A DNA stretch of 64,000 bases from contig NC_089316.1 of NCBI RefSeq assembly GCF_036669915.1, positions 1,888,743-1,952,742 on the forward strand, in the 5' to 3' direction. The stretch is from Pocillopora verrucosa (taxonomy: Eukaryota > Cnidaria > Anthozoa > Scleractinia > Pocilloporidae). Below, piece after piece: positions 1 through 64,000 of this stretch; the first letter of the stretch is position 1; each line of letters starts with the position of its first letter. A program made the translations under genes and the position numbers. The notes beneath the pieces are model-generated. The model worked only from the letters and a program-made list of their open reading frames with translations. It was not told where the DNA came from and did not search any database.

Positions 1-344
1 CGCGGGAAAAAGGCGAGGCAGAAAGACGCGTTTTGTTTCAATTCTTCATCTAATTGGTTGAGAGGGCGTCGCAAACTGAGATGTCTCGACCTAAACAATT
101 TCTTTGAGGCGCGGGAAAAGGCGAGGTAGCAAGACGCGTTTTGTTCAATTTTTCGTCTAATTGGTTGAGAGGGCGACGCGGATTAAGATGTCTCGACCAA
201 TCACAAAGGGAAAGCAATTACGTCGATCCTGAAGCGCGGGAAAACACGAGCGACCAAGTCGCGACTAACACTTGGCTTGCATCTCATCTTAATTTTACTT
301 AGTTGCTGTTTCCAAATGAAGATTTTTTTGTTAATATTTTTCAG
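1..344. repeat. Tandem repeat of about 115 bp, at least two copies
   Basis: Two similar units (about 1-112 and 113-230) share a GCGCGGGAAAA start, an AAGACGCGTTTTGTT core, a CTAATTGGTTGAGAGGGCG block and a GATGTCTCGACC end. A third, degenerate start follows at about 234. The unit lies in an intron of the EXOC3 gene. A related sequence (GCGCGGGAAAACGCG followed by GATTGGTTGAGAGG) occurs at about 31050-31120 in a PRPF6 intron, so this is a dispersed family that is tandemly arranged here. Confidence 0.7.
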
Positions 345-3052
345 TGCTGGATACCTCTTGGATGAAGCATTTTTGGACCTGGAGCCTTTTTTCTCACAAA
401 TTATGACTCCTACATGGTATTGTATTTCATGTCCAACAAACTTTGCAATTTTAATGAAAAGTTGTTCAACCTTTTAACTCCCATGAGTGACCAAGACAGA
501 ATTTCTCCTTACAATATCAATACAATATCAGGCTGACAAGTGATGAGAATAAAGAAAAATATTAATTAGGGGATTATAAGTTGATCCGATCCCAAATTCT
601 CCAAACTAACATCACATTTACTATATGGTAGACAGTAAGGAGAATTACTAATAAGATCTGGGGAGTTAAAAAGTTAAAACTACATTTGTGGCAAGTTTTG
701 TATTTGGAATTAATTTCCAGAGACCAGACAACTGAAACCTTTGGTCTTTCGACTACTGTTTGGATGCCATCCCACTGAGCTTCGCAGAACTTGGTTTTTA
801 GCATCGCCATTTTCCTAGGTCCTATTTGACGTTCGTCCTCCCAAAACCTTCCTTGATTTTTCACTCCTCTGAAAACGTCGCACCATTAACTATTACGCTT
901 CGTTTACCTGTTGTAAGAGAAAAATTTAAAGGGGTGGTGGTTGTTGGATCGTTAGTTGATCAAGGAAAGGTTTAAATATGCTTACCCTTTTTAATAGCAG
1001 TTTATTTCTGAAGGTCTGATATTTTCTGGTTTTTTTTGTTTTTTTAGGATACCAAGTCCAGAAGCTGTGGACACAATAATTGTCACAATAGAGGATTACT
1101 ACAATGACTTTTTACACTTGAAAGACAAGTAAAGTGAACTTGAATGTTTCTTTTATAGCTATGGGAAGTTTTAGTGTTAACGGCATGATGTCTTTACAAC
1201 GTCGCGCACACCGAGATACCACTCGATGTTTTGTGAACCGGCGTGAACCGAGAAAGCGTGAGCGCGACGTGAAAATGCTTTAAAGTGAAGTAAAAATTGT
1301 AGAAACTGGTTTAAGATAAGGGAGAAGACTCGGTGACTGTTTGGGTTTTCTTACGCTGATTAGTTTTTCAATAAGACTCTTTTTTCGACAGATTTTTCGA
1401 TAACCTCATGAAACAAGCTCTGAAGAAAGTGCTGCTAGAATATGTCCGTGCAATGCTGAACAAGTATGGTGTTGAATATTTTTAACTGTTTTGTATTTAG
1501 TGGACTTAACTTCTGGCATTGCCGTATTGCTTGCGAAAAGCGGGAGTGTTTCAGATTTTCATGATGGTCGGCGATCATTCACTTTGTAGTTTTGTCTGAC
1601 GAAGACGTAAATGAACGCGTGGTGAAAATTCGCGCTCGTGGGGTTAAAAGGCATGAACGTTACGTGAAAATTTCTTAACGTGACATTTTTAAAAATTGAA
1701 TGAGTGCGCTTTGAAAATGCGCAAACTTCAGCGACGGTTCGTGAGAATCTGGTACGCTAACTGATGTAACTCAAAATCTGAGATTTTGTGTGTAAATCCG
1801 CGATAGTCTTGGACCTTCCCGGCATAAGGAGGCACACCTCAACTTAAGTTTTACAAGTTCTTTTTCATTTTTCTAGGCGTATTGCATTTAAGGATTACGA
1901 AGGAAGGAGGGATGCGGCAAAAAAGATCACGGAGGAATCCAAAAAGATCGAGAAACTCTTCAAGAAGTTAGCCAAAGCTAATTTGCAGCCAGAAACTCGA
2001 TGCTCCGTTCTTCCCACACTTGCTGAGGTCATCAAACTTCGAGATACGTCCATGATGGCTCTTGAAATTTCGGTAACTAAAGAGCAAATCATATCTAGCT
2101 AGAATAGTTAAATTTGTTATCATTTTTGGGTTTGAGACAAAGAAAAGTCATACTGTTTTATGTATGTTAATTTGTATCATAAAATTTATCTCATGATAAT
2201 TTATAATAGTTAATGATAAGCTGTTCGTTGAGAATTTAAATGGAAAATGTGATCAGAAATATTGCTTATTGTCACCCTCTTTTCAAGATAGGAAAGGTAA
2301 TTTTTGAAAGTTCACAGCAGTCATGGTTTGTTATCAACATGACATTCGGTTTAAAGTTTACTGTGCCTGTTACTTTTCTCCTCAGGGAATTGCCAATAAG
2401 TACCCTGACTTCAAATCTGACCATGCCTTGGCCCTGTTGTTGATGAGAGGAGATCTTACCAGGACAGAAGCAAGACAGGTGTGTAGAGGATTAATCTCTC
2501 ACAATCCTAAGCACAAACTCTCAGCTCCTCCCTCTGGGTGAATTAAATTGACACACTGTGTGTCGGTGGTTAGCTTGCAGGACTCCTAATCAAGGGTTCA
2601 AGCCCTGTCTGTGTCCCTCTTTGAAGTTTTTCAGACAAGACTTATAATTTCCACATTGCCTCTCTCCACCCAGGGAAATAAGTGGGTACCTGAAAAATGT
2701 CAGAGAAATCTGACAAATTCCAGGTGGAATAAGCATCCCATTTAGGCCTTGGTTGGTTGAAGGATGAGCAGTGCCATACACTGGATAAATATCTGTCTGA
2801 TGGATAGAACCCTTGTTTTATGCAATGCGAAATGGGAGAGCTGTAGCAGTTAGCTTCAGGCTTTCAGTTATCAACCTTCATGTAAATTTTTGTTTTTGTT
2901 ATTTTTCCAAGTTAATTATGGAAACTCCTCTAGAAGGAAGACAGGATACTCCAGCTGATGACCCTGCTGCATTTTTCACTCAAATCATTGTGCCACCATC
3001 TGTGTTGGACAAGCTGGAAACATTGAGAGAAACAATGATGAAAAAGAAATGA
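345..3052 (+). CDS. EXOC3: Exocyst complex component 3 (Sec6), C-terminal part
   Basis: This is a subunit of the exocyst, which tethers secretory vesicles to the plasma membrane before fusion. Exons seen: 345-416, 1048-1128, 1392-1463, 1877-2072, 2386-2478 and 2912-3052; all join in phase to give 217 residues and a TGA stop. The product contains LLDEAFLDLEPFF, AVDTIIVTIEDYYNDF, LLEYVRAML, RIAFKDYEGRRDAAKK, AEVIKLRDTSMMALEIS, NKYPDFKSDHALALLLMRGD and a terminal block ending FFTQIIVPPSVLDKL. These follow the order of the C-terminal helical bundle of animal Sec6. The N-terminal two thirds lie before the window. The acceptor at 2910-2911 follows a pyrimidine-rich tract with CAAG. Identity is from recalled family sequence and is strong over the whole stretch. 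Confidence 0.9.
471..678 (+). repeat. Family A MITE-like repeat (about 205 bp), in an EXOC3 intron
   Basis: It begins with CTTTTAACTCCCATGAGTGACC and ends with GGGAGTTAAAAAGTTAA, so its termini are imperfect inverted repeats. Inside are the family marks AATTTCTCCTTACAATATCAATACAATATC, GTGATGAGAATAAAG and CTAACATCAC. No ORF. Same family at 3636, 6705, 7647, 11191, 23003, 28467, 43750 and 57375. Confidence 0.75.
2550..2805 (+). repeat. SINE-like fragment with a B-box-like motif
   Basis: This intronic stretch of EXOC3 has a degenerate promoter-like start (GTCGGTGGTTAGCTTGC), then AAGGGTTCAAGCCCT, which resembles a tRNA B box (GGTTCAANCC). A non-tRNA body follows. It looks like a decayed tRNA-derived SINE, but no tail or target duplication was found, so the ends are approximate. 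Confidence 0.35.
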
Positions 3053-3635
3053 AATTTGCATCAAATTAGTGTGTAATTCTTTACTCTTCTTCACTCTGTG
3101 TATTTAAAAAAAAGTTCATTTTACATCTACTACACTAAACAGGAAATTAAACTTGCAATATGTATTTTGGGCCCCAGACATTGATCTGCCACTGTTTTTC
3201 TGAGAAGATGTCAGTAAAAAATAAGTCTACCATAAAATTGCTATTAGAATGTGGAAATTGTTTATTAAAGATAGTTTAAGTGTCACTGGGTCTGTATTGA
3301 ACCACTTCATTAAAATGAAAGTTACAGTGCAGTCAATCTAAACATCTTTGAAGTCCTTGAGGACCCATCTTACAGTCCCTAAATTTATGTAAGCCTATGG
3401 GCCCCTTATTTTTAAAGGAGCATATCTGGTTTTCCCCAGTGTTTAGTCACTTAGGGCTCCCCTGCTTCCCCTTTTCTGTATTCAATCATGTTCTTCCTGG
3501 CAGTTAGCTGGTACACATGACCTTTTACAGAGGCAAATAAGAGAGTTTTCCTAAAAGGGCCCTACTATTCTGAAGACTTCTTGTTTTATACATCAGGGCT
3601 CAGTTGTTTAAAGGGAAGATAGCATGATCTAACAG

Positions 3636-3847
3636 TTAACCCTTTAACTCCCATTATTGACCAAGACAGAATTTCTCCCAACAATATCAATACAATATTA
3701 AGCAGATAAGTGATGAGAATAAAGAAAAGATCACTTTGGAGATAATTAGTTGATCTAATACTGAATTCTCTGAAGTAACATTATAAGAATTGTATGGTTA
3801 ACAGTACTGGAAGAGTTACAAATTTGATCTGGGAGTTAAAGGGTTAA
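3636..3847 (+). repeat. Family A MITE-like repeat, full length
   Basis: Bounded by TTAACCCTTTAACTCCCA on the left and GGGAGTTAAAGGGTTAA on the right, a clear terminal inverted repeat of about 16 bp. The interior matches the other copies (CCAAGACAGAATTTCTCC, GATGAGAATAAAG, GGTTAACAGTA). Confidence 0.8.
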
Positions 3848-3935
3848 ATTGCTATCCAGTGCATAAAACGTACTGCACTATCCAACAGATAGAGATTTAT
3901 CCAGTGGCTAGCATTATCCACTCTTTGAGGAACAA
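3846..3935. repeat. ATCCA-rich short palindromic repeat
   Basis: It contains TATCCAGTGCATAAA, CTATCCAACAGATAGAGATTTATCCAGTGG and GCATTATCCACTC, a self-complementary arrangement. Related sequence occurs at 62560-62640 (CTATCCACCAGGTAGAGATTTACCTGG) and in part near 62215, both in a PABPC intron. No ORF. Confidence 0.5.
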
Positions 3936-4593
3936 GAGCCTAGATCTCTGCACCAGTCCTGCAGAGTCCTCATGAAACTAATTCTCCCAGCCAGGTGAGA
4001 GGAAGGAGAAGACCTTGCTGGTGCCACCAGAGTCTCTTGAAAGGGCTTGTTTAGCCAGCTGCATTCTAGAAATACTTGTTTTGATGCTTGATAATGTCAT
4101 CTCTTAGGGTAAACAGTTTTTGGCATTTTAAAGGCTGATTTTCTGCCGGGTGGTTGGGCATAGTTCCATGGATACGTAGCATGTGTTATAGGGGTTAAGT
4201 ACGTGTGCTTCTTGATAACAACTCTTCCCAGCTGACTGTACAAAAACTGACTTTCTGGACCCTTGAGAAGGAAAAAACAGACGGCTAAGTCAAGCTGATA
4301 AGGTGGACGAGTTAATTCTGGCAGTCAAAAGTCAAATGTCAAATGCTTGGTACAGGTTGGCATAATCCAAAAGTCACAATTTCAATAATATTTGTAGTCG
4401 GTTTTGAAACAAGCATTTAGCATCTCGGGTCGTGAAAATGTGCATTATGTTCGATCGTATACCTTTTTAGAATTTAAAAGTTTTTAAAAAACAAACACAT
4501 CGAAAGTTTACTGACTGGAAGCAAAGAAAGGCATTAAAATAAGAGTTATTCCGATATATTAAAGTTCACATGGCAACCAGGTGGACAATCAGA

Positions 4594-4753
4594 CATGGTT
4601 TGATGCTACTCTGGTTTAAAGATCTAATGGATGTAACCGAGAAGTTATTAGAGGAAGCACTAGACAGGATTGTCGAAACGTTGGGTCTATGAATTGTAAC
4701 GTCTCGTAACATTCATCAAATCTTTAAACCAGTGTAGCATCAAACCATGTCTT
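4594..4753. repeat. Inverted repeat with arms of about 33 bp
   Basis: The left arm AGACATGGTTTGATGCTACT... (4594-4626) is answered by ...AGTGTAGCATCAAACCATGT (right arm about 4719-4753), separated by about 90 bp without coding potential. The arms are nearly perfect. This is a probable MITE or a folded-back element just upstream of the CtIP promoter. Confidence 0.7.
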
Positions 4754-5039
4754 AGAGTTGTTCCGTTTAAAACAAAGCTTTTAAAATACCTTGTGATCTT
4801 GATTTGTGTGCCTTGGTAACGAGCGATTTTCGTGTTTCTCTGGTTTGCTTTCCTGCCTTTGATGAGCTCTGTAAGTTCGATCGCATAAACACTCTTCCTC
4901 AGTCATGATCCTGTTTACTTTGTCAACAATTTAGGATCTATAATTTTGAGAAGAAACCCTGCGAAGTGTACATCGCCTCCGAGTTCGATCACTCGCTGTA
5001 AACACAAAGAAGTGCCAGGCGACTCCTTGGACCCAGTCT

Positions 5040-5110
5040 CAAAACCGCGGGGTCAACATGGCGGGAAGTTTACACGATGAATGTATCGCTCCAAAAGTTT
5101 TTATTCTCTG
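5040..5110 (+). promoter_or_regulatory. Putative CtIP promoter/leader with an ATGGCGG (YY1-like) element
   Basis: CAACATGGCGGGAAG at 5054-5068 matches the YY1-type element often found at or just after the start site of animal housekeeping genes. It lies about 120 bp before the proposed CtIP start codon. The same element precedes PRPF6 and MPLKIP in this window. The role is inferred from motif and position. Confidence 0.4.
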
Positions 5111-5177
5111 AACTTAAAATTTGGTCCCTTTAAGCTTCAGATGGAAAGGAATCGGAGTGTAGCTTGGATAATTTCTA

Positions 5178-8100
5178 ATGGAATCATATTCTCTGCTGGA
5201 AAAGCTCAAAGAGACCATAAAAAGAGATTTTCAAGGCAAGGTGTAAATTGTGCATGTTAAAGAATCAACATGCAAATAATACTTTATTTTTCTTGGGTGC
5301 ATAGAGATAGACAAAGACCCTATTCTTTCTCATGGCCCCAAAAATTAAAGTAGCATATTGATCGAAAAGACTCTATTAATCTAAAGCTGTCTGCCTTAAA
5401 GAATTTTACTTGAAAAAATCTAAAACACAACTGCCGCACTTTTCGAGTTTGTAAAGAAATCGAGAAAGAGATATATTAAGTCGAGTTTTTATAGAAATTG
5501 AGAAAGGGATAATATATCTCTTTCTCAACTTCTTTACAAACTCGATCACCTGCTCAAAAAGAGCTGCAGTTGTTTAAAGAATCTAGATGGGGTCTAACCC
5601 TAAGTTCATGGTAACTCTAAATCTCCTTGCCTCAATTAGTTGAACAAAATTGTAAGAGTTTTCTACCATGCCTTGTAGGTCCATCTGTTTGGTTTTAAAA
5701 GATTAGCTTGCACTCAAAATTAAGCTTTAGTAGAGTTTAACCAACAGTAGAGAGCAGAGTAGGAGTTCTTCTGCATTTATCAGGCCCACACTTCTCCTCT
5801 AACACCTGATAGAGGAGAAGTGAAAAGAAAAATTTCCCCTAACCTTGTGCATCTCTTGCCTCTTGCTTGCCTCCTGTTTGCCTGAAAAATGCAAAAAATG
5901 ATGCCCAATCTATGAGTTAGGCTGACCATGTCTCTACATAAGGGACAAGAATGTTAAAGCTCTTGTCTTGACTCTTTGGCAAGGGCTGTACATCACTCTG
6001 ACTTATGCATCCTTCATTATTATAGTATGCACTGAGAAAATTCAATTGTTTCACATTTTTCAGATCTCAGTGACAGATGTACAGAGTCTGATAAAAGGGT
6101 TCAGTGCTTGGAGAAAGAAAACAATCAGATAAAGGAGCAAGTCAAGCATTTTCAAGATGAAAATAATCAGTAGGAATTAAATCTTAAACTTAATTTTTAA
6201 CAAAGTTGTATGACCTCAGTTGTAAAAATGTTTTTGATTCAAAGCAGCAGAATATGAAAGTATGTTATGAAATTAATAGGATTTCTAATTTGCAGAGATT
6301 GAGGTGCACGATTTGCAGAAATTTAAGAATAATATTGGTATGCTGGAGGGAAAATTATTCCACTTTCTGTTTGACTCTCAGGAAGGAAAGGAACCATAAA
6401 TTCTTGAACTTAACTGTTACTGCAATTGTCAAATATTGTATGAACAAAATGTGTAAGTTCATATGTATCTCCCATATGGTTTTCTTAGGATATCCATATT
6501 TTGGTTGCAAAATATGTCAATAATTAGTTAGATAAGAGTATTGTTTAGATGCTGATTGTGTTTTCTTGTTATTACTTTCAAACTATTGCCTCAAGTCTTA
6601 AAGAAACCTTGGCAAAGGTTGAAAAGGAACTGGCATACAAGGATGAAAAGCTAAAGAGGTTAGAGTAGAAAGATGGGTTGAGATGATGGACTTCTTTGTG
6701 TAGACCCTTTAACTCCCAAGATCTCATTAGTAATTCTCCTTACTGTCTGCCATATAGTTCTTGTGATGTTAGTTTGGAGAGTTTGGTATTGAATCAACTA
6801 ATAATCCCCTAATTAATATTTTTCTTCATTCTCATCAGTTGTCTGCATGATATTGTATTGATATTGTAAGGAGGAATTCTGTCTTGGTCACTCATGGGAG
6901 TTAATTCTTCCTCCCCTTTCCCTACATGTATGCTTTTCTTTTTACATCAGTTTTGTGACAATAATATTTCAGGAAATATGATGAACTGCACAGGAAAGAA
7001 CAATGGTGGGACCAATTTCGAGATGAAACTCAGCGGAGGTTTAAAGGTTGGTTTTTACATACATGATGATATCAAAGTCTTAGACTTGGTCCGGAAATTA
7101 AATATTTGGTAAAAACTTTTATTTACCTCTTTTCCTTGATTATGATTTCGCATTTACAGATACTGCAATCTTCAAATAGTTCTTCTCTTTTTCTGTAAAT
7201 CCCTAGAAACAGATTACAATATAATTACCAAATGAGTGAATTAACTAAATATAATGAATTAGGCTGTGGTGTTAGTCTGTTTGTTTTTCTTTGTTAGAGA
7301 AATGGAATGGTTGTTTGCATACAACTTCTGTTTAAATGTTTTTTCCTGTATTTTGCTCTACAGCAATGAAATCATATGGAACATTCCCTCCACACATCCT
7401 TGAAAAATATGTAAATAAGGATATTTTCCAGGAGTTGATGTGAGTTGAAAAATCTGTTTCTTACTTTTGCATTAAAGTAAACCCAGGTTGTAGTCCCTGT
7501 GTCAATTTTTGGAGGACTAAATTCTAGTTGGCTAATATAAAACTCATGAAATAATTTGAGAGTGAGGGGTGCTAACGAAGAAATTGGTAAAGAGGGATAA
7601 GGAAGACTTCAAGTTTGATTAGGTAACATATTTGTCATCTTTTGTTTTAATCCTTTAACTCTCAGATCAAATTTGTAATTCTCCTTTCTGTCAACCCCAC
7701 AATTCTTATATAATGGTAGTTCAGAGAATTTAGTATTGGATCAACTATTTATCCTCAAAAGGATAATTATTTTTTTTATTCTCATCTCGTATCTGGTTGA
7801 TATTGTATGGATATTGTAAGGAGAAATTCTGTCTTGGTCATTCATGGGAGTTTAAGGGTTAATCCTCTACACCCTAACATTAATATCCTTATTAACGATA
7901 CTATTATCTATAAACATTTCCTATGGTACCAATAAAGAGAATATGAGAGCTTCTTTGGCCAGCAATACTATCCTAAATTCTCATAATTTATCCTTAATGC
8001 TTGTTTTGGGGATGATACTGTAAGCAGAAATGAATTTGATGTAAGTTACTCCAAGGGATGTAAGGGCTATGAAACTTTTGTGAATTTGTGTCCTCAGGAA

Positions 8101-11100
8101 TAATAATTCTACTAGCTCTTCCTTATACAAAGAAGATTGCCTCGTGATCAACAAGAGGAATGGCAAACTTTCCACCCTTAAAAGCAAGAAGAAGGTTAGA
8201 TACAACAAAGTGTCAGCCTCGCAGTCAACTGCTGCAGAGGAAGTGAAAACAAATTCTCAAGACAAAGACGAAACACACATCAGTGAAACTGAAGAAAAGG
8301 AAAAACTGATAACGGATGATGACGAGGTTTATCCTGATACCAATGAAAGCACAAAACTTTACCATCCTTCTCTACCTGATCAAAGACAAGGAGGCAATAT
8401 TTCTGCTCATCCCGAGGTTCTTGTTCAAGACACTGAGGATGTGTACACAGAAGAAGTTGGTGATGGCTTCGGTTACTTTATAGGGGCACCTTCTGCAGCA
8501 AGTACTCCTCTTGCTGCCGCAAGTTCACTTCGTTTTGATTATGATAATGTTGACGATGGTGATGGTAATGATGATGATGATGATGTGAGTGTCGGTATTC
8601 TAGATAATCCAAAACAATATCCGAAGGATGAAACTATGGATATTTTAACTAATGTTAAGTCGCAGCTAGCAAATTTGCCTAAATCAGATTCACAATTTCC
8701 AGTTGACTTGTCGTACACACAGCCAGAATCTCCAACGATTCCAAGCCGTACGCGTTCTCTGCAACAAGACATGAACCTGACTGCTGATTGCTCAGTGTCG
8801 CTTTTACCTCATGGACTCAAGGCCGAAGAGAAATCTGAGAAACAAGAATGCAAACCCAATTTTGATTCTAAATTGGTTGAAGACAATGTTAAAACAGAAA
8901 TCGAGAATGAGCAAATGGAAAAACAACCTCCATCAATGAAAGCTGGAAGCACTTGCAAAAGCAAATCAACCAAACAGACAACTTTGGACACAAACTTTTT
9001 CAGCACGAAAGGGGCTTTGAGCAAAAATGATTTTACCTCTGGGAAGAGAAAGAGGGACACTTCAGGGGAATTTGATGATCAAAAGTCCCGTGGAAAAAAA
9101 GAAGATTTTAGGGTTAGTTAATTATATACTTTTTACGTTCAGTGTTTCAGTTAAAGTCTTTCCGTCAAAACTAAGACAAACTTTTCACTTTTGGAATTCA
9201 TGATTGTGTCGTATAATTTAGTTTGACGATTTTACGCATTAAGTAGCGAAACAGCGCAAGGCCATGGTGCAATTATTGAGAGTTTATTGAAAACTGGTGA
9301 AGCGGAATTAGCACGGATTAGTAAGGATAACTTTGACAGATTCATTATTTTTTTGGAACCATGTATTTGTTAGGGGGAAAAATTTAAGACTTTGTTCAAA
9401 GTACCTACGGCACCACCGCCAAAAACATCCGAAGTGATTCTACTGGAGGAATTTCCTTCACGCAGAGCTGATAAGAAGTCTTTTACCACTCCGTTGGGTA
9501 GCAGTGGAGATATCACAGGGCTGTACACGAGTGGTATGGACCTGTTTGGTAATATGGATGAACACTGCTCATCAGGTAATCACTAGAATTGAAGAACATT
9601 GCTTTCTTAAGCGCTCTGCGATTTGTTAAGAGCTCGCGCCGCTTTTGCAACCAATCAGATGCAGGACCGAACCAATCGTGACTTGGTCGCACGAATCGTT
9701 TCACTCGGGCTTGGACATGATCATGTACTTCTTCTTAGATTCTTCACGGGCTTGTTGTTGCATTTGCATTGCTTTCAACCTCTTCGTCGATTGTGTCGAA
9801 TCTGAAATTAATTCCAATGTGCAAGTAGCGGCTGAATCTTAGGTGTTCTCAGTTTTCTTTAGTTATTATTTTTGCTGCATGTGTATCTTTTCATTGTTAG
9901 ATGTGCAACAGGACAGTGAAAAAGAAGGTCTTTGCCTGGAGAACGACGGAAAAGAAAATTTTACAGGCAAAAATGAGGTACTGACTGAGCTAATACTTCG
10001 GCCAAACGCACTTTCACCAAATGTTAAATAACAAGTTACCTTTTTTTCTTATAAACAGAAGTATAGCAGTAAGTCTTCGCAAGAAAACAGGCCGAAAGAT
10101 ACGAATGAGTGTTCAAAAATGAGAGTCAGGTATTTGGTATTTGAATTTATCAATTCCATCCAGTAGTTGAGCTAACGAGACATATACAGGTGTTTTGATA
10201 AGCTTTTTTCCATGGGGCATTAGGCGGCTGTACCCGGGAGAGGTCCGTAAGTCGAAACCTAAACACGAGCTTGCTCGTATGCTAAACGGACGGCGGTGAG
10301 AGGAGTAATGGACAGCGGTAGACCGCTGTAAATCAGCTCTTTATGAAACTTACCCCTGCATACGAGATATGCCATGATGCTGATTCGTATAGCTACCGGA
10401 ACTTCCTCCCCCTCGGATGAGATGCTAGTCTATACTGGGTTACCCATGGTCTCCGTGAGGGTTTGCAGTTAGCATAGGTAACAACATGATTTCGAGTGCA
10501 ATTTGGTGTAAATAAAGACGACAAAATTGTACGAGACCGTAGGGCGAGTGCAATTTGTGAAAATTTTACAAGTGTTTATTACACCAAATTGCTCGAGAAT
10601 TCATTTTATTAGTTTTTAATAATGTACATGAAAGAACATCGCAGAAAGTCAAGACCGACGAAATTTTGAAAGCGTGCGCGCGCTATTTGTAATTTGCACC
10701 CGTGTTACAAATTTGCACTCGTGTTACATGAGAATACACTCGTTTTCAGCCAATCAGAAGCGCCTTACTTTTTCATGTACATTATTACAGAATTTACAGG
10801 TAGGCGGGGAAAAGCCCTCTGAGTGTTAGCCTACGTGTAGCCGCACCCTTCCTCCCCAAAGGTGAAACAGAGGCGCCTACATTTTACCTTTGGGGGAAGG
10901 GTGCGGCTACACGTAGGCCCTCTGAGGGTAAGTTGTATACAAGTGACGAAATGATCCTCGAGGGTGAGCTGCAACTGAAGAAACTGCGGAAAAAGTAGCT
11001 TTAACCCTTTATATAGTATATATATTCTCCATACCCCTCTCTATAAGTTTCTACTGATACTGACAAGGAGAATTGATATGAAGATCAAAACCTCCAAGGC

Positions 11101-12988
11101 GGCGATCATTTCCTTTATTCTCATAATCTTAATGAATGGTTGAGCAGTATTACTGTAAGGAGAACTTAGATACCGGTTACTCTTAGGGTTTAGCCCTTTA
11201 ACTCCCATGAGTGACCAAGATAGAATTTCTCCTTACAATATCAATACAATATCAAACAGATAAGTGATGAGAATAGAGAAAAATATCAATTTGGGGATGA
11301 TTAATTGATCCAATACTAAATTCTCTGAACTAACATTACATGAATTGGATGGTTGACAGAAAGGAGAATTTCAAATTTGATCTGGTAGATAAAGGGTTAA
11401 AGGGTCAAGAGATTTAGGCCTCGACGAGATTCGAGCCCATGCCTTCTAGGTACTAGTTCATTTGAGCAGCAAGGCCACATTTTGAAAGTGAGGCAAATTT
11501 TTGAGAATTCTTTGTTCCCATAAAGGAATGCTCCTCTTGAATTTGTCTTTCTTCCGACATATGGCTTTTTAGCTCAGTTAAAAATATTGTATTAAACGCG
11601 TACATCAATATTATTATTGCTAACGCTGGTGAATCATTCCCTCCTAAATTTGACTAGGAATAATGACGCTGAACCAAATTATAAATACGTAGAAGTTGTC
11701 CGGAAGAAAGATGAAAGAGCCAAGCTGAACGGCTATAAATGTCGTGACTGCCAAGAGGTAACATGCTAGATTACTTTGACAGAAAAAAATAGTCCACTGA
11801 GTGAAAAAGTGAACTAAGACATTCCATGCTGGAATTTGGCCCAAAAGGCACTAGGTACAGGAAAACTTAGGCACGAAGAATACAGGAATTTTAAAGGCTT
11901 TTGAAACGAACAAAACATACTAAAGAAGCAAGGCAGATCTTTTCATCGGTTTTTTTTGTGGAAGTAATTTCTTCCTTGTATAGGGGGAATATGCATCATC
12001 AAGAACCTGTAGATTACTAAATAAGTTTAAAGTTAATAGTGTTTTAAATGGTATTTAACATGACAGTGGAGATCTTCCTAGAAAGACCTTATTCCTGTTT
12101 TCTCGTCACCATATTCCTACCAATAACGTAGCTCCACTTTCTGCATATAAACCCACACACAACCCACAATTCCTCCAATCGCTCTGACGAAGGGCTAACC
12201 CTCAAAATGTCAGCTTTTTTACCCTTTACGGTGGCCAATTTACGTTTTCAACTCAATTGTTAACACTAAATTACCTGCTATACTCTCCCACCGACGCAGC
12301 ACCACAGCTTCTTTAGAAACCTACCACCTTTAGACCTAATCGCTGACGAGAGGTCATAAAAGAATGTCTGTTTTGGTTTAAGCCTTACAAAAGTTGGAAC
12401 ATGTGACCTGTTTTTCTCTCATTTTTGTTTAGTTTGAGAGCAACAGATAAAAATCAATTCAGCCGTTGGCGAAATTTATTCCCTTGTTTTTGTCCTTTTT
12501 TTAGGATTTGTATTGTATTGGCTAATATGCTGTTCTTCACGATGGGCGACTTTTTTCAGTCTGTGCGTCAAAGTTTCGGTGTTTCGTGACGAGTCAGTTA
12601 GAGTTGAGAAATGTCAAGCCGATTGTTGACAGTGGTCTCTCGAGTTCTCTTTTACATATCTAGATAATTTCATCTGTTTTGCAAATGTGATAAATTAGGT
12701 TTTGCTATTGTGATTGCCAATCGAAATGCGCTCCAAGACAGATATCCCTTTTCTTTTCAGTACTACCAGGGCCTTGATCTTCCCGAAGATGAGCTGAAAA
12801 AACGTTTGAAGCACTGTTCTCGTCACCGAGCGAAGTTTTCACCACCCCCGTCCACTCCGCCAGGCTTTTGGAATTTAAGCTTTCCGGATACCCAAGAGTA
12901 TATGGCTAAGGGCTATTTGAAGACCGAGTCGGAAGCACCGGCTCCGAAGAGACTTCGGAAAACACGACGGAATAGGATCGCAAAGTGA
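5178..12988 (+). CDS. RBBP8: CtIP / RBBP8 DNA-end resection factor
   Basis: CtIP (Sae2/Ctp1 family) works with MRE11-RAD50-NBS1 to start 5' resection of DNA breaks. Eleven exons join in phase to 689 aa: 5178-5235, 6064-6169, 6596-6658, 6973-7046, 7364-7439, 8098-9112, 9374-9575, 9901-9977, 10059-10129, 11658-11757, 12761-12988. Residues 1 to about 100 are charged and coiled-coil-like. The large sixth exon is acidic and low-complexity, with a DDGDGNDDDDD run. The family signature is at the end: VEVVRKKDERAKL, then a CRDC pair (about 609-612), YYQGLDLPEDELKK, CSRHR (about 633-637), and PPSTPPGFW with Thr646 at the position of the human CDK site T847, ending in a basic tail. It is shorter than human CtIP (897 aa). 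The first intron appears to use a GC donor. An upstream N-terminal exon could be missing. Confidence 0.88.
5444..5546. repeat. Inverted repeat (hairpin) in CtIP intron 1
   Basis: TCGAGTTTGTAAAGAAATCG...AGAGATATATTA (5444-5480) is answered by AATATATCTCTTTCTC...TTCTTTACAAACTCGA (about 5511-5546), with a second partial copy of the arm in between. Arms of about 36 bp are close to perfect. No ORF; MITE-like. Confidence 0.65.
6705..6904 (-). repeat. Family A repeat, reverse orientation, in a CtIP intron
   Basis: It starts CCCTTTAACTCCCAAGATC and ends CACTCATGGGAGTTAA. The interior is the reverse complement of the forward copies (GTAAGGAGGAATTCTGTCTTGGTCA). It sits 68 bp before the exon at 6973. 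Confidence 0.75.
7647..7862 (-). repeat. Family A repeat, reverse orientation
   Basis: Bounded by TTAATCCTTTAACTCTCAGATC and GGGAGTTTAAGGGTTAA; contains GATATTGTAAGGAGAAATTCTGTCTTGG. It directly abuts a family B copy. Confidence 0.7.
7861..8060 (+). repeat. Family B repeat, diverged, just before the large CtIP exon
   Basis: It begins AATCCTCTACACCCTAACATTAATAT and carries the family B interior (ATTCTCATAATTTATCC..., GGGGATGATACTGTAAGCAG). It is truncated or decayed at its right end, 38 bp before the acceptor of the exon at 8098. Confidence 0.5.
10495..10800. repeat. MITE-like element with TAATAATGTACATGAAA termini
   Basis: TTTTTAATAATGTACATGAAAGA near 10614 is answered by CTTTTTCATGTACATTATTACAG near 10768-10792. 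Inside are repeated GAGTGCAATTTG, TTTGCACTCGTGTTACA and CAGCCAATCAGAAGCGCC. The outer left part carries a second inverted pair (GAGTGCAATTTGGTGTAA and TTACACCAAATTGCTCGAG). It lies in the long CtIP intron 10130-11657. Confidence 0.55.
10828..10919. repeat. Near-perfect inverted repeat, arms of about 36 bp
   Basis: The left arm GCCTACGTGTAGCCGCACCC... runs to CCAAAGGTGAAA and the right arm runs from TTTACCTTTGGGGG to GGGTGCGGCTACACGTAGGC, with a loop of about 14 bp. A transcript through this intron would fold into a strong hairpin. No coding potential; MITE-like. Confidence 0.7.
11001..11190 (+). repeat. Family B repeat in a CtIP intron
   Basis: Starts TTAACCCTTTATATAG and carries TATTCTCCATACCCCTCTCTATA, GACAAGGAGAATTGATATGAAGATCAA, GATCATTTCCTTTATTCTCAT and TACTGTAAGGAGAACTTAGAT, ending in CACTCTTAGGG-type sequence. 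It abuts the family A copy at 11191. Related copies are at 14824, 35915 and 54451. Confidence 0.65.
11191..11400 (+). repeat. Family A repeat, full length
   Basis: TAGCCCTTTAACTCCCATGAGTG to GATAAAGGGTTAA, with the usual interior (CAATATCAATACAATATC, GTGATGAGAATAGAG, GTTGACAGAAAGGAG). Confidence 0.75.
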
Positions 12989-13865
12989 AGTGTCTTTTCG
13001 AAGATTAACGATGAATTGCGAAGTTGACATGAAGATGTCACGATCGCTGATTTCTCGGGTTATCCGTGTGGTAACGAAGAAAACTGATTGGTGGAAGATG
13101 ATACGAGGCATAATACAAATATAGAACTGTATTGTGAACAAGCCTCATGCATTTATACTAGAATGTACTGCTTGTCAATTTTTTTCTTAAGTGTGTACAT
13201 GTCGAGAAATATTACGAGGAGCCAATGGCAACTCACTACAAGAAAACATGCCTGCAGCGCGGAAAAATGCGATTGAGCAAGTCGCCATTGGTTTAAGTTT
13301 TGAATCCAATTGCTTTTTAAAGTGGCGCGAGTTTCCTAGATAAATCTCCTATTCAGAGCAATCTTGGATAACTTTCAACACTTTTCTTTAGAGCGTATTT
13401 CGATCGAGCGTCATAAAACCAAAGTCAGCGTAATCACAACGACCTATCTGACGAAAAAAATGTCGCTGGGGGCAAATGGGAACCCAAATATCAGAAAATT
13501 GTCCCCTTAGTTCAACAAAGTCTGCCATGAGAAACGATAACGACTGTTTATGAAAATCCTTCCGTAAATCTAGTTGTAATTTATTGATCCACGAGTGTAT
13601 TTTCAGAAATTCCAACATGCGTTCTTAAAGTATCCTGATTTGAACTAAATTATTTTGAATCAAATACTTCCCAATCACCTTTCTCGTTCCACTCCCTGTC
13701 TTGCAAGAGACGACGGAGAAAATTCCTTGGGGACCTGAATCCAAATAGATTTGCATTTTCAGCGCCATTTTTGAAGCGAACAGGATCAACACGAATAGCT
13801 CACTTGCCCTTGCAGTTCATTCCTGCATTTAGCAGAAGGGCGATTTAAAGAATTGTCCTTCCTTG
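11936..13865 (+). repeat. Segmental duplication, parent copy (CtIP intron 10 end, last exon, downstream)
   Basis: Sequence from TTTTCATCGG (about 11936) through the last CtIP exon to AATTGTCCTTCC (about 13865) is repeated at about 19200-22305. Shared landmarks include ATAGGGGGAATATG, the whole 228-bp last exon, GTACTGCTTGTCAATTTTTTTCTTAAG, TATTACGAGGAGCCAAT, AAAGTGGCGCGAGTTTCC and GATTTGCATTTTCAGCGCC. This copy holds the reading frame of the last exon intact and has its own insertion at about 12092-12330. Confidence 0.85.
12092..12330 (+). mobile_element. Penelope-like-element terminal fragment inserted in the CtIP intron
   Basis: The segment is absent from the duplicated copy, which reads straight through AGACCTAATCGCTGACG near 19351. 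Short AGACCTTA/AGACCTAA sequences flank it here, like a target duplication. It carries CGCTCTGACGAAGGGCTAA, CAGCTTTTTTACCCTTTACGG and GTTAACACTAAATTACCTGC, the same sequence as one arm of the palindromic element at 21674-21918. The ribozyme-like core is decayed here (CTCAAAATGTC instead of CTCGAAACGTC). Confidence 0.6.
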
Positions 13866-15792
13866 CCCATATGACAGTGATTGCGTGATTGCGTTTGTCC
13901 TTGAGAACCATATTGAATACGCGACAAATACGAGCAAGAAATATTTTTACACATTCAAAATAAATCGATTAACATTTACCTATGGCGAAAGAAAAAAGGA
14001 ATGGCCTAACGTTTATGGAATGTGCGGCTAACATCCGCCAATTTCCGCTGCTTTAACCGAAAATGAAATTCATTGAAAATGAAGCTACCACAATGCAATG
14101 CAATCGGAGTGCGCACATCTTTTTTAAGAGCGATTTTGCCGCAATTCAGCATTGAGTTCCTGCTTTCTTGGAAAGGCCTTTGAATAGTTCAAGGCATTGT
14201 TTGTACATGCTAGTGTTTTCCAGTGTTGGATAGCGGCTTTGTACATGTCTAAGGTGAGTGAATGAGGCGAAGATCGACTTTGCAGTCTTGGGAACGTGCA
14301 GACCGACTGCACTTCAACAGGAAGTCTCCTTAGTCTTTTCGCTTATGATTGCATTTCTCGTTTTGGTCACGAAACATCTTGCTTGGGAATTCGAAAGTTC
14401 AGAGAGCTCATCTCTCGTAATCTTTCAAAGAACGTCTAATCAAACATTTCAAAGTTCTGGATAAGGGCTTTGATCAACTTTTATAGGTATTTGTTTTCGA
14501 TCACAGCTGTACCTAGTCATTAACATAAATAAACATCTACGTACTAGTCGCCGGTTCGATGCGGTTGTAGTATTTTGGAATGTTTCTCAAGCTTTTCGCG
14601 GTATTCATGACCAGGAGATAGTTTACTTTGCGAAAGGAAGCAAGATTGCTGGGAACATATTCCAACGTAATCAACGAGAAAAGTTCATTTGCAGCCATTT
14701 ATAGTAACATAAACAACGGAACTATTTTCTTGTCCATACATGTATCATGTATGAGCATCGTGTCTTGGCGCAACATAGAGCCATGGTGTTGTAATTAATT
14801 ATGAGCAATCATAGCATGATTGTTTAACCTCTTACACCCTAACGTCAGTCTGCATATTCTCCATTCTGTTCTTCATACATTTCTTGAGGTCGTGACGAGG
14901 AGAATTTGTCGAACAATCAAGAGTTTCTTTAGTTGGCGATCATTTCCTCCATTCTCATGAACTTACTGTTTTATTTGGGGGTGATACTGTAAGGAGAATC
15001 TAGATGCTAGTCACTCTTAGAGGTTACAACATGATTCTGCCTTTCTTCTTTTAATACCATGAAAGGTTTTAGGAATAAACTTTTTGATTCAAACAACAGG
15101 TGCTGGAAGAGCAATTTTATAGATAAAATTTAGAAGCTCTCGTACAATGTGAAGAGGGGCATATCATTCCTATGAGTTTTAAAGGATATTTATGAAAGTA
15201 TCAATGGACTTAACATATGACTCGCTGCTTTGGAAGTTATTTTCCATTGTCCTTCTACTTTCAAACTATGGTCAGTCCAATAAGGAGTCTTAAAGCAATA
15301 TAAGGGGATTTTGGTCTTTTTGTGTAGGAGGAGAGAGTAATATCTTGGATATGAAACTATATCAACAGAAACAGAAGTTTTCTGGTATGATTTGAGTTTT
15401 TGATGAGTTATGTGCTTTTGGTTCATTTTTGAGTTGTCTGATTGTCAAGCTGTTAATAAGTGTTTCAAGAAGAAAGGGTGTATTATGGTGCAAAATTCTT
15501 TCATGCAAGGCTGACTGAAATATTTCTAAACAGGAAACTCTTTCTTCTTTGTAATGTTTAATTTACAGTCTTTCGTTTTATTCCTAAGACATAGACTAGT
15601 ATAGTTATTTTGAGATGTCTTGATATTGGTGTTGTGTTGGTAAAAATAATTTTGTAGCCTCCTTTTGTGTGATGTATGATGTTTGTAACAAGTTTGTGTC
15701 TTATTGTTTATTATTTCATTGCAGGATACTCATGGTATTAAGCATCAATAAATTTCCGTAAAACTGCTGTGTGTGCATTAGTGGTATCAATT
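12989..15792. other. CtIP 3' flank and Roquin 5' region
   Basis: Up to about 13865 this is the downstream half of the duplicated block. After it, AATAAA near 13959 may serve CtIP; the AATATA near 13108 is AATAAA in the duplicate. A donor-like TCTAAG|GTGAGTG at about 14251 could end a non-coding first exon of Roquin, whose next acceptor (TTTCATTGCAG) is at about 15724. A family B repeat lies at 14824-15026. No other gene was recognised. Confidence 0.5.
14824..15026 (+). repeat. Family B repeat
   Basis: TTAACCTCTTACACCCTAACGTCAG to CTAGTCACTCTTAGAGGTTA, with AAGGAGAATCTAGATG, GACGAGGAGAATTTGTC and GGCGATCATTTCCTCCATTCTCATG. Terminal sequence is weakly inverted. Confidence 0.7.
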
Positions 15793-18700
15793 ATGCCGAT
15801 TCAAAAACCTCAAGGGACAGAATTTCTTCAGTGTCCAATATGTTACAAGGAATTTGACAATCATGATCGGCAGCCAATCAGCTTGGGATGTGGACACACA
15901 TTTTGTGTTTCCTGCTTGTCAAAACTGTCTAAAACACAGTGCCCTACTGATCAGGCTTCTGTAGAGACAGATATATCCAAACTTCCATACAACTATGCTT
16001 TGCTTCAATTAGTTGGAGAAGAAATGCCAGACAATAGGCTTCCCCCAATTGACAGTCTTAGAGAATATGCCACTTATTATTTAAATTCAAAAAGCTGTAT
16101 TGAAAAGCTTGCCCTGTTCTTGAAACCTGTCAGTGGCTCTGGTAATGGTACAGTGAATGGAAAAGTCAATGGCAGCACCCGTAATGGTTCTGTCAACAGC
16201 AATGGGAATAACGTCCTTACGAGACCCATGCAGAGGAAGCTTGTGACATTAGTTAACTGTCAATTGGCTGAGGGTGAAGGAAGATCTAGAGCCATGCGTG
16301 CAGCCAGAAGTTTGGGAGAAAGGACAGTTACAGAGCTCATTTTATTGCATCAACAAGTCTCAGCTAATATATGGGCTGCTGTACGGAATCGTGGTTGTCA
16401 GTTTTTAGGACCAGCTATTCAGGAAGAAGCTTTGAAACTGATTTTGTTGGCTCTTGAGGGTGGTGAGGCTTTGTCTAGAAAGGTTTTGGTTCTTTTTGTG
16501 GTCCAGAAGCTGGAATCTGTGTTTCCACAGGCTTCCAAAACAAGTATTGGCCATGTAGTGCAGTTGCTTTACAGAGCATCCTGTTTTAAGGTGAGTTTAT
16601 GCTTTATGCTCCATTAAGGTGGATTTCAGTGGATGTCTGTTAAATTGTCACTAAAAAGTGCACTGAGATTTTTGTTATGTAGGAAATTGAGTATGCTTGT
16701 AATATATATTAAATGTAATTAAGAGGTCTCTGTGTATTTAAAAGTGTTGAACTGCAAATATTGACTCAATTTTTTCATTCAGGTCGAGGAAAAGAACAAT
16801 GAGCCATCTCTAATGCAGCTCAAAGAACAGGTACTGTTTCTTTGAAAAATTTAATAAGTGTTTTCAGATGTAACTACCATTAAATTCACATGTTAGTTAT
16901 TTCTTTCCATTGAATAAACAGTGGTTAATAATTGTGTTGGTTGTGCTTTTTAGACTTAAAAACATTATATCATTCTTTTTTTTTTTTCTTTTTTTTTTTT
17001 GCTATCAGTACCGTACTTATGATGCACTGCGGAAAGTACATGATGCACAGATAGTGCAAATTGCAACAGAGGCAGGGCTGCGCATTCTCCCAGACAAGTG
17101 GTCCTCACTGCTCTACGGTGACATGGATCACAAGTCTCACATGCAATCTATCATTGACAAGGTGTGTTGTTAGTTATGGCTTCAGCTTTAATGAAGTAAA
17201 ACTGTACATTTAATACAATGGATCTAAGCTAGTTTGAAATTTTTGATATCACTATTCAAGATTTAAAGCAGCAGGGCTATTATTGTATTTTTATCATGGG
17301 AAGACCTGTGAATTTTTTAATGGAGTGTTATGGTTTGCATCACAAGTTTATCCCAAAAAATGGTAGCATTACAGTTAAAACTAATTTCTTTTATTTTGTT
17401 TTCAGCTCCAAACCCCTGCCTCATTCTCCCAGAGCATCCAAGAGCTGATCATTGCCCTACAGAGATCTGGTGATCCTGGGAATCTCTGTCAAATGAGAGA
17501 TCAGTTTGAATTACTGTCCCACATTGATGCATCTCCAGGTTTGTGTGGCAGTCTTTTTTGCAAGAATGGCAATTTGTTGCATACAGAAGCACATGAATTT
17601 TCATTGACTGGAGCTTGAATAAGTTCTTGACATAAGTGGCCTGGTTTGGCCGAGTTATTCACTACAGCTTTGGGATCATATACATGTAGACACCCCAGTT
17701 GCACAGTCAATTACAAATACATGTACTTCAAGGCCAGAAACAATTGCATTACCAGTTGAGATAACATGTGTCTTTGATTTTTTTTCCTGCAGAGGCATCA
17801 TGTCCAGCTTGGGATGAGCTAGAACAAGCCATGGTTTCTGTACATTCTGTGGTCCACAGATTTGTTGACTTTTCAAAAGTGAGCAATGGTGTTTTTGTCT
17901 TTTAAAATAAAATCCACTCATTTCTTGATTTGAGTCTCTTTTGATTACATGGAAACTACATGAGAGCTCTTTTGGCAGATGCAGGATGATCATTGTGATT
18001 AATGTTGCTTTTGGTTCTGTTCTTTCATATTCAAAAGGCTAATTTGAAACATCTGCAGGCCCTTTTTACAAAAGAACAGATTAAAAAAAAAAAACTAGAT
18101 GCATGCATAAGCATCAAGAGCAGCTGTTGAACATTTAAGGGTCTCCTTTGTTTAACAGACAAGTCTTGCATTTCCAAAAATATATCATAACCATTGGTAA
18201 CAGTTTAGTAATTTTAAAAGTACTGAGTAGTCTAAAGGATGGATTATGTTTTTCCTTTATTTTGATGATATCAGTCACATGGCAGAGGAATGAAAGGATC
18301 TGGTGATCCACCACAAGTAAGTACAATTTGAAGTTTTTGTTGTTGTTGTTGTTGTTGTTGTTGTAAATTTCTTTAATTTCCAGTGATCTTGATTTAGTCT
18401 AGCTAACTGTAGTCTTATTTGTGCGTCAGTTCAGGCAGGTGTACTGGTAAACTTGGTCTAGATTGTCCTTAAGAGTCAAGTAGTAAGCCTATTATTTACA
18501 TTGGTTCTTTTTGGGACAGTAGCAATTTTTTTCCTTTTCTTTTTTAGTCACACAACAACAAGTTCAAAACCAGTATGTGCAGGGATCACACTTGGGGGGG
18601 ATGTCCAAGAGGTCCCCGCTGTACATTTGCACACTCAAAGGAGGAGCTAGAGAAGTGGGTGTTGATCTGATTCTTTGCTTTAAAGTTTGCAAATTAATGT

Positions 18701-19173
18701 TTTTCATGCTAAGCTATTCTCAGGTCCAAATACTAATGTGTGTTTTTTTTGTTGCATTATCCTAAAGTCTAATTTCCAAATCCTACAATAAATATTTGGA
18801 CATGAATCACAAATGACCTCTTACTGACTAGCATTATCAGCCATGTCCCAAATTCAAGTTTCCTTCTATGATCATGGGCTGTTTATTATGTCTTGGAAAA
18901 ATGATAATAAATACTGATCTAAACATGATTTTTTTCAACGACCAGGGTTTGAGCAGTAATCCTTGTTCTTCATTAACGCGCGTCACTTTTAATCGCAGGT
19001 TTGGTAAAAGAAGAGCTCAGAGGCCTCGGCCCTCACCCATTGGTAGAGGACCAGCACCATCTGTGGCACCAGATCAGTTTTCACCCCTTGAAAATGGTTG
19101 TGATGGCAGTCCAACAGCTACCCAGGCTCCTACAAATTGTGTCAACGGCTCTGCAAGATCATCTCCTCTTTAA
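15793..19173 (+). CDS. RC3H1: Roquin-type RING/ROQ/CCCH protein (RC3H family), short C-terminus
   Basis: Roquins bind stem-loops (constitutive decay elements) in mRNA 3' UTRs and recruit decay and deadenylation factors; the RING suggests ubiquitin-ligase activity. Coding exons: 15793-16590, 16783-16830, 17009-17161, 17406-17538, 17793-17878, 18275-18316, 18548-18654, 18999-19173, giving 513 aa. The start [17 protein letters not shown] aligns with the family's own start. The RING (C14, C17, C33, H35, C38, C41, C50, with D53) is followed by the ROQ region ([53 protein letters not shown] split over exons) and a CCCH finger (C431-x7-C439-x5-C445-x3-H449). Vertebrate Roquins exceed 1,100 aa; the long proline-rich C-terminus is missing, and the stop lies about 27 bp before the duplicated block. 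The paralogue number (RC3H1 or 2) cannot be assigned. Confidence 0.88.
18334..18363. repeat. (GTT)n microsatellite
   Basis: About nine GTT units lie just after the donor of the short Roquin exon 18275-18316. Confidence 0.9.
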
Positions 19174-19784
19174 ATTTCTCCTGGTAAGGAGAGATAAAAA
19201 CTTTTGTTCATCGGTTTTTTTGGTGTGGAAGTAATTGCTTCTGCGTATAGGGGGAATATGTATCTTCAAGAAACTGTAGATTACTAAATAAATTTGAAGT
19301 TAACAGTGTTTCAAATGATATTTGTTTTGACGGTAAAGATCTTCCTAAGGAGACCTAATCGCTGACGAGATGTCCTGAGAGAATGGCTGTTTTGGCTTAA
19401 GCCATAAAAAAGTTGAAACATGTTACCTGTTATTCTTTCATTTTTGTTTAGTTTGAAAGTAATAGATAAGAATCAATTCAATCATTGGCAAAAGATCCTT
19501 TTATTCCCTTTTGTTTTTTTAGGGTTTGTATTGTATTGGCTAACGTGACGTTCTTTACGATGGGCGACTTTTTTTCTGTCTGTACGTCAAAGTTTCGGTG
19601 TTTCGCAACGAGTCATTCAGAGTTGAGAAATGTTAAATCGATTGTTGACAGTGGTCTCTCGAGTTCTCTTTTAAATATTCAGATAATGTCGTCTGTTCTG
19701 ACTTGCAAATGTGATAAATTAGGTTTTGCTACTGTGATTACTAATCGAAATGTGCTCCATGACAGATATCCCTTTTCTTTTCAG

Positions 19785-20012
19785 TACTACCAGGGCCTTG
19801 ATCTTCCCGAGGATGAGCTGAAAAAACGTTTGAAGCATTGTTCTCGTCACCGAGCGAAGTTTTCACCACCACCGTCCACTCCTCCAGGTTTTTAGAACTC
19901 AAGCTTTCCGGATACCCAAGAGCATATGGATAAGGGCTATTTAAAGACCGAGTCGGAAGCACCGGCTCCGAAGAGACTTCGGAAAACACGACGGAATAGG
20001 ATCGCAAAGTGA
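19785..20012 (+). pseudogene. Copy of the CtIP last exon, broken by one nonsense codon
   Basis: It is the same length as the parent exon (228 bp), keeps the TTTTCAG acceptor, and encodes YYQGLDLPEDELKKRLKHC, CSRHRAKF and PPSTPPGF before a TAG at 19893-19895 where the parent has TGG (Trp). The frame after the stop is still open, with a few substitutions, to the parent's TGA. There is no frameshift. No CtIP exon lies upstream in this copy, so it is best called a pseudo-exon; it could still be spliced as a terminal exon of a Roquin read-through transcript. Confidence 0.8.
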
Positions 20013-20217
20013 GGAGTCTTTTCGAAGATTAACAATGAATTGCGAAGTTGACTTGAAGATATTTCGCTGATTGCTCGAATTATCCATGTGGTAACGAAGA
20101 AAACTTATTAGAGGAAGATGATATGAGGCATAATGCAAATAAAGAATTGTAATTTATACAAGCCACGTTGAAACCAGAATGTATTGCTTGTCAATTTTTT
20201 TCTTAAGTGTGTACATG

Positions 20218-21376
20218 GAATATTCAAGGGTCGGCAAGAGGAAAGAAAGAAAAAAGTTATCAGTAGCGAAATTTGCTGGTATTGATGGTGTCAATTACTT
20301 GGTGGGAGATAGGGGGATACCCCCCCCCCCCTCCCACTTTAAGTATTCCCTTGAAATGATACACGCAAAGAATTTTTTTTTCGCTCAGTATCTGTATTCA
20401 CCTTTGTTTACCTTTTCCGTCTTTTTAAAGTTTCAAGAAACAAAGATGAATGCTTGGTCATGAAGCGAAATAAGCTGCTCTTTGTGTGTTAGATATGATT
20501 CCATCTCTTTTCGTGGTTGACTTTTCTTTCAATGTGAAGAAGCGCGAATCCTGCGTTTGGTATCGCGAATGAAAGCGACAACTTCTTCCAAGTCGTTCAT
20601 TTCCTCTGTTCGGAGTGGTTTAATCCTCACTCTACGACTACAATAAAAAAGGCGTATCGAAAATGTAATATTGAATGTAATATTAAAAAGGGATCAGACG
20701 ATAATAAAAGAATTATGAAATGGGAAAGTTATAAAGCCAGCATAACCATCCTTTATAAAGTTACAGTAGTTCTGTTTGAATGCGGTAATACTGGTGCTAG
20801 ATCGTATATTAAGGGTTAGAGAGTTCCAAAGTATTGCGGCTGTAACAAGGAAAGTTTTTCCACCTTTTGTGTCACGGTTATACTTAGGACAGCATATAGC
20901 TATATCAGCATAGCGTGAAGTTCTGGTAGACGTGTCGCTGATACGCACTGATCTACTACCTAAACACTCTGGGCATTGTCCATTTAAGCATTTGTAGAAT
21001 AAGCGTAATTTATTTACCTTGATCTCGTCCTAAGAGGGTAGCCAGTCTACTCTCTTGAATAGGGTCACAGTAGGTTGGTCTCTCGTTTTATTAAGGCTTA
21101 AAATAAAAGAAGCTGCTCTGTTCTGAAGACGAAAAATTCGTCTAATGTTACATTTTGGTGTTGAACCCCAGACTGCTCCGCCGTATAAGAATGCAGTTAT
21201 AGTTAATTATTGGTTGTGTTGTAAAAAAGTATACACTCGTCTAGAGGAAGATGTCTGATCGATCAGTTTCTTACATAGATGTTCAACATGTTCATTCAAG
21301 CTGAGGTCTAGATTAACATAGACCCCAAGTAACTTGTGACTTGTGGTCTTTCCCTTTACTGGTCAGAACAAGGGAA
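20218..21376 (-). mobile_element. Non-LTR retrotransposon fragment (reverse-transcriptase C-terminal end), decayed
   Basis: On the minus strand, conceptual translation from about 21355 down to 20694 gives KLLGVYVNLDLSLNEHVEHL, then FLYGGAVWGSTPK, IFRLQNRAASFIL, KVNKLRLFYKCLNGQCPECL and KGGKTFLVTAAILWNSL. This is the order typical of the C-terminal tail of LINE reverse transcriptases. At least two in-frame stops interrupt it, leaving a longest open piece at 20694-20948. The element is absent from the parent duplicate, which reads from GTACATG into AAATATTACGAGGAG. Part of the insertion (20218-20690), with a poly-C run at 20321-20333, is unexplained. Confidence 0.75.
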
Positions 21377-21673
21377 AGTATTACGAGGAGCCAATAGGAA
21401 CTCACTACAAGAAAAAATGCCTGCAGCGAGGGAAAATACGATTTAGCAAGTGACTATTGGTTTAAGTTTTGAATCTAATTGTTTTTAAAGTGGCGCGAGT
21501 TTCCTAAAACAATCACTTATTCAGAGCAATCCCTGATTACTTTCGACATCAAATTGGAAAATTTTCTCTAGAATGTATTTCGATCGAGCGTCATTAAACC
21601 AAGGTCAACGTAATCACAACGACCAATCTGAAGAGAAAATATAACTAGGCAAATGGAACCCCTATATAAAAGG

Positions 21674-21866
21674 TAATTTAGTGTTAACAACTGGGTTGAA
21701 AACGTAAATTAGCCACCGTAAAGGGTAAAAAAGCTGACGTTTCGAGCGTTAGCCCTTCGTCAGAGCGATGACGAAGGGCTAACGCTCGAAACGTCAGCTT
21801 TTTTACCCTTTACGGTGGCTAATTTACGTTTTCAACCCAGTTGTTAACACTAAATTACCTGCTATA

Positions 21867-21911
<45 letters not shown>

Positions 21912-21918
21912 TTTATCC
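21674..21918. mobile_element. Palindromic insertion with hammerhead-ribozyme-like cores (Penelope-like terminal repeats)
   Basis: The element is flanked by a perfect 12-bp target duplication, CTATATAAAAGG (21662-21673 and 21919-21930). Two head-to-head arms meet at about 21768: TTAACAACTGGGTTGAAAACG...AAAAAGCTGACGTTTCGAGC on the left, and the reverse complement on the right, which extends further (GCTATACTCTCCCACCGACG). The minus-strand arm (21731-21767) reads CTGACGA, a four-pair stem GGGC/GCTC with loop TAAC, then GAAACGTC, the order of the hammerhead core. Such cores are known from Penelope-like elements. No ORF is present. Confidence 0.6.
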
Positions 21919-22317
21919 CTATATAAAAGGATTGTCGCCTTCAACAAAATCTGCTATGAGGGCTGGAAATAATAACGATTGTTTATGAAAACCCTTTCGT
22001 AGATTTAGATGTAATTTACTGATCCATAAGTGTAATTTTCAGAAATTACAACATGCGCTCTAAAAGCAATGATTTGAACTAAATTCTTCTTTACCGATCT
22101 TTATGAACCCAGTCACCTTTCTCGTTCCACTCCTTATCTTGCAGAGACGACGAAGAAAATTCTGGGGGTCTGGATCCAAATAGATTTGCATTTTCAGCGC
22201 CATTTTTGAAGCGAACAGGATCAACATGAATAGTTCATTTGCCCTTGCAGTTTATTCCTGTATTTAGCGGAAGGGTGTGATAAAGACAAGTTAATTGTCC
22301 TTCCTAGCCACTGCTAG

Positions 22318-25218
22318 ATGGAAACTGATCCAAATTACGAGTTTGAAGCTCCAAAATGGTTCGACTTTACGGAAGATTTCGAAGATGAATTCAATGACTC
22401 GGGGTACGTTCAGTATTTTGCGAAAAGTTTGATTTGATGTTCTTAAAAATGGCATCGACTGATTGAATTGGTTACGATGTTGTTTGTAGATTTACTATAT
22501 TAATTTTTTCCTTTGTATAACTTTTGTGTAATGCACAGAAAAAATATATTTAAAACATGAAATGTTTCGCTTTGCAGTCAGTAATGTATCGCCGTACGTT
22601 AATTTATATTGAAGCTTAATATTTTGTAACTTTTAACGTCACTTCTTAATTGAATTTTTCTCAATACAGGAAGTTAGAGTAGGAGAACTTAAGCTTATAA
22701 GCTCCTCTTTTTGTTGCATCAATCGCGTTTTTGTTCTGATTTCTTAATGAAAGTTGAGCATTGCCATTATAATCACTTTCCTTTAACTCTCATTGCGGCA
22801 AAATGCATTATGTACAGAAATCTGCATGAAAACTAAGTGTCAGATATATGATGTTTTCAATAAAAAAATGAGATTTTAATGTCGTAGTTCCTTGGCTTAA
22901 ACACTTTCCAATGTGATGCAAACATTAGCAACATGTACATGTGTTTTGATTGGTCCTTAGTTATGATCTACTGGAGGACAGATGCATAGATGACGTCACT
23001 ATTAACCCTTTAACTCCCAAGATCTCATCAGTAATTCTCCTTGCTGTCTGCCATATACTTCTTGTGATGTTAGTTTGGAGAATTTGATATTGGATCAACT
23101 AATAATCCCTTTAAGTAATTAATGTTTTTCTTTATTCTCATCACTTGTCTGCTTGATATTGTATTAATATTGTAAAGAGAAATTCTGTCTTGGTCACTTG
23201 TGTCGCCAAGTGTCTGTTCAGGTACAGATAACAGAAGATGATAAAATGTGGCGAGAACATCAGTGAAACATTCTGGTGCAGTTTGTATGCCACTGTTTTT
23301 GTTCTTACCACATTATGATGTCATCTCTGATCCATTACTGAACAGACACAAGGAAGCAACTTTTGAGTCTATTTGTGAAGCTGATTTTGTAACTGAATTT
23401 CTTCACAGTCTGAACAGTTCATGGTTTGAGAAAGTCCATCCACTTCATGAACCAAAGGACCCATCGCATCATGATGCAACTACCAAGCCACTGCTTGCTG
23501 CTGCCCAAGTCGACAAGCCTGCCACAAGCTCAAAACCACAGCCCAATAAACTGAAGAAAAATTACAACAGCAAAAAGTCTCTTGGTATAAAGTCAATTCG
23601 AACACAACGTGGAGAACATGAGGGCATGAATAATAGAGAGAACAGTGGAAAAGTGCAAAGAGATGTGAAGTCATCAACAGCTAAAAAAGATGAGAAGAAG
23701 ACCACACAAAGAAGTAGTTCTGAGGAGGGGAACTTAACTCCTGAAAGATTAAGACATCACAAACAGTGCAGTTTTACACCACCATGGATAAACTCCCCTC
23801 ATAACAGACCAGGTAAAGATACCTCTCACTAACTGAGTTCAAGGTCCGTACTGTACATGTAAGTTACTGACCAGGTTTTATCTGTTTGGATTTTTGGCAC
23901 GTGTGAGAATGTAAGGGCCATTAATCTGAGCGGGAACAAGCAAGGTTCTGTAACTAACAGCATGGACTGAGAAAATGAGTTTATATTCGTAATATAGTTA
24001 TTATATTTCCAGGTTCAAATAGAAGCAAAAAGATTTTAATTTAATGAAACTTTTGAATTGTATAGAGAACAGTCTGTGGAATATGTATACCAATGTCAGA
24101 ATGTAACTGGTTAAAATTGCTTTTTTTACTTTACAGAAAATGCATCACATGCTAATAAGAAAGATGATAGAAGCAGTAGCCTGAACAACATGGCTGTCTT
24201 TTCTCCCCAACGTGTGCCTACTAATCAGTCTCCAATGTCTCCTGCGCCAGTGCAAAGTGTTAAAAGGTCTTACACAGAATATGCTTCTTCACCAAAGACA
24301 TCTCTGCTATCAAAGGCTGTCAGTGGATATCAGAAAGGAAATCAACCTGGAAGGAAAAGAAGACTGTTGCCTGCCATTCCCAGTATAAACAAGAATAGTC
24401 CAGGTAGTATTTGTACAAGTCCTGCATCACCTACTCAGCCGCATTATCAAATTGAAGGCAAAGAGGGCAAAATGAATGATCAAATGTTCTGCAAAGAGGC
24501 TGCTTGTAGTGTTTCTAACATGCCTCTTCGAGCAGTAGATTTGTCACAAGCCGCAAGTCAAGATCACTCTCTAGGACACCTTCAGAGTAACAATACTATT
24601 AAAAGAGAATTTCAGGACAAAAATATGTTTAGCCAAAGACCTTTAGAAGCAATACATGAAAACACTGCAAGCAAAGAAAAACCAAGCCAGCCCCTTGCAC
24701 AAACAGATGGTGAAAAGAATGCATCCTCAAAGCATAAAATGGTAACACAATCTCATGATGTTAGTCTGGAAGCACTGTTAAAACAACACAACAAGAAAAT
24801 TGCAGCTGCAAGGAATAAGTATGATGAAAATGGCCGCAAAATCAGAACTGCAGAGCCAAACTTTTGTCCTGCACCAGGCCACAAGTCCATATCTTCATCA
24901 TCCACAGTATTGTCGCCATCTGCTGCTTGCAAGAGGCCCACAACAGCTGTGGAACCTGTGGTTGGTGTGAAGCAGAAGCGCCGCTCTTGTGTTGCTGCTG
25001 TGAGCAGCACACAAAGTGAAAAAGCTACATTTAAGACAAACTCATCATCATCAAACATAAATAGGAAGGGCAAGGAGGATGTTTGTAAACAAACAGTAAA
25101 GCAGAAACGTCGTTCATGTGTTGCTACATTTGGAAATAGTGGAAATGCAAAGTTAGACAAAGAACTGCGAGATTTAATTGCCCAACATAATTCAAAAGTT
25201 AAGGCTAAGAGGTCTTAG
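22318..25218 (+). CDS. TPX2: TPX2-like spindle assembly factor
   Basis: TPX2 binds and activates Aurora A kinase and promotes microtubule nucleation at spindles. Three exons (22318-22403, 23346-23812, 24137-25218) join in phase to 544 aa. The N-terminus NYEFEAPKWFDF resembles the Aurora-binding YSYDAPSDFINF of vertebrate TPX2. After a spacer, LNSSWFEKVH resembles its second Aurora contact (DSWFEEK). The rest is basic and low-complexity, with a KLLKQHNKKIAAARNKY-like helix (SLEALLKQHNKKIAAARNKY) and the motif VKQKRRSCVA twice (about residues 430 and 483 by count). The C-terminal helix DKELRDLIAQHNSKVKAKRS ends the protein. The repeated C-terminal TPX2 domains of vertebrates are not seen. AATAAA at about 25675 may be the poly(A) signal. 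Identity rests on the N-terminal motifs and is probable, not certain. Confidence 0.6.
23003..23205 (-). repeat. Family A repeat in TPX2 intron 1
   Basis: TTAACCCTTTAACTCCCAAGATC to AATTCTGTCTTGGTCACTTGTG. The right terminus is truncated (no GGGAGTTAA). Confidence 0.7.
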
Positions 25219-26176
25219 ATTTTTTGTGTACAGAGTTCAAGTAATTTAAATTAAAGTTGTAGGAATGTGGGATTGTAAATGTACATATACTTGTCAGTCA
25301 ATTATCAAATGATTTAGATTTGATACTGGAATGCAAATCAGCACAAGACCATTTTAAACAAAGTGGAAACAGGGTGCATTATGATTGGCAATGTTTGTTA
25401 CAGGCATTTATCCAATCTGTCTTTCAACAGCATGAAACTGAATTAAGAAGCTGTCCTCTATGTGCTCCTTGTAAAAGTTGGCAAATTTTTTGTAGGTTTG
25501 AGATTTAAAATAATACAACATTTTTCTTGTGGATTTTTCCCAAGATGTGGTAATACTTCGGGAGAATTTTAACTTCAGGAGTTAAATACATGCATGTTTG
25601 ACCAGATTTAACACTGGTTTGAGATAATTCTTTGTGATATAGAGGTAGCTCAGTTGTGAATGCACAATCTTGAATAAATATCTCATTATCCAAGATGTAT
25701 CAGTACTCATAATCAATTAATTATTCACAATTTTTACCTCACAAAGATGTAATCTTAAGCCTGAAAACAATCTTTTCTGTACAAAAAAGTTGTAATTTTT
25801 TTTTTAAAGAACTTCTTGCAAACATAGGATTTACCCTGTGGAATGCATGACTGAAGAAAAATAGTTGATTTTTGGAAATTTTTGGAATACTGTTTTTCAG
25901 GACAAAGACATTCTAAATTTCGTTTCAATATCACCCAGTTTTGATCCACCTGAAAAACTGAGGTTGAAATGCCCAATAATTTTTAACGGATGCTGACTTT
26001 GTGCTAATTACGATGATCAGGATTTAAGACGATCTAAGATGAGTCACAGACGATGCTGTTTTCTAGGTCAGCAGTTGCTTTTCGAAGTCCACACGACAAC
26101 GAGGCCGCACCGCCATCTTAGAATTTCTCCAAGGTTTTTTCCAACTTACGGTTAAAGTTGAATAACTTTTGTGGAG
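25219..26176. other. TPX2 3' flank and PRPF6 promoter region
   Basis: Contains the likely TPX2 3' UTR (AATAAA near 25675) and then the PRPF6 leader. GCACCGCCATCTTAGAA at 26107-26123 is, on the minus strand, TAAGATGGCGG, a YY1-type element 55-70 bp before the PRPF6 start codon. No further coding region seen. Confidence 0.5.
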
Positions 26177-29100
26177 ATGTCGTTACTGAATAAGAAAAAG
26201 AAGTCTTTTATCGGAGTACCTGCTCCTCTTGGCTACGTACCCGGTCTTGGAAGAGGGTTCGTATTTGAATATATTTTCTGAATTCGTGTACTAAAGGAAT
26301 CGAAAGATGTCACGCATTTCATGCCAGTGAAGTAATTTTGTAACCGCTCTAAGCAACAATGTGCTTGAATTTCGTAGTGCTACTGGCTTTACGACCCGGT
26401 CAGATATCGGTCCTGCTAGGGATGCTACGGATATAAGGTGAGAATCTTGCCAAACTTATTCAGGTGCTTATAATATGAACATGATAATATGATCAACATG
26501 ATGATTGCATGAACGACAATAAAAAGTTGTATATGATAAATTTGGGTATTCTCATTACTTGTTTGCTGGATAATGTAAGGATATTATAGGGAGAAATTAC
26601 GTTTTAATCACTTCTGGGAGTTAAAGGGACAGCTGAAATATTATCAACCTGGATGGGGGAGTTCTTCCTCAACCCTGCGTGTCATGTGTTTGCCTCTCAT
26701 TATATGTTGTAGATTAATACTCTCATTTGAATCAACAGTGATGAGAGGCATGGAAAACCAGGCTTTGCAAATGAAAAGAAGCCTCAAGAGGAAGATGAAG
26801 AGGAAGATTTAAATGACACAAATTATGACGAGGTACATCAACAAGGATATGCATAATTTTGTAATGTTAGCTAGGTTTAGTGCACTAGGGGTCACTATGT
26901 GGTGTTGTTTGGAAAGAACAGGTGGAAATAATAACTAGACAAGTTGTGGGTCTGGACCCAGTTGTTTGAAAGCCAGTAAGCGCTAACCCAAGGTTAAAAT
27001 TGAATCTAGGTTTCTTTATTCCTTTATTCAAAAGCCTTTTTGGGATAATTTTCTGTGTTCTTTTAAGAGCATCAAAGAGCCATATTCTAGACAAAAAGAA
27101 ATTCAACTGAATTTTCTTTTAAAGCTTTTAGATCTGAAATCCCAGCTTTGAACAACCTGGCCTTGGCTAACTTTTTATCTGATCGTAAAACCTCATCAGC
27201 CTTTGTAATGAATCTAAAAAATCTGATATAAAGTAAAATGTTGTCCCAAAAATGTTGATTGTGATAACTGTGAAAAAAGTTTGCAGGATACGGTGGAAGC
27301 TTGTTCTCAAGCTGTCCTTATGAGAAAGATGATGAAGAGGCAGATGCCATTTATGATTCCATTGATAGAAGAATGGATGATAGAAGAAAAGAGAGAAGGT
27401 ATGATGTTCTAAAAGGAGAATAATCACTTTGTACAGCTTTATATTGTGTGGGTGTTCTTACTGGATCCTCTTAATGTGGGTGGTTAAGTGTGAATTTTTT
27501 TGGCGTCATTTTCATTTTAGAGAGAAACGTTTTAAGGAAGAGATTGAGCAATATCGTCAGGAAAGGCCCAAGATTCAGCAGCAGTTTTCTGATCTCAAGG
27601 TATTAGTTTTTGGTGTCGTTTTTTGAGTATGATGGCCTGGTACATATAGGTAATAGAATTGCTAAGGGTATTCAAAGCAACCAGTCAAAAATTGGATAAA
27701 TGCTTGCATCTTTGTTTTCAGCGGAAACTGGGTGAGGTATCCGAAGATGACTGGTTGAGTATTCCAGAAGTTGGCGACTACAGAAACAAGAAGCAAAGAA
27801 ATCCAAGGACAGAAAAGTGAGTTGACAATTACATAATTCACCATAGAAAACTCTGTATAACTTTTTGTTAATGATTACAGTGCCTTTTCATTCTATTTAC
27901 AAGGGTTTTTTTTGTTGACAATTCTCTTGTAGATTTACTCCAGTTCCTGACAGTGTCCTGCACAGCGCACTGATAAGTGGCGAGAAAATAACAACTCTTG
28001 ACTCCCGGCAACAGGTAGTGGAGAGTGTAAAGCCAAATCAAATTGTTTTTGCTGCAGCAGCATATTTATTTTATGTTATTGGAGTAAAAACTTTTATGTG
28101 CAAATAGATGCCAGCTTTCCATGAGTGTATTCAACTGATGGATCTGATTCCATGATTTTTGCTTTTAAAAGATTATTTGGTACAAATGGAATAAGTGTTG
28201 CTTCACAATTCTCTTTCTTGTCACAACAAATCATCATCCTGAGTGCACCATAATTTCTCCTTTTTTTTTTTCAAGAAATTTGGTGGTTTCCAGACTCCTT
28301 TCCCTGGAGGGATCACACCTGGAGGAATGACAACAGGTTTTTCAACACCATCAGCAGATCTTGACTTGATCAAAATTGGAGAAGCTAGAAAATCACTTGT
28401 TGGTGTTAAGCTAGATCAGGTCTGTAACTGTATGTGAGGTATTTGTATGCCTCTTTGATTAGATATTAACTGCTTAACTCCCAAGATTTGATTGTTAATT
28501 CTCCCCTCTAGCTGGTACACATTTCCTCATAAATTAGTTACGACAATTTGGGGTTAGATCAAGATGACAACTTCTACCTGATAAGTTTGAGTATTCTCAT
28601 TACCTGTTTTCTAGATAATGTATGGATATTATTGGGAGAAGTTGCTTGTTGATCACTTCTGGGAGTTAAAGGGTTAATACATTGAAAAACTCATATGTGG
28701 CATTTGTTGAGGGGATCCATGCACTTAAGTTTGTGTCTTCATTGGGCAAAGTGTGAGCTCAACATGTTGGGCCTGAGAAACAGTCAAGTTGCAGTGTATT
28801 TACTTTGCAGGCATCTGATTCAGTGAGTGGGCAAACAGTAGTGGATCCCAAAGGTTACCTAACTGATCTTCAGAGTTTAACTCCTTCCTCTGGTGGAGAT
28901 ATTGGGTGAGTAATAGTCATGTTTTTGTTTGGTCATCTGATGCTGTTCAGCATGCAAAAGAGTGAGGGCAGTATTAAGCATACAGATTCCATGAATATTT
29001 CTTTGATTTGGGGTTGCTGTGCTTTTACAGTGACATCAAGAAAGCGAGACTTTTGCTGAAGTCTGTGATCACCACCAACCCACAACATGGACCAGGTTTG

Positions 29101-32100
29101 TAACATGTTTTTAAAAATGAAGAAAGATGTTCAACATTTTTCACATGCCATTTTGGGCAAACATTTATTCCCCTTACTAGATGTTTGCCTCTGACTGCAT
29201 TATTCTTTTTTTTGTTCTATAAAAAAATTCATCATGTTTAGAATTGCAGTGTATTTCGTGATATTGATTTCTTCTTGTGCAACCTTAAAGTCAAGACTTA
29301 TCTTTAAGATTCATTTGTTCTCATAGCACAGATGCTGCAGGCCAATCTCATTTTAAACTTGAATCGGCAAGAACCCAGAAGATCGCACGTTCGTGCTTGT
29401 TGCGAAATTTATGACAAATTATTTGCACTACAAGCATGCGTTTGCGTGTAATCCCGCGGAGCGTGCGTGCCGCACCTGTGTAACGCTTGAGAATACCACG
29501 TGCTTGACGTGCGTGTCATGCGCAGGTACACTAGAGTGGTACTGTAACTGCACACTTTCCTTAGGTTGGATAGCTGCTGCCCGATTGGAGGAAGTGACAG
29601 GCCGCATGCAAGCTGCACGAAACACAATCATGAAAGGGTCAGAAGTTTGCTCAAAGAACGAAGATGTGTGGCTTGAGGCTATTCGTCTGCAGGTTTGTTT
29701 CTCTTTCCAAGTTTCAAGTTTCTAATCTTTGAAAGATTAGGAAAAAGTTGAACGAAGGACCTCCCAACCCTACCAAAAGTACATTATCGTAGTATGGTCT
29801 TGTGTTTTGTGAGATAAGGATATTTTCTCGCGAGAATCACTGAAAGTGCACATTTGAAAGAAATCCTGAACAACGACGGATGGCATTAGAGCATAGACTT
29901 GCGGTCAAATAACGTAGTTGGTAAAGGGCTTTTGTTTTGCAACGTTCTGCAGCGAGTGTTTAGGAGGCCAAGGTAGAAAAGTTTGGGAAGTTCTTGTCTT
30001 GATTATTTGTTACTACATGCTAGCCTTTTTGAAACCCTATCTTGGTCTTGAAGAATCTATTCTTGATCTCATTCCAACTTACCGTGTTGCAAAACATTTT
30101 AACACTTGTGCAGCTTCTTGTCGAACAGCAGAGGGGAACAATCCCTTTTTAAACCACGATATATATGTTTTGATTGGTGCGATAGTCCGAAAGAAAAATG
30201 GTGTAGATGTTAGCATTCGAGCTTCATTTGTTATAAGAGGACCAGTGGTGATTAAATTAAATCATCAAGATTGAAAAAATAAAATGTAGGAAGATGTTTT
30301 GACAATTTTAGGCCATCTTGACCCGATGAAAAATGTAAGTTGCTTTAATATTTTATTGTATATTATTAAAGCACTAGTGTCAGACAGGAGATGTAGATGC
30401 GCTTGAATCGAATAATTTCTTAATCTCCTCTTCGTAGCCCCCCGAGACAGCCAAATCCGTTTGCGCTCAAGCAGTTGGTCAGCTTCCTCAGTCTGTACGA
30501 TTGTGGATCAAGGCTGCTGCTCTTGAAGATGAGACTAAAGCAATGAAGAGAGTGTACAGAAAAGGTAAGAGAAGGAAATGATCCCATCTGCAGGTAAATT
30601 CCCTTTGCCGTATTTTCTACTAGTAATTGCTTTCGAAACTCATCACGCGCGTTTGTCTTAAAAAAAAAAAACAAAAACAACAACACCAACAACAAAATAA
30701 ATTAATGTAAGACAAAAACCGCCCTTTACATCGGGAGTGAGTTAGTCGTGAGACAAACATTATCTTGTTAACTCACAATGAATAACCACGGTCTATTTGT
30801 TTCTTGTCGGTGTTTCTTGTAGCTTTGGAGCAGATTCCAAACTCGGTTAGGATTTGGAAAGCTGCTGTTGAGTTAGAAGGACCTGAGGATGCGCAGATTA
30901 TGTTAAGCAGAGCAGTAGAATGCTGTCCCACAAGTGTTGAGGTAAAGGTCTTGCTTATTCCTCAAGGCGCTCACGGTCACCCTAGTGGACAAAGGAAAGC
31001 ATCTTACGGAGTCAACGAGAACTGAAAGTAACTATGAGTAACCGACTTAAAGCGCGGGAAAACGCGGGTGGCCAAGCCGCGTTTGGTTTTAGATTTGCTT
31101 CTGATTGGTTGAGAGGATGGGATTGGTTACTTATCTCGTCTAATCTAGTCCCTGTCCCAGTAAATGTGAACTGTCAAAAGTTATTTGCAGGTTTGCTGAC
31201 CCCGTCCGTCTCTCGGATCATAATTTCACGAGAAAACTGGAAACAACTCATTTGTGTCTGTTTTCTTCATAGCTTTGGCTCGCGCTTGCGCGACTGGAGA
31301 CTTATGAAAATGCAAGGAAGGTAGGCAACACTCAGTGTATAAAGAAAATTTAATTTATTTTAATGCAGCTGTAAAGCTGAGCATTGTGTTTCTTACGCCT
31401 TGTGTTATATATGTTTATGTAGGTTTTGAACAAAGCTCGTGAGAATATCCCAACTGACAGGCAGATTTGGATAACTGCGGCCAAACTGGAAGAAGCTAAC
31501 AGCAATCTTCCTATGGTGGAGAAAATCATTGACAGAGGTACAAACCGACCTATAAATACGTATTTTCCAATGGGTAGTTAATTCAAGAAACGAACTGATT
31601 TTTGCAGTGAACTTTCTCAGGACAGCTCTTTTTTCCGGGTCGGAATTGTTTGCTACGTTTTCCATTGAAATTTTGCGCGCGAACTGGACGCATGGCTGGC
31701 CGAAATTAATCGCCTTGCGCAGGCCTGATGTTCATTTGACCGCTGCGTTGAGGAGAGGCAGCACTCTTAGTTACTTCATGCCACGAAAACCGAAATATGC
31801 TGCAGTGGTTAGAGCCTCCTGGCTGGTGCGTAAGACCTCGCCTTACCTCGTTACGTTGTCAATCCTCTGTGAGCTGTTCAGTTTCACATGCGCATTCTTT
31901 GTTTCTCTTCAGCTGTAACGTCATTGAAAGCTAATGGCGTGGAAATTAACAGGGATTTGTGGATAAAAGATGCGGAGGAAAGTGAGAAAGCAGGCAGCGT
32001 GGTCACATGTCGAGCCATTATGTAAGTAATAACTTTTGAGGAGTTGAAGCGGTTCGCGAGTGTTGAAAAGTTAACACCAAACTAACCAAATAGGCTAATA

Positions 32101-35100
32101 GGAACGAAAGAAAATATCGGAAGGAGCTAAGGAGAAATTAAAGTAAAAAAAAAGCAAACTACCACATGTGTGGGAAAACGAAATATATTCTTCCTTGAGA
32201 AGAGTGCAACTTAAAAAAAATAACCGTTTAATGTCGCCCTAAATCCATGAATTTTGTTTTCAGAGATACTGTTATAGGTATTGGTGTTGAAGAGGAAGAC
32301 AGAAAGCACACTTGGATGGAAGACGCAAATAGTGTAAGTACAAAATCAAATCAGCACATTTTATATCACATAATTATCCGCACATTTCTTTCGTTGGAGA
32401 CGTGCTACCCTAGTGGTAAGCAGGTTTAAATCTGGCCGTCGTCAATTAATTTTTTCTCTCAGTCAGGAGATTGAATGTCCGCGAAACTGGGGATGGACTT
32501 TCACGGACCAACAGTCGTTCTAGGCAGTACTACAAGTCACTCCACTCTACTGAAACCACAATAAACTCGCGCAGCTATGCAAATCTGTTTAGTAGCCGGA
32601 GTTGATATTTTTCACCAATCTGCCGATGAACTTTTTCTCTATCATTTGCTAATTTTGAGAGCTGTCTTTTATTTTCTATTTTTTCGTAGTGTATCGCCAA
32701 TAATGCATTTGAATGTGCAAGAGCCATCTATGCGCATGCTCTGTCCGTGTTCCCCAGTAAAAAAAGCGTTTGGCTGAGAGCTGCACACTTCGAAAAGAAT
32801 CATGGGACGAGGTAAGTGATTCGTAACCTGTGATCAAAGGCACGTTTCTCAAAAGACCCTGTAACTTTACAGGCCCGACAGCTGACTTTTGTTTGCCGTG
32901 TTTCACTGATTCGAGATTGAGTTATTGACAGCTTTGAAAGAGGAATAACAAGATTATCAGGAAACGAGAAAGAAGGATGACCCTGTTTTAAAATTGTGTT
33001 TCTTTGAGCCCGTAAATCTACGGAGACTCGGGCCCCAGGTCGATGATTCTTCTTACAGCTCTCCATACCGAAAAGTGGAGAGTAAAGAAGAATGCAACCA
33101 GCATTAGACTCGTGCTCCATGTTAGTCACGAGGGTCTCGTTTTAGTTACGTACGAGGTTTCGTCTTGAAAACTTCTTTAATTGGGAGAGGTCTTGATTCA
33201 GGTTGTTCATTTGTGAACGGAGAAAAATGATGATGATAGTAACAAGAATAATACAATAATCATCATAATAATTATAATAATGATTAGTATAGTTATAATG
33301 ATTATCATAACAGTAATGATAATGATATTGAATAAAATTGTCTGCGTTATTCCTTGCAAGTCTAGTTCATATCATAGTATCTTTCGACTCAGTTATTGCT
33401 TGTAAAACATTCTTTAATATTTCCCCCCCCCCCCGTTTAAATCAATTAAATGTTCTTATGCAGGGAATCTTTAGAGGCTTTGTTACAGAATGCTGTCAAG
33501 CATTGCCCCAAAGCAGAGATACTGTGGCTCATGGGCGCTAAGTCCAAGTGGATGGCTGTAAGTTGAGCTCGATTTTTAAAAGGCCATTTATCCGGAAGAA
33601 GCTTAATGTGTTCCTTTTTTAAATAGATTTGTTTTGTTAAATCAAGTTTTCACGAACCCGGAACGAAGCGAGAAGAGCACGCAAGTTGGACGCGCAAAGT
33701 GAGCGTGCGAGGATAGCGCAAGGATTGCGACCGTAAAGAGTGCGCGTGTCTCGCCCCTCGCGCGTCTTCCCGTAGGCTGGAATGTAGGATAAATGTTTGA
33801 TGATGCCTAGATGCCGTACCCTGTAGCTTCACCACTCGCACACCCCGCATACTATTATTAACAGTTCTTTCGATTTTACATTATTTCCTAGGGTGAGATC
33901 AATCAAGCTCGTTCAATCTTGGCGTTGGCTTTCCAAGCCAATCCGAATAGCGAGGAGATTTGGTTGGCGGCCGTCAAACTGGAGAGTGAAAATAATGAAG
34001 ATCAGAGAGCCAGGTCAGCCGTAGATTCGCTATTTAGGAGCAATTTTCAATCGAGTGTCGAAAGTATTTCGGGAATGCTTACATTTTCCTTTACTTGCCC
34101 ATGTGATTGGTCTAAAAATCTCGCACAATCCTCTCAACCAATCAGATCCAGAGCTAAAACGAATCAAAATTTAGACACGTGTTTTCTGCTTTTTCATTGG
34201 CTCCTGTGGTGTTTTTCTTTCTTGTTGCTTGGCTATCGTTACTACTTTATGTAGGTATCACGAAACTCCCTCGAAATGAGCTTTATTTTGTCAGATAGTA
34301 GAGAGAGATGTTAAAAGATATTAATCAGCCTGCTATTTGGTCGAAGACTTGCTTTCTTATTCGCTTTTGCAGGAAACTTCTTCAGCGAGCAAGACTTAAC
34401 GCTTGTACACCAAGGGTAAGTTTACAAAAGAAAATTAAACACAAATAAGACAGAGACTATGTACTTGGTGCGCCGGAAAATGTGTTTTAAAACGCTAGAA
34501 TCGTGTGTAGAGATGGTACATTTTGAAATCGATCGTAAGATAAAGAGGGGAAGGCAACAAATTTTCTAGAGGATTTGACATGGTAAAAATATGAGCTCCC
34601 GCTTAATGATTTGGCGTCTGGATGCTCTTCCAACTGAGCTTCAAAAAATTCGTTTTCTACCCTGTAAACGGCCTTTGAGATAGGCCAGTAAAAGTTCCGA
34701 AGTGACAACCGTTCTGAGACTACTCAGCAAAGATGAAAGCTTCCTGCTTGGAGGAAAGAAGGAATTTTAGAAGAGCGACTTTTAGGATAGATCCAAGTTT
34801 CGATTAAAATATATTAACAATGGACAATTTTTGTGACATTGTAATAGATGGAGATTTTTCTCCTTGTTTTTTTTTTTTTTGCAGGTCATGATGAAATCCA
34901 TCAAGCTGGAATGGGTGCTGAGGAGTCTTTCTGAGGTAAACAAATCAAATTCTTCAGTTATACTGAATTGATCTCAGCTTTTCAATTATTTTATTTACTG
35001 TCATCACTTTTTCCTTCATTTTATTTATTAGGCGGAAAAACTCTTAGGCGAGGCTGTTCAAAATTATCCAGATTTTGCAAAGGTAGGAGCCACCGTCAAG

Positions 35101-38100
35101 GTTAATTTGCTTATTCTATTGGACCTATAGCCAAAAATTCTAGAGACTGTTACTGTTCATCAGAAATGAAGTTTTTAGTTTTAATTTTGTAGTGGTTTCT
35201 GTAAGATTTTGGTTGGCAGTTGCTGAGGTTTGAATGAAAGCCGGTTGCCGTTGGTCTACTGCATACCTCCTATAAGACCTCTTAACTCCGTCTGTTTAGC
35301 CTGCACCCAGATCCTCTGGACAGAAGGGTCACAGCCGCACGTTACACCATCGGCAACCGCTGATGGAAAGAGTTATTGAAACCCGTGAGATATAGTCGTT
35401 GTATTTTAATGTGTGTGAAGTTTAAACCCACGAAAATGTCACGGAAACAAAAGGACAAACAAACAAACAGCAATGTGAGGCAGTGAAATTTCAAAAAATG
35501 ATGTGACTCAATGGGCGAAGTGCGGCAAAATTTTCGGAATCAGTTTGAAGTTGGGTTTGTCTTGTAGCGTTTCATGATTGGTCGAGTATGCCGCGCGCTT
35601 TTTTTTTTTTTTTTGTATCCAATCACTAGGCATATTGGGCTATCCAATTCAGCATTACCCTTGACATTCGCCACAGCCTTGTTATCGTGTTATTAATGAA
35701 AGTCCAAGTTAATTGTCGTCGTCGTCGTCGTTGTTGTTGTTTTTCCTCTTTATAAATAAAGTTGTGGATGATGAAAGGACAAATACATGAAGAGTTGGAT
35801 CAGTTGGATAATGCGAGAGAATCATACAAACTGGGGGTATGTCTTTAGTTTATCACTCACGCCATGTTCTCTGTCCTTCTATTTTCAATGAAAAGATCAT
35901 TGAAGGATACGGAATTAACCCTTTACACCCTAACATCGGTATGGATATTCCCCATACTGTTTTCTATACATTTTCCAAGGTGTTGACAAGGAGAATTTGT
36001 TTATCAATCAAGAGAATATTTAGTTGGTGATCATTTCCTTTTTTCTTATGACCTTATTGTGTGATGCAGGGGTTTTACTGTTGGGAGAAATTAGATGCTT
36101 GTCACTCACGGGTCAAAGGGTTAAATAAATGTTTTTGGATCTTCGCAGACCAAGAAGTGTCCTCACTCCGTCCCAATCTGGCTATTGTTGGCTAGGCTTG
36201 AAGAAAATGCAGGTATGTAGGGATCGTAATTTGGGTGCTAAAATATGAATGACATAGAGGAACTGTGATATAGATTTTCTTAAACTATATTTACTGAAAT
36301 GGAGTACAATGTATTATATCCTAGGGCACGCCACTAAAGCAAGATCAGTGTTGGAACAGGCGCGACAGAAAAATCCAAAGTGTGCAGAATTATGGTATGA
36401 CTGCGTTCCCTCTTCATCATTTTTGGTGTGAGAGTTTTCGAGTCAGTGAATAGGGTATATCCGGCTTCCAAATGAAGCCACGGGTGTAGGAAAAAGAGGT
36501 TATAGTTGGTGTAGGTGATTGGTTAGGTTAGCCGGCAAAAATCAACGATGAAAACAACGGTACTGCAGTTTATCTTAGGAGCTCTCTAACTGACTACACT
36601 CGTTTTGTGTGTGTGTATAAACATTGAGTCTCCATAAATCAAAGGAAAGTTTCTACAGGTCATTTAGTTCAAATAATACTTAATACTGAAATCTGTATAG
36701 CTCTCAGTTACCCATTCGAGTTTATTCTTGTTTCGAAAGAGAGGATTTGGACGGTTTGAAAATTACACTTTTGAAGCAGTGGTGGCTTTAAAGATCTTCT
36801 CGCGAGGAGAATTACGAATCAAATTATGTCGTTCGAATTGAAGGAGTGCTGTGGAATTCTCATTTTTTCTGTCGTTTCTTCCAGGCTCGAAGCAGTTCGA
36901 ATCGAAACGAGAGGAGAACGAAGAGAATTTGCAAAAACCTTAATGGCCAAAGGTATTGTTGTTGAAGTGACATTAATAAGTGACATTAACGTTCTATTTT
37001 TATAAAATTAATAAGATTGCCTTATTTCATCAAATACTGAAATATTAGCACGTCTGTAGGTCAACTTCAAAATCAGTATTTCTATCATATGATTTTCGAG
37101 TTCCCTGTTTTTGCTTTTTTTTTCGGCGGTGTTATTGTAGATATTACGCTCTATGCTATGTTTCGATGTTCTTACATTCGACTTCCCTAAAAAGAATAGA
37201 GAGAGAAATGTTTGGGAGCGTGTGTGGTCCACCTCCCCCTCGATCTAAGCTGATCACAAAACCCTCCATAACCTCTCTTTCAGCCATGCAAGAATGTCCT
37301 GCTTCAGGCATTCTCTGGGCGGAAGCAATTTTCATGGAGAACAGGCCACAGAGGAAGACTAAAAGTGTTGATGCTCTCAAGAGATGTGAACACGATTCAC
37401 ATGTGCTGCTTGCCGTGGCTAGGTATAAAAATACTTCTAGCACCGTCTTGTTTTAGTATCTGGGCAAAACCACTGGCTTGTCTTCCATCTTCAGACGGCT
37501 TCTTTCCGCTCATTTTACCACAACTGATGGATAATCGCACAATTATTTATATACCGTTGTAGAAATTTGTACCGCAGCCATTCCCTAGTTTTGAGCGGAA
37601 TTGTATGCGTAATTTAGATGTAATCTGCTCAAAGGTTCGTGTCAATTTCACGGGACGTCAGGGACATTTTAACTGAACAGTTCTTAGTCTTGCGTGTAAT
37701 CTGACGAAACAACATGGCGCCTTAAATGATCTGGACGCTTACTATTTCTTGTTTGCCCTTTACTTTCCAACTTATCGACAACCCTAGTATCCTCTGCTGT
37801 GTCTTAAATGTGCTTGATACTTCGTAGGTTGTTTTGGAGCGAAAGAAAAATTAATAAAGCAAGAGAGTGGTTCAACAGGTAAGAATTTGTTTCTTTTGCA
37901 AGTCGAAGTGTCCTTGGCCACATCTCTCCGAAGCGGCAACCGAAGTTGAAAATCGATCTTAAGGAGGAAATTTTCGTCTTGACGTGTTTAAAAATATTTT
38001 ACGTGGGCTCTCACAAAACATAAATAGCTTCTCATTCGAAGCACTCATGATAACTATGAAAGACCGAGATTTTGTATATTTTTAAGTGTTATTATACTGT

Positions 38101-41100
38101 ACGTAAATTTCTAGATTAGTTTGTAACTTTTATTTGTCAATGAACCTCATTTTATTGACTTGTACTGAATTCAAATACCTTGGGGTGATTTTACAAATTA
38201 TTTTGTTTATTATTTCACGTTTTATTAGTTAATTGTAGGTCCACATCAGCCTCATGGCTGCCACTTTTGTGACCTGCATCACTAAATAAAGTCATTGATT
38301 GATTGATTGGGCGACAACGAACGTAAAACTCCAAGTCCCCATAAGGAATGGAACTCTGGACCTTCGGACTTTGCTCTCCGATGTTCTACCACTGAGCCAC
38401 AGAGACTCAGTGGTGAGCAGAGTCAGTACTTTTCCCAGTCCGAGCTATTAAATATATACCTTAGTTTCTATGTTTGTACTTTTGTTTGTCACGTTTTTTT
38501 AGTTCTTTTCTTTTTCTTTTTTTTTTTTTTTAATCAAAGTATTCTTGTGATATTTTCACAGAGCTGTCAAACTCGACCCAGATCTCGGCGACTCGTGGGC
38601 TTGTTTTTACAGATTTGAATTGCAACATGGAACAGAGGTCTGTTTTATTTTGATTTTAGCTGTCAATTACGTAAATGTTTAATTGATAAAATCAATGCTT
38701 TTTATTCGTTTATTCTTTCTTTAACATCGGAGATACATCCCTGTTAAAGTTTCAACTCCATTTTATTTTCATTTGTAGTCTCGTTTGTAGTTACTACTTT
38801 TCTATTATCTGTGTAATTTTTGTTTGTCATTGGTATCAGCTAGTTTTAGTCAACAGGCAAAAAACCGTGCACAATGGATACACTGTTGATAAACCACTAT
38901 AAGTGTTATTAATATCATTATTTTCTCTTTTGAAGTCCTCGTGAAGGAAAGCAAAACTTGCACGAAAAACTTTTAATTTGAACGGAACACCCACCATTTT
39001 GGCACACAGCACACAGCACACATCACTCTCCAAAAACGGGTGCATCCATAATTCATATCGACTTCCGTTCTACACAAGAAGGGATTTAAATTCTTGTCAT
39101 GAAAACTTCAGGTGGTGCTTCTTGTTCAGACTGTAAACGGTGAAGGAATGGTTTTTTGTGGATGGTCTGAGATTTATATTGGAAGCTGACCCAAATGTGA
39201 AAGCCAAGGCAATTTTCGTTTACATACAAGCATTCATGTGGAAGGGAATTTTGTAGTTGATCCAAGAATTAGTGGGCTTAATTTTTTATTAATTAGCGAC
39301 TGTTTAAGTAAACTTCCTCTTAATGAGTAAAACAAAGTAAGGCTTCGAGTTTCCAGACAGAATTGATAATAAGTACCTTTATATCGGTAAATGTGAAAGA
39401 CAATGACTTCGTTGTACGTTCTTATATATTATTTTTCTGTTTTTAACATTTTTTTTCAGTTGCCTGCCAACATTAAACAGTTGCGGCCAAAATGTTTGTG
39501 TTTTATCAATCACGTTTTGGTCTTTGGGGAGAAAATCACGAAATAATTGTGGCTTTGAAGAGATATGCACTATATTCAACTCGAATCGTAACTAGATCCG
39601 ACAGTTTTTCACGCTGCGCACTGTTGAAAATGGCGTTTTCAACGGAAAGCTTTCAGAGTTGTCGAGTTATGTTATGAATATGTGGGCGGTTTCTGGAAAG
39701 ATAGATGGCTGACTTTAATATCGTATTGTTTCCATTGTCAGCGTAATCGCTACAGGAGGTAGTCACGGGGAATAATGTTTACCCAGCTCGTGCAATTTAA
39801 ACCGCAGTTTTTGTTTCTTCACACCAGGTAGAGGCACGATAACTTAAGCGGTGGTAGCTTTAAACCGCGCGCGACGCCCACGCGATTTGTTTATTTTCAG
39901 TGGTTAGCACGCCGCTATGGCTTGTTACTCCCACGCATCACGCCTACATGAAACGCCCACGTGCTGAAATGTCGTCATTTGTTCTGACATCAATATTATT
40001 CATGCTGATTTCCCAAACTTGGAGTCCTTATCTGATCTAGACTGTGGGTCGCTCGCATTTCAAACAGTGTCAAGAGCTCTGAGTTAATACTTTGACTTCA
40101 AAAAATAGATTTTTGTTTTCTTACATTACTGCAAGATTCAAGCTGGTCCTCTGTGTTAGAATTAAAACTAACACTGGTGCAAGATAAGAAAAGCTTCCTC
40201 AGAGTTCAATACAGTGACATGCTCAAGCGATTAATCGTACATTACTTCTTAGGCATTAAACTGTTTAAAGTCGTGTTAATACTTTTAAGATATTTGCGAT
40301 CACTGATATTAGCTGAGGGATATTTTTGCTTCAGTTTTATATAATCACTGATAGCTGCATTGTGTCTTTGATCGCAGCGGTGACAATATCTGCTCTGTAA
40401 ATACTCGAGAACTCAGTATTTTGTTTTCTTTTGAAAATACAGAGTTAATGATCTTTCGTCAACATTATTAGGAATATGTTTTTTTGCTGAGAAGCGTTTA
40501 ATTTAGGTGCTTCTTATAAACTTGGACTTGATTTGACGAATTTCTCCATTTCCTACGGCTAAGGAATTAATTCCAGTAAAAATTGTTGAATATTTTTCAA
40601 ATTGAAGTTAGAGGCATGAAATGTTGCGGTCCGGAAATATTGAATATTTCATGCTCACATGAAATGTACGTCATCAAATAAATCAGTTATTCAACGTACA
40701 ATCAAAATAAACAGACAAAGATTATTCCAGTTCAATTTCCTACAACCATTGTTTTTAGAAATTGCTACATCCTGTGTGGCAAAATTCCTCTCAAAATTCA
40801 AACATTGGTTACACTATTTTTGAATTCTGAAATTTCGTTTGTACAAAGTAGGGAAGCAGAACTTTTGTTTAGTAACACTAAACAAGCCTCGAACGTATTT
40901 GTTATAAATTTGGAATTATTCGCGGAAACTATCAGACTTCTTTGTTTCCCAAATCTTAATCTTGTTGTTGATTAATTTCTTTTCCTCGTCCAGGCTCAAC
41001 AAGAGAGTGTTATGCAACGGTGCGTGCTGGCCGAGCCTCATCATGGGGAGAACTGGTGCGCGGTTTCCAAAGCTATTCCAAACTGGAGGCTCCGAACCAA

Positions 41101-41152
41101 AGATATTCTGGTCATTGTGGCTAAATCGCTGAAATCCATTGAGAAGGAATAA
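26177..41152 (+). CDS. PRPF6: Pre-mRNA processing factor 6 (U4/U6.U5 tri-snRNP)
   Basis: PRPF6 bridges U5 and U4/U6 snRNPs in the spliceosome. I traced 31 exons, in phase, to 937 aa (human 941): 26177-26256, 26378-26437, 26739-26832, 27280-27398, 27521-27599, 27722-27816, 27933-28014, 28276-28419, 28811-28905, 29031-29095, 29565-29692, 30438-30564, 30823-30941, 31273-31320, 31423-31537, 31913-32021, 32264-32333, 32690-32811, 33464-33557, 33892-34013, 34373-34415, 34885-34935, 35032-35082, 35762-35836, 36149-36212, 36325-36394, 36885-36952, 37284-37422, 37828-37878, 38562-38637, 40994-41152. The N-terminal PRP1 domain has [46 protein letters not shown] and [14 protein letters not shown] repeats follow ([70 protein letters not shown]). 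AATAAA at about 42147 is a likely poly(A) signal. Confidence 0.96.
26540..26630 (-). repeat. Partial family A repeat (one end only)
   Basis: TTTGGGTATTCTCATTACTTGTTTGCTGGATAATGTAAGGATATTATAGGGAGAAATTACG...CTTCTGGGAGTTAAAGGG matches the right half of the copy at 28467-28677; the left half is missing. Confidence 0.55.
28467..28677 (-). repeat. Diverged family A repeat in a PRPF6 intron
   Basis: TTAACTGCTTAACTCCCAAGATT to CACTTCTGGGAGTTAAAGGGTTAA. The interior is diverged (GATAAGTTTGAGTATTCTCATTACCTG, ATTGGGAGAAG). A half copy of the same subtype lies at about 26540-26630. Confidence 0.65.
33225..33335. repeat. AT-rich trinucleotide (ATG/ATA/ATT) low-complexity tract
   Basis: A run of ATGATGATGATAGTAACAAG, AATAATCATCATAATAATTATAATAATG and related units in a PRPF6 intron. 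Probably a decayed microsatellite. Confidence 0.7.
35715..35741. repeat. (GTC)n(GTT)n microsatellite
   Basis: Five or six GTC units pass into four GTT units, 20 bp before the exon at 35762. Confidence 0.85.
35915..36124 (+). repeat. Family B repeat, full length, in a PRPF6 intron
   Basis: TTAACCCTTTACACCCTAACATCGG to TCACGGGTCAAAGGGTTAA, a clear terminal inverted repeat. The interior has GATATTCCCCATACTG, GACAAGGAGAATTTG and GGTGATCATTTCC. It ends 24 bp before the exon at 36149. Confidence 0.75.
38215..38308 (+). mobile_element. LINE-like 3' end with (ATTG)n tail
   Basis: GCATCACTAAATAAAGTCATTGATTGATTGATTG has an AATAAA signal followed by an ATTG repeat tail, which is the usual form of some non-LTR retrotransposon 3' ends. 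No ORF remains. Another SINE-like element follows directly. Confidence 0.45.
38328..38418 (-). repeat. tRNA-derived SINE head, minus strand
   Basis: Read on the minus strand: GTGGCTCAGTGGTAGAACATC (A-box-like, TGGCTCAGTGGT) then GGTCCAGAGTTCCATTCC (B-box-like, GTTCNATTCC), spaced as in a tRNA. The acceptor stem does not pair convincingly, so this is a SINE head and not a working tRNA gene. Confidence 0.5.
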
Positions 41153-44100
41153 CGGTAATGAAGTGTAGATAGGTAACATGATGTGGTGCGACGTCCTGGA
41201 TGGATTGAACAGTTCATCGCTCGCGTAGACTGCTATTTAGGGAGAGATCTCTTCAAGAACGACGCACCGCACGCGCGTGTTTGTAAATACACGCGTGTGT
41301 AACTCGCGGAAAGACCGACCTTACAACAGACTGTTGTATACTAGTAACTCTTATTAAAGGGAGAAAGGCCCATTTTCACTCACTGTAAGATATCAACGAC
41401 AACGTTCTTGTTTTTGCATCAATATTACGACAGAATTCTCTTGTTCTCTTGTTCTCTTGTCACCACCTCTGGGTTTTGTTCAAATCATGTTAGACTCAGA
41501 ATTAAAAAGGACTCGTAGTCTCAGGTCTTCTTTAAAAGGAGCTGTTTGATATACTTTTTATCAACGCTAGAAATGCGTTATTGCAAATGAAACAGATTGA
41601 AACATCAGATTTTATGGTACCTACCATATTTGTTACTCCCAAGTTTTCTTCAACCTTTTCGACAAGTTTTCTACATAATTTAGGATGGAAAAAAAATGTA
41701 GTATTTTTCCTTGACAGACCGCTCGCCTATAACTAACTTTCCAGGTTTGTAACGAAAAAAAACTTTTAAACGAAAACAATTGCTTGTAAGGACTCCTTTC
41801 AAAGAAACTGTGACTGATTTTCGAGGGGAATTATATTCCAACAAGTTTGATTTGATACTATTGGCTTGAATTTCTTATACTTTTATTATGAATACTTTGT
41901 GTTTACTTCTTTTTTCGGTGAGCGTATCTTTTTTTCTGATTTTAAAACGTATTTCTCCTACTTCGTTACTGACGTGAAGTTGTCTTGGGGTTATGAAGCG
42001 CATAGATACTTTGACGCTGTTGTTAGCAGTTTTTGCTCTGCCATCTGCTCTTTGCAGGAACGTGTGTACCGTGTGATATTACCCAGACCAATTTATTAAC
42101 TGACTCTATGTAATATAAGTTCATGAAATGTGTATTTTATAATGCGCAATAAAGCCATGAAAATGATGATGGAAAATTAAGATGACGTCTGATAGATTCC
42201 TGCCAGATGCTACCAATATGAACCAGGCTTTATTAGTGAAAAAAATATGCTAGGGTAAACCAAAACTGCAAAAAGAGGCCGGCATCTTTTATTTAAAAAT
42301 TTACGTTCTATTGTGGTACGTATTATTTTTCCTCTCTTTTCTGTTAATGGGAGTCGTTGATTTAATTAGAACTTTCGATGCAGTGTTGTTTGATGTTTGT
42401 TCTCGAAAGAAAAGAATGAAATATTTGCCCTGCTTGCCAGACCGAAGAACTCTTTTTGTTTTGATTAAGGAATTAAGAAACATGAATAAAAACAATTTTT
42501 ATTGTTCTCCACCTTGATTTTTATCATCGTTACAAATTGTGTTAATCGTTCCTGATTTGTAATGCTTTGTTCAACGTCGCTCGCCAGTGTTTGTGATATC
42601 GAAGCCCCGGCCTGTGTCGATAAGATCTGTGCGCTTCAAAATTGTATGGAAATAAAAACACAATTGTTAAGTGTATTACGACTAGGGAAACACCAAAATG
42701 TAGCCGCCATCTCTTAATTGCCCGACAAAATGACAAAAAATATTAATAAAAAATCAGCCCTAATCATCTGTGGTGAAGTGTTTGTATCGAGAGAATACAG
42801 GGAAATTGTCTAGCAAGCTCTGGCGGGGAATCTTTTCATTGATACAAAAACCTTATCTTGTTGTTTTCGTGGTATTCATAATAGGATAGTTTTAAGCCCT
42901 TAATGTCACAGGTGTTCGTGAAACCTGTTTCTGTGGTCAAATCTGTCTGTCGTGTAGACAGCCATCTTCTTGTTTGTTTTTCGTTTTTCCTAGAATTCTC
43001 CGGACCAAATTAGTTTGGTGGGAGTTCTTGTTAATATGACGCCTTTACTTCCGTTTATTATCAGGAACTCAGCTTAATTTATTACCTTCCACGTTGTGGT
43101 TTCTCAACTTTTTAGCAGGCGTTTTTCATCTAAAAGCGTATGAAAAACTATTGATGATTTTAAATTGCATGCATTTGTCAGACCTGTCGGGTGATGTCTA
43201 CTATATTGCGACAGCAACTTGAAGAAACTGTCCACGAAAATAAAAATTTGGATAAAAACTAAAGATCATCTTGTTGCTATCTTTTTATGTTTCTTTCTCA
43301 ATTCTCCCAAAAATTTCAATAGATTATAATCTCTTATCTACGATTCAGCCCAAGAAACCATAGACAAAACGACTCATTAGTTAGTTTCTGCTTTTTAAAG
43401 TGCTTTAAACTTAAAATGTATTTCGGGTCAGGTCGAATGTTTACAATTGTTTTATAGCTCCAGGGCTTTTATACACTCCCTCTGTTTCACTTTCGTGACA
43501 AGATACTGTTTTCAATAAATTGAATCTTGATACAAGACGAACTTCTATTATCTATAATAACGTGCAACACAAAAAATGAAACATCTTAGACTAATAGGTT
43601 GTAATCAGCTAATCTTTGACGCTTTCGGCGTATTGAGGAATCACTTTTTCAATTGCCTAAGAAAATCGATTAATTGAGCTAAGTCAGTCCCAAAAACAAA
43701 CTTAATTTCCAGAGCAGGCCGCCAGTTTAACCGCTTAAGTCGTTTACTTCTCCCTTTCACTCCCAAGATCTCATCAGTAATTCTCTTTACTTTTTCTCAA
43801 GATCTCATCAGTAATTCTCCTCACTATCTCCCTTAAAATTCTTTGAAGTTAGTTTGAAGAATTTGGTATTGGATCAACCAATAATCCCCTAATTGATATT
43901 TTTCTATATTCCCATCCCTTGTCTGTTTGATATTGTACTGATGTTGTAAGGATGTTGTCACTCGTGGGAATTAGGGAGTTAAACAATGATTCCTGTGTCA
44001 AAAACTTTGCTTACGGGTCGGAGTTGTAAACCTTTTGGATCGACTTCTCTTTACTGTTTGGTACCCCAAAATTCCTTTTGATTAAGAGAGCTGATCAAAA

Positions 44101-47100
44101 CGCCAGACCGTCTGAATGTTTTCAAAAATCCATTTTCAAAATTTTGTGCAATTAATTGAGAATAAGAAGCAAAGCGATGTTTTTCTTATCGCGTGACCTC
44201 TCCTGTCTGGTTTTTATGGAACTTTGATGGTTTTTTTTTCTTGCTATTTTTTAAATGGTTTTTCTTATTAAGAACTGAAAGGGGTTCTGTAGGCTCTGAC
44301 GGTCGCTAGTGGATGAATTATTTTCCAATATGGCCACTAAAAGGGTTTTAATTACTAAAGGACATCGAAAACGGAGAAAACCATAACTTGTTATGTATGT
44401 CTTCACGAGTCTTTAGATTTTATTCGACGCCTTCATCTGATATGCGCGCAATATTTTTAAGTTCTTTCTACCTAAGACAGGTCTCAACAAAGACTCCAAA
44501 ACTGAGTCACCTTTATAAAAGTTTATTTAAAGCAAGAGAGCAAAGCATGTGACGGTTCATTTCTTTCGTCTGTAATATACCTTAACGAAGGTTAAACAGG
44601 CGAATGTGATTTTTCCAGGGACTTTTTAAAGTTAATATTAATGTTATCCCAACGGTTGCGTGCAAATAACGTGCATTTATAGAAAACCAGGCTCGTGCGA
44701 GACGGTTACCAGCACTTTGTTCTTCAAAGATAAAGAAGACTTCCTTTCTTCTTCTTCCTTTTTTTTTTTTGTTATTGTCAATTTTTTTTTTTTTGAAAGC
44801 ACCAGCTGTTTTTTCGTTTGGCGCAATAAGAACTCTATTAAGACACTTTCGAATTGATTACCTAAACCGAAGGCACGGAAGATAAACATCTTTGTTAATT
44901 TTCTCGTCAAACTTCTTTTAGTTCTAACAATTTTTTGCACTCTTCCTGCGCGAATTTATTTTTTTATTTTCTTTCTTTCAAAGGAACCCATTAAAACATG
45001 TCGTGCACGTTGGTCAAACTTTACAGCTGTCACGCCTATGACACAAAGTACATTTACATTTTGTTTAATTGCATGTACCAAACTTTTGTGAACGTAATTT
45101 ATCAAAATCTTCAACCCTCCAGCAGGGCTGCTCGCCAAACCACTTGTCAGAATAGTTGACAAGAAATTGTTTTGCCCCCTTGCGAGACAGAGCTGAAATT
45201 ATCTAATACTTATTCACGCGTGTGAAGCTGCATCTTCACTTAAAGGAACGGAACAAAAGCCGAAGTTGCAACACTATGATAATTGTCTTTAAAAAACAAA
45301 AAAAAATATTGCTGACGCATTTATTTCCTTTCTTCTCGAGTTTCCGATGGTGAAAATTTTATGATGATGCTGAATTTTATTCGCTGTGGGAGCTTCAAAA
45401 AATGGCCAAGCGAATGGAGTTGTCTTATCTCTTCAGACAGCAACCTAGCAATATGAATAACTAATTTCTCAATCCGGCGGCATTCGACATTTTTCTGTAA
45501 TCCAAGAAATGCCAACGGGTCTTGGCTAATGAGCCGGAATGAAAAGTTGTGTAAATACAGGGTTGAGCAGTAATTAATAGAGATAGAAGTTGTATTGAGC
45601 AGGCTTTGAAAACCTGCGGAGCGGGAATTGTATCTACTGTTTGGCATTCAATTTCGAGGCGTTGTAACTCGGTGAAAAAATAGATTCTCAACGTCAAAGT
45701 GGTGTTTTCTTTCCCTTTTGTTTGTTTGTTTTTTGTTTCTTTTTGTACTAATTTTCATGAAAAAGCCACGATGCATGTCATGAGGTTTTATGTCGTTTTT
45801 TTTTTTTTTTTTTTGTGCATTAAAATTTTGGCAAACCCAGAATCAAGATAATTTTAGTTGTGTTTATTATCCTCATGCGACCCTTTCTCATTATAGTACA
45901 CAGTATTTGAAATTCGCTTTACAAAACGCGTTACTTTAAAGAATTCCCTCAGTTTTTCGTGCAAAACAAAAGTTCACGAACACGAGCGAGCGTTACATGT
46001 GAAATTTACAAATGAAAGTAGTCTCTCAAATGTACTTTGTTTGTCTCTTACGTAAAAACATGGGTTCTTCCAAATGGGACGATGAATAATTGATGTTGCA
46101 AAATAGCAAATAACATTGCTCAGAATAAAGCGCTCTGAGACATCGACAAAATGGGAATACGTTTAGATGGAAAGTTAAGAGTTGTCGGTCAGCATGAAGC
46201 AGTAAAATTCGTAGTAAATACAATTTGAACAACGTTTCATTTGACTATATTTTACGAAAACATGTCTCCTTTTTCTAAACGTATTTTCCGATGAAAATAT
46301 ACACCTATTGATTGCATTTGTTTCTTTGCTAAGGCCAAACATTGAAAAATGTTTATGTTCGCATCTCTAGAATTGAATTCGTATAAAATTTTGAAACGTA
46401 TTAGCTTTACACTTAAAATCAAACTTTTGAGCGTATTTCTTAACGAAACGATCTTTAAATTTTCGAAGATCTAAACAGGAAAAACCATAGCGTATTGTTT
46501 CGTCTCTGTGAGAATTAGTTATTTTTTTCTCCTTTCTCTTGTGCAACACATTTTATGTCAGTTGCCACAGCGACATGGTGAACGCTTAGAAACGCGTGTA
46601 ATTAACGTTTTTCATCAGGGCGGTAGACCGTCTTGAAAAGCTGTTTACAATGGACAAAAAAATTCTCGAGTTTGAAACGCCGATATTCACGTACATCTTT
46701 CTTATTTACAAATCTCTGACGTTCTCACAAGTAAAAAGAAAACACTACTTGTAATTTGAAGGTAAAAAAAAACCTGTCTTTTTTTCATGTCGTACTAAAT
46801 ATTTGTAGAAAATGCTTTCAGCGTCCTATTGGGTTTTTGTTGACGGAATTGTGTGTATTCATAATTTTCCCGTATGTTAGCGTTCTGTGCGCGACGAATT
46901 CGAAATTTGCCGTTGTTTAAAACAAGTGGTAACCGTTTCGTATGTCTCGTTTGGATTTGGGAGTTTCAAATAAATTAAAGAGGATGTTAAATTTCAAAAC
47001 AGGCTGATTTAGCCACGTATGATTTCAATGACATAGCGGGAACTCTGCCTATTTATGCTTTCTACACCTCCGATGGATCATAACAAAAAACAAAAAAGCG

Positions 47101-48230
47101 AAAAAAATTTAAGACAAAATCTACAATACCCTTTGTTTCGTAGAAAGTTTTAATTTCACTTTTTTTCCGCTCTAAAGCTCGCTTTAAATACATGTGTGCA
47201 ATTTATTTTAGAAGATTCGTATTTAAGAAACGCATCCGTAGACGAAATATTTGCATCTCGATTACAGTGTGAAAACACTCTAGCATTTTTCTGGTGTACT
47301 ATAAAAAATATATTTTACAAACATCGATTGGAGGGTAATTTTATATACACTAGCAAATGTAGAATCACGTTGAGTGGTCCACGTTTTTGGTAGTGAAATT
47401 GGAACAGCAAATACTTCATTTCTTATACAAAATGATACAAAATTCCCTTTCTGTTCGTCGGAGAAGTGATTCATGCGAAAAATCCCGGTCATAAAATATT
47501 CACATCAAGAACTCTCGATTTTGTTACTATCGGGCGTTTTTCGACAAATTTGACTTGTATTTAAAACCCCTTTAACTCCCCTAATCGCGATCCAGGCTGA
47601 TCGGAGGTAACATAAAAAGCCGTTATTTTTACCGTGAAGTTTTTGTTAGAGTTCTTGTACACAAATTTTTTCTTTTGGCATATGATAAATCTGTCTGCAT
47701 ACAAATGATATGATTAATTAAACTTTCATGGCGCGGTAACAGGTGGTAGATTTTGCTATCACCGACCAGAATCATTTTGTTTGATTGAATTTTACTTTGT
47801 AAAATTGTTCAGAACCTTATCTTTGCAAGCCATAGCCTTTGAAATTATTAGCCAGCGTTTTAGGCTAAGAGAAAGCTATTTTGTGAAAAACGCATTTCAA
47901 ACAACAAAATACACAGCCAATTAAAATTTTCAATGTTTTGGCGTCCATCCTCGTTTATCTTGCAAACGGCTCTAGCATGGCTTTCCGACGCCGAACGAGC
48001 GAGCTTATCAATAAAGTAACTCCCATACCTATTTTGGCTCGCTCGCGACGCTACTGATAACTAAAAAAACAAGCGGTGTTCGTAGACCAAACTAAGAAAT
48101 GAGTTCTATAATTTACATAGTCGAAAAATATTCTATTTCGTGAAAGTTTTTCTTACCAGTTTGATTAATAAAACGAGCGGCTTAATTTAAAGTTACCGCT
48201 TGTGTGGAATGAATCACACGAAGACTTTAG
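41153..48230. other. Gene-poor stretch of about 7 kb
   Basis: The first kilobase is probably PRPF6 3' UTR (AATAAA at about 42147). The last part probably includes the 3' UTR of the minus-strand potassium channel. Between them I see only short ORFs of at most 108 codons, with no family resemblance and no splice pattern. A family A repeat lies at 43750-43983. GCCGCCATCTC at 42704-42714 is a lone YY1-type element. Homopolymer T runs are frequent. I see no RNA gene. Confidence 0.55.
43750..43983 (-). repeat. Family A repeat with an internal duplication
   Basis: Starts CCCTTTCACTCCCAAGATCTC and ends GTGGGAATTAGGGAGTTAAA. CAAGATCTCATCAGTAATTCTC is present twice, 43 bp apart, so this copy has a short tandem duplication in its left part. 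Confidence 0.7.
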
Positions 48231-49733
48231 TTAAATTGAGGCGCGCTTCCTATGAAGGCCTTTGTACGTTGTAAATGCAATCTCTTCCTCGTAATTTTTT
48301 AGAAGTGTGGTCGATAAGTCGCTCGGATAGAGATTAAAAATGTCGATAGATTCCCGGCGACTGCATTTTTCGCATAAACACGGTCCCTCCACCAAAAGTT
48401 GGTCTGTCGTTTCTTTGGTTTGACTTGCCGTTAACAGCCTCAATGCCAACTGATTCATTACGGAGCCTACAATTGTCAGTCCAAAGAAAATAAAAAGAAG
48501 AGAGATACCCACGTATGTATGATCAAAGCGCGTCTCTCGGCTGTCTTGTAAGGCAACGTAGTCGCCGAATCCTATTGTTGTAACAGTTATAAAACAATAG
48601 TAAAGAGATTTAAAATATGTCCATTTCTCGTAGTAACGGAAGATAAATGCTCCAAGGCATACAGTGACCATCATTGCGAACAAACCGAATAAAACCACCA
48701 TATTCGCTGTATTTGAAACTTCGGTGTTCTTCATTCCCAGCTTTTTCTTCACTCGTCGAAACATATGCGCTAAAAACGTGTTCAAACGCTCGCCAATTGA
48801 CTGAAACATCGTTAGCGCAAGAGGAATTCCTACTGCCGCATAAATCATACAAAATACTTTTCCCCGGTTCGTCTTTGGCACCGTGTGTCCATAACCTGTG
48901 GAACAAAGAGGAAAGCTTAACCTTCATATCAGTGTGTATTTACATTGTACAACTTTGTGTTTTTTTGTACAACAATGCTGTGTGTAGGTGTAGAGGGCTG
49001 TCTGTTCCCGAGTTAAACCGCTTTCGACAAGCGCTGATTAAACCTCACGAGGATTTGTTTATTATCGCAAAGAGGAAATTCCCCGGTAACTTTTATCGCA
49101 GTTAAACATTATTGCGCGGAAATTGCCAGAGGAAGCATGTTCCGATATACATAAGTGTCGCTCGAGGTTGTTACAATTGATCGCGTCCCTTTTAAGTCTA
49201 GTGTGCGTGGTTAGGGCTATCTTTTCGTCTTTGCTAGACATTTAGCACGACTTAATGCTTCTAAGATACTACCCGCTCGCTTTGATAAAAGACGATAACG
49301 GGTTCTAGTGTAAGTGCCGGCCTTCCCTCTACTCGAGCGCGTCCTAAGGTACTTTCTTTCATACCGCAGTATTAATTGCTGCAAAGCTCTTGCGTATTGC
49401 ATTAAATCAAGCTAATTTTTTCGCGTCCGGCGCTCGTTAACCCTTACCTATAGTTGTTATTACGGTGGTGGCGAAATAAACCGAGCCGGCGAAACTCCAT
49501 TGGTAAAGATCCGCGTCTATGTTTGCTTTGCTATCGAGATATTGGAGCCATTTCCCGATGTCTTCGTCGCTGATGTTGTACTTCTTTGTCAGTGTTTTGT
49601 GAAGAATTGTCATATTTTTTCGCATCTCTTGGTCTTCTTCGTATTCTAAGGCGCTGAAGATTGCCGCGCCGACCAAGAGATAAGATACGCAGCATATCGT
49701 TAACAGTATCGTTCGAAGATTTTGCGTTTTCAT
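48231..49733 (-). CDS. KCNK: Two-pore-domain potassium channel, TASK (KCNK3/9) type
   Basis: K2P channels carry background potassium current in the plasma membrane; the TASK group is closed by extracellular acid. Two exons on the minus strand (49733-49448 and 48895-48231) give 316 aa. Order: M1 (about 8-30), a long extracellular loop with N-glycosylation sites N40 (NMT) and N53 (NIS), P1 filter TTIGYG (about 93-98) followed by His99, the TASK pH-sensor position, M2 (FCMIYAAVGIPLALTMFQS), M3, P2 filter TTIGFGD, M4, then ALRLLTA where TASK channels have VLRFMTA (X-gate). The C-terminus is short and ends HRKRASI, like the KRRSSV/KRRKSV 14-3-3-binding end of TASK-1/3. The intron interrupts the first glycine codon of GYG in phase 1. 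Which vertebrate TASK is closest cannot be settled. Confidence 0.92.
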
Positions 49734-52700
49734 CGCGTCGCTTCACTCATCATATCTGTCAGCCGCAAAAATCACTTTGAATAGGTTCGTTTGGCGCGTA
49801 ATTTTGCTAGCGATCTTCGTTTTTTTTAAGTCTAATGTTTGTACCCGAAAGCCTTGCACATTGTTGCACTAAGTGTCCTGTGATTGGCCATCCTTAAGAA
49901 CTAATTTGAAGCAATTACGAATGTGTGGAGAGGGTAACTAAAGCGCCTGGTGGATACCAACTTGTGTCAACCACCCCAAACCACGCCCATTCCGTTGAAC
50001 GTGCTGTCATTAGTTTTGCCCCTCTGAGCACATTTAAGCTTGAACTAAGTCTCCGATGTGAAATATAAAAGCGAAGTCTTCTGCCAATAACTTGCTGGAC
50101 GCTTGTCACCGTTGGAGGTGTGTGCGCCAAGCAGCGCGAGGTTCAAAAACACTCTTGGCACAAATTAATTCAGCATGGCCCGCATTTGTGACGGTGACAT
50201 GAGTTGCCATGGAATCCAACCTGTTTCGAGTTGGTTTTAATTCGGCGATTTAGTTATAAAGCGATTTATTTGAAAGTAGCTTAACTCGTTAACCACAGTT
50301 TTATATTTAAGAGATATTGAAATTTTATAATTTTACCGAGGCTTTTGGAAGAGGTAGAGAGCTGCGCTAGTTTAATGCAATCATAATAACAATTATAATG
50401 GAGATACTCGACAATTCTATTGCCCCTATTTTGAATTTAATAGCCTTGCTCATTAGTAAAGAAACCATCCAGGTAACATGAAAATTACAAGAAGCTTTAA
50501 CACTGTTTCCTTTTCCTTTTCCTTTTTCTTCATTTAAATTTAGGAGCACTTAGCTTTGCAAATGTTATTAGTAAAACGCTCTACGTGCCGATGTGGTTGA
50601 GACAATTTGAATTTCTCGCAACATGATACAAGTTTGGGTTTTTCACGCAGAGAATCGCATGAATTATTTTGTTTTTCTCTATAATTTCCCCTTCATAAAT
50701 TTTTCTCACTCGCAATTTTTTTCGCGGCTCTTGATATGCAAAAACATTATTGCCTTTTATCAATCAATACTTTATTGAAAAAGGCGAATTTGTATACACG
50801 CTAGTGAACAAGTTTTCATTTCAAGCCTGAGGCGTATGGAATTAAAGAATGAATCAGTTCCACTTCTGTCCTTCTTGTGTTTTTATTAGTTACTTGTAAC
50901 TTTAAAGGAAGTTTTCGGTTAATAAAAAGATTCGCGTCGGACCTTTAATATTCAAACTAGTTAGGCATGAAAACATTTCTGTTTTTTAATCACCACTTTC
51001 GGCATAGAAGAAGATAATTGCGCAAGATGTTATTTTTGATGGAATAAATATGACGTTTGACAGCAACGTGCGAGGAATGTCAAAATAACGTAATAGTGAT
51101 GTATCTGTCCCGCCGTTTTACAGTGATTTTGGTCAGAAATCGCCAAGCCATCTTTCAACGAAACAAAATTATAGGTTTATTTTTATGTGTATCATCTGAG
51201 CCGGGCGAAGTATTACATGGATTATGTCTAATCCAAAAGAGGGTTTTTCATTTATTCCGATTTAGCGGTCAAAAAAAAGTTTCTAAGGAGGAAGAGATGA
51301 ATTGTTAACGTTTATGTTTCAATTCAAACCTATTTATTGCTTACGTTTTTACAAGGGGCCCCTTAGAGACCAGTTCGTTCCCACGATCCCAATTTATATT
51401 CTCCTTAGCATCACTCATACATTTCTCATAAAGTTAATTCTGAGAATTTGCTGTCGGATCAATTAAAGTTTTTGTGATTGATGTATTTCTTTATTCTCAT
51501 CACTTGTTTCCCAGGCAATGTGGCGATATTGCAAGGAGAAATTATACAATTATACTTCAATCACCCAGGAGAGACAAGGCCAAAGCAAACAGGAAATTTT
51601 CAGGCGGCCGTTGATCCACAGACGTTTTCCAAGAAGTTTCTTTAGCCTTGGATTTTGTATAGATCTCTCAAATTGAATTATTCAGACCAGTTTAATTTCT
51701 TGAAATTCCTCACTCTGGCATTTACTGACCGTGGGCCGTCATGTAGCGGAAAAAAGATTTCCTGTCCACTCATCCTTAAACTTTGCGCGGACGACGAAAT
51801 GAGAGAAAAAGCCTGGGAACTTGACTAATGTATTTATAACATGTACACCCTTTTGGCTGTAAGAAATGGAATTTCACGACGGAATGAGCTCATTAGATTC
51901 ATAAAGAGTTAAGCTGGCGAATTTCTCTTACTTTTCTATGTAAAGTCGATATACTTTATGGAGTGATAACTCGCATATTTTGAAGCAATAAAATGATCTA
52001 GTAGCTTAAAAACAATTCGCTGTCGAAAATTAATAAAAACAATTTTTCCTCATCTTTGTATTATTTTCACAGCACTCCGCACCAATGAACGTAGTCGACG
52101 TAAAAGCTGTGGTTTGTTTCGCATGACTCGGAACGGATCTATTTGAGAAAAAAAGAAAAACGTTTACTTAACAGAGACTTTAAAGATCAACCTATTCCTC
52201 TTGATCTGATACTGCACGAGGTTAAGGTACAGTTCAGTTGCAGTCAGGTTTGATTAGAAGACGAAGCAAAGTGAATGTTACAATGTTCCTCTTCTTTTTA
52301 ACATCTTGACCTTAGAAACGTTTTTAGGTGTGTAAATGGATTTCTGAAGCGAATTTTTAAATATCTTGATAAGTGTTTAAAATGGGTGAGGTCAAACATA
52401 GATAAGACTTCCTTGCTAACAAGTTTGGTGTGACTGATTTCGTTGTTCAAATTGGTCATAGCTTCTCGAGAATTGAAGTATCTTTCCAATACAGAGGCTT
52501 TATGGGAGACTAGACCCACATCTGCATGAGTGATGTATGGCGCGTGGGATGGTAAAATTTAGGAATGGTCTTTGTTCGGTGTCCACATTTATTTCATCAG
52601 TGAATTTTCCCACGGATCCGAAATTTTTCATGTGAAAGCCGTGTGAAAAGCATTTGAAACACTTAAGAAAAATTCGATCCCTTCCCGAAAGTTTCTTCAC

Positions 52701-53037
52701 AAGTGTTTCGAGTTGTTCTTGAAGCTTGCGCATGTAAAGACTAACTTTCATGCATGCGCTTTTGAGCCTAACCAAACCCAACAGGAAATTTTTAACTCAA
52801 ACGGGAGACCTGAGAAATACTGACGGCGCGCGCAAAAAGTTGACTGCGCGCGCTTCTTTGTGAAGCAACGTCATAATGCAGTTCCTATGGTGATTTTGAA
52901 AACTGCTATGGTTGTCTGATATCAGAGAGAGCTTTACGCACAAAAACGATATCTTGCTTGTTATAGTCTCAAATTTCTCAGATAACTCAGTTTGCGTCAG
53001 AAGAAGTTTCAAGTGTATTATTAGACAATCGTAAACA
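49734..53037. other. Intergenic region between the K2P channel and the HSF-like gene
   Basis: Holds the divergent upstream regions of the two genes. A degenerate family A-like repeat is at 51375-51575 (ATTCTCCTTAGCATC, GGATCAATTAAAG, TTTCTTTATTCTCATCACTTG, GCAAGGAGAAATTA). GACGGCGCGCGCAAAAAGTTGACTGCGCGCG at 52821-52851 is a GC-rich direct/inverted motif about 190 bp before the HSF-like start. No further gene recognised. Confidence 0.5.
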
Positions 53038-53868
53038 ATGAGGAAAGCTATACAGTCCGAGAAAGTGTTTTCTCTTCTTCTTGATACCATCAGTTCAGGA
53101 AAGTACTGGCGCTGTATCAGATGGTCCGACCAAGGAACAATTATTTTGATTACAAGTCCAAAGCTCTTTGAAAAAGAAGTGTTGCCAGGAGTATTGAAAG
53201 AGTTGAGGTTGAAAGACTTCTTGAGTTTTGCAGACGTTCTTTACAGAATTGGATTTCAGAGAGTGTTCACTTCAAGGCCATCGAAGGTTTACAAATTCCG
53301 CCATCCACTTTTCCAGAAGAACAGCAACGGTAATTGCGCCAGGGGAGAAAACGCGAATAGTGTTGCACACCATGGTCTGCGACAAAACCGGAAGCGAAAA
53401 ATGGTAGGCGAACTTCCACATAATTCTGACGGCAAAGAAATTTCAACAAAGGAAAGTCATTCAGAACCATCGGAGCCAGATCTTAAAAGACAGCGCAAAT
53501 CAGAGGAAAGTTGTCCTGGAGAAAGAGTGAAAGGTGTCGACAAAGAAAGCAAGATTTTCAAGCAGGGTGTTAAGAAAAGTCTCGTTAATCAGTGCACTGC
53601 ATTTACTGAGCAAAAGGGCAAGCAGCCAGTTACGAATCATATGTACAGCCCTTCAGAAATAAACGCTGCCCATGGTCTCCTCAGTCTGGCGTCGACGACA
53701 GCTGTGCAATTTGGAAACAACGTTTCCCAGATGGGAATTGAAGCCGCGAGAAGTTTATATGATTTGTTCAGCTCTACTGTTTTCTTCAGGGAAAGAAAAA
53801 TCCGCGAATTAGATGCAGCTACAGCTCTGTTGGAACTCTCACAGAACACAGTGAAAATCTTGCAGTGA
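53038..53868 (+). CDS. Intronless HSF-type DNA-binding-domain protein, divergent
   Basis: The single 276-aa ORF opens with a winged-helix domain of the heat-shock-factor type (about residues 9-97): VFSLLLDTISS, then IRWSDQGTIILI (HSF: ICWS..G..F.V), LFEKEVLP (HSF: FAKEVLP), DFLSFADVLYRIGFQRV (HSF: SFVRQLNMYGFRKV) and YKFRHPLFQK (HSF: FQHPCFLR). In the recognition helix the usual Arg (SFVRQLN) is Asp (SFADVLY), so binding to the classical heat-shock element is doubtful. No HSF leucine-zipper array follows; instead there are basic clusters (NRKRKM, LKRQRK) that could be nuclear signals and a C-terminal helical part (INAAHGLLSLAS, LDAATALLELSQ). It resembles the HSF5/HSFY side of the family more than HSF1. 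ATTAAA near 53982 may be the poly(A) signal. An ETS domain was considered and fits worse. Confidence 0.7.
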   Translation: MRKAIQSEKVFSLLLDTISSGKYWRCIRWSDQGTIILITSPKLFEKEVLPGVLKELRLKDFLSFADVLYRIGFQRVFTSRPSKVYKFRHPLFQKNSNGNCARGENANSVAHHGLRQNRKRKMVGELPHNSDGKEISTKESHSEPSEPDLKRQRKSEESCPGERVKGVDKESKIFKQGVKKSLVNQCTAFTEQKGKQPVTNHMYSPSEINAAHGLLSLASTTAVQFGNNVSQMGIEAARSLYDLFSSTVFFRERKIRELDAATALLELSQNTVKILQ

Positions 53869-54354
53869 ATTTGTAGCTGGACGTTATAATATTAACAACT
53901 TATAGCATGGAAATGCTTTTTTATATTTATGGTATAGTCTCACAAATGTACTTGAAAAGAGTAATGTTTTGTTGATCGTGATTAAAATTTGTTTGCCCCA
54001 TGAAATATGCATGTAAGGGGTAAAACAAAAATTTTCTCAGATTTGACTCTTTCTGTCTGCGTGTAAGTAACGCCTAACTAATGTCTTGGAGGTCGGGCTT
54101 GACTCCTGTCGAAGGATGAATTTTTGGAGGCTTCTTTTAAAAGTAGTATTAGGCCTCACTCGAACTTGAGCAGCATTATTTAAAAAATTTTATTGGGGAA
54201 GAACTTGCATAGATTATAACAATAACTTTTCATCTACGATCCGTCCTGTAACACACATAGCTTTTCTATTTTATTTCGGTTGACGATCTACTTTGCCGAT
54301 TATCTCACACTAACTGGTTGCCATATTTTGAGCCAGCTCTCCAGGAGAGAGGTG

Positions 54355-54420
54355 TGGTGGGGGGGGGAGGGGGGGAGGGATGGGGGCATGGGCCGTGTTG
54401 GGGATGGGGCTGAGGGAAGA
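54355..54420 (+). other. G-rich tract with quadruplex potential
   Basis: GGTGTGGTGGGGGGGGGAGGGGGGGAGGG and following GGGGG, GGGCC, GGGG and GGGG runs give more than four G-tracts of three or more with short loops on the + strand. Confidence 0.6.
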
Positions 54421-54450
54421 CGGGAAGACAGAGAGCGGGTCTTGCCTCTG

Positions 54451-54662
54451 TTAACCCTTTAACCCCTAAGAGCGACTGGCATCTAATTTCTCCTTACAGT
54501 ATCACCCCAAAATCACACATTAAGGTATAATGAGAATAAAGAAATGGTCACCAACTAGAGAAATTCTGGATTATGAAACAATTTCTCCTCATTAGTACCT
54601 CAGAGAATGTATAGGGAACAGTATGGAGAATATGCATGATGTGAGGGTGTAAAGGATTTATT
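54451..54662 (-). repeat. Family B repeat, reverse orientation
   Basis: TTAACCCTTTAACCCCTAAGAGCGACTGGCATCTAATTTCTCC to GATGTGAGGGTGTAAAGGATTTA is the reverse complement of the copies at 14824 and 35915. Confidence 0.7.
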
Positions 54663-55271
54663 AAGAAGCCTGAAGGCGCATTCAGCTCGAGCCGCTACTA
54701 TCAGGTTCCTTGTTATCCCCTGGCTAAGGCCTGTCAACCAGACTAGGCACTCTGTGTCCTTCAGAGTGATCCTTATTCTTTGTGAATCATTCTAGCCACA
54801 ATATCGTCATTGAATTTTTTGTTATGTATTTCTAAGTAGTTGACCAGAGATCCTCATGTCGTGTGCGTGATCCTTTTGTGGATCAAGAGCCGAACTTCCT
54901 AACCTGCTTTATTTTGAGACCCAGGTGTTGGTTCGGCTTAAAGCTACAACGCTTGGCTTCTCAGACGGCAGTTGCTGCTGTCATAGTTTTAGTCTCGAAG
55001 AGAATAACAGAAGTCATTTTTGTGCGTTTATGAAGTGAGCGAAAGTAAGTGGGGAAAACTGAAGCGAGCAGGTGGAATGAGAGGCGCGTTGGAAAGAGCG
55101 CGTTTCTGGTTTCTCGCACTCTCCTTTCCCAAACCTATAAAAACAAAAAAGCAAAAACAGAAAGAAAGTGACTCTTGAAATGCCAACAAGCATGCCAATA
55201 TGCACCCGAGCCTATATAAAGACCATACCCAGGTAAGAGTGCAATTACAGCTCGTGTTTCTGTAACAGTCT

Positions 55272-55447
55272 AAGGGCCTATTTACACGGTACGACTTTGT
55301 CGCATGCGACAAGCTTACGACAGGCTTACGACACGAATTGTTTCGTGTAAATCAAACCTACAACTCGCTTACGACTCTTAAGTCATGTCGTAGGCCTGTC
55401 GTAAGCTTGTCGCATGCGACAAAGTCGTGCCGTGTAAATAGGCCTTA
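55272..55447. mobile_element. MITE with terminal inverted repeats of about 55-60 bp
   Basis: The left end GGGCCTATTTACACGGTACG, continuing ACTTTGTCGCATGCGACAAG and CTTACGACAGGC, is mirrored at the right end (GCCTGTCGTAAGC, TTGTCGCATGCGACAAAGT, CGTGCCGTGTAAATAGGCC). The unpaired centre is about 55 bp. A TTAA/CTAA-like sequence flanks each side. No coding potential. A DNA-transposon-derived element is the simplest reading. Confidence 0.75.
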
Positions 55448-55956
55448 ACAAACCCTTGACTGGGGAGGAGTTTGAACTAAAGATCCAAACGGAGAGTTGA
55501 AGCAAAGATAAGACTGTTGACAGGCAGAAAGTCCCAGTCACCACTGCCATGAATCACTAGAATTTCGAATAATTACCCGTTCAAATGCGTCGGCGAGTGA
55601 TCGAACAAGTTGTGTTTTTCATTTTATTATTGGTAAAGGCTCTTGTCTAAACCCAGACGATTTCCTTCAGAGCTTCTTTGTCGTGTCTGCATCGGAACCA
55701 AGAGAGGAGCACAGGACCGTTTGTTAGGTTGCATTATAAATAGGGAGGTCACGAAAAAATTAGCGTACAAATTTTGCGCTATATAAGTATTAAATTTATT
55801 ATTATCATTTCGGTGCTATCGCTTGTTTTTAGCCCACATCCGGAATGGATGGGGAACTGGGCACTTTGCAAGGAAGGGCTGCTAAGCTTCAACATGGCGG
55901 ACGGAGTGTTAAAGATGACAAAAATCATTATGGCTAGTAATTGATTTTAATTCGAA

Positions 55957-57877
55957 ATGTATGGTGGTCCTCGTCGTCCGAACTTCTCGCCTTTTCAAGG
56001 GCGAGCGAGAGCACCTCATCCTAACTTTAGACCGCGCTTCGAGAATCCGGCTTCTCTTCCTCCTGGTCAAATGATTTATCCATCTCAAAGACAACGATTT
56101 CCATCCTCACCACAGAGGCAGCAGTTTATGAATAATCCTGGTCCACCAGGACCGAGACCAGGTTTTCAGCCAAGACCTTTCCAGGCAGGTGGACCCAGAC
56201 AACGCTTTCCACAAACGGAATATTCTGGTCAACCGAGATGGCCCCACAGGGTACACGGAAATAAGTTTAAAATTATATAAGTAAACTTGTCAGATTATTA
56301 TTAATGATGCTGATCATCCATCTCGATAAAAATGGCAAACTAAAATCAAAAGCACAAAATATTGACCCTTTCACTTACAAGTACTGTATACTTGTTCTCT
56401 TTTCTGTCTACTGCACATTTCTCCTTATCTAGCTTTGATGTGATATCAATTGAAATGAGGCTCCCCCCCCCCCCCCTCTTATTTTGGGTTAGAAAAACAA
56501 AGAATTGCAGAAGGAAGAAAAGCCAGTAGGGCAAGCGACAAAAAACCAGGTCCCTCTCTTAGCTCAAGGTGTGGAACATCCCAACAGTTAAAAAACAGGC
56601 TTATTTTAGCTTGTTATTAGAGAAAGTTTTATTCAAGGGTTTATTGAAGAAATTTACTGACATTTTGGGGTTTTGAATATTGCGATAGTGATCATTAACT
56701 CTATTACAGTAAATTATTCCAACCTAGTGGTGAAATTTTATTTTGTAGTCTGATTATCTGCCTGAGAGTACTCCTGAGAAGGACTGATATTGGTAGTGGT
56801 TATTGTCAATCTATTTCATAACCTTAATGGAGGTCATCATTGCACTCAAGTTATCTCTGAAGATTAATTCCACTAAAGTTGTGAAAAAGGAGGCGAGCAT
56901 GGCCTAGTGGTTAGGGTGCTGCACTTGTAAGCCGGAGGTCCCGGGTTCAAATCCTCCTCCCTGCCACTGGATGGATTTGTCTTCGGTGGCCCCGAATTCA
57001 ACTCCTGCACGCTTTGTAAATAGCCAACTGGTCTGCCTCCTACCATTTAGGATATCTGTTCATTTACGATATTTGTTTCCTTATTTACAGTGTCCCCAAT
57101 TAGCACAGCAGTGCTAAAATACACTGACACTTAAATAAAGTTATTATTTATTATTATTATTTTAAAAACATTCACTTCTACAGCCATTACTACCAAAATA
57201 GTCATAATAAAATATAGGAAAATAAACACAGTCTGCACAGTCTGCAGACTGCATTTTAGCATGACTGCTACCAAAAGCTCTCTTGGGACTATTCTCACCC
57301 AGACTATCAGACTACATGACCAATTTCCCTATTTATTAAGCTTCTCCCCCCACCCCACCTCAGCTGAGTTTGGCTTAACCCTTAAACTCCCATGAGCAAC
57401 CGAGACAGAATTTCTCCTGGCAATATCAATAAAATATCAAGCAATTAAGTGATGAGAAAAATAAAAAATATCAATTAGGGGATTATTAGTTGATCCAATA
57501 CCAAATTCTCCAAACTAACATCACAAGAATTGTATGGTAGACAGGAATGAGATCTTGGGAGTTTAATGGTTAAACTGAGGATTTCTCAGCAATCTACTTC
57601 CTTTCATCTTGCAGAATACATTTTTTCTGTCACGCTAGATCAAGATTACACTTATCGGGCAAAATTACTTCCTCTTTCCTTCCTTAATGTCGATCACTCT
57701 TTCAGTTTTCATGGTGAAGTCACAGTTCATTTTTCATGTTATTCGCAGGGTAGAGGAGGCTTCAAGAGAAGAGACCAAGATTCACCGGGAATTGAAGCTT
57801 ATTACAGGCACTCAATGGTTGAAAATCCATGGAGAGAGCTTGAAGAAAAATACAAAGACAGAATTCAACAAGAATGA
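55957..57877 (+). CDS. MPLKIP: M-phase-specific PLK1-interacting protein (TTDN1)
   Basis: Human MPLKIP (TTDN1) binds PLK1 and is mutated in non-photosensitive trichothiodystrophy; it has been linked to mitosis and, more recently, to intron-lariat processing. Two exons (55957-56250 and 57749-57877) give 140 aa. Residues 1-98 are rich in Pro, Gln, Arg and Phe with GPPGPRPGFQPRP-like stretches and no fold visible. The second exon encodes GRGGFKRRDQD and then IEAYYRHSMVENPWRELEEK, matching the conserved human end (LENYFKPSMLEDPWAGLEP). The intron sits between the disordered part and the conserved block. AATAAA at about 58089 is a likely poly(A) signal. The start is the first ATG after the YY1-like promoter element. 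Confidence 0.75.
56892..57161 (+). mobile_element. tRNA-derived SINE in the MPLKIP intron
   Basis: The head (56892-56966) reads GGCGAGCATGGCCTAGTGGTTAGG (A box TGGCCTAGTGG), an anticodon-like loop CTTGTAA (TGT, as in tRNA-Thr), and GGGTTCAAATCCTCC (B box). A tRNA-unrelated body follows (CACGCTTTGTAAATAGCC, CCCCAATTAGCACAGCAGTGC) and the element ends in AAATAAAG and a TTATTATT tail. Because the acceptor stem is imperfect and a body and tail follow, it is a SINE and not a working tRNA gene. Confidence 0.75.
57375..57574 (+). repeat. Family A repeat in the MPLKIP intron
   Basis: TTAACCCTTAAACTCCCATGAGCAACC to TTGGGAGTTTAATGGTTAA; interior as in the other copies (CAATATCAATAAAATATC, GTGATGAGAAAAATAAAAAA, CTAACATCAC). 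Confidence 0.75.
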
Positions 57878-58146
57878 ATGGCTTTTGAACTGTTCACCAT
57901 TGTATACGAACATTTTTTAAAGAAAAAAATTTTTTTTTGTATATATTTAAAAAAGAAACATTTGTGAAACATTTGAGGAAGTTTCAATTATCTTAGCTTT
58001 CTATGTACACAATGCTTCTTTGAAACCCTGAGAATAGTGCAAATAGTCTTTGAAAGCACACTTATGTTGATTTAAGTTTAGTTTGCCAATAAAAATCAAG
58101 TTGCTGGCATCAAAACAATATTTTTAACTTCTGCTCCAAAGACTCC

Positions 58147-58195
58147 AAAAATGATGATGATGATGATGATGCTTCTGATGATGATGATGATAATG
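58147..58195. repeat. (GAT)n microsatellite
   Basis: AATGATGATGATGATGATGATGCTTCTGATGATGATGATGATAATG, an interrupted GAT repeat downstream of MPLKIP. Confidence 0.85.
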
Positions 58196-59439
58196 AGGAT
58201 AAGAATATTAATGAAGAGAATTATAGTTAAAACAATGATAATGAAACAGATAACAGGGGGTGGGTGAGGGGGAGGCTATAAACATTGTGCACTTCTGACC
58301 ATACAGTCATCTTACTTAATAAGTGATTTTCTGTGGGAAAATGGCAATACATTTGTTTCTACCATTTCAAATAAGAGGACAAGTAATAAAATTATCTTTG
58401 TAGGTGAGATGCATGTAAAGAAATTTCAGAAAAAGAGTGTGAGTGTAAAGGCATGGGATTTGAATCTTTCAAGTGTTATCTTTCTCTAAAAGTATGTAAC
58501 TTCTAATATATAGATTTAGGCAAGCCTAAAAGCGGAGCTTGCATTTTTTTTCCTGCACATCTCTTCAGCAAAACTAAAGCCCTTACTATGGATAAAGTGC
58601 GTGGTAATATTAATGGATTTTCATTTGTAACTTCTCCGTGTCTGTGTAGAGGACTGATTATAAGATAGTGCCCGTGGTACAGTTGGCCGCACATGCTAAA
58701 AGTAGCATCTTGTACGGTTGTACGGTCGTACGGTCGTACATCCAAATTTTTTCAGCTTGATGGGTTAACCATGTTATTTTATATAATTATGGGGCTACGC
58801 TCTGTGAGCTCTGCTGATAATGCTGTGCATTATTCGGCAAACAGGTATTGAGAATACTCTAACTTATCAGTTATTTTGATTTAACACCAAATTCTCATCA
58901 CTAGTTTACAAGGAATTAGGTAACAGCTAGAGGGGAGATTAACAATCATCTTGGGAGTTCAAGGGTTCACTGAATATTATCAATGAGGATCATGTTCTTT
59001 TCTTGTATATTATCTGCTTGTCAAATTGTGAATTTTCATCTAATTGTGCTTAAAATAAGAATAACTGGCTGAACAGGAAATGTTTTGAACATTTGAGATA
59101 CATTTCAGATAAACTGTTATTGGATATAAACTTGTGTTGTACCCAGACCTTCCACGGCCAATTTCAGTTTTACGGTTGGATCGGGGTACGAGATTTGACA
59201 TGAACAAAGGATGAGAAAATGAAATGAAAATGCCTAAGGCAATCTTCTTAATTTGTCTATCATGATAGACTCAAGCTAGACTCCCAACATTTTTGTTTCT
59301 CTCATACTCGTCTTTGATGCATAGCCTTGTAGTTTATCGTTGTCCTCTGCAATTTGTCTGACAACATGCCCTCCATACCTTAGCTAAAAACTTTCAACCG
59401 GAAATGCTAATTTCCTCGTGGAGTCAGCTCGTAAAAGCA

Positions 59440-59550
59440 CATGACGTAACCGGAAGTGATAATTGACCAATGAGGCCTTACCCCTGCAACTTTCGGTGGG
59501 AGCCCCCGAGGATATGTAGAACTCGTGGCGACAGACTTCCTCTCACCTTC
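59440..59550 (+). promoter_or_regulatory. Putative PABPC core promoter with CRE, ETS and CCAAT motifs and a TOP-like start
   Basis: TGACGTAA (59442-59449), ACCGGAAGTG (59449-59458, an ETS/GABP site) and CCAAT (59467-59471) lie in 30 bp. About 65 bp further is CTTCCTCTCACC (59536-59547), which would fit a 5' terminal oligopyrimidine start; vertebrate PABPC1 mRNA is a TOP mRNA. Start site and TOP function are inferred. Confidence 0.5.
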
Positions 59551-59635
59551 GAGAAATCGTTGTCGGTTACGGTCCGTATTAAGTATTTTCAACGGCTTTT
59601 TAGCGTTCTTTTTCTTCAGCGACGCTAAAAGCCGC

Positions 59636-59732
59636 CAAAAAAATTCATAAAAAGTAAAAAAAGGTTCAAAAAAAATTTAAAAGCGGAGAAAATCTTGAAA
59701 AAAATTCGAAAATCTTGAAAAAATTTCCAAAC
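59636..59732 (+). promoter_or_regulatory. Adenine-rich 5' leader of PABPC mRNA (probable self-repression element)
   Basis: The leader just before the PABPC start codon is a chain of A-tracts (AAAAAAATTC, AAAAAGTAAAAAAAGG, CAAAAAAAATTTAAAA, GAAAAAAATTCGAAAA, GAAAAAATTTCC) over about 95 bp. Human PABPC1 mRNA has an A-rich 5' leader that PABP binds to repress its own translation. The same position and composition here suggest a conserved feedback site. Presence is seen; function is inferred. Confidence 0.65.
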
Positions 59733-59774
59733 AACCCTGTTACAAGCAACAGTCATCGCAACTCAAGTAAGTGA

Positions 59775-63601
<3,827 letters not shown>

Positions 63602-64000
63602 TAGTAGAGGTTCCTTCATGTGAGCCCAGGCGATCTTACTTGGTGTGTATTAAGGTTCTGGGTTTGACATCACCAGTCTTTTTCCTTTGTAAGATTTTAA
63701 TGAGTTGATTTTCAGCTGGTCTTTGAAATCTTGCATTTTTTGAGAGGTATTTTTTGATCAGACTAAAAGATTCCCTGAACAATGAAGCTTGTTTACTGGA
63801 ACAAAAGTAGAAAGAAGGTACCCTGGTCATCTTGACAACCAGACTGAAATTTTCCTTTGAATTTTTATCTCAGGAAAGTTTTCAATGTAAAAGAAGAAAT
63901 AGTTTGTCCAGCTTGGTGGGCCAGCTAAACTCCCACTCTTGTTGTGGAAAATGTGAATGAGTTATGGTTCTGAAAAGTATCTTAAGAGTTTAGATTACCA

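Follow-up and report, generated by a model that had tools for sequence, protein, structure and literature searches.

A 3'-truncated Roquin copy between two copies of a CtIP 3'-end block in the coral Pocillopora verrucosa, probably set there by one duplication-insertion-duplication event

Template switching of the MMBIR/FoSTeS type gives rise to complex duplication-insertion rearrangements, and partial DNA-mediated gene duplication can create new chimeric transcription units, as in exon shuffling via intron-intron joining. An excerpt of PMC11172303 describes one Roquin gene in invertebrates, with a variable and disordered C-terminal part; according to an excerpt of PMC5303829 the C-terminal extension of human and fly Roquin recruits CCR4-NOT. 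In an excerpt of PMC4705690 a CDE lies four bases upstream of a CHR and TPX2 figures among 210 candidate targets. Literature searches returned no paper joining RBBP8, RC3H1, TPX2 and coral, and none on the mechanism; for a truncated Roquin in coral they gave only papers judged unrelated, and for Roquin with Nematostella one paper examined has no more than a mention in its reference list.

We analysed a stretch of 64,000 nucleotides of P. verrucosa DNA, hereafter the window. As in MMBIR/FoSTeS products, a distant segment lies here between two copies of local sequence, and one junction is compatible with an overlap of 3–4 bases; but this is no recent mutation, the copies having diverged by ~14%, and the mechanism is read from structure alone. 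As in exon shuffling, a Roquin copy with its introns was cut in an intron and joined to an intron and the last exon of CtIP; but the phases read from the sequence differ (1 for Roquin intron 8, 0 for the last CtIP intron), so that only untranslated sequence would be borrowed, and no protein domain. The copy shares with the Roquin/RC3H family the RING, ROQ, ROQ_II and CCCH domains and differs by the loss of the C-terminal extension, whereas its paralog on another contig, C4, runs on past that point. With the CDE/CHR promoters of G2/M genes the locus shares GCGC, four bases and TTTGAA near a gene start, i.e. a CHR with a CDE four bases upstream; in contrast to those promoters, this is a sequence match alone. 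We consider it quite probable that a single duplication-insertion-duplication event set a Roquin fragment from the C4 gene between two block copies, at a locus whose ancestral order was CtIP, block, downstream gene. The features of the window are:

11930–13867, plus strand: block A, running from the 3' part of the final CtIP intron through the last exon and 3' flank to a promoter-like end
12089–12332, plus strand: insert found in block A only, a 244-bp high-copy genomic repeat adjoining a duplicated AGACCT (genome search, query 90–333; alignment)
12761–12988, plus strand: last coding exon of CtIP, copy A, intact, SAE2/CtIP C-terminus (Pfam)
13204–13383, plus strand: old interspersed repeat present in both block copies, with 37 other genome places at 70–81% identity among the matches listed
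13762–13775, plus strand: GCGC-N4-TTTGAA (CDE/CHR-like), copy A, within 53 bp identical to B (13739–13791)
13885–14117, no strand assigned: ~233-bp high-copy repeat between block A and the Roquin unit (genome search, query 16–248)
14125–19188, plus strand: Roquin unit, homologous to the C4 Roquin, introns included, extending from the likely first (5'UTR) exon to position +5 of intron 8
14125–14253, plus strand: 3' part of the likely 5'UTR exon of Roquin (donor AAG|GTGAGT at 14254, conserved in C4)
15793–19173, plus strand: truncated Roquin coding region, 8 predicted exons, 513 residues (gene model, Pfam, PDB)
19184–19784, plus strand: predicted chimeric intron, with the donor of Roquin intron 8 (CTG|GTAAGG) and the remainder and acceptor from the last CtIP intron (block B)
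19188–22309, plus strand: block B, the second block copy, occupying the gap between the truncated Roquin and the downstream gene
19785–20012, plus strand: copy of the last CtIP exon in B, predicted 3'UTR exon of the Roquin copy (comparison of exons A and B)
20138–20143, plus strand: AATAAA of block B, resembling a poly(A) signal; another lies at 19287
20218–21375, minus strand: ~1.16-kb insert found in block B only, an ORF remnant (self-comparison and alignment)
~21665–21938, no strand assigned: ~0.27-kb fold-back insert in block B, with a CCTATATAAAAGG duplication on its flanks
22197–22210, plus strand: GCGC-N4-TTTGAA (CDE/CHR-like), copy B, 121 bp upstream of the downstream ATG
22318–22403, plus strand: probable first coding exon of the downstream gene, which looks TPX2-like by eye; exon end taken from a donor-like site at 22404

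Blocks A and B are collinear, on the same strand and 85–87% identical in their non-coding parts (K2P 0.146–0.170). By BLAST self-comparison 11942–12092 pairs with 19207–19359, 12332–13201 with 19351–20217, 13207–13491 with 21376–21667 and 13511–13867 with 21940–22309, all on the same strand (E from 8e-40 to 0). The original prediction of a CtIP 3'-end block repeated in the same orientation is thereby borne out, as is the presence of the complete 228-bp last exon in both copies. Its size of ~1.9 kb was too large, the length common to A and B being ~1.7 kb; the ~1.16-kb and the fold-back inserts extend copy B to 3.1 kb. Block A starts at 11942 by BLAST, or at ~11930 with the AAGG overlap of the junction included. 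Block B starts at 19207 by BLAST, possibly at ~19188 on the junction reading, and its homology ends at 22309. It was expected to lie ~27 bp after the Roquin stop and ~12 bp before the next start codon: the adjacency holds, with measured distances of 33 bp (BLAST, from the stop at 19171–19173) and 8 bp (to the ATG at 22318). That block B forms both the 3' flank of Roquin and the DNA upstream of the downstream gene is true of the sequence.

When the 353-Mb genome of the coral itself was searched with 12340–13867 (best 40 of 159 candidates scored), 41 matches were listed: four come from the two block copies, and the remaining 37 fall inside query positions 865–1044 (13204–13383 of the window). 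Among the matches listed the block has no further copy, and none lies near the C4 Roquin. The repeat at 13204–13383, most matches of which are ~140 bp long and reach 13349, predates the duplication since it is present in both copies. The 244-bp insert of A gives at least 42 matches including the query itself (best 40 of 3006 candidates scored), and the fold-back insert of B belongs to the same repeat family. The ~233-bp repeat beside block A occurs at many genome places with 81–84% identity (best 40 of 3879 candidates scored). The minus-strand ORF remnant of B, which presumably resembles the end of a non-LTR reverse-transcriptase protein, has no Pfam match. A hammerhead/retrozyme reading of the fold-back insert (cf. 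an excerpt of PMC7229834) found no support in Rfam, which gave no hammerhead match: 0 matches at E up to 1 over 11900–22400, and 7 at E up to 10 in 21640–21960, none reaching the gathering score. The insert locations were not part of the original prediction.

The Roquin of the window is a 3'-truncated copy of the longer Roquin on C4. Homology with C4 runs through the introns, common to both, which rules out retroposition; beyond the fifth base of intron 8 (19188) it gives way to block B. Its 5' limit is 14125 in the two C4 copies examinable there, and between this position and block A lie the ~233-bp repeat and about 25 bases. The predicted protein has zf-RING_5 at 13–54, ROQ at 192–278, ROQ_II at 281–336 and zf-CCCH at 426–451, each above the Pfam cut-off, with RING, ROQ and CCCH in the order of the Roquin family; it matches PDB 4txa (E 8.6e-185), and residues 1–464 align with human Roquin-1. 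It ends without C-terminal extension at the stop at 19171, a TAA that is TAC in C4. One C4 copy, C4a, reads ...SARSSPLYISPG and then a further exon in frame (DVPQSTNCYVPQ...). Since C4a is thus open past the window stop, the truncated copy is the derived one.

The window and C4 coding sequences differ by 51 synonymous and 48 nonsynonymous changes (pN/pS 0.28), with no stop inside the 513 codons; the first 102 codons were compared with the C4 copy bearing indels in exon 1. The reading frame of the window copy looks preserved, minus the C-terminal effector region. Of the at least two Roquin copies on C4, 98–99% identical, one has four single-base indels in exon 1, and the copies may be assembly duplicates. 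At the 38 differing amino acids human Roquin-1 agrees with the window copy at 8, with C4 at 11 and with neither at 19, so these residues give no clean polarity. In non-coding DNA the K2P between window and C4 is 0.135–0.149 (pieces L039, L040, L043 and L044); two short L045 pieces are less diverged (0.111–0.115). Pooled differences amount to 203 of 1419 sites for the blocks vs ~199 of 1474 for non-coding Roquin (L043; p=0.57), which is compatible with block and Roquin copies of equal age. A Roquin source near the locus was discarded: tblastn with Roquin and CtIP gave no match in 210 kb of flanking sequence, covered as 21 stretches that are in part N. No relatives of Roquin exon 1 were found in the viral and genome contigs searched, nor of the CtIP exon, the downstream-gene exon and a 29-base repeat pattern in the viral contigs searched.

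The likely 5'UTR intron of Roquin has its donor at 14254 and its acceptor before 15725. By an approximate donor matrix this donor is the only one above 4 bits in 13000–15700, and that at 19184 the only one in 19000–22400; the latter corresponds by frame to the real intron-8 donor in C4a. The same matrix puts four of the seven donors in the Roquin gene model below 4 bits, and the absence of other strong donors is therefore weak evidence. At the places of the two AATAAA of block B, block A has AATATA and AATAAG. A Roquin-CtIP fusion protein was rejected from the sequence because of the phase mismatch and of a stop that comes in either case. The 3' junction covers ~12 bases, readable as microhomology or as filler and compatible with an AAG(G) overlap; the 5' junction is masked by a repeat.

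The penultimate and last CtIP exons match PF08573 (E 5.6e-13). Exons A and B differ by 7 synonymous and 4 nonsynonymous changes: exon B has a stop at codon 37 (Trp37-to-stop, the Trp after PPGF), which the original prediction did not see, and three more amino-acid changes. An unlikely though plausible reading, compatible with the insertion of a Roquin fragment preferred here, is that exon B serves, or once served, CtIP as an alternative last exon, reached by an 11757 to 19785 splice with Roquin nested in the intron; the block copy would then have a coding role of its own. All 5 changes ahead of the stop are synonymous, and 4 or fewer nonsynonymous changes would be expected in an unconstrained exon with P=0.0008 at K=0.16, 0.016 at K=0.12 and 0.052 at K=0.10. 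But the stop is there at present, and the numbers are small; partial gene conversion, or divergence that varies locally, could mimic such a bias. Gene conversion of exon B is conceivable, but its synonymous divergence (0.136) is similar to that of the flanks.

A scan of both strands of the 64 kb finds GCGC-N4-TTTGAA at two places, one in each block; on its own, TTTGAA (or its inverse) is frequent, with 142 occurrences in the window. The 53-bp run identical in A and B has P about 0.04 by simulation, for a run picked after being seen. The end of the block is likely the promoter of the downstream gene. This gene had been named TPX2, a name confirmed by neither Pfam (no TPX2 match at E up to 10) nor PDB (nothing relevant), and the score of its alignment to residues 1–43 of human TPX2 was equalled or exceeded by 122 of 2000 shuffles. 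With TPX2 unconfirmed, the G2/M-promoter reading is weaker.

The preferred history would start from the order CtIP, ~1.7-kb block, downstream gene. About 5.06 kb of Roquin, from the first untranslated exon to intron 8 +5, would have been copied from the longer Roquin now on C4 and inserted between two block copies in what may be a single event of the template-switching or break-repair kind, leaving a 3'-truncated paralog (RING, ROQ, CCCH zinc finger) with block DNA on either side. The duplicated promoter end in block A would drive the Roquin copy, whose exon-8 donor would splice to block B's CtIP acceptor; the last CtIP exon and a poly(A) signal would serve as its 3'UTR, and the end of block B would drive the downstream gene. 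Placement of Roquin between block copies was one of two histories originally put forward and is well supported: the window holds a dispersed copy of the C4 gene, the 3' homology of which ends at block B and the 5' end of which is beside block A. The other history, in which a forward copy of the block overwrote the 3' end of Roquin, would have Roquin always at the CtIP/downstream locus, a full-length copy sent to C4 and the block then replacing the 3' half of Roquin. The boundary at 19188 would then be the edge of the replacement, and the 8 residues of 38 shared with human Roquin-1 fit as well. We nevertheless find it improbable: it requires two events of equal divergence (p=0.57), it does not explain why C4 homology stops at 14125 beside block A, and the arrival of a promoter-like site 121 bp upstream of the downstream ATG would be a matter of luck.

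A tandem duplication of the block, followed later by insertion of the Roquin fragment at the junction of the copies, would give an identical final order, and the slightly higher K2P of the blocks relative to non-coding Roquin (0.146–0.170 vs 0.111–0.149) goes in its direction; but the insertion must then strike the junction exactly, and the difference between the pooled divergences is not significant, which makes this order of events improbable. An assembly artefact, i.e. a collapsed or repeated haplotype, is scarcely credible: apart from the possible assembly duplicates on C4 little but the repeat itself suggests it, and the 13–15% non-coding divergence, far above the allelic range, together with the later inserts specific to each copy rules out alleles or an assembly echo.

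The locus looks like an old, still-preserved new gene. Its birth can be read unusually well: one can see the locus that gave the fragment, the locus that received it, the duplicates on either side and the kept frame, and the divergences would date its parts to about the same age. More speculatively, and with low confidence, a complete gene may have been born in one step: a Roquin fragment lacking its own promoter and 3' end would have gained a CDE/CHR promoter on one side and, on the other, an acceptor and a last exon with its poly(A) signal; a RING-ROQ-CCCH protein would bind Roquin target RNAs without CCR4-NOT, dampening full-length Roquin in time with cell division. The copy would be a natural test of the N-terminal half of Roquin without its effector tail. 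At the RNA level the proposal predicts a junction 19183/19785 and a start site just after block A. For annotation, Roquin at this locus should not be taken as a full-length gene; the truncation had escaped the original prediction.

Compared with itself, the window shows 11942-13867 matching 19207-22309 in the same order and on the same strand, i.e. the CtIP 3'-end block (block A, ~11930-13867) matching a second copy (block B, ~19188-22309). By base-by-base alignment and piecewise counts, five non-coding pieces of the two copies are 85-87% identical (K2P 0.170, 0.155, 0.146, 0.169 and 0.168), and the last CtIP exon (exon A, 12761-12988; exon B, 19785-20012) is 95% identical (K2P 0.050, piecewise count). 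The genome was searched with 12340-13867 and the best 40 of 159 candidates were scored, giving 41 matches: four fall on the blocks (one covering all of A, three on parts of B) and 37 are limited to an old repeat within the block (13204-13383). As far as this search reaches, the genome holds two copies of the block. The same-orientation repeat of the CtIP 3' end past Roquin, proposed in the original prediction, is thus borne out by self-comparison, alignment and genome search. The copies are far too diverged for an allelic duplicate.

Between the blocks lies the Roquin unit (14125-19188). The gene model has eight coding exons (15793-19173) encoding 513 residues with RING, ROQ and CCCH domains; it aligns with residues 1-453 of human Roquin-1 and ends about 60 residues past the zinc finger. 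Because a strong splice donor lies at 19184, 10 bases past the stop, truncation is suggested; it is the sole donor above 4 bits in 19000-22400, by a scoring matrix on which four of the seven donors of the model itself stay below 4 bits. Compared with the genome, the protein gave 23 matches: six to the window gene, 16 to another contig, C4, which carries a longer Roquin, and one weak zinc-finger match on contig C7. The C4 loci are:

C4a, near 17-21 kb, Roquin locus
C4b, near 11.63 Mb, Roquin locus
C4c, near 11.646 Mb, N-terminal piece of Roquin

The C4 pieces compared (L039, L040, L043, L044, L045) represent two or more copies, 98-99% identical to one another, which may be recent (tandem) copies or partly assembly duplicates; four single-base indels interrupt exon 1 of C4b.

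The DNA match of the window to C4 extends through the Roquin introns (83-87%). Its 5' limit, in C4b and C4c, is 14125, 129 bases upstream of a conserved donor at 14254; its 3' limit, read in C4a, is 19188, five bases into intron 8. The window TAA stop is TAC in C4a, where the same donor is used and the reading frame stays open into one more exon. The window Roquin is therefore the truncated derivative. It is probably also the newcomer at this locus.

Two histories had been proposed: Roquin was placed between two block copies, or the block was copied forward over the Roquin 3' end. In extent the Roquin fragment suits the interval from block A to block B, and among the genome matches listed (best 40 of 159 candidates) none places the block near the C4 Roquin. 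Non-coding differences amount to 0.135 of 1474 sites (about 199) between Roquin and C4a (L043) and to 203 of 1419 sites between the blocks (p=0.57), compatible with one event for both duplications; short pieces of L045 (C4c) are less diverged (K2P 0.115 over 170 sites and 0.111 over 87 sites). Amino-acid polarity relative to human Roquin fits less neatly, being mixed: at 38 differing sites, eight match the window, 11 match C4 and 19 neither.

The motif GCGC-N4-TTTGAA at the block end is present at just two places in the 64-kb window, one in each block; TTTGAA or its inverse, taken without the GCGC, has 142 occurrences. In block B the full motif lies 121 bp upstream of the ATG (22318) of the downstream gene. 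It sits in 53 bases identical between A and B (simulated at 15% divergence, P is about 0.04, for a run picked after seeing it). In G2/M promoters a CDE is known to occur four bases 5' of a CHR (PMC4705690). On this evidence the block end resembles a promoter belonging to the downstream gene itself, from which we infer the ancestral order CtIP-block-downstream gene. We prefer the first history, i.e. a truncated, apparently preserved Roquin paralog set between two copies of its neighbour's block; to this part of the original prediction are now added the C4 origin of the truncated copy, its boundaries and the divergences. Both the rearrangement and the gene birth are of kinds already known, of which this locus gives a clear new example. 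The naming of the downstream gene as TPX2 fared less well: the likeness came from its first residues alone, and Pfam and PDB searches and a shuffle test gave no confirmation.

The 513 codons of the window copy contain no stop. Its differences from C4 are synonymous in 51 cases and nonsynonymous in 48 (pN/pS 0.28). C4b served as the reference for the first 102 codons, and errors in C4b may have raised these numbers. Free drift would give about 87 nonsynonymous changes on the window branch alone (half of K 0.147 x 1190 sites; arithmetic, not simulation). From these counts the truncated paralog is apparently preserved. Codon 18593-18595 (residue 436, CCCH finger) reads Trp in the window and Arg in the C4 copy and human Roquin-1, a possible change in the zinc finger. 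In human and fly Roquin, PMC5303829 reports that CCR4-NOT recruitment requires the C-terminal region, N-terminal fragments being inactive in tethering. The window protein is without this region; thus it would bind RNA without that effector, and we propose that it could act as a dampener.

The Roquin unit seemingly contains at most part of the first untranslated exon, so the side towards block A would have to supply its promoter. Downstream, the Roquin donor lies opposite the acceptor of the copied CtIP exon (19784), and 3' of that exon block B reads AATAAA at 20138 where block A reads AATATA. The predicted transcript would join this donor to this acceptor; its stop would then stand 10 bases upstream of the final splice junction, a position that should not trigger nonsense-mediated decay. 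CpG observed/expected contrasts sharply, being 0-0.46 in the Roquin body (windows 15001-19100) and mostly 0.5-1.5 in the blocks and the stretch to 14900 (12401-14900, 19401-22700; 0.34 at 11801-12100), and the 3' change falls near the block B boundary. A CpG-poor body is expected with long germ-line methylation of a gene body.

Roquin cannot read exon B in frame. Its 11 differences from exon A are seven synonymous and four nonsynonymous, one of these a stop at codon 37, the Trp of PPGFW. What does not fit is that amino-acid changes are fewer than a free pseudo-exon should show (P=0.0008, 0.016 and 0.052 at K 0.16, 0.12 and 0.10). This coding-like constraint despite the stop may reflect former use by CtIP as an alternative last exon, divergence that varied from place to place, or partial conversion.

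Both blocks carry inserts, one high-copy repeat family having entered each independently, and a further repeat lies beside block A:

12089-12332, insert in block A, 244 bp, copy of the high-copy repeat
within block B, insert of ~1.16 kb
21665-21938, fold-back insert in block B, same family
13885-14117, high-copy repeat of ~233 bp, plus about 25 bases, between the block A end and the Roquin homology start

The core of the family at 12089-12332 and 21665-21938 we took, by eye, to resemble a minimal hammerhead motif; an Rfam search gave no hammerhead match. A ~200-bp interspersed family, about 78-92% alike by self-comparison, is scattered across the window in both orientations (copies include 464-680, 3636-3848, 6695-6904, 7644-7865, 11187-11401, 23002-23198 and 57372-57573). 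Other coding features are:

27405-27626, PRP1_N gene, presumably PRPF6-like
48234-48923, minus strand, Ion_trans_2 potassium-channel-like ORF
53035-53865, HSF-type DNA-binding ORF
60082-60414, RRM_1 gene, which we take to be poly(A)-binding-protein-like
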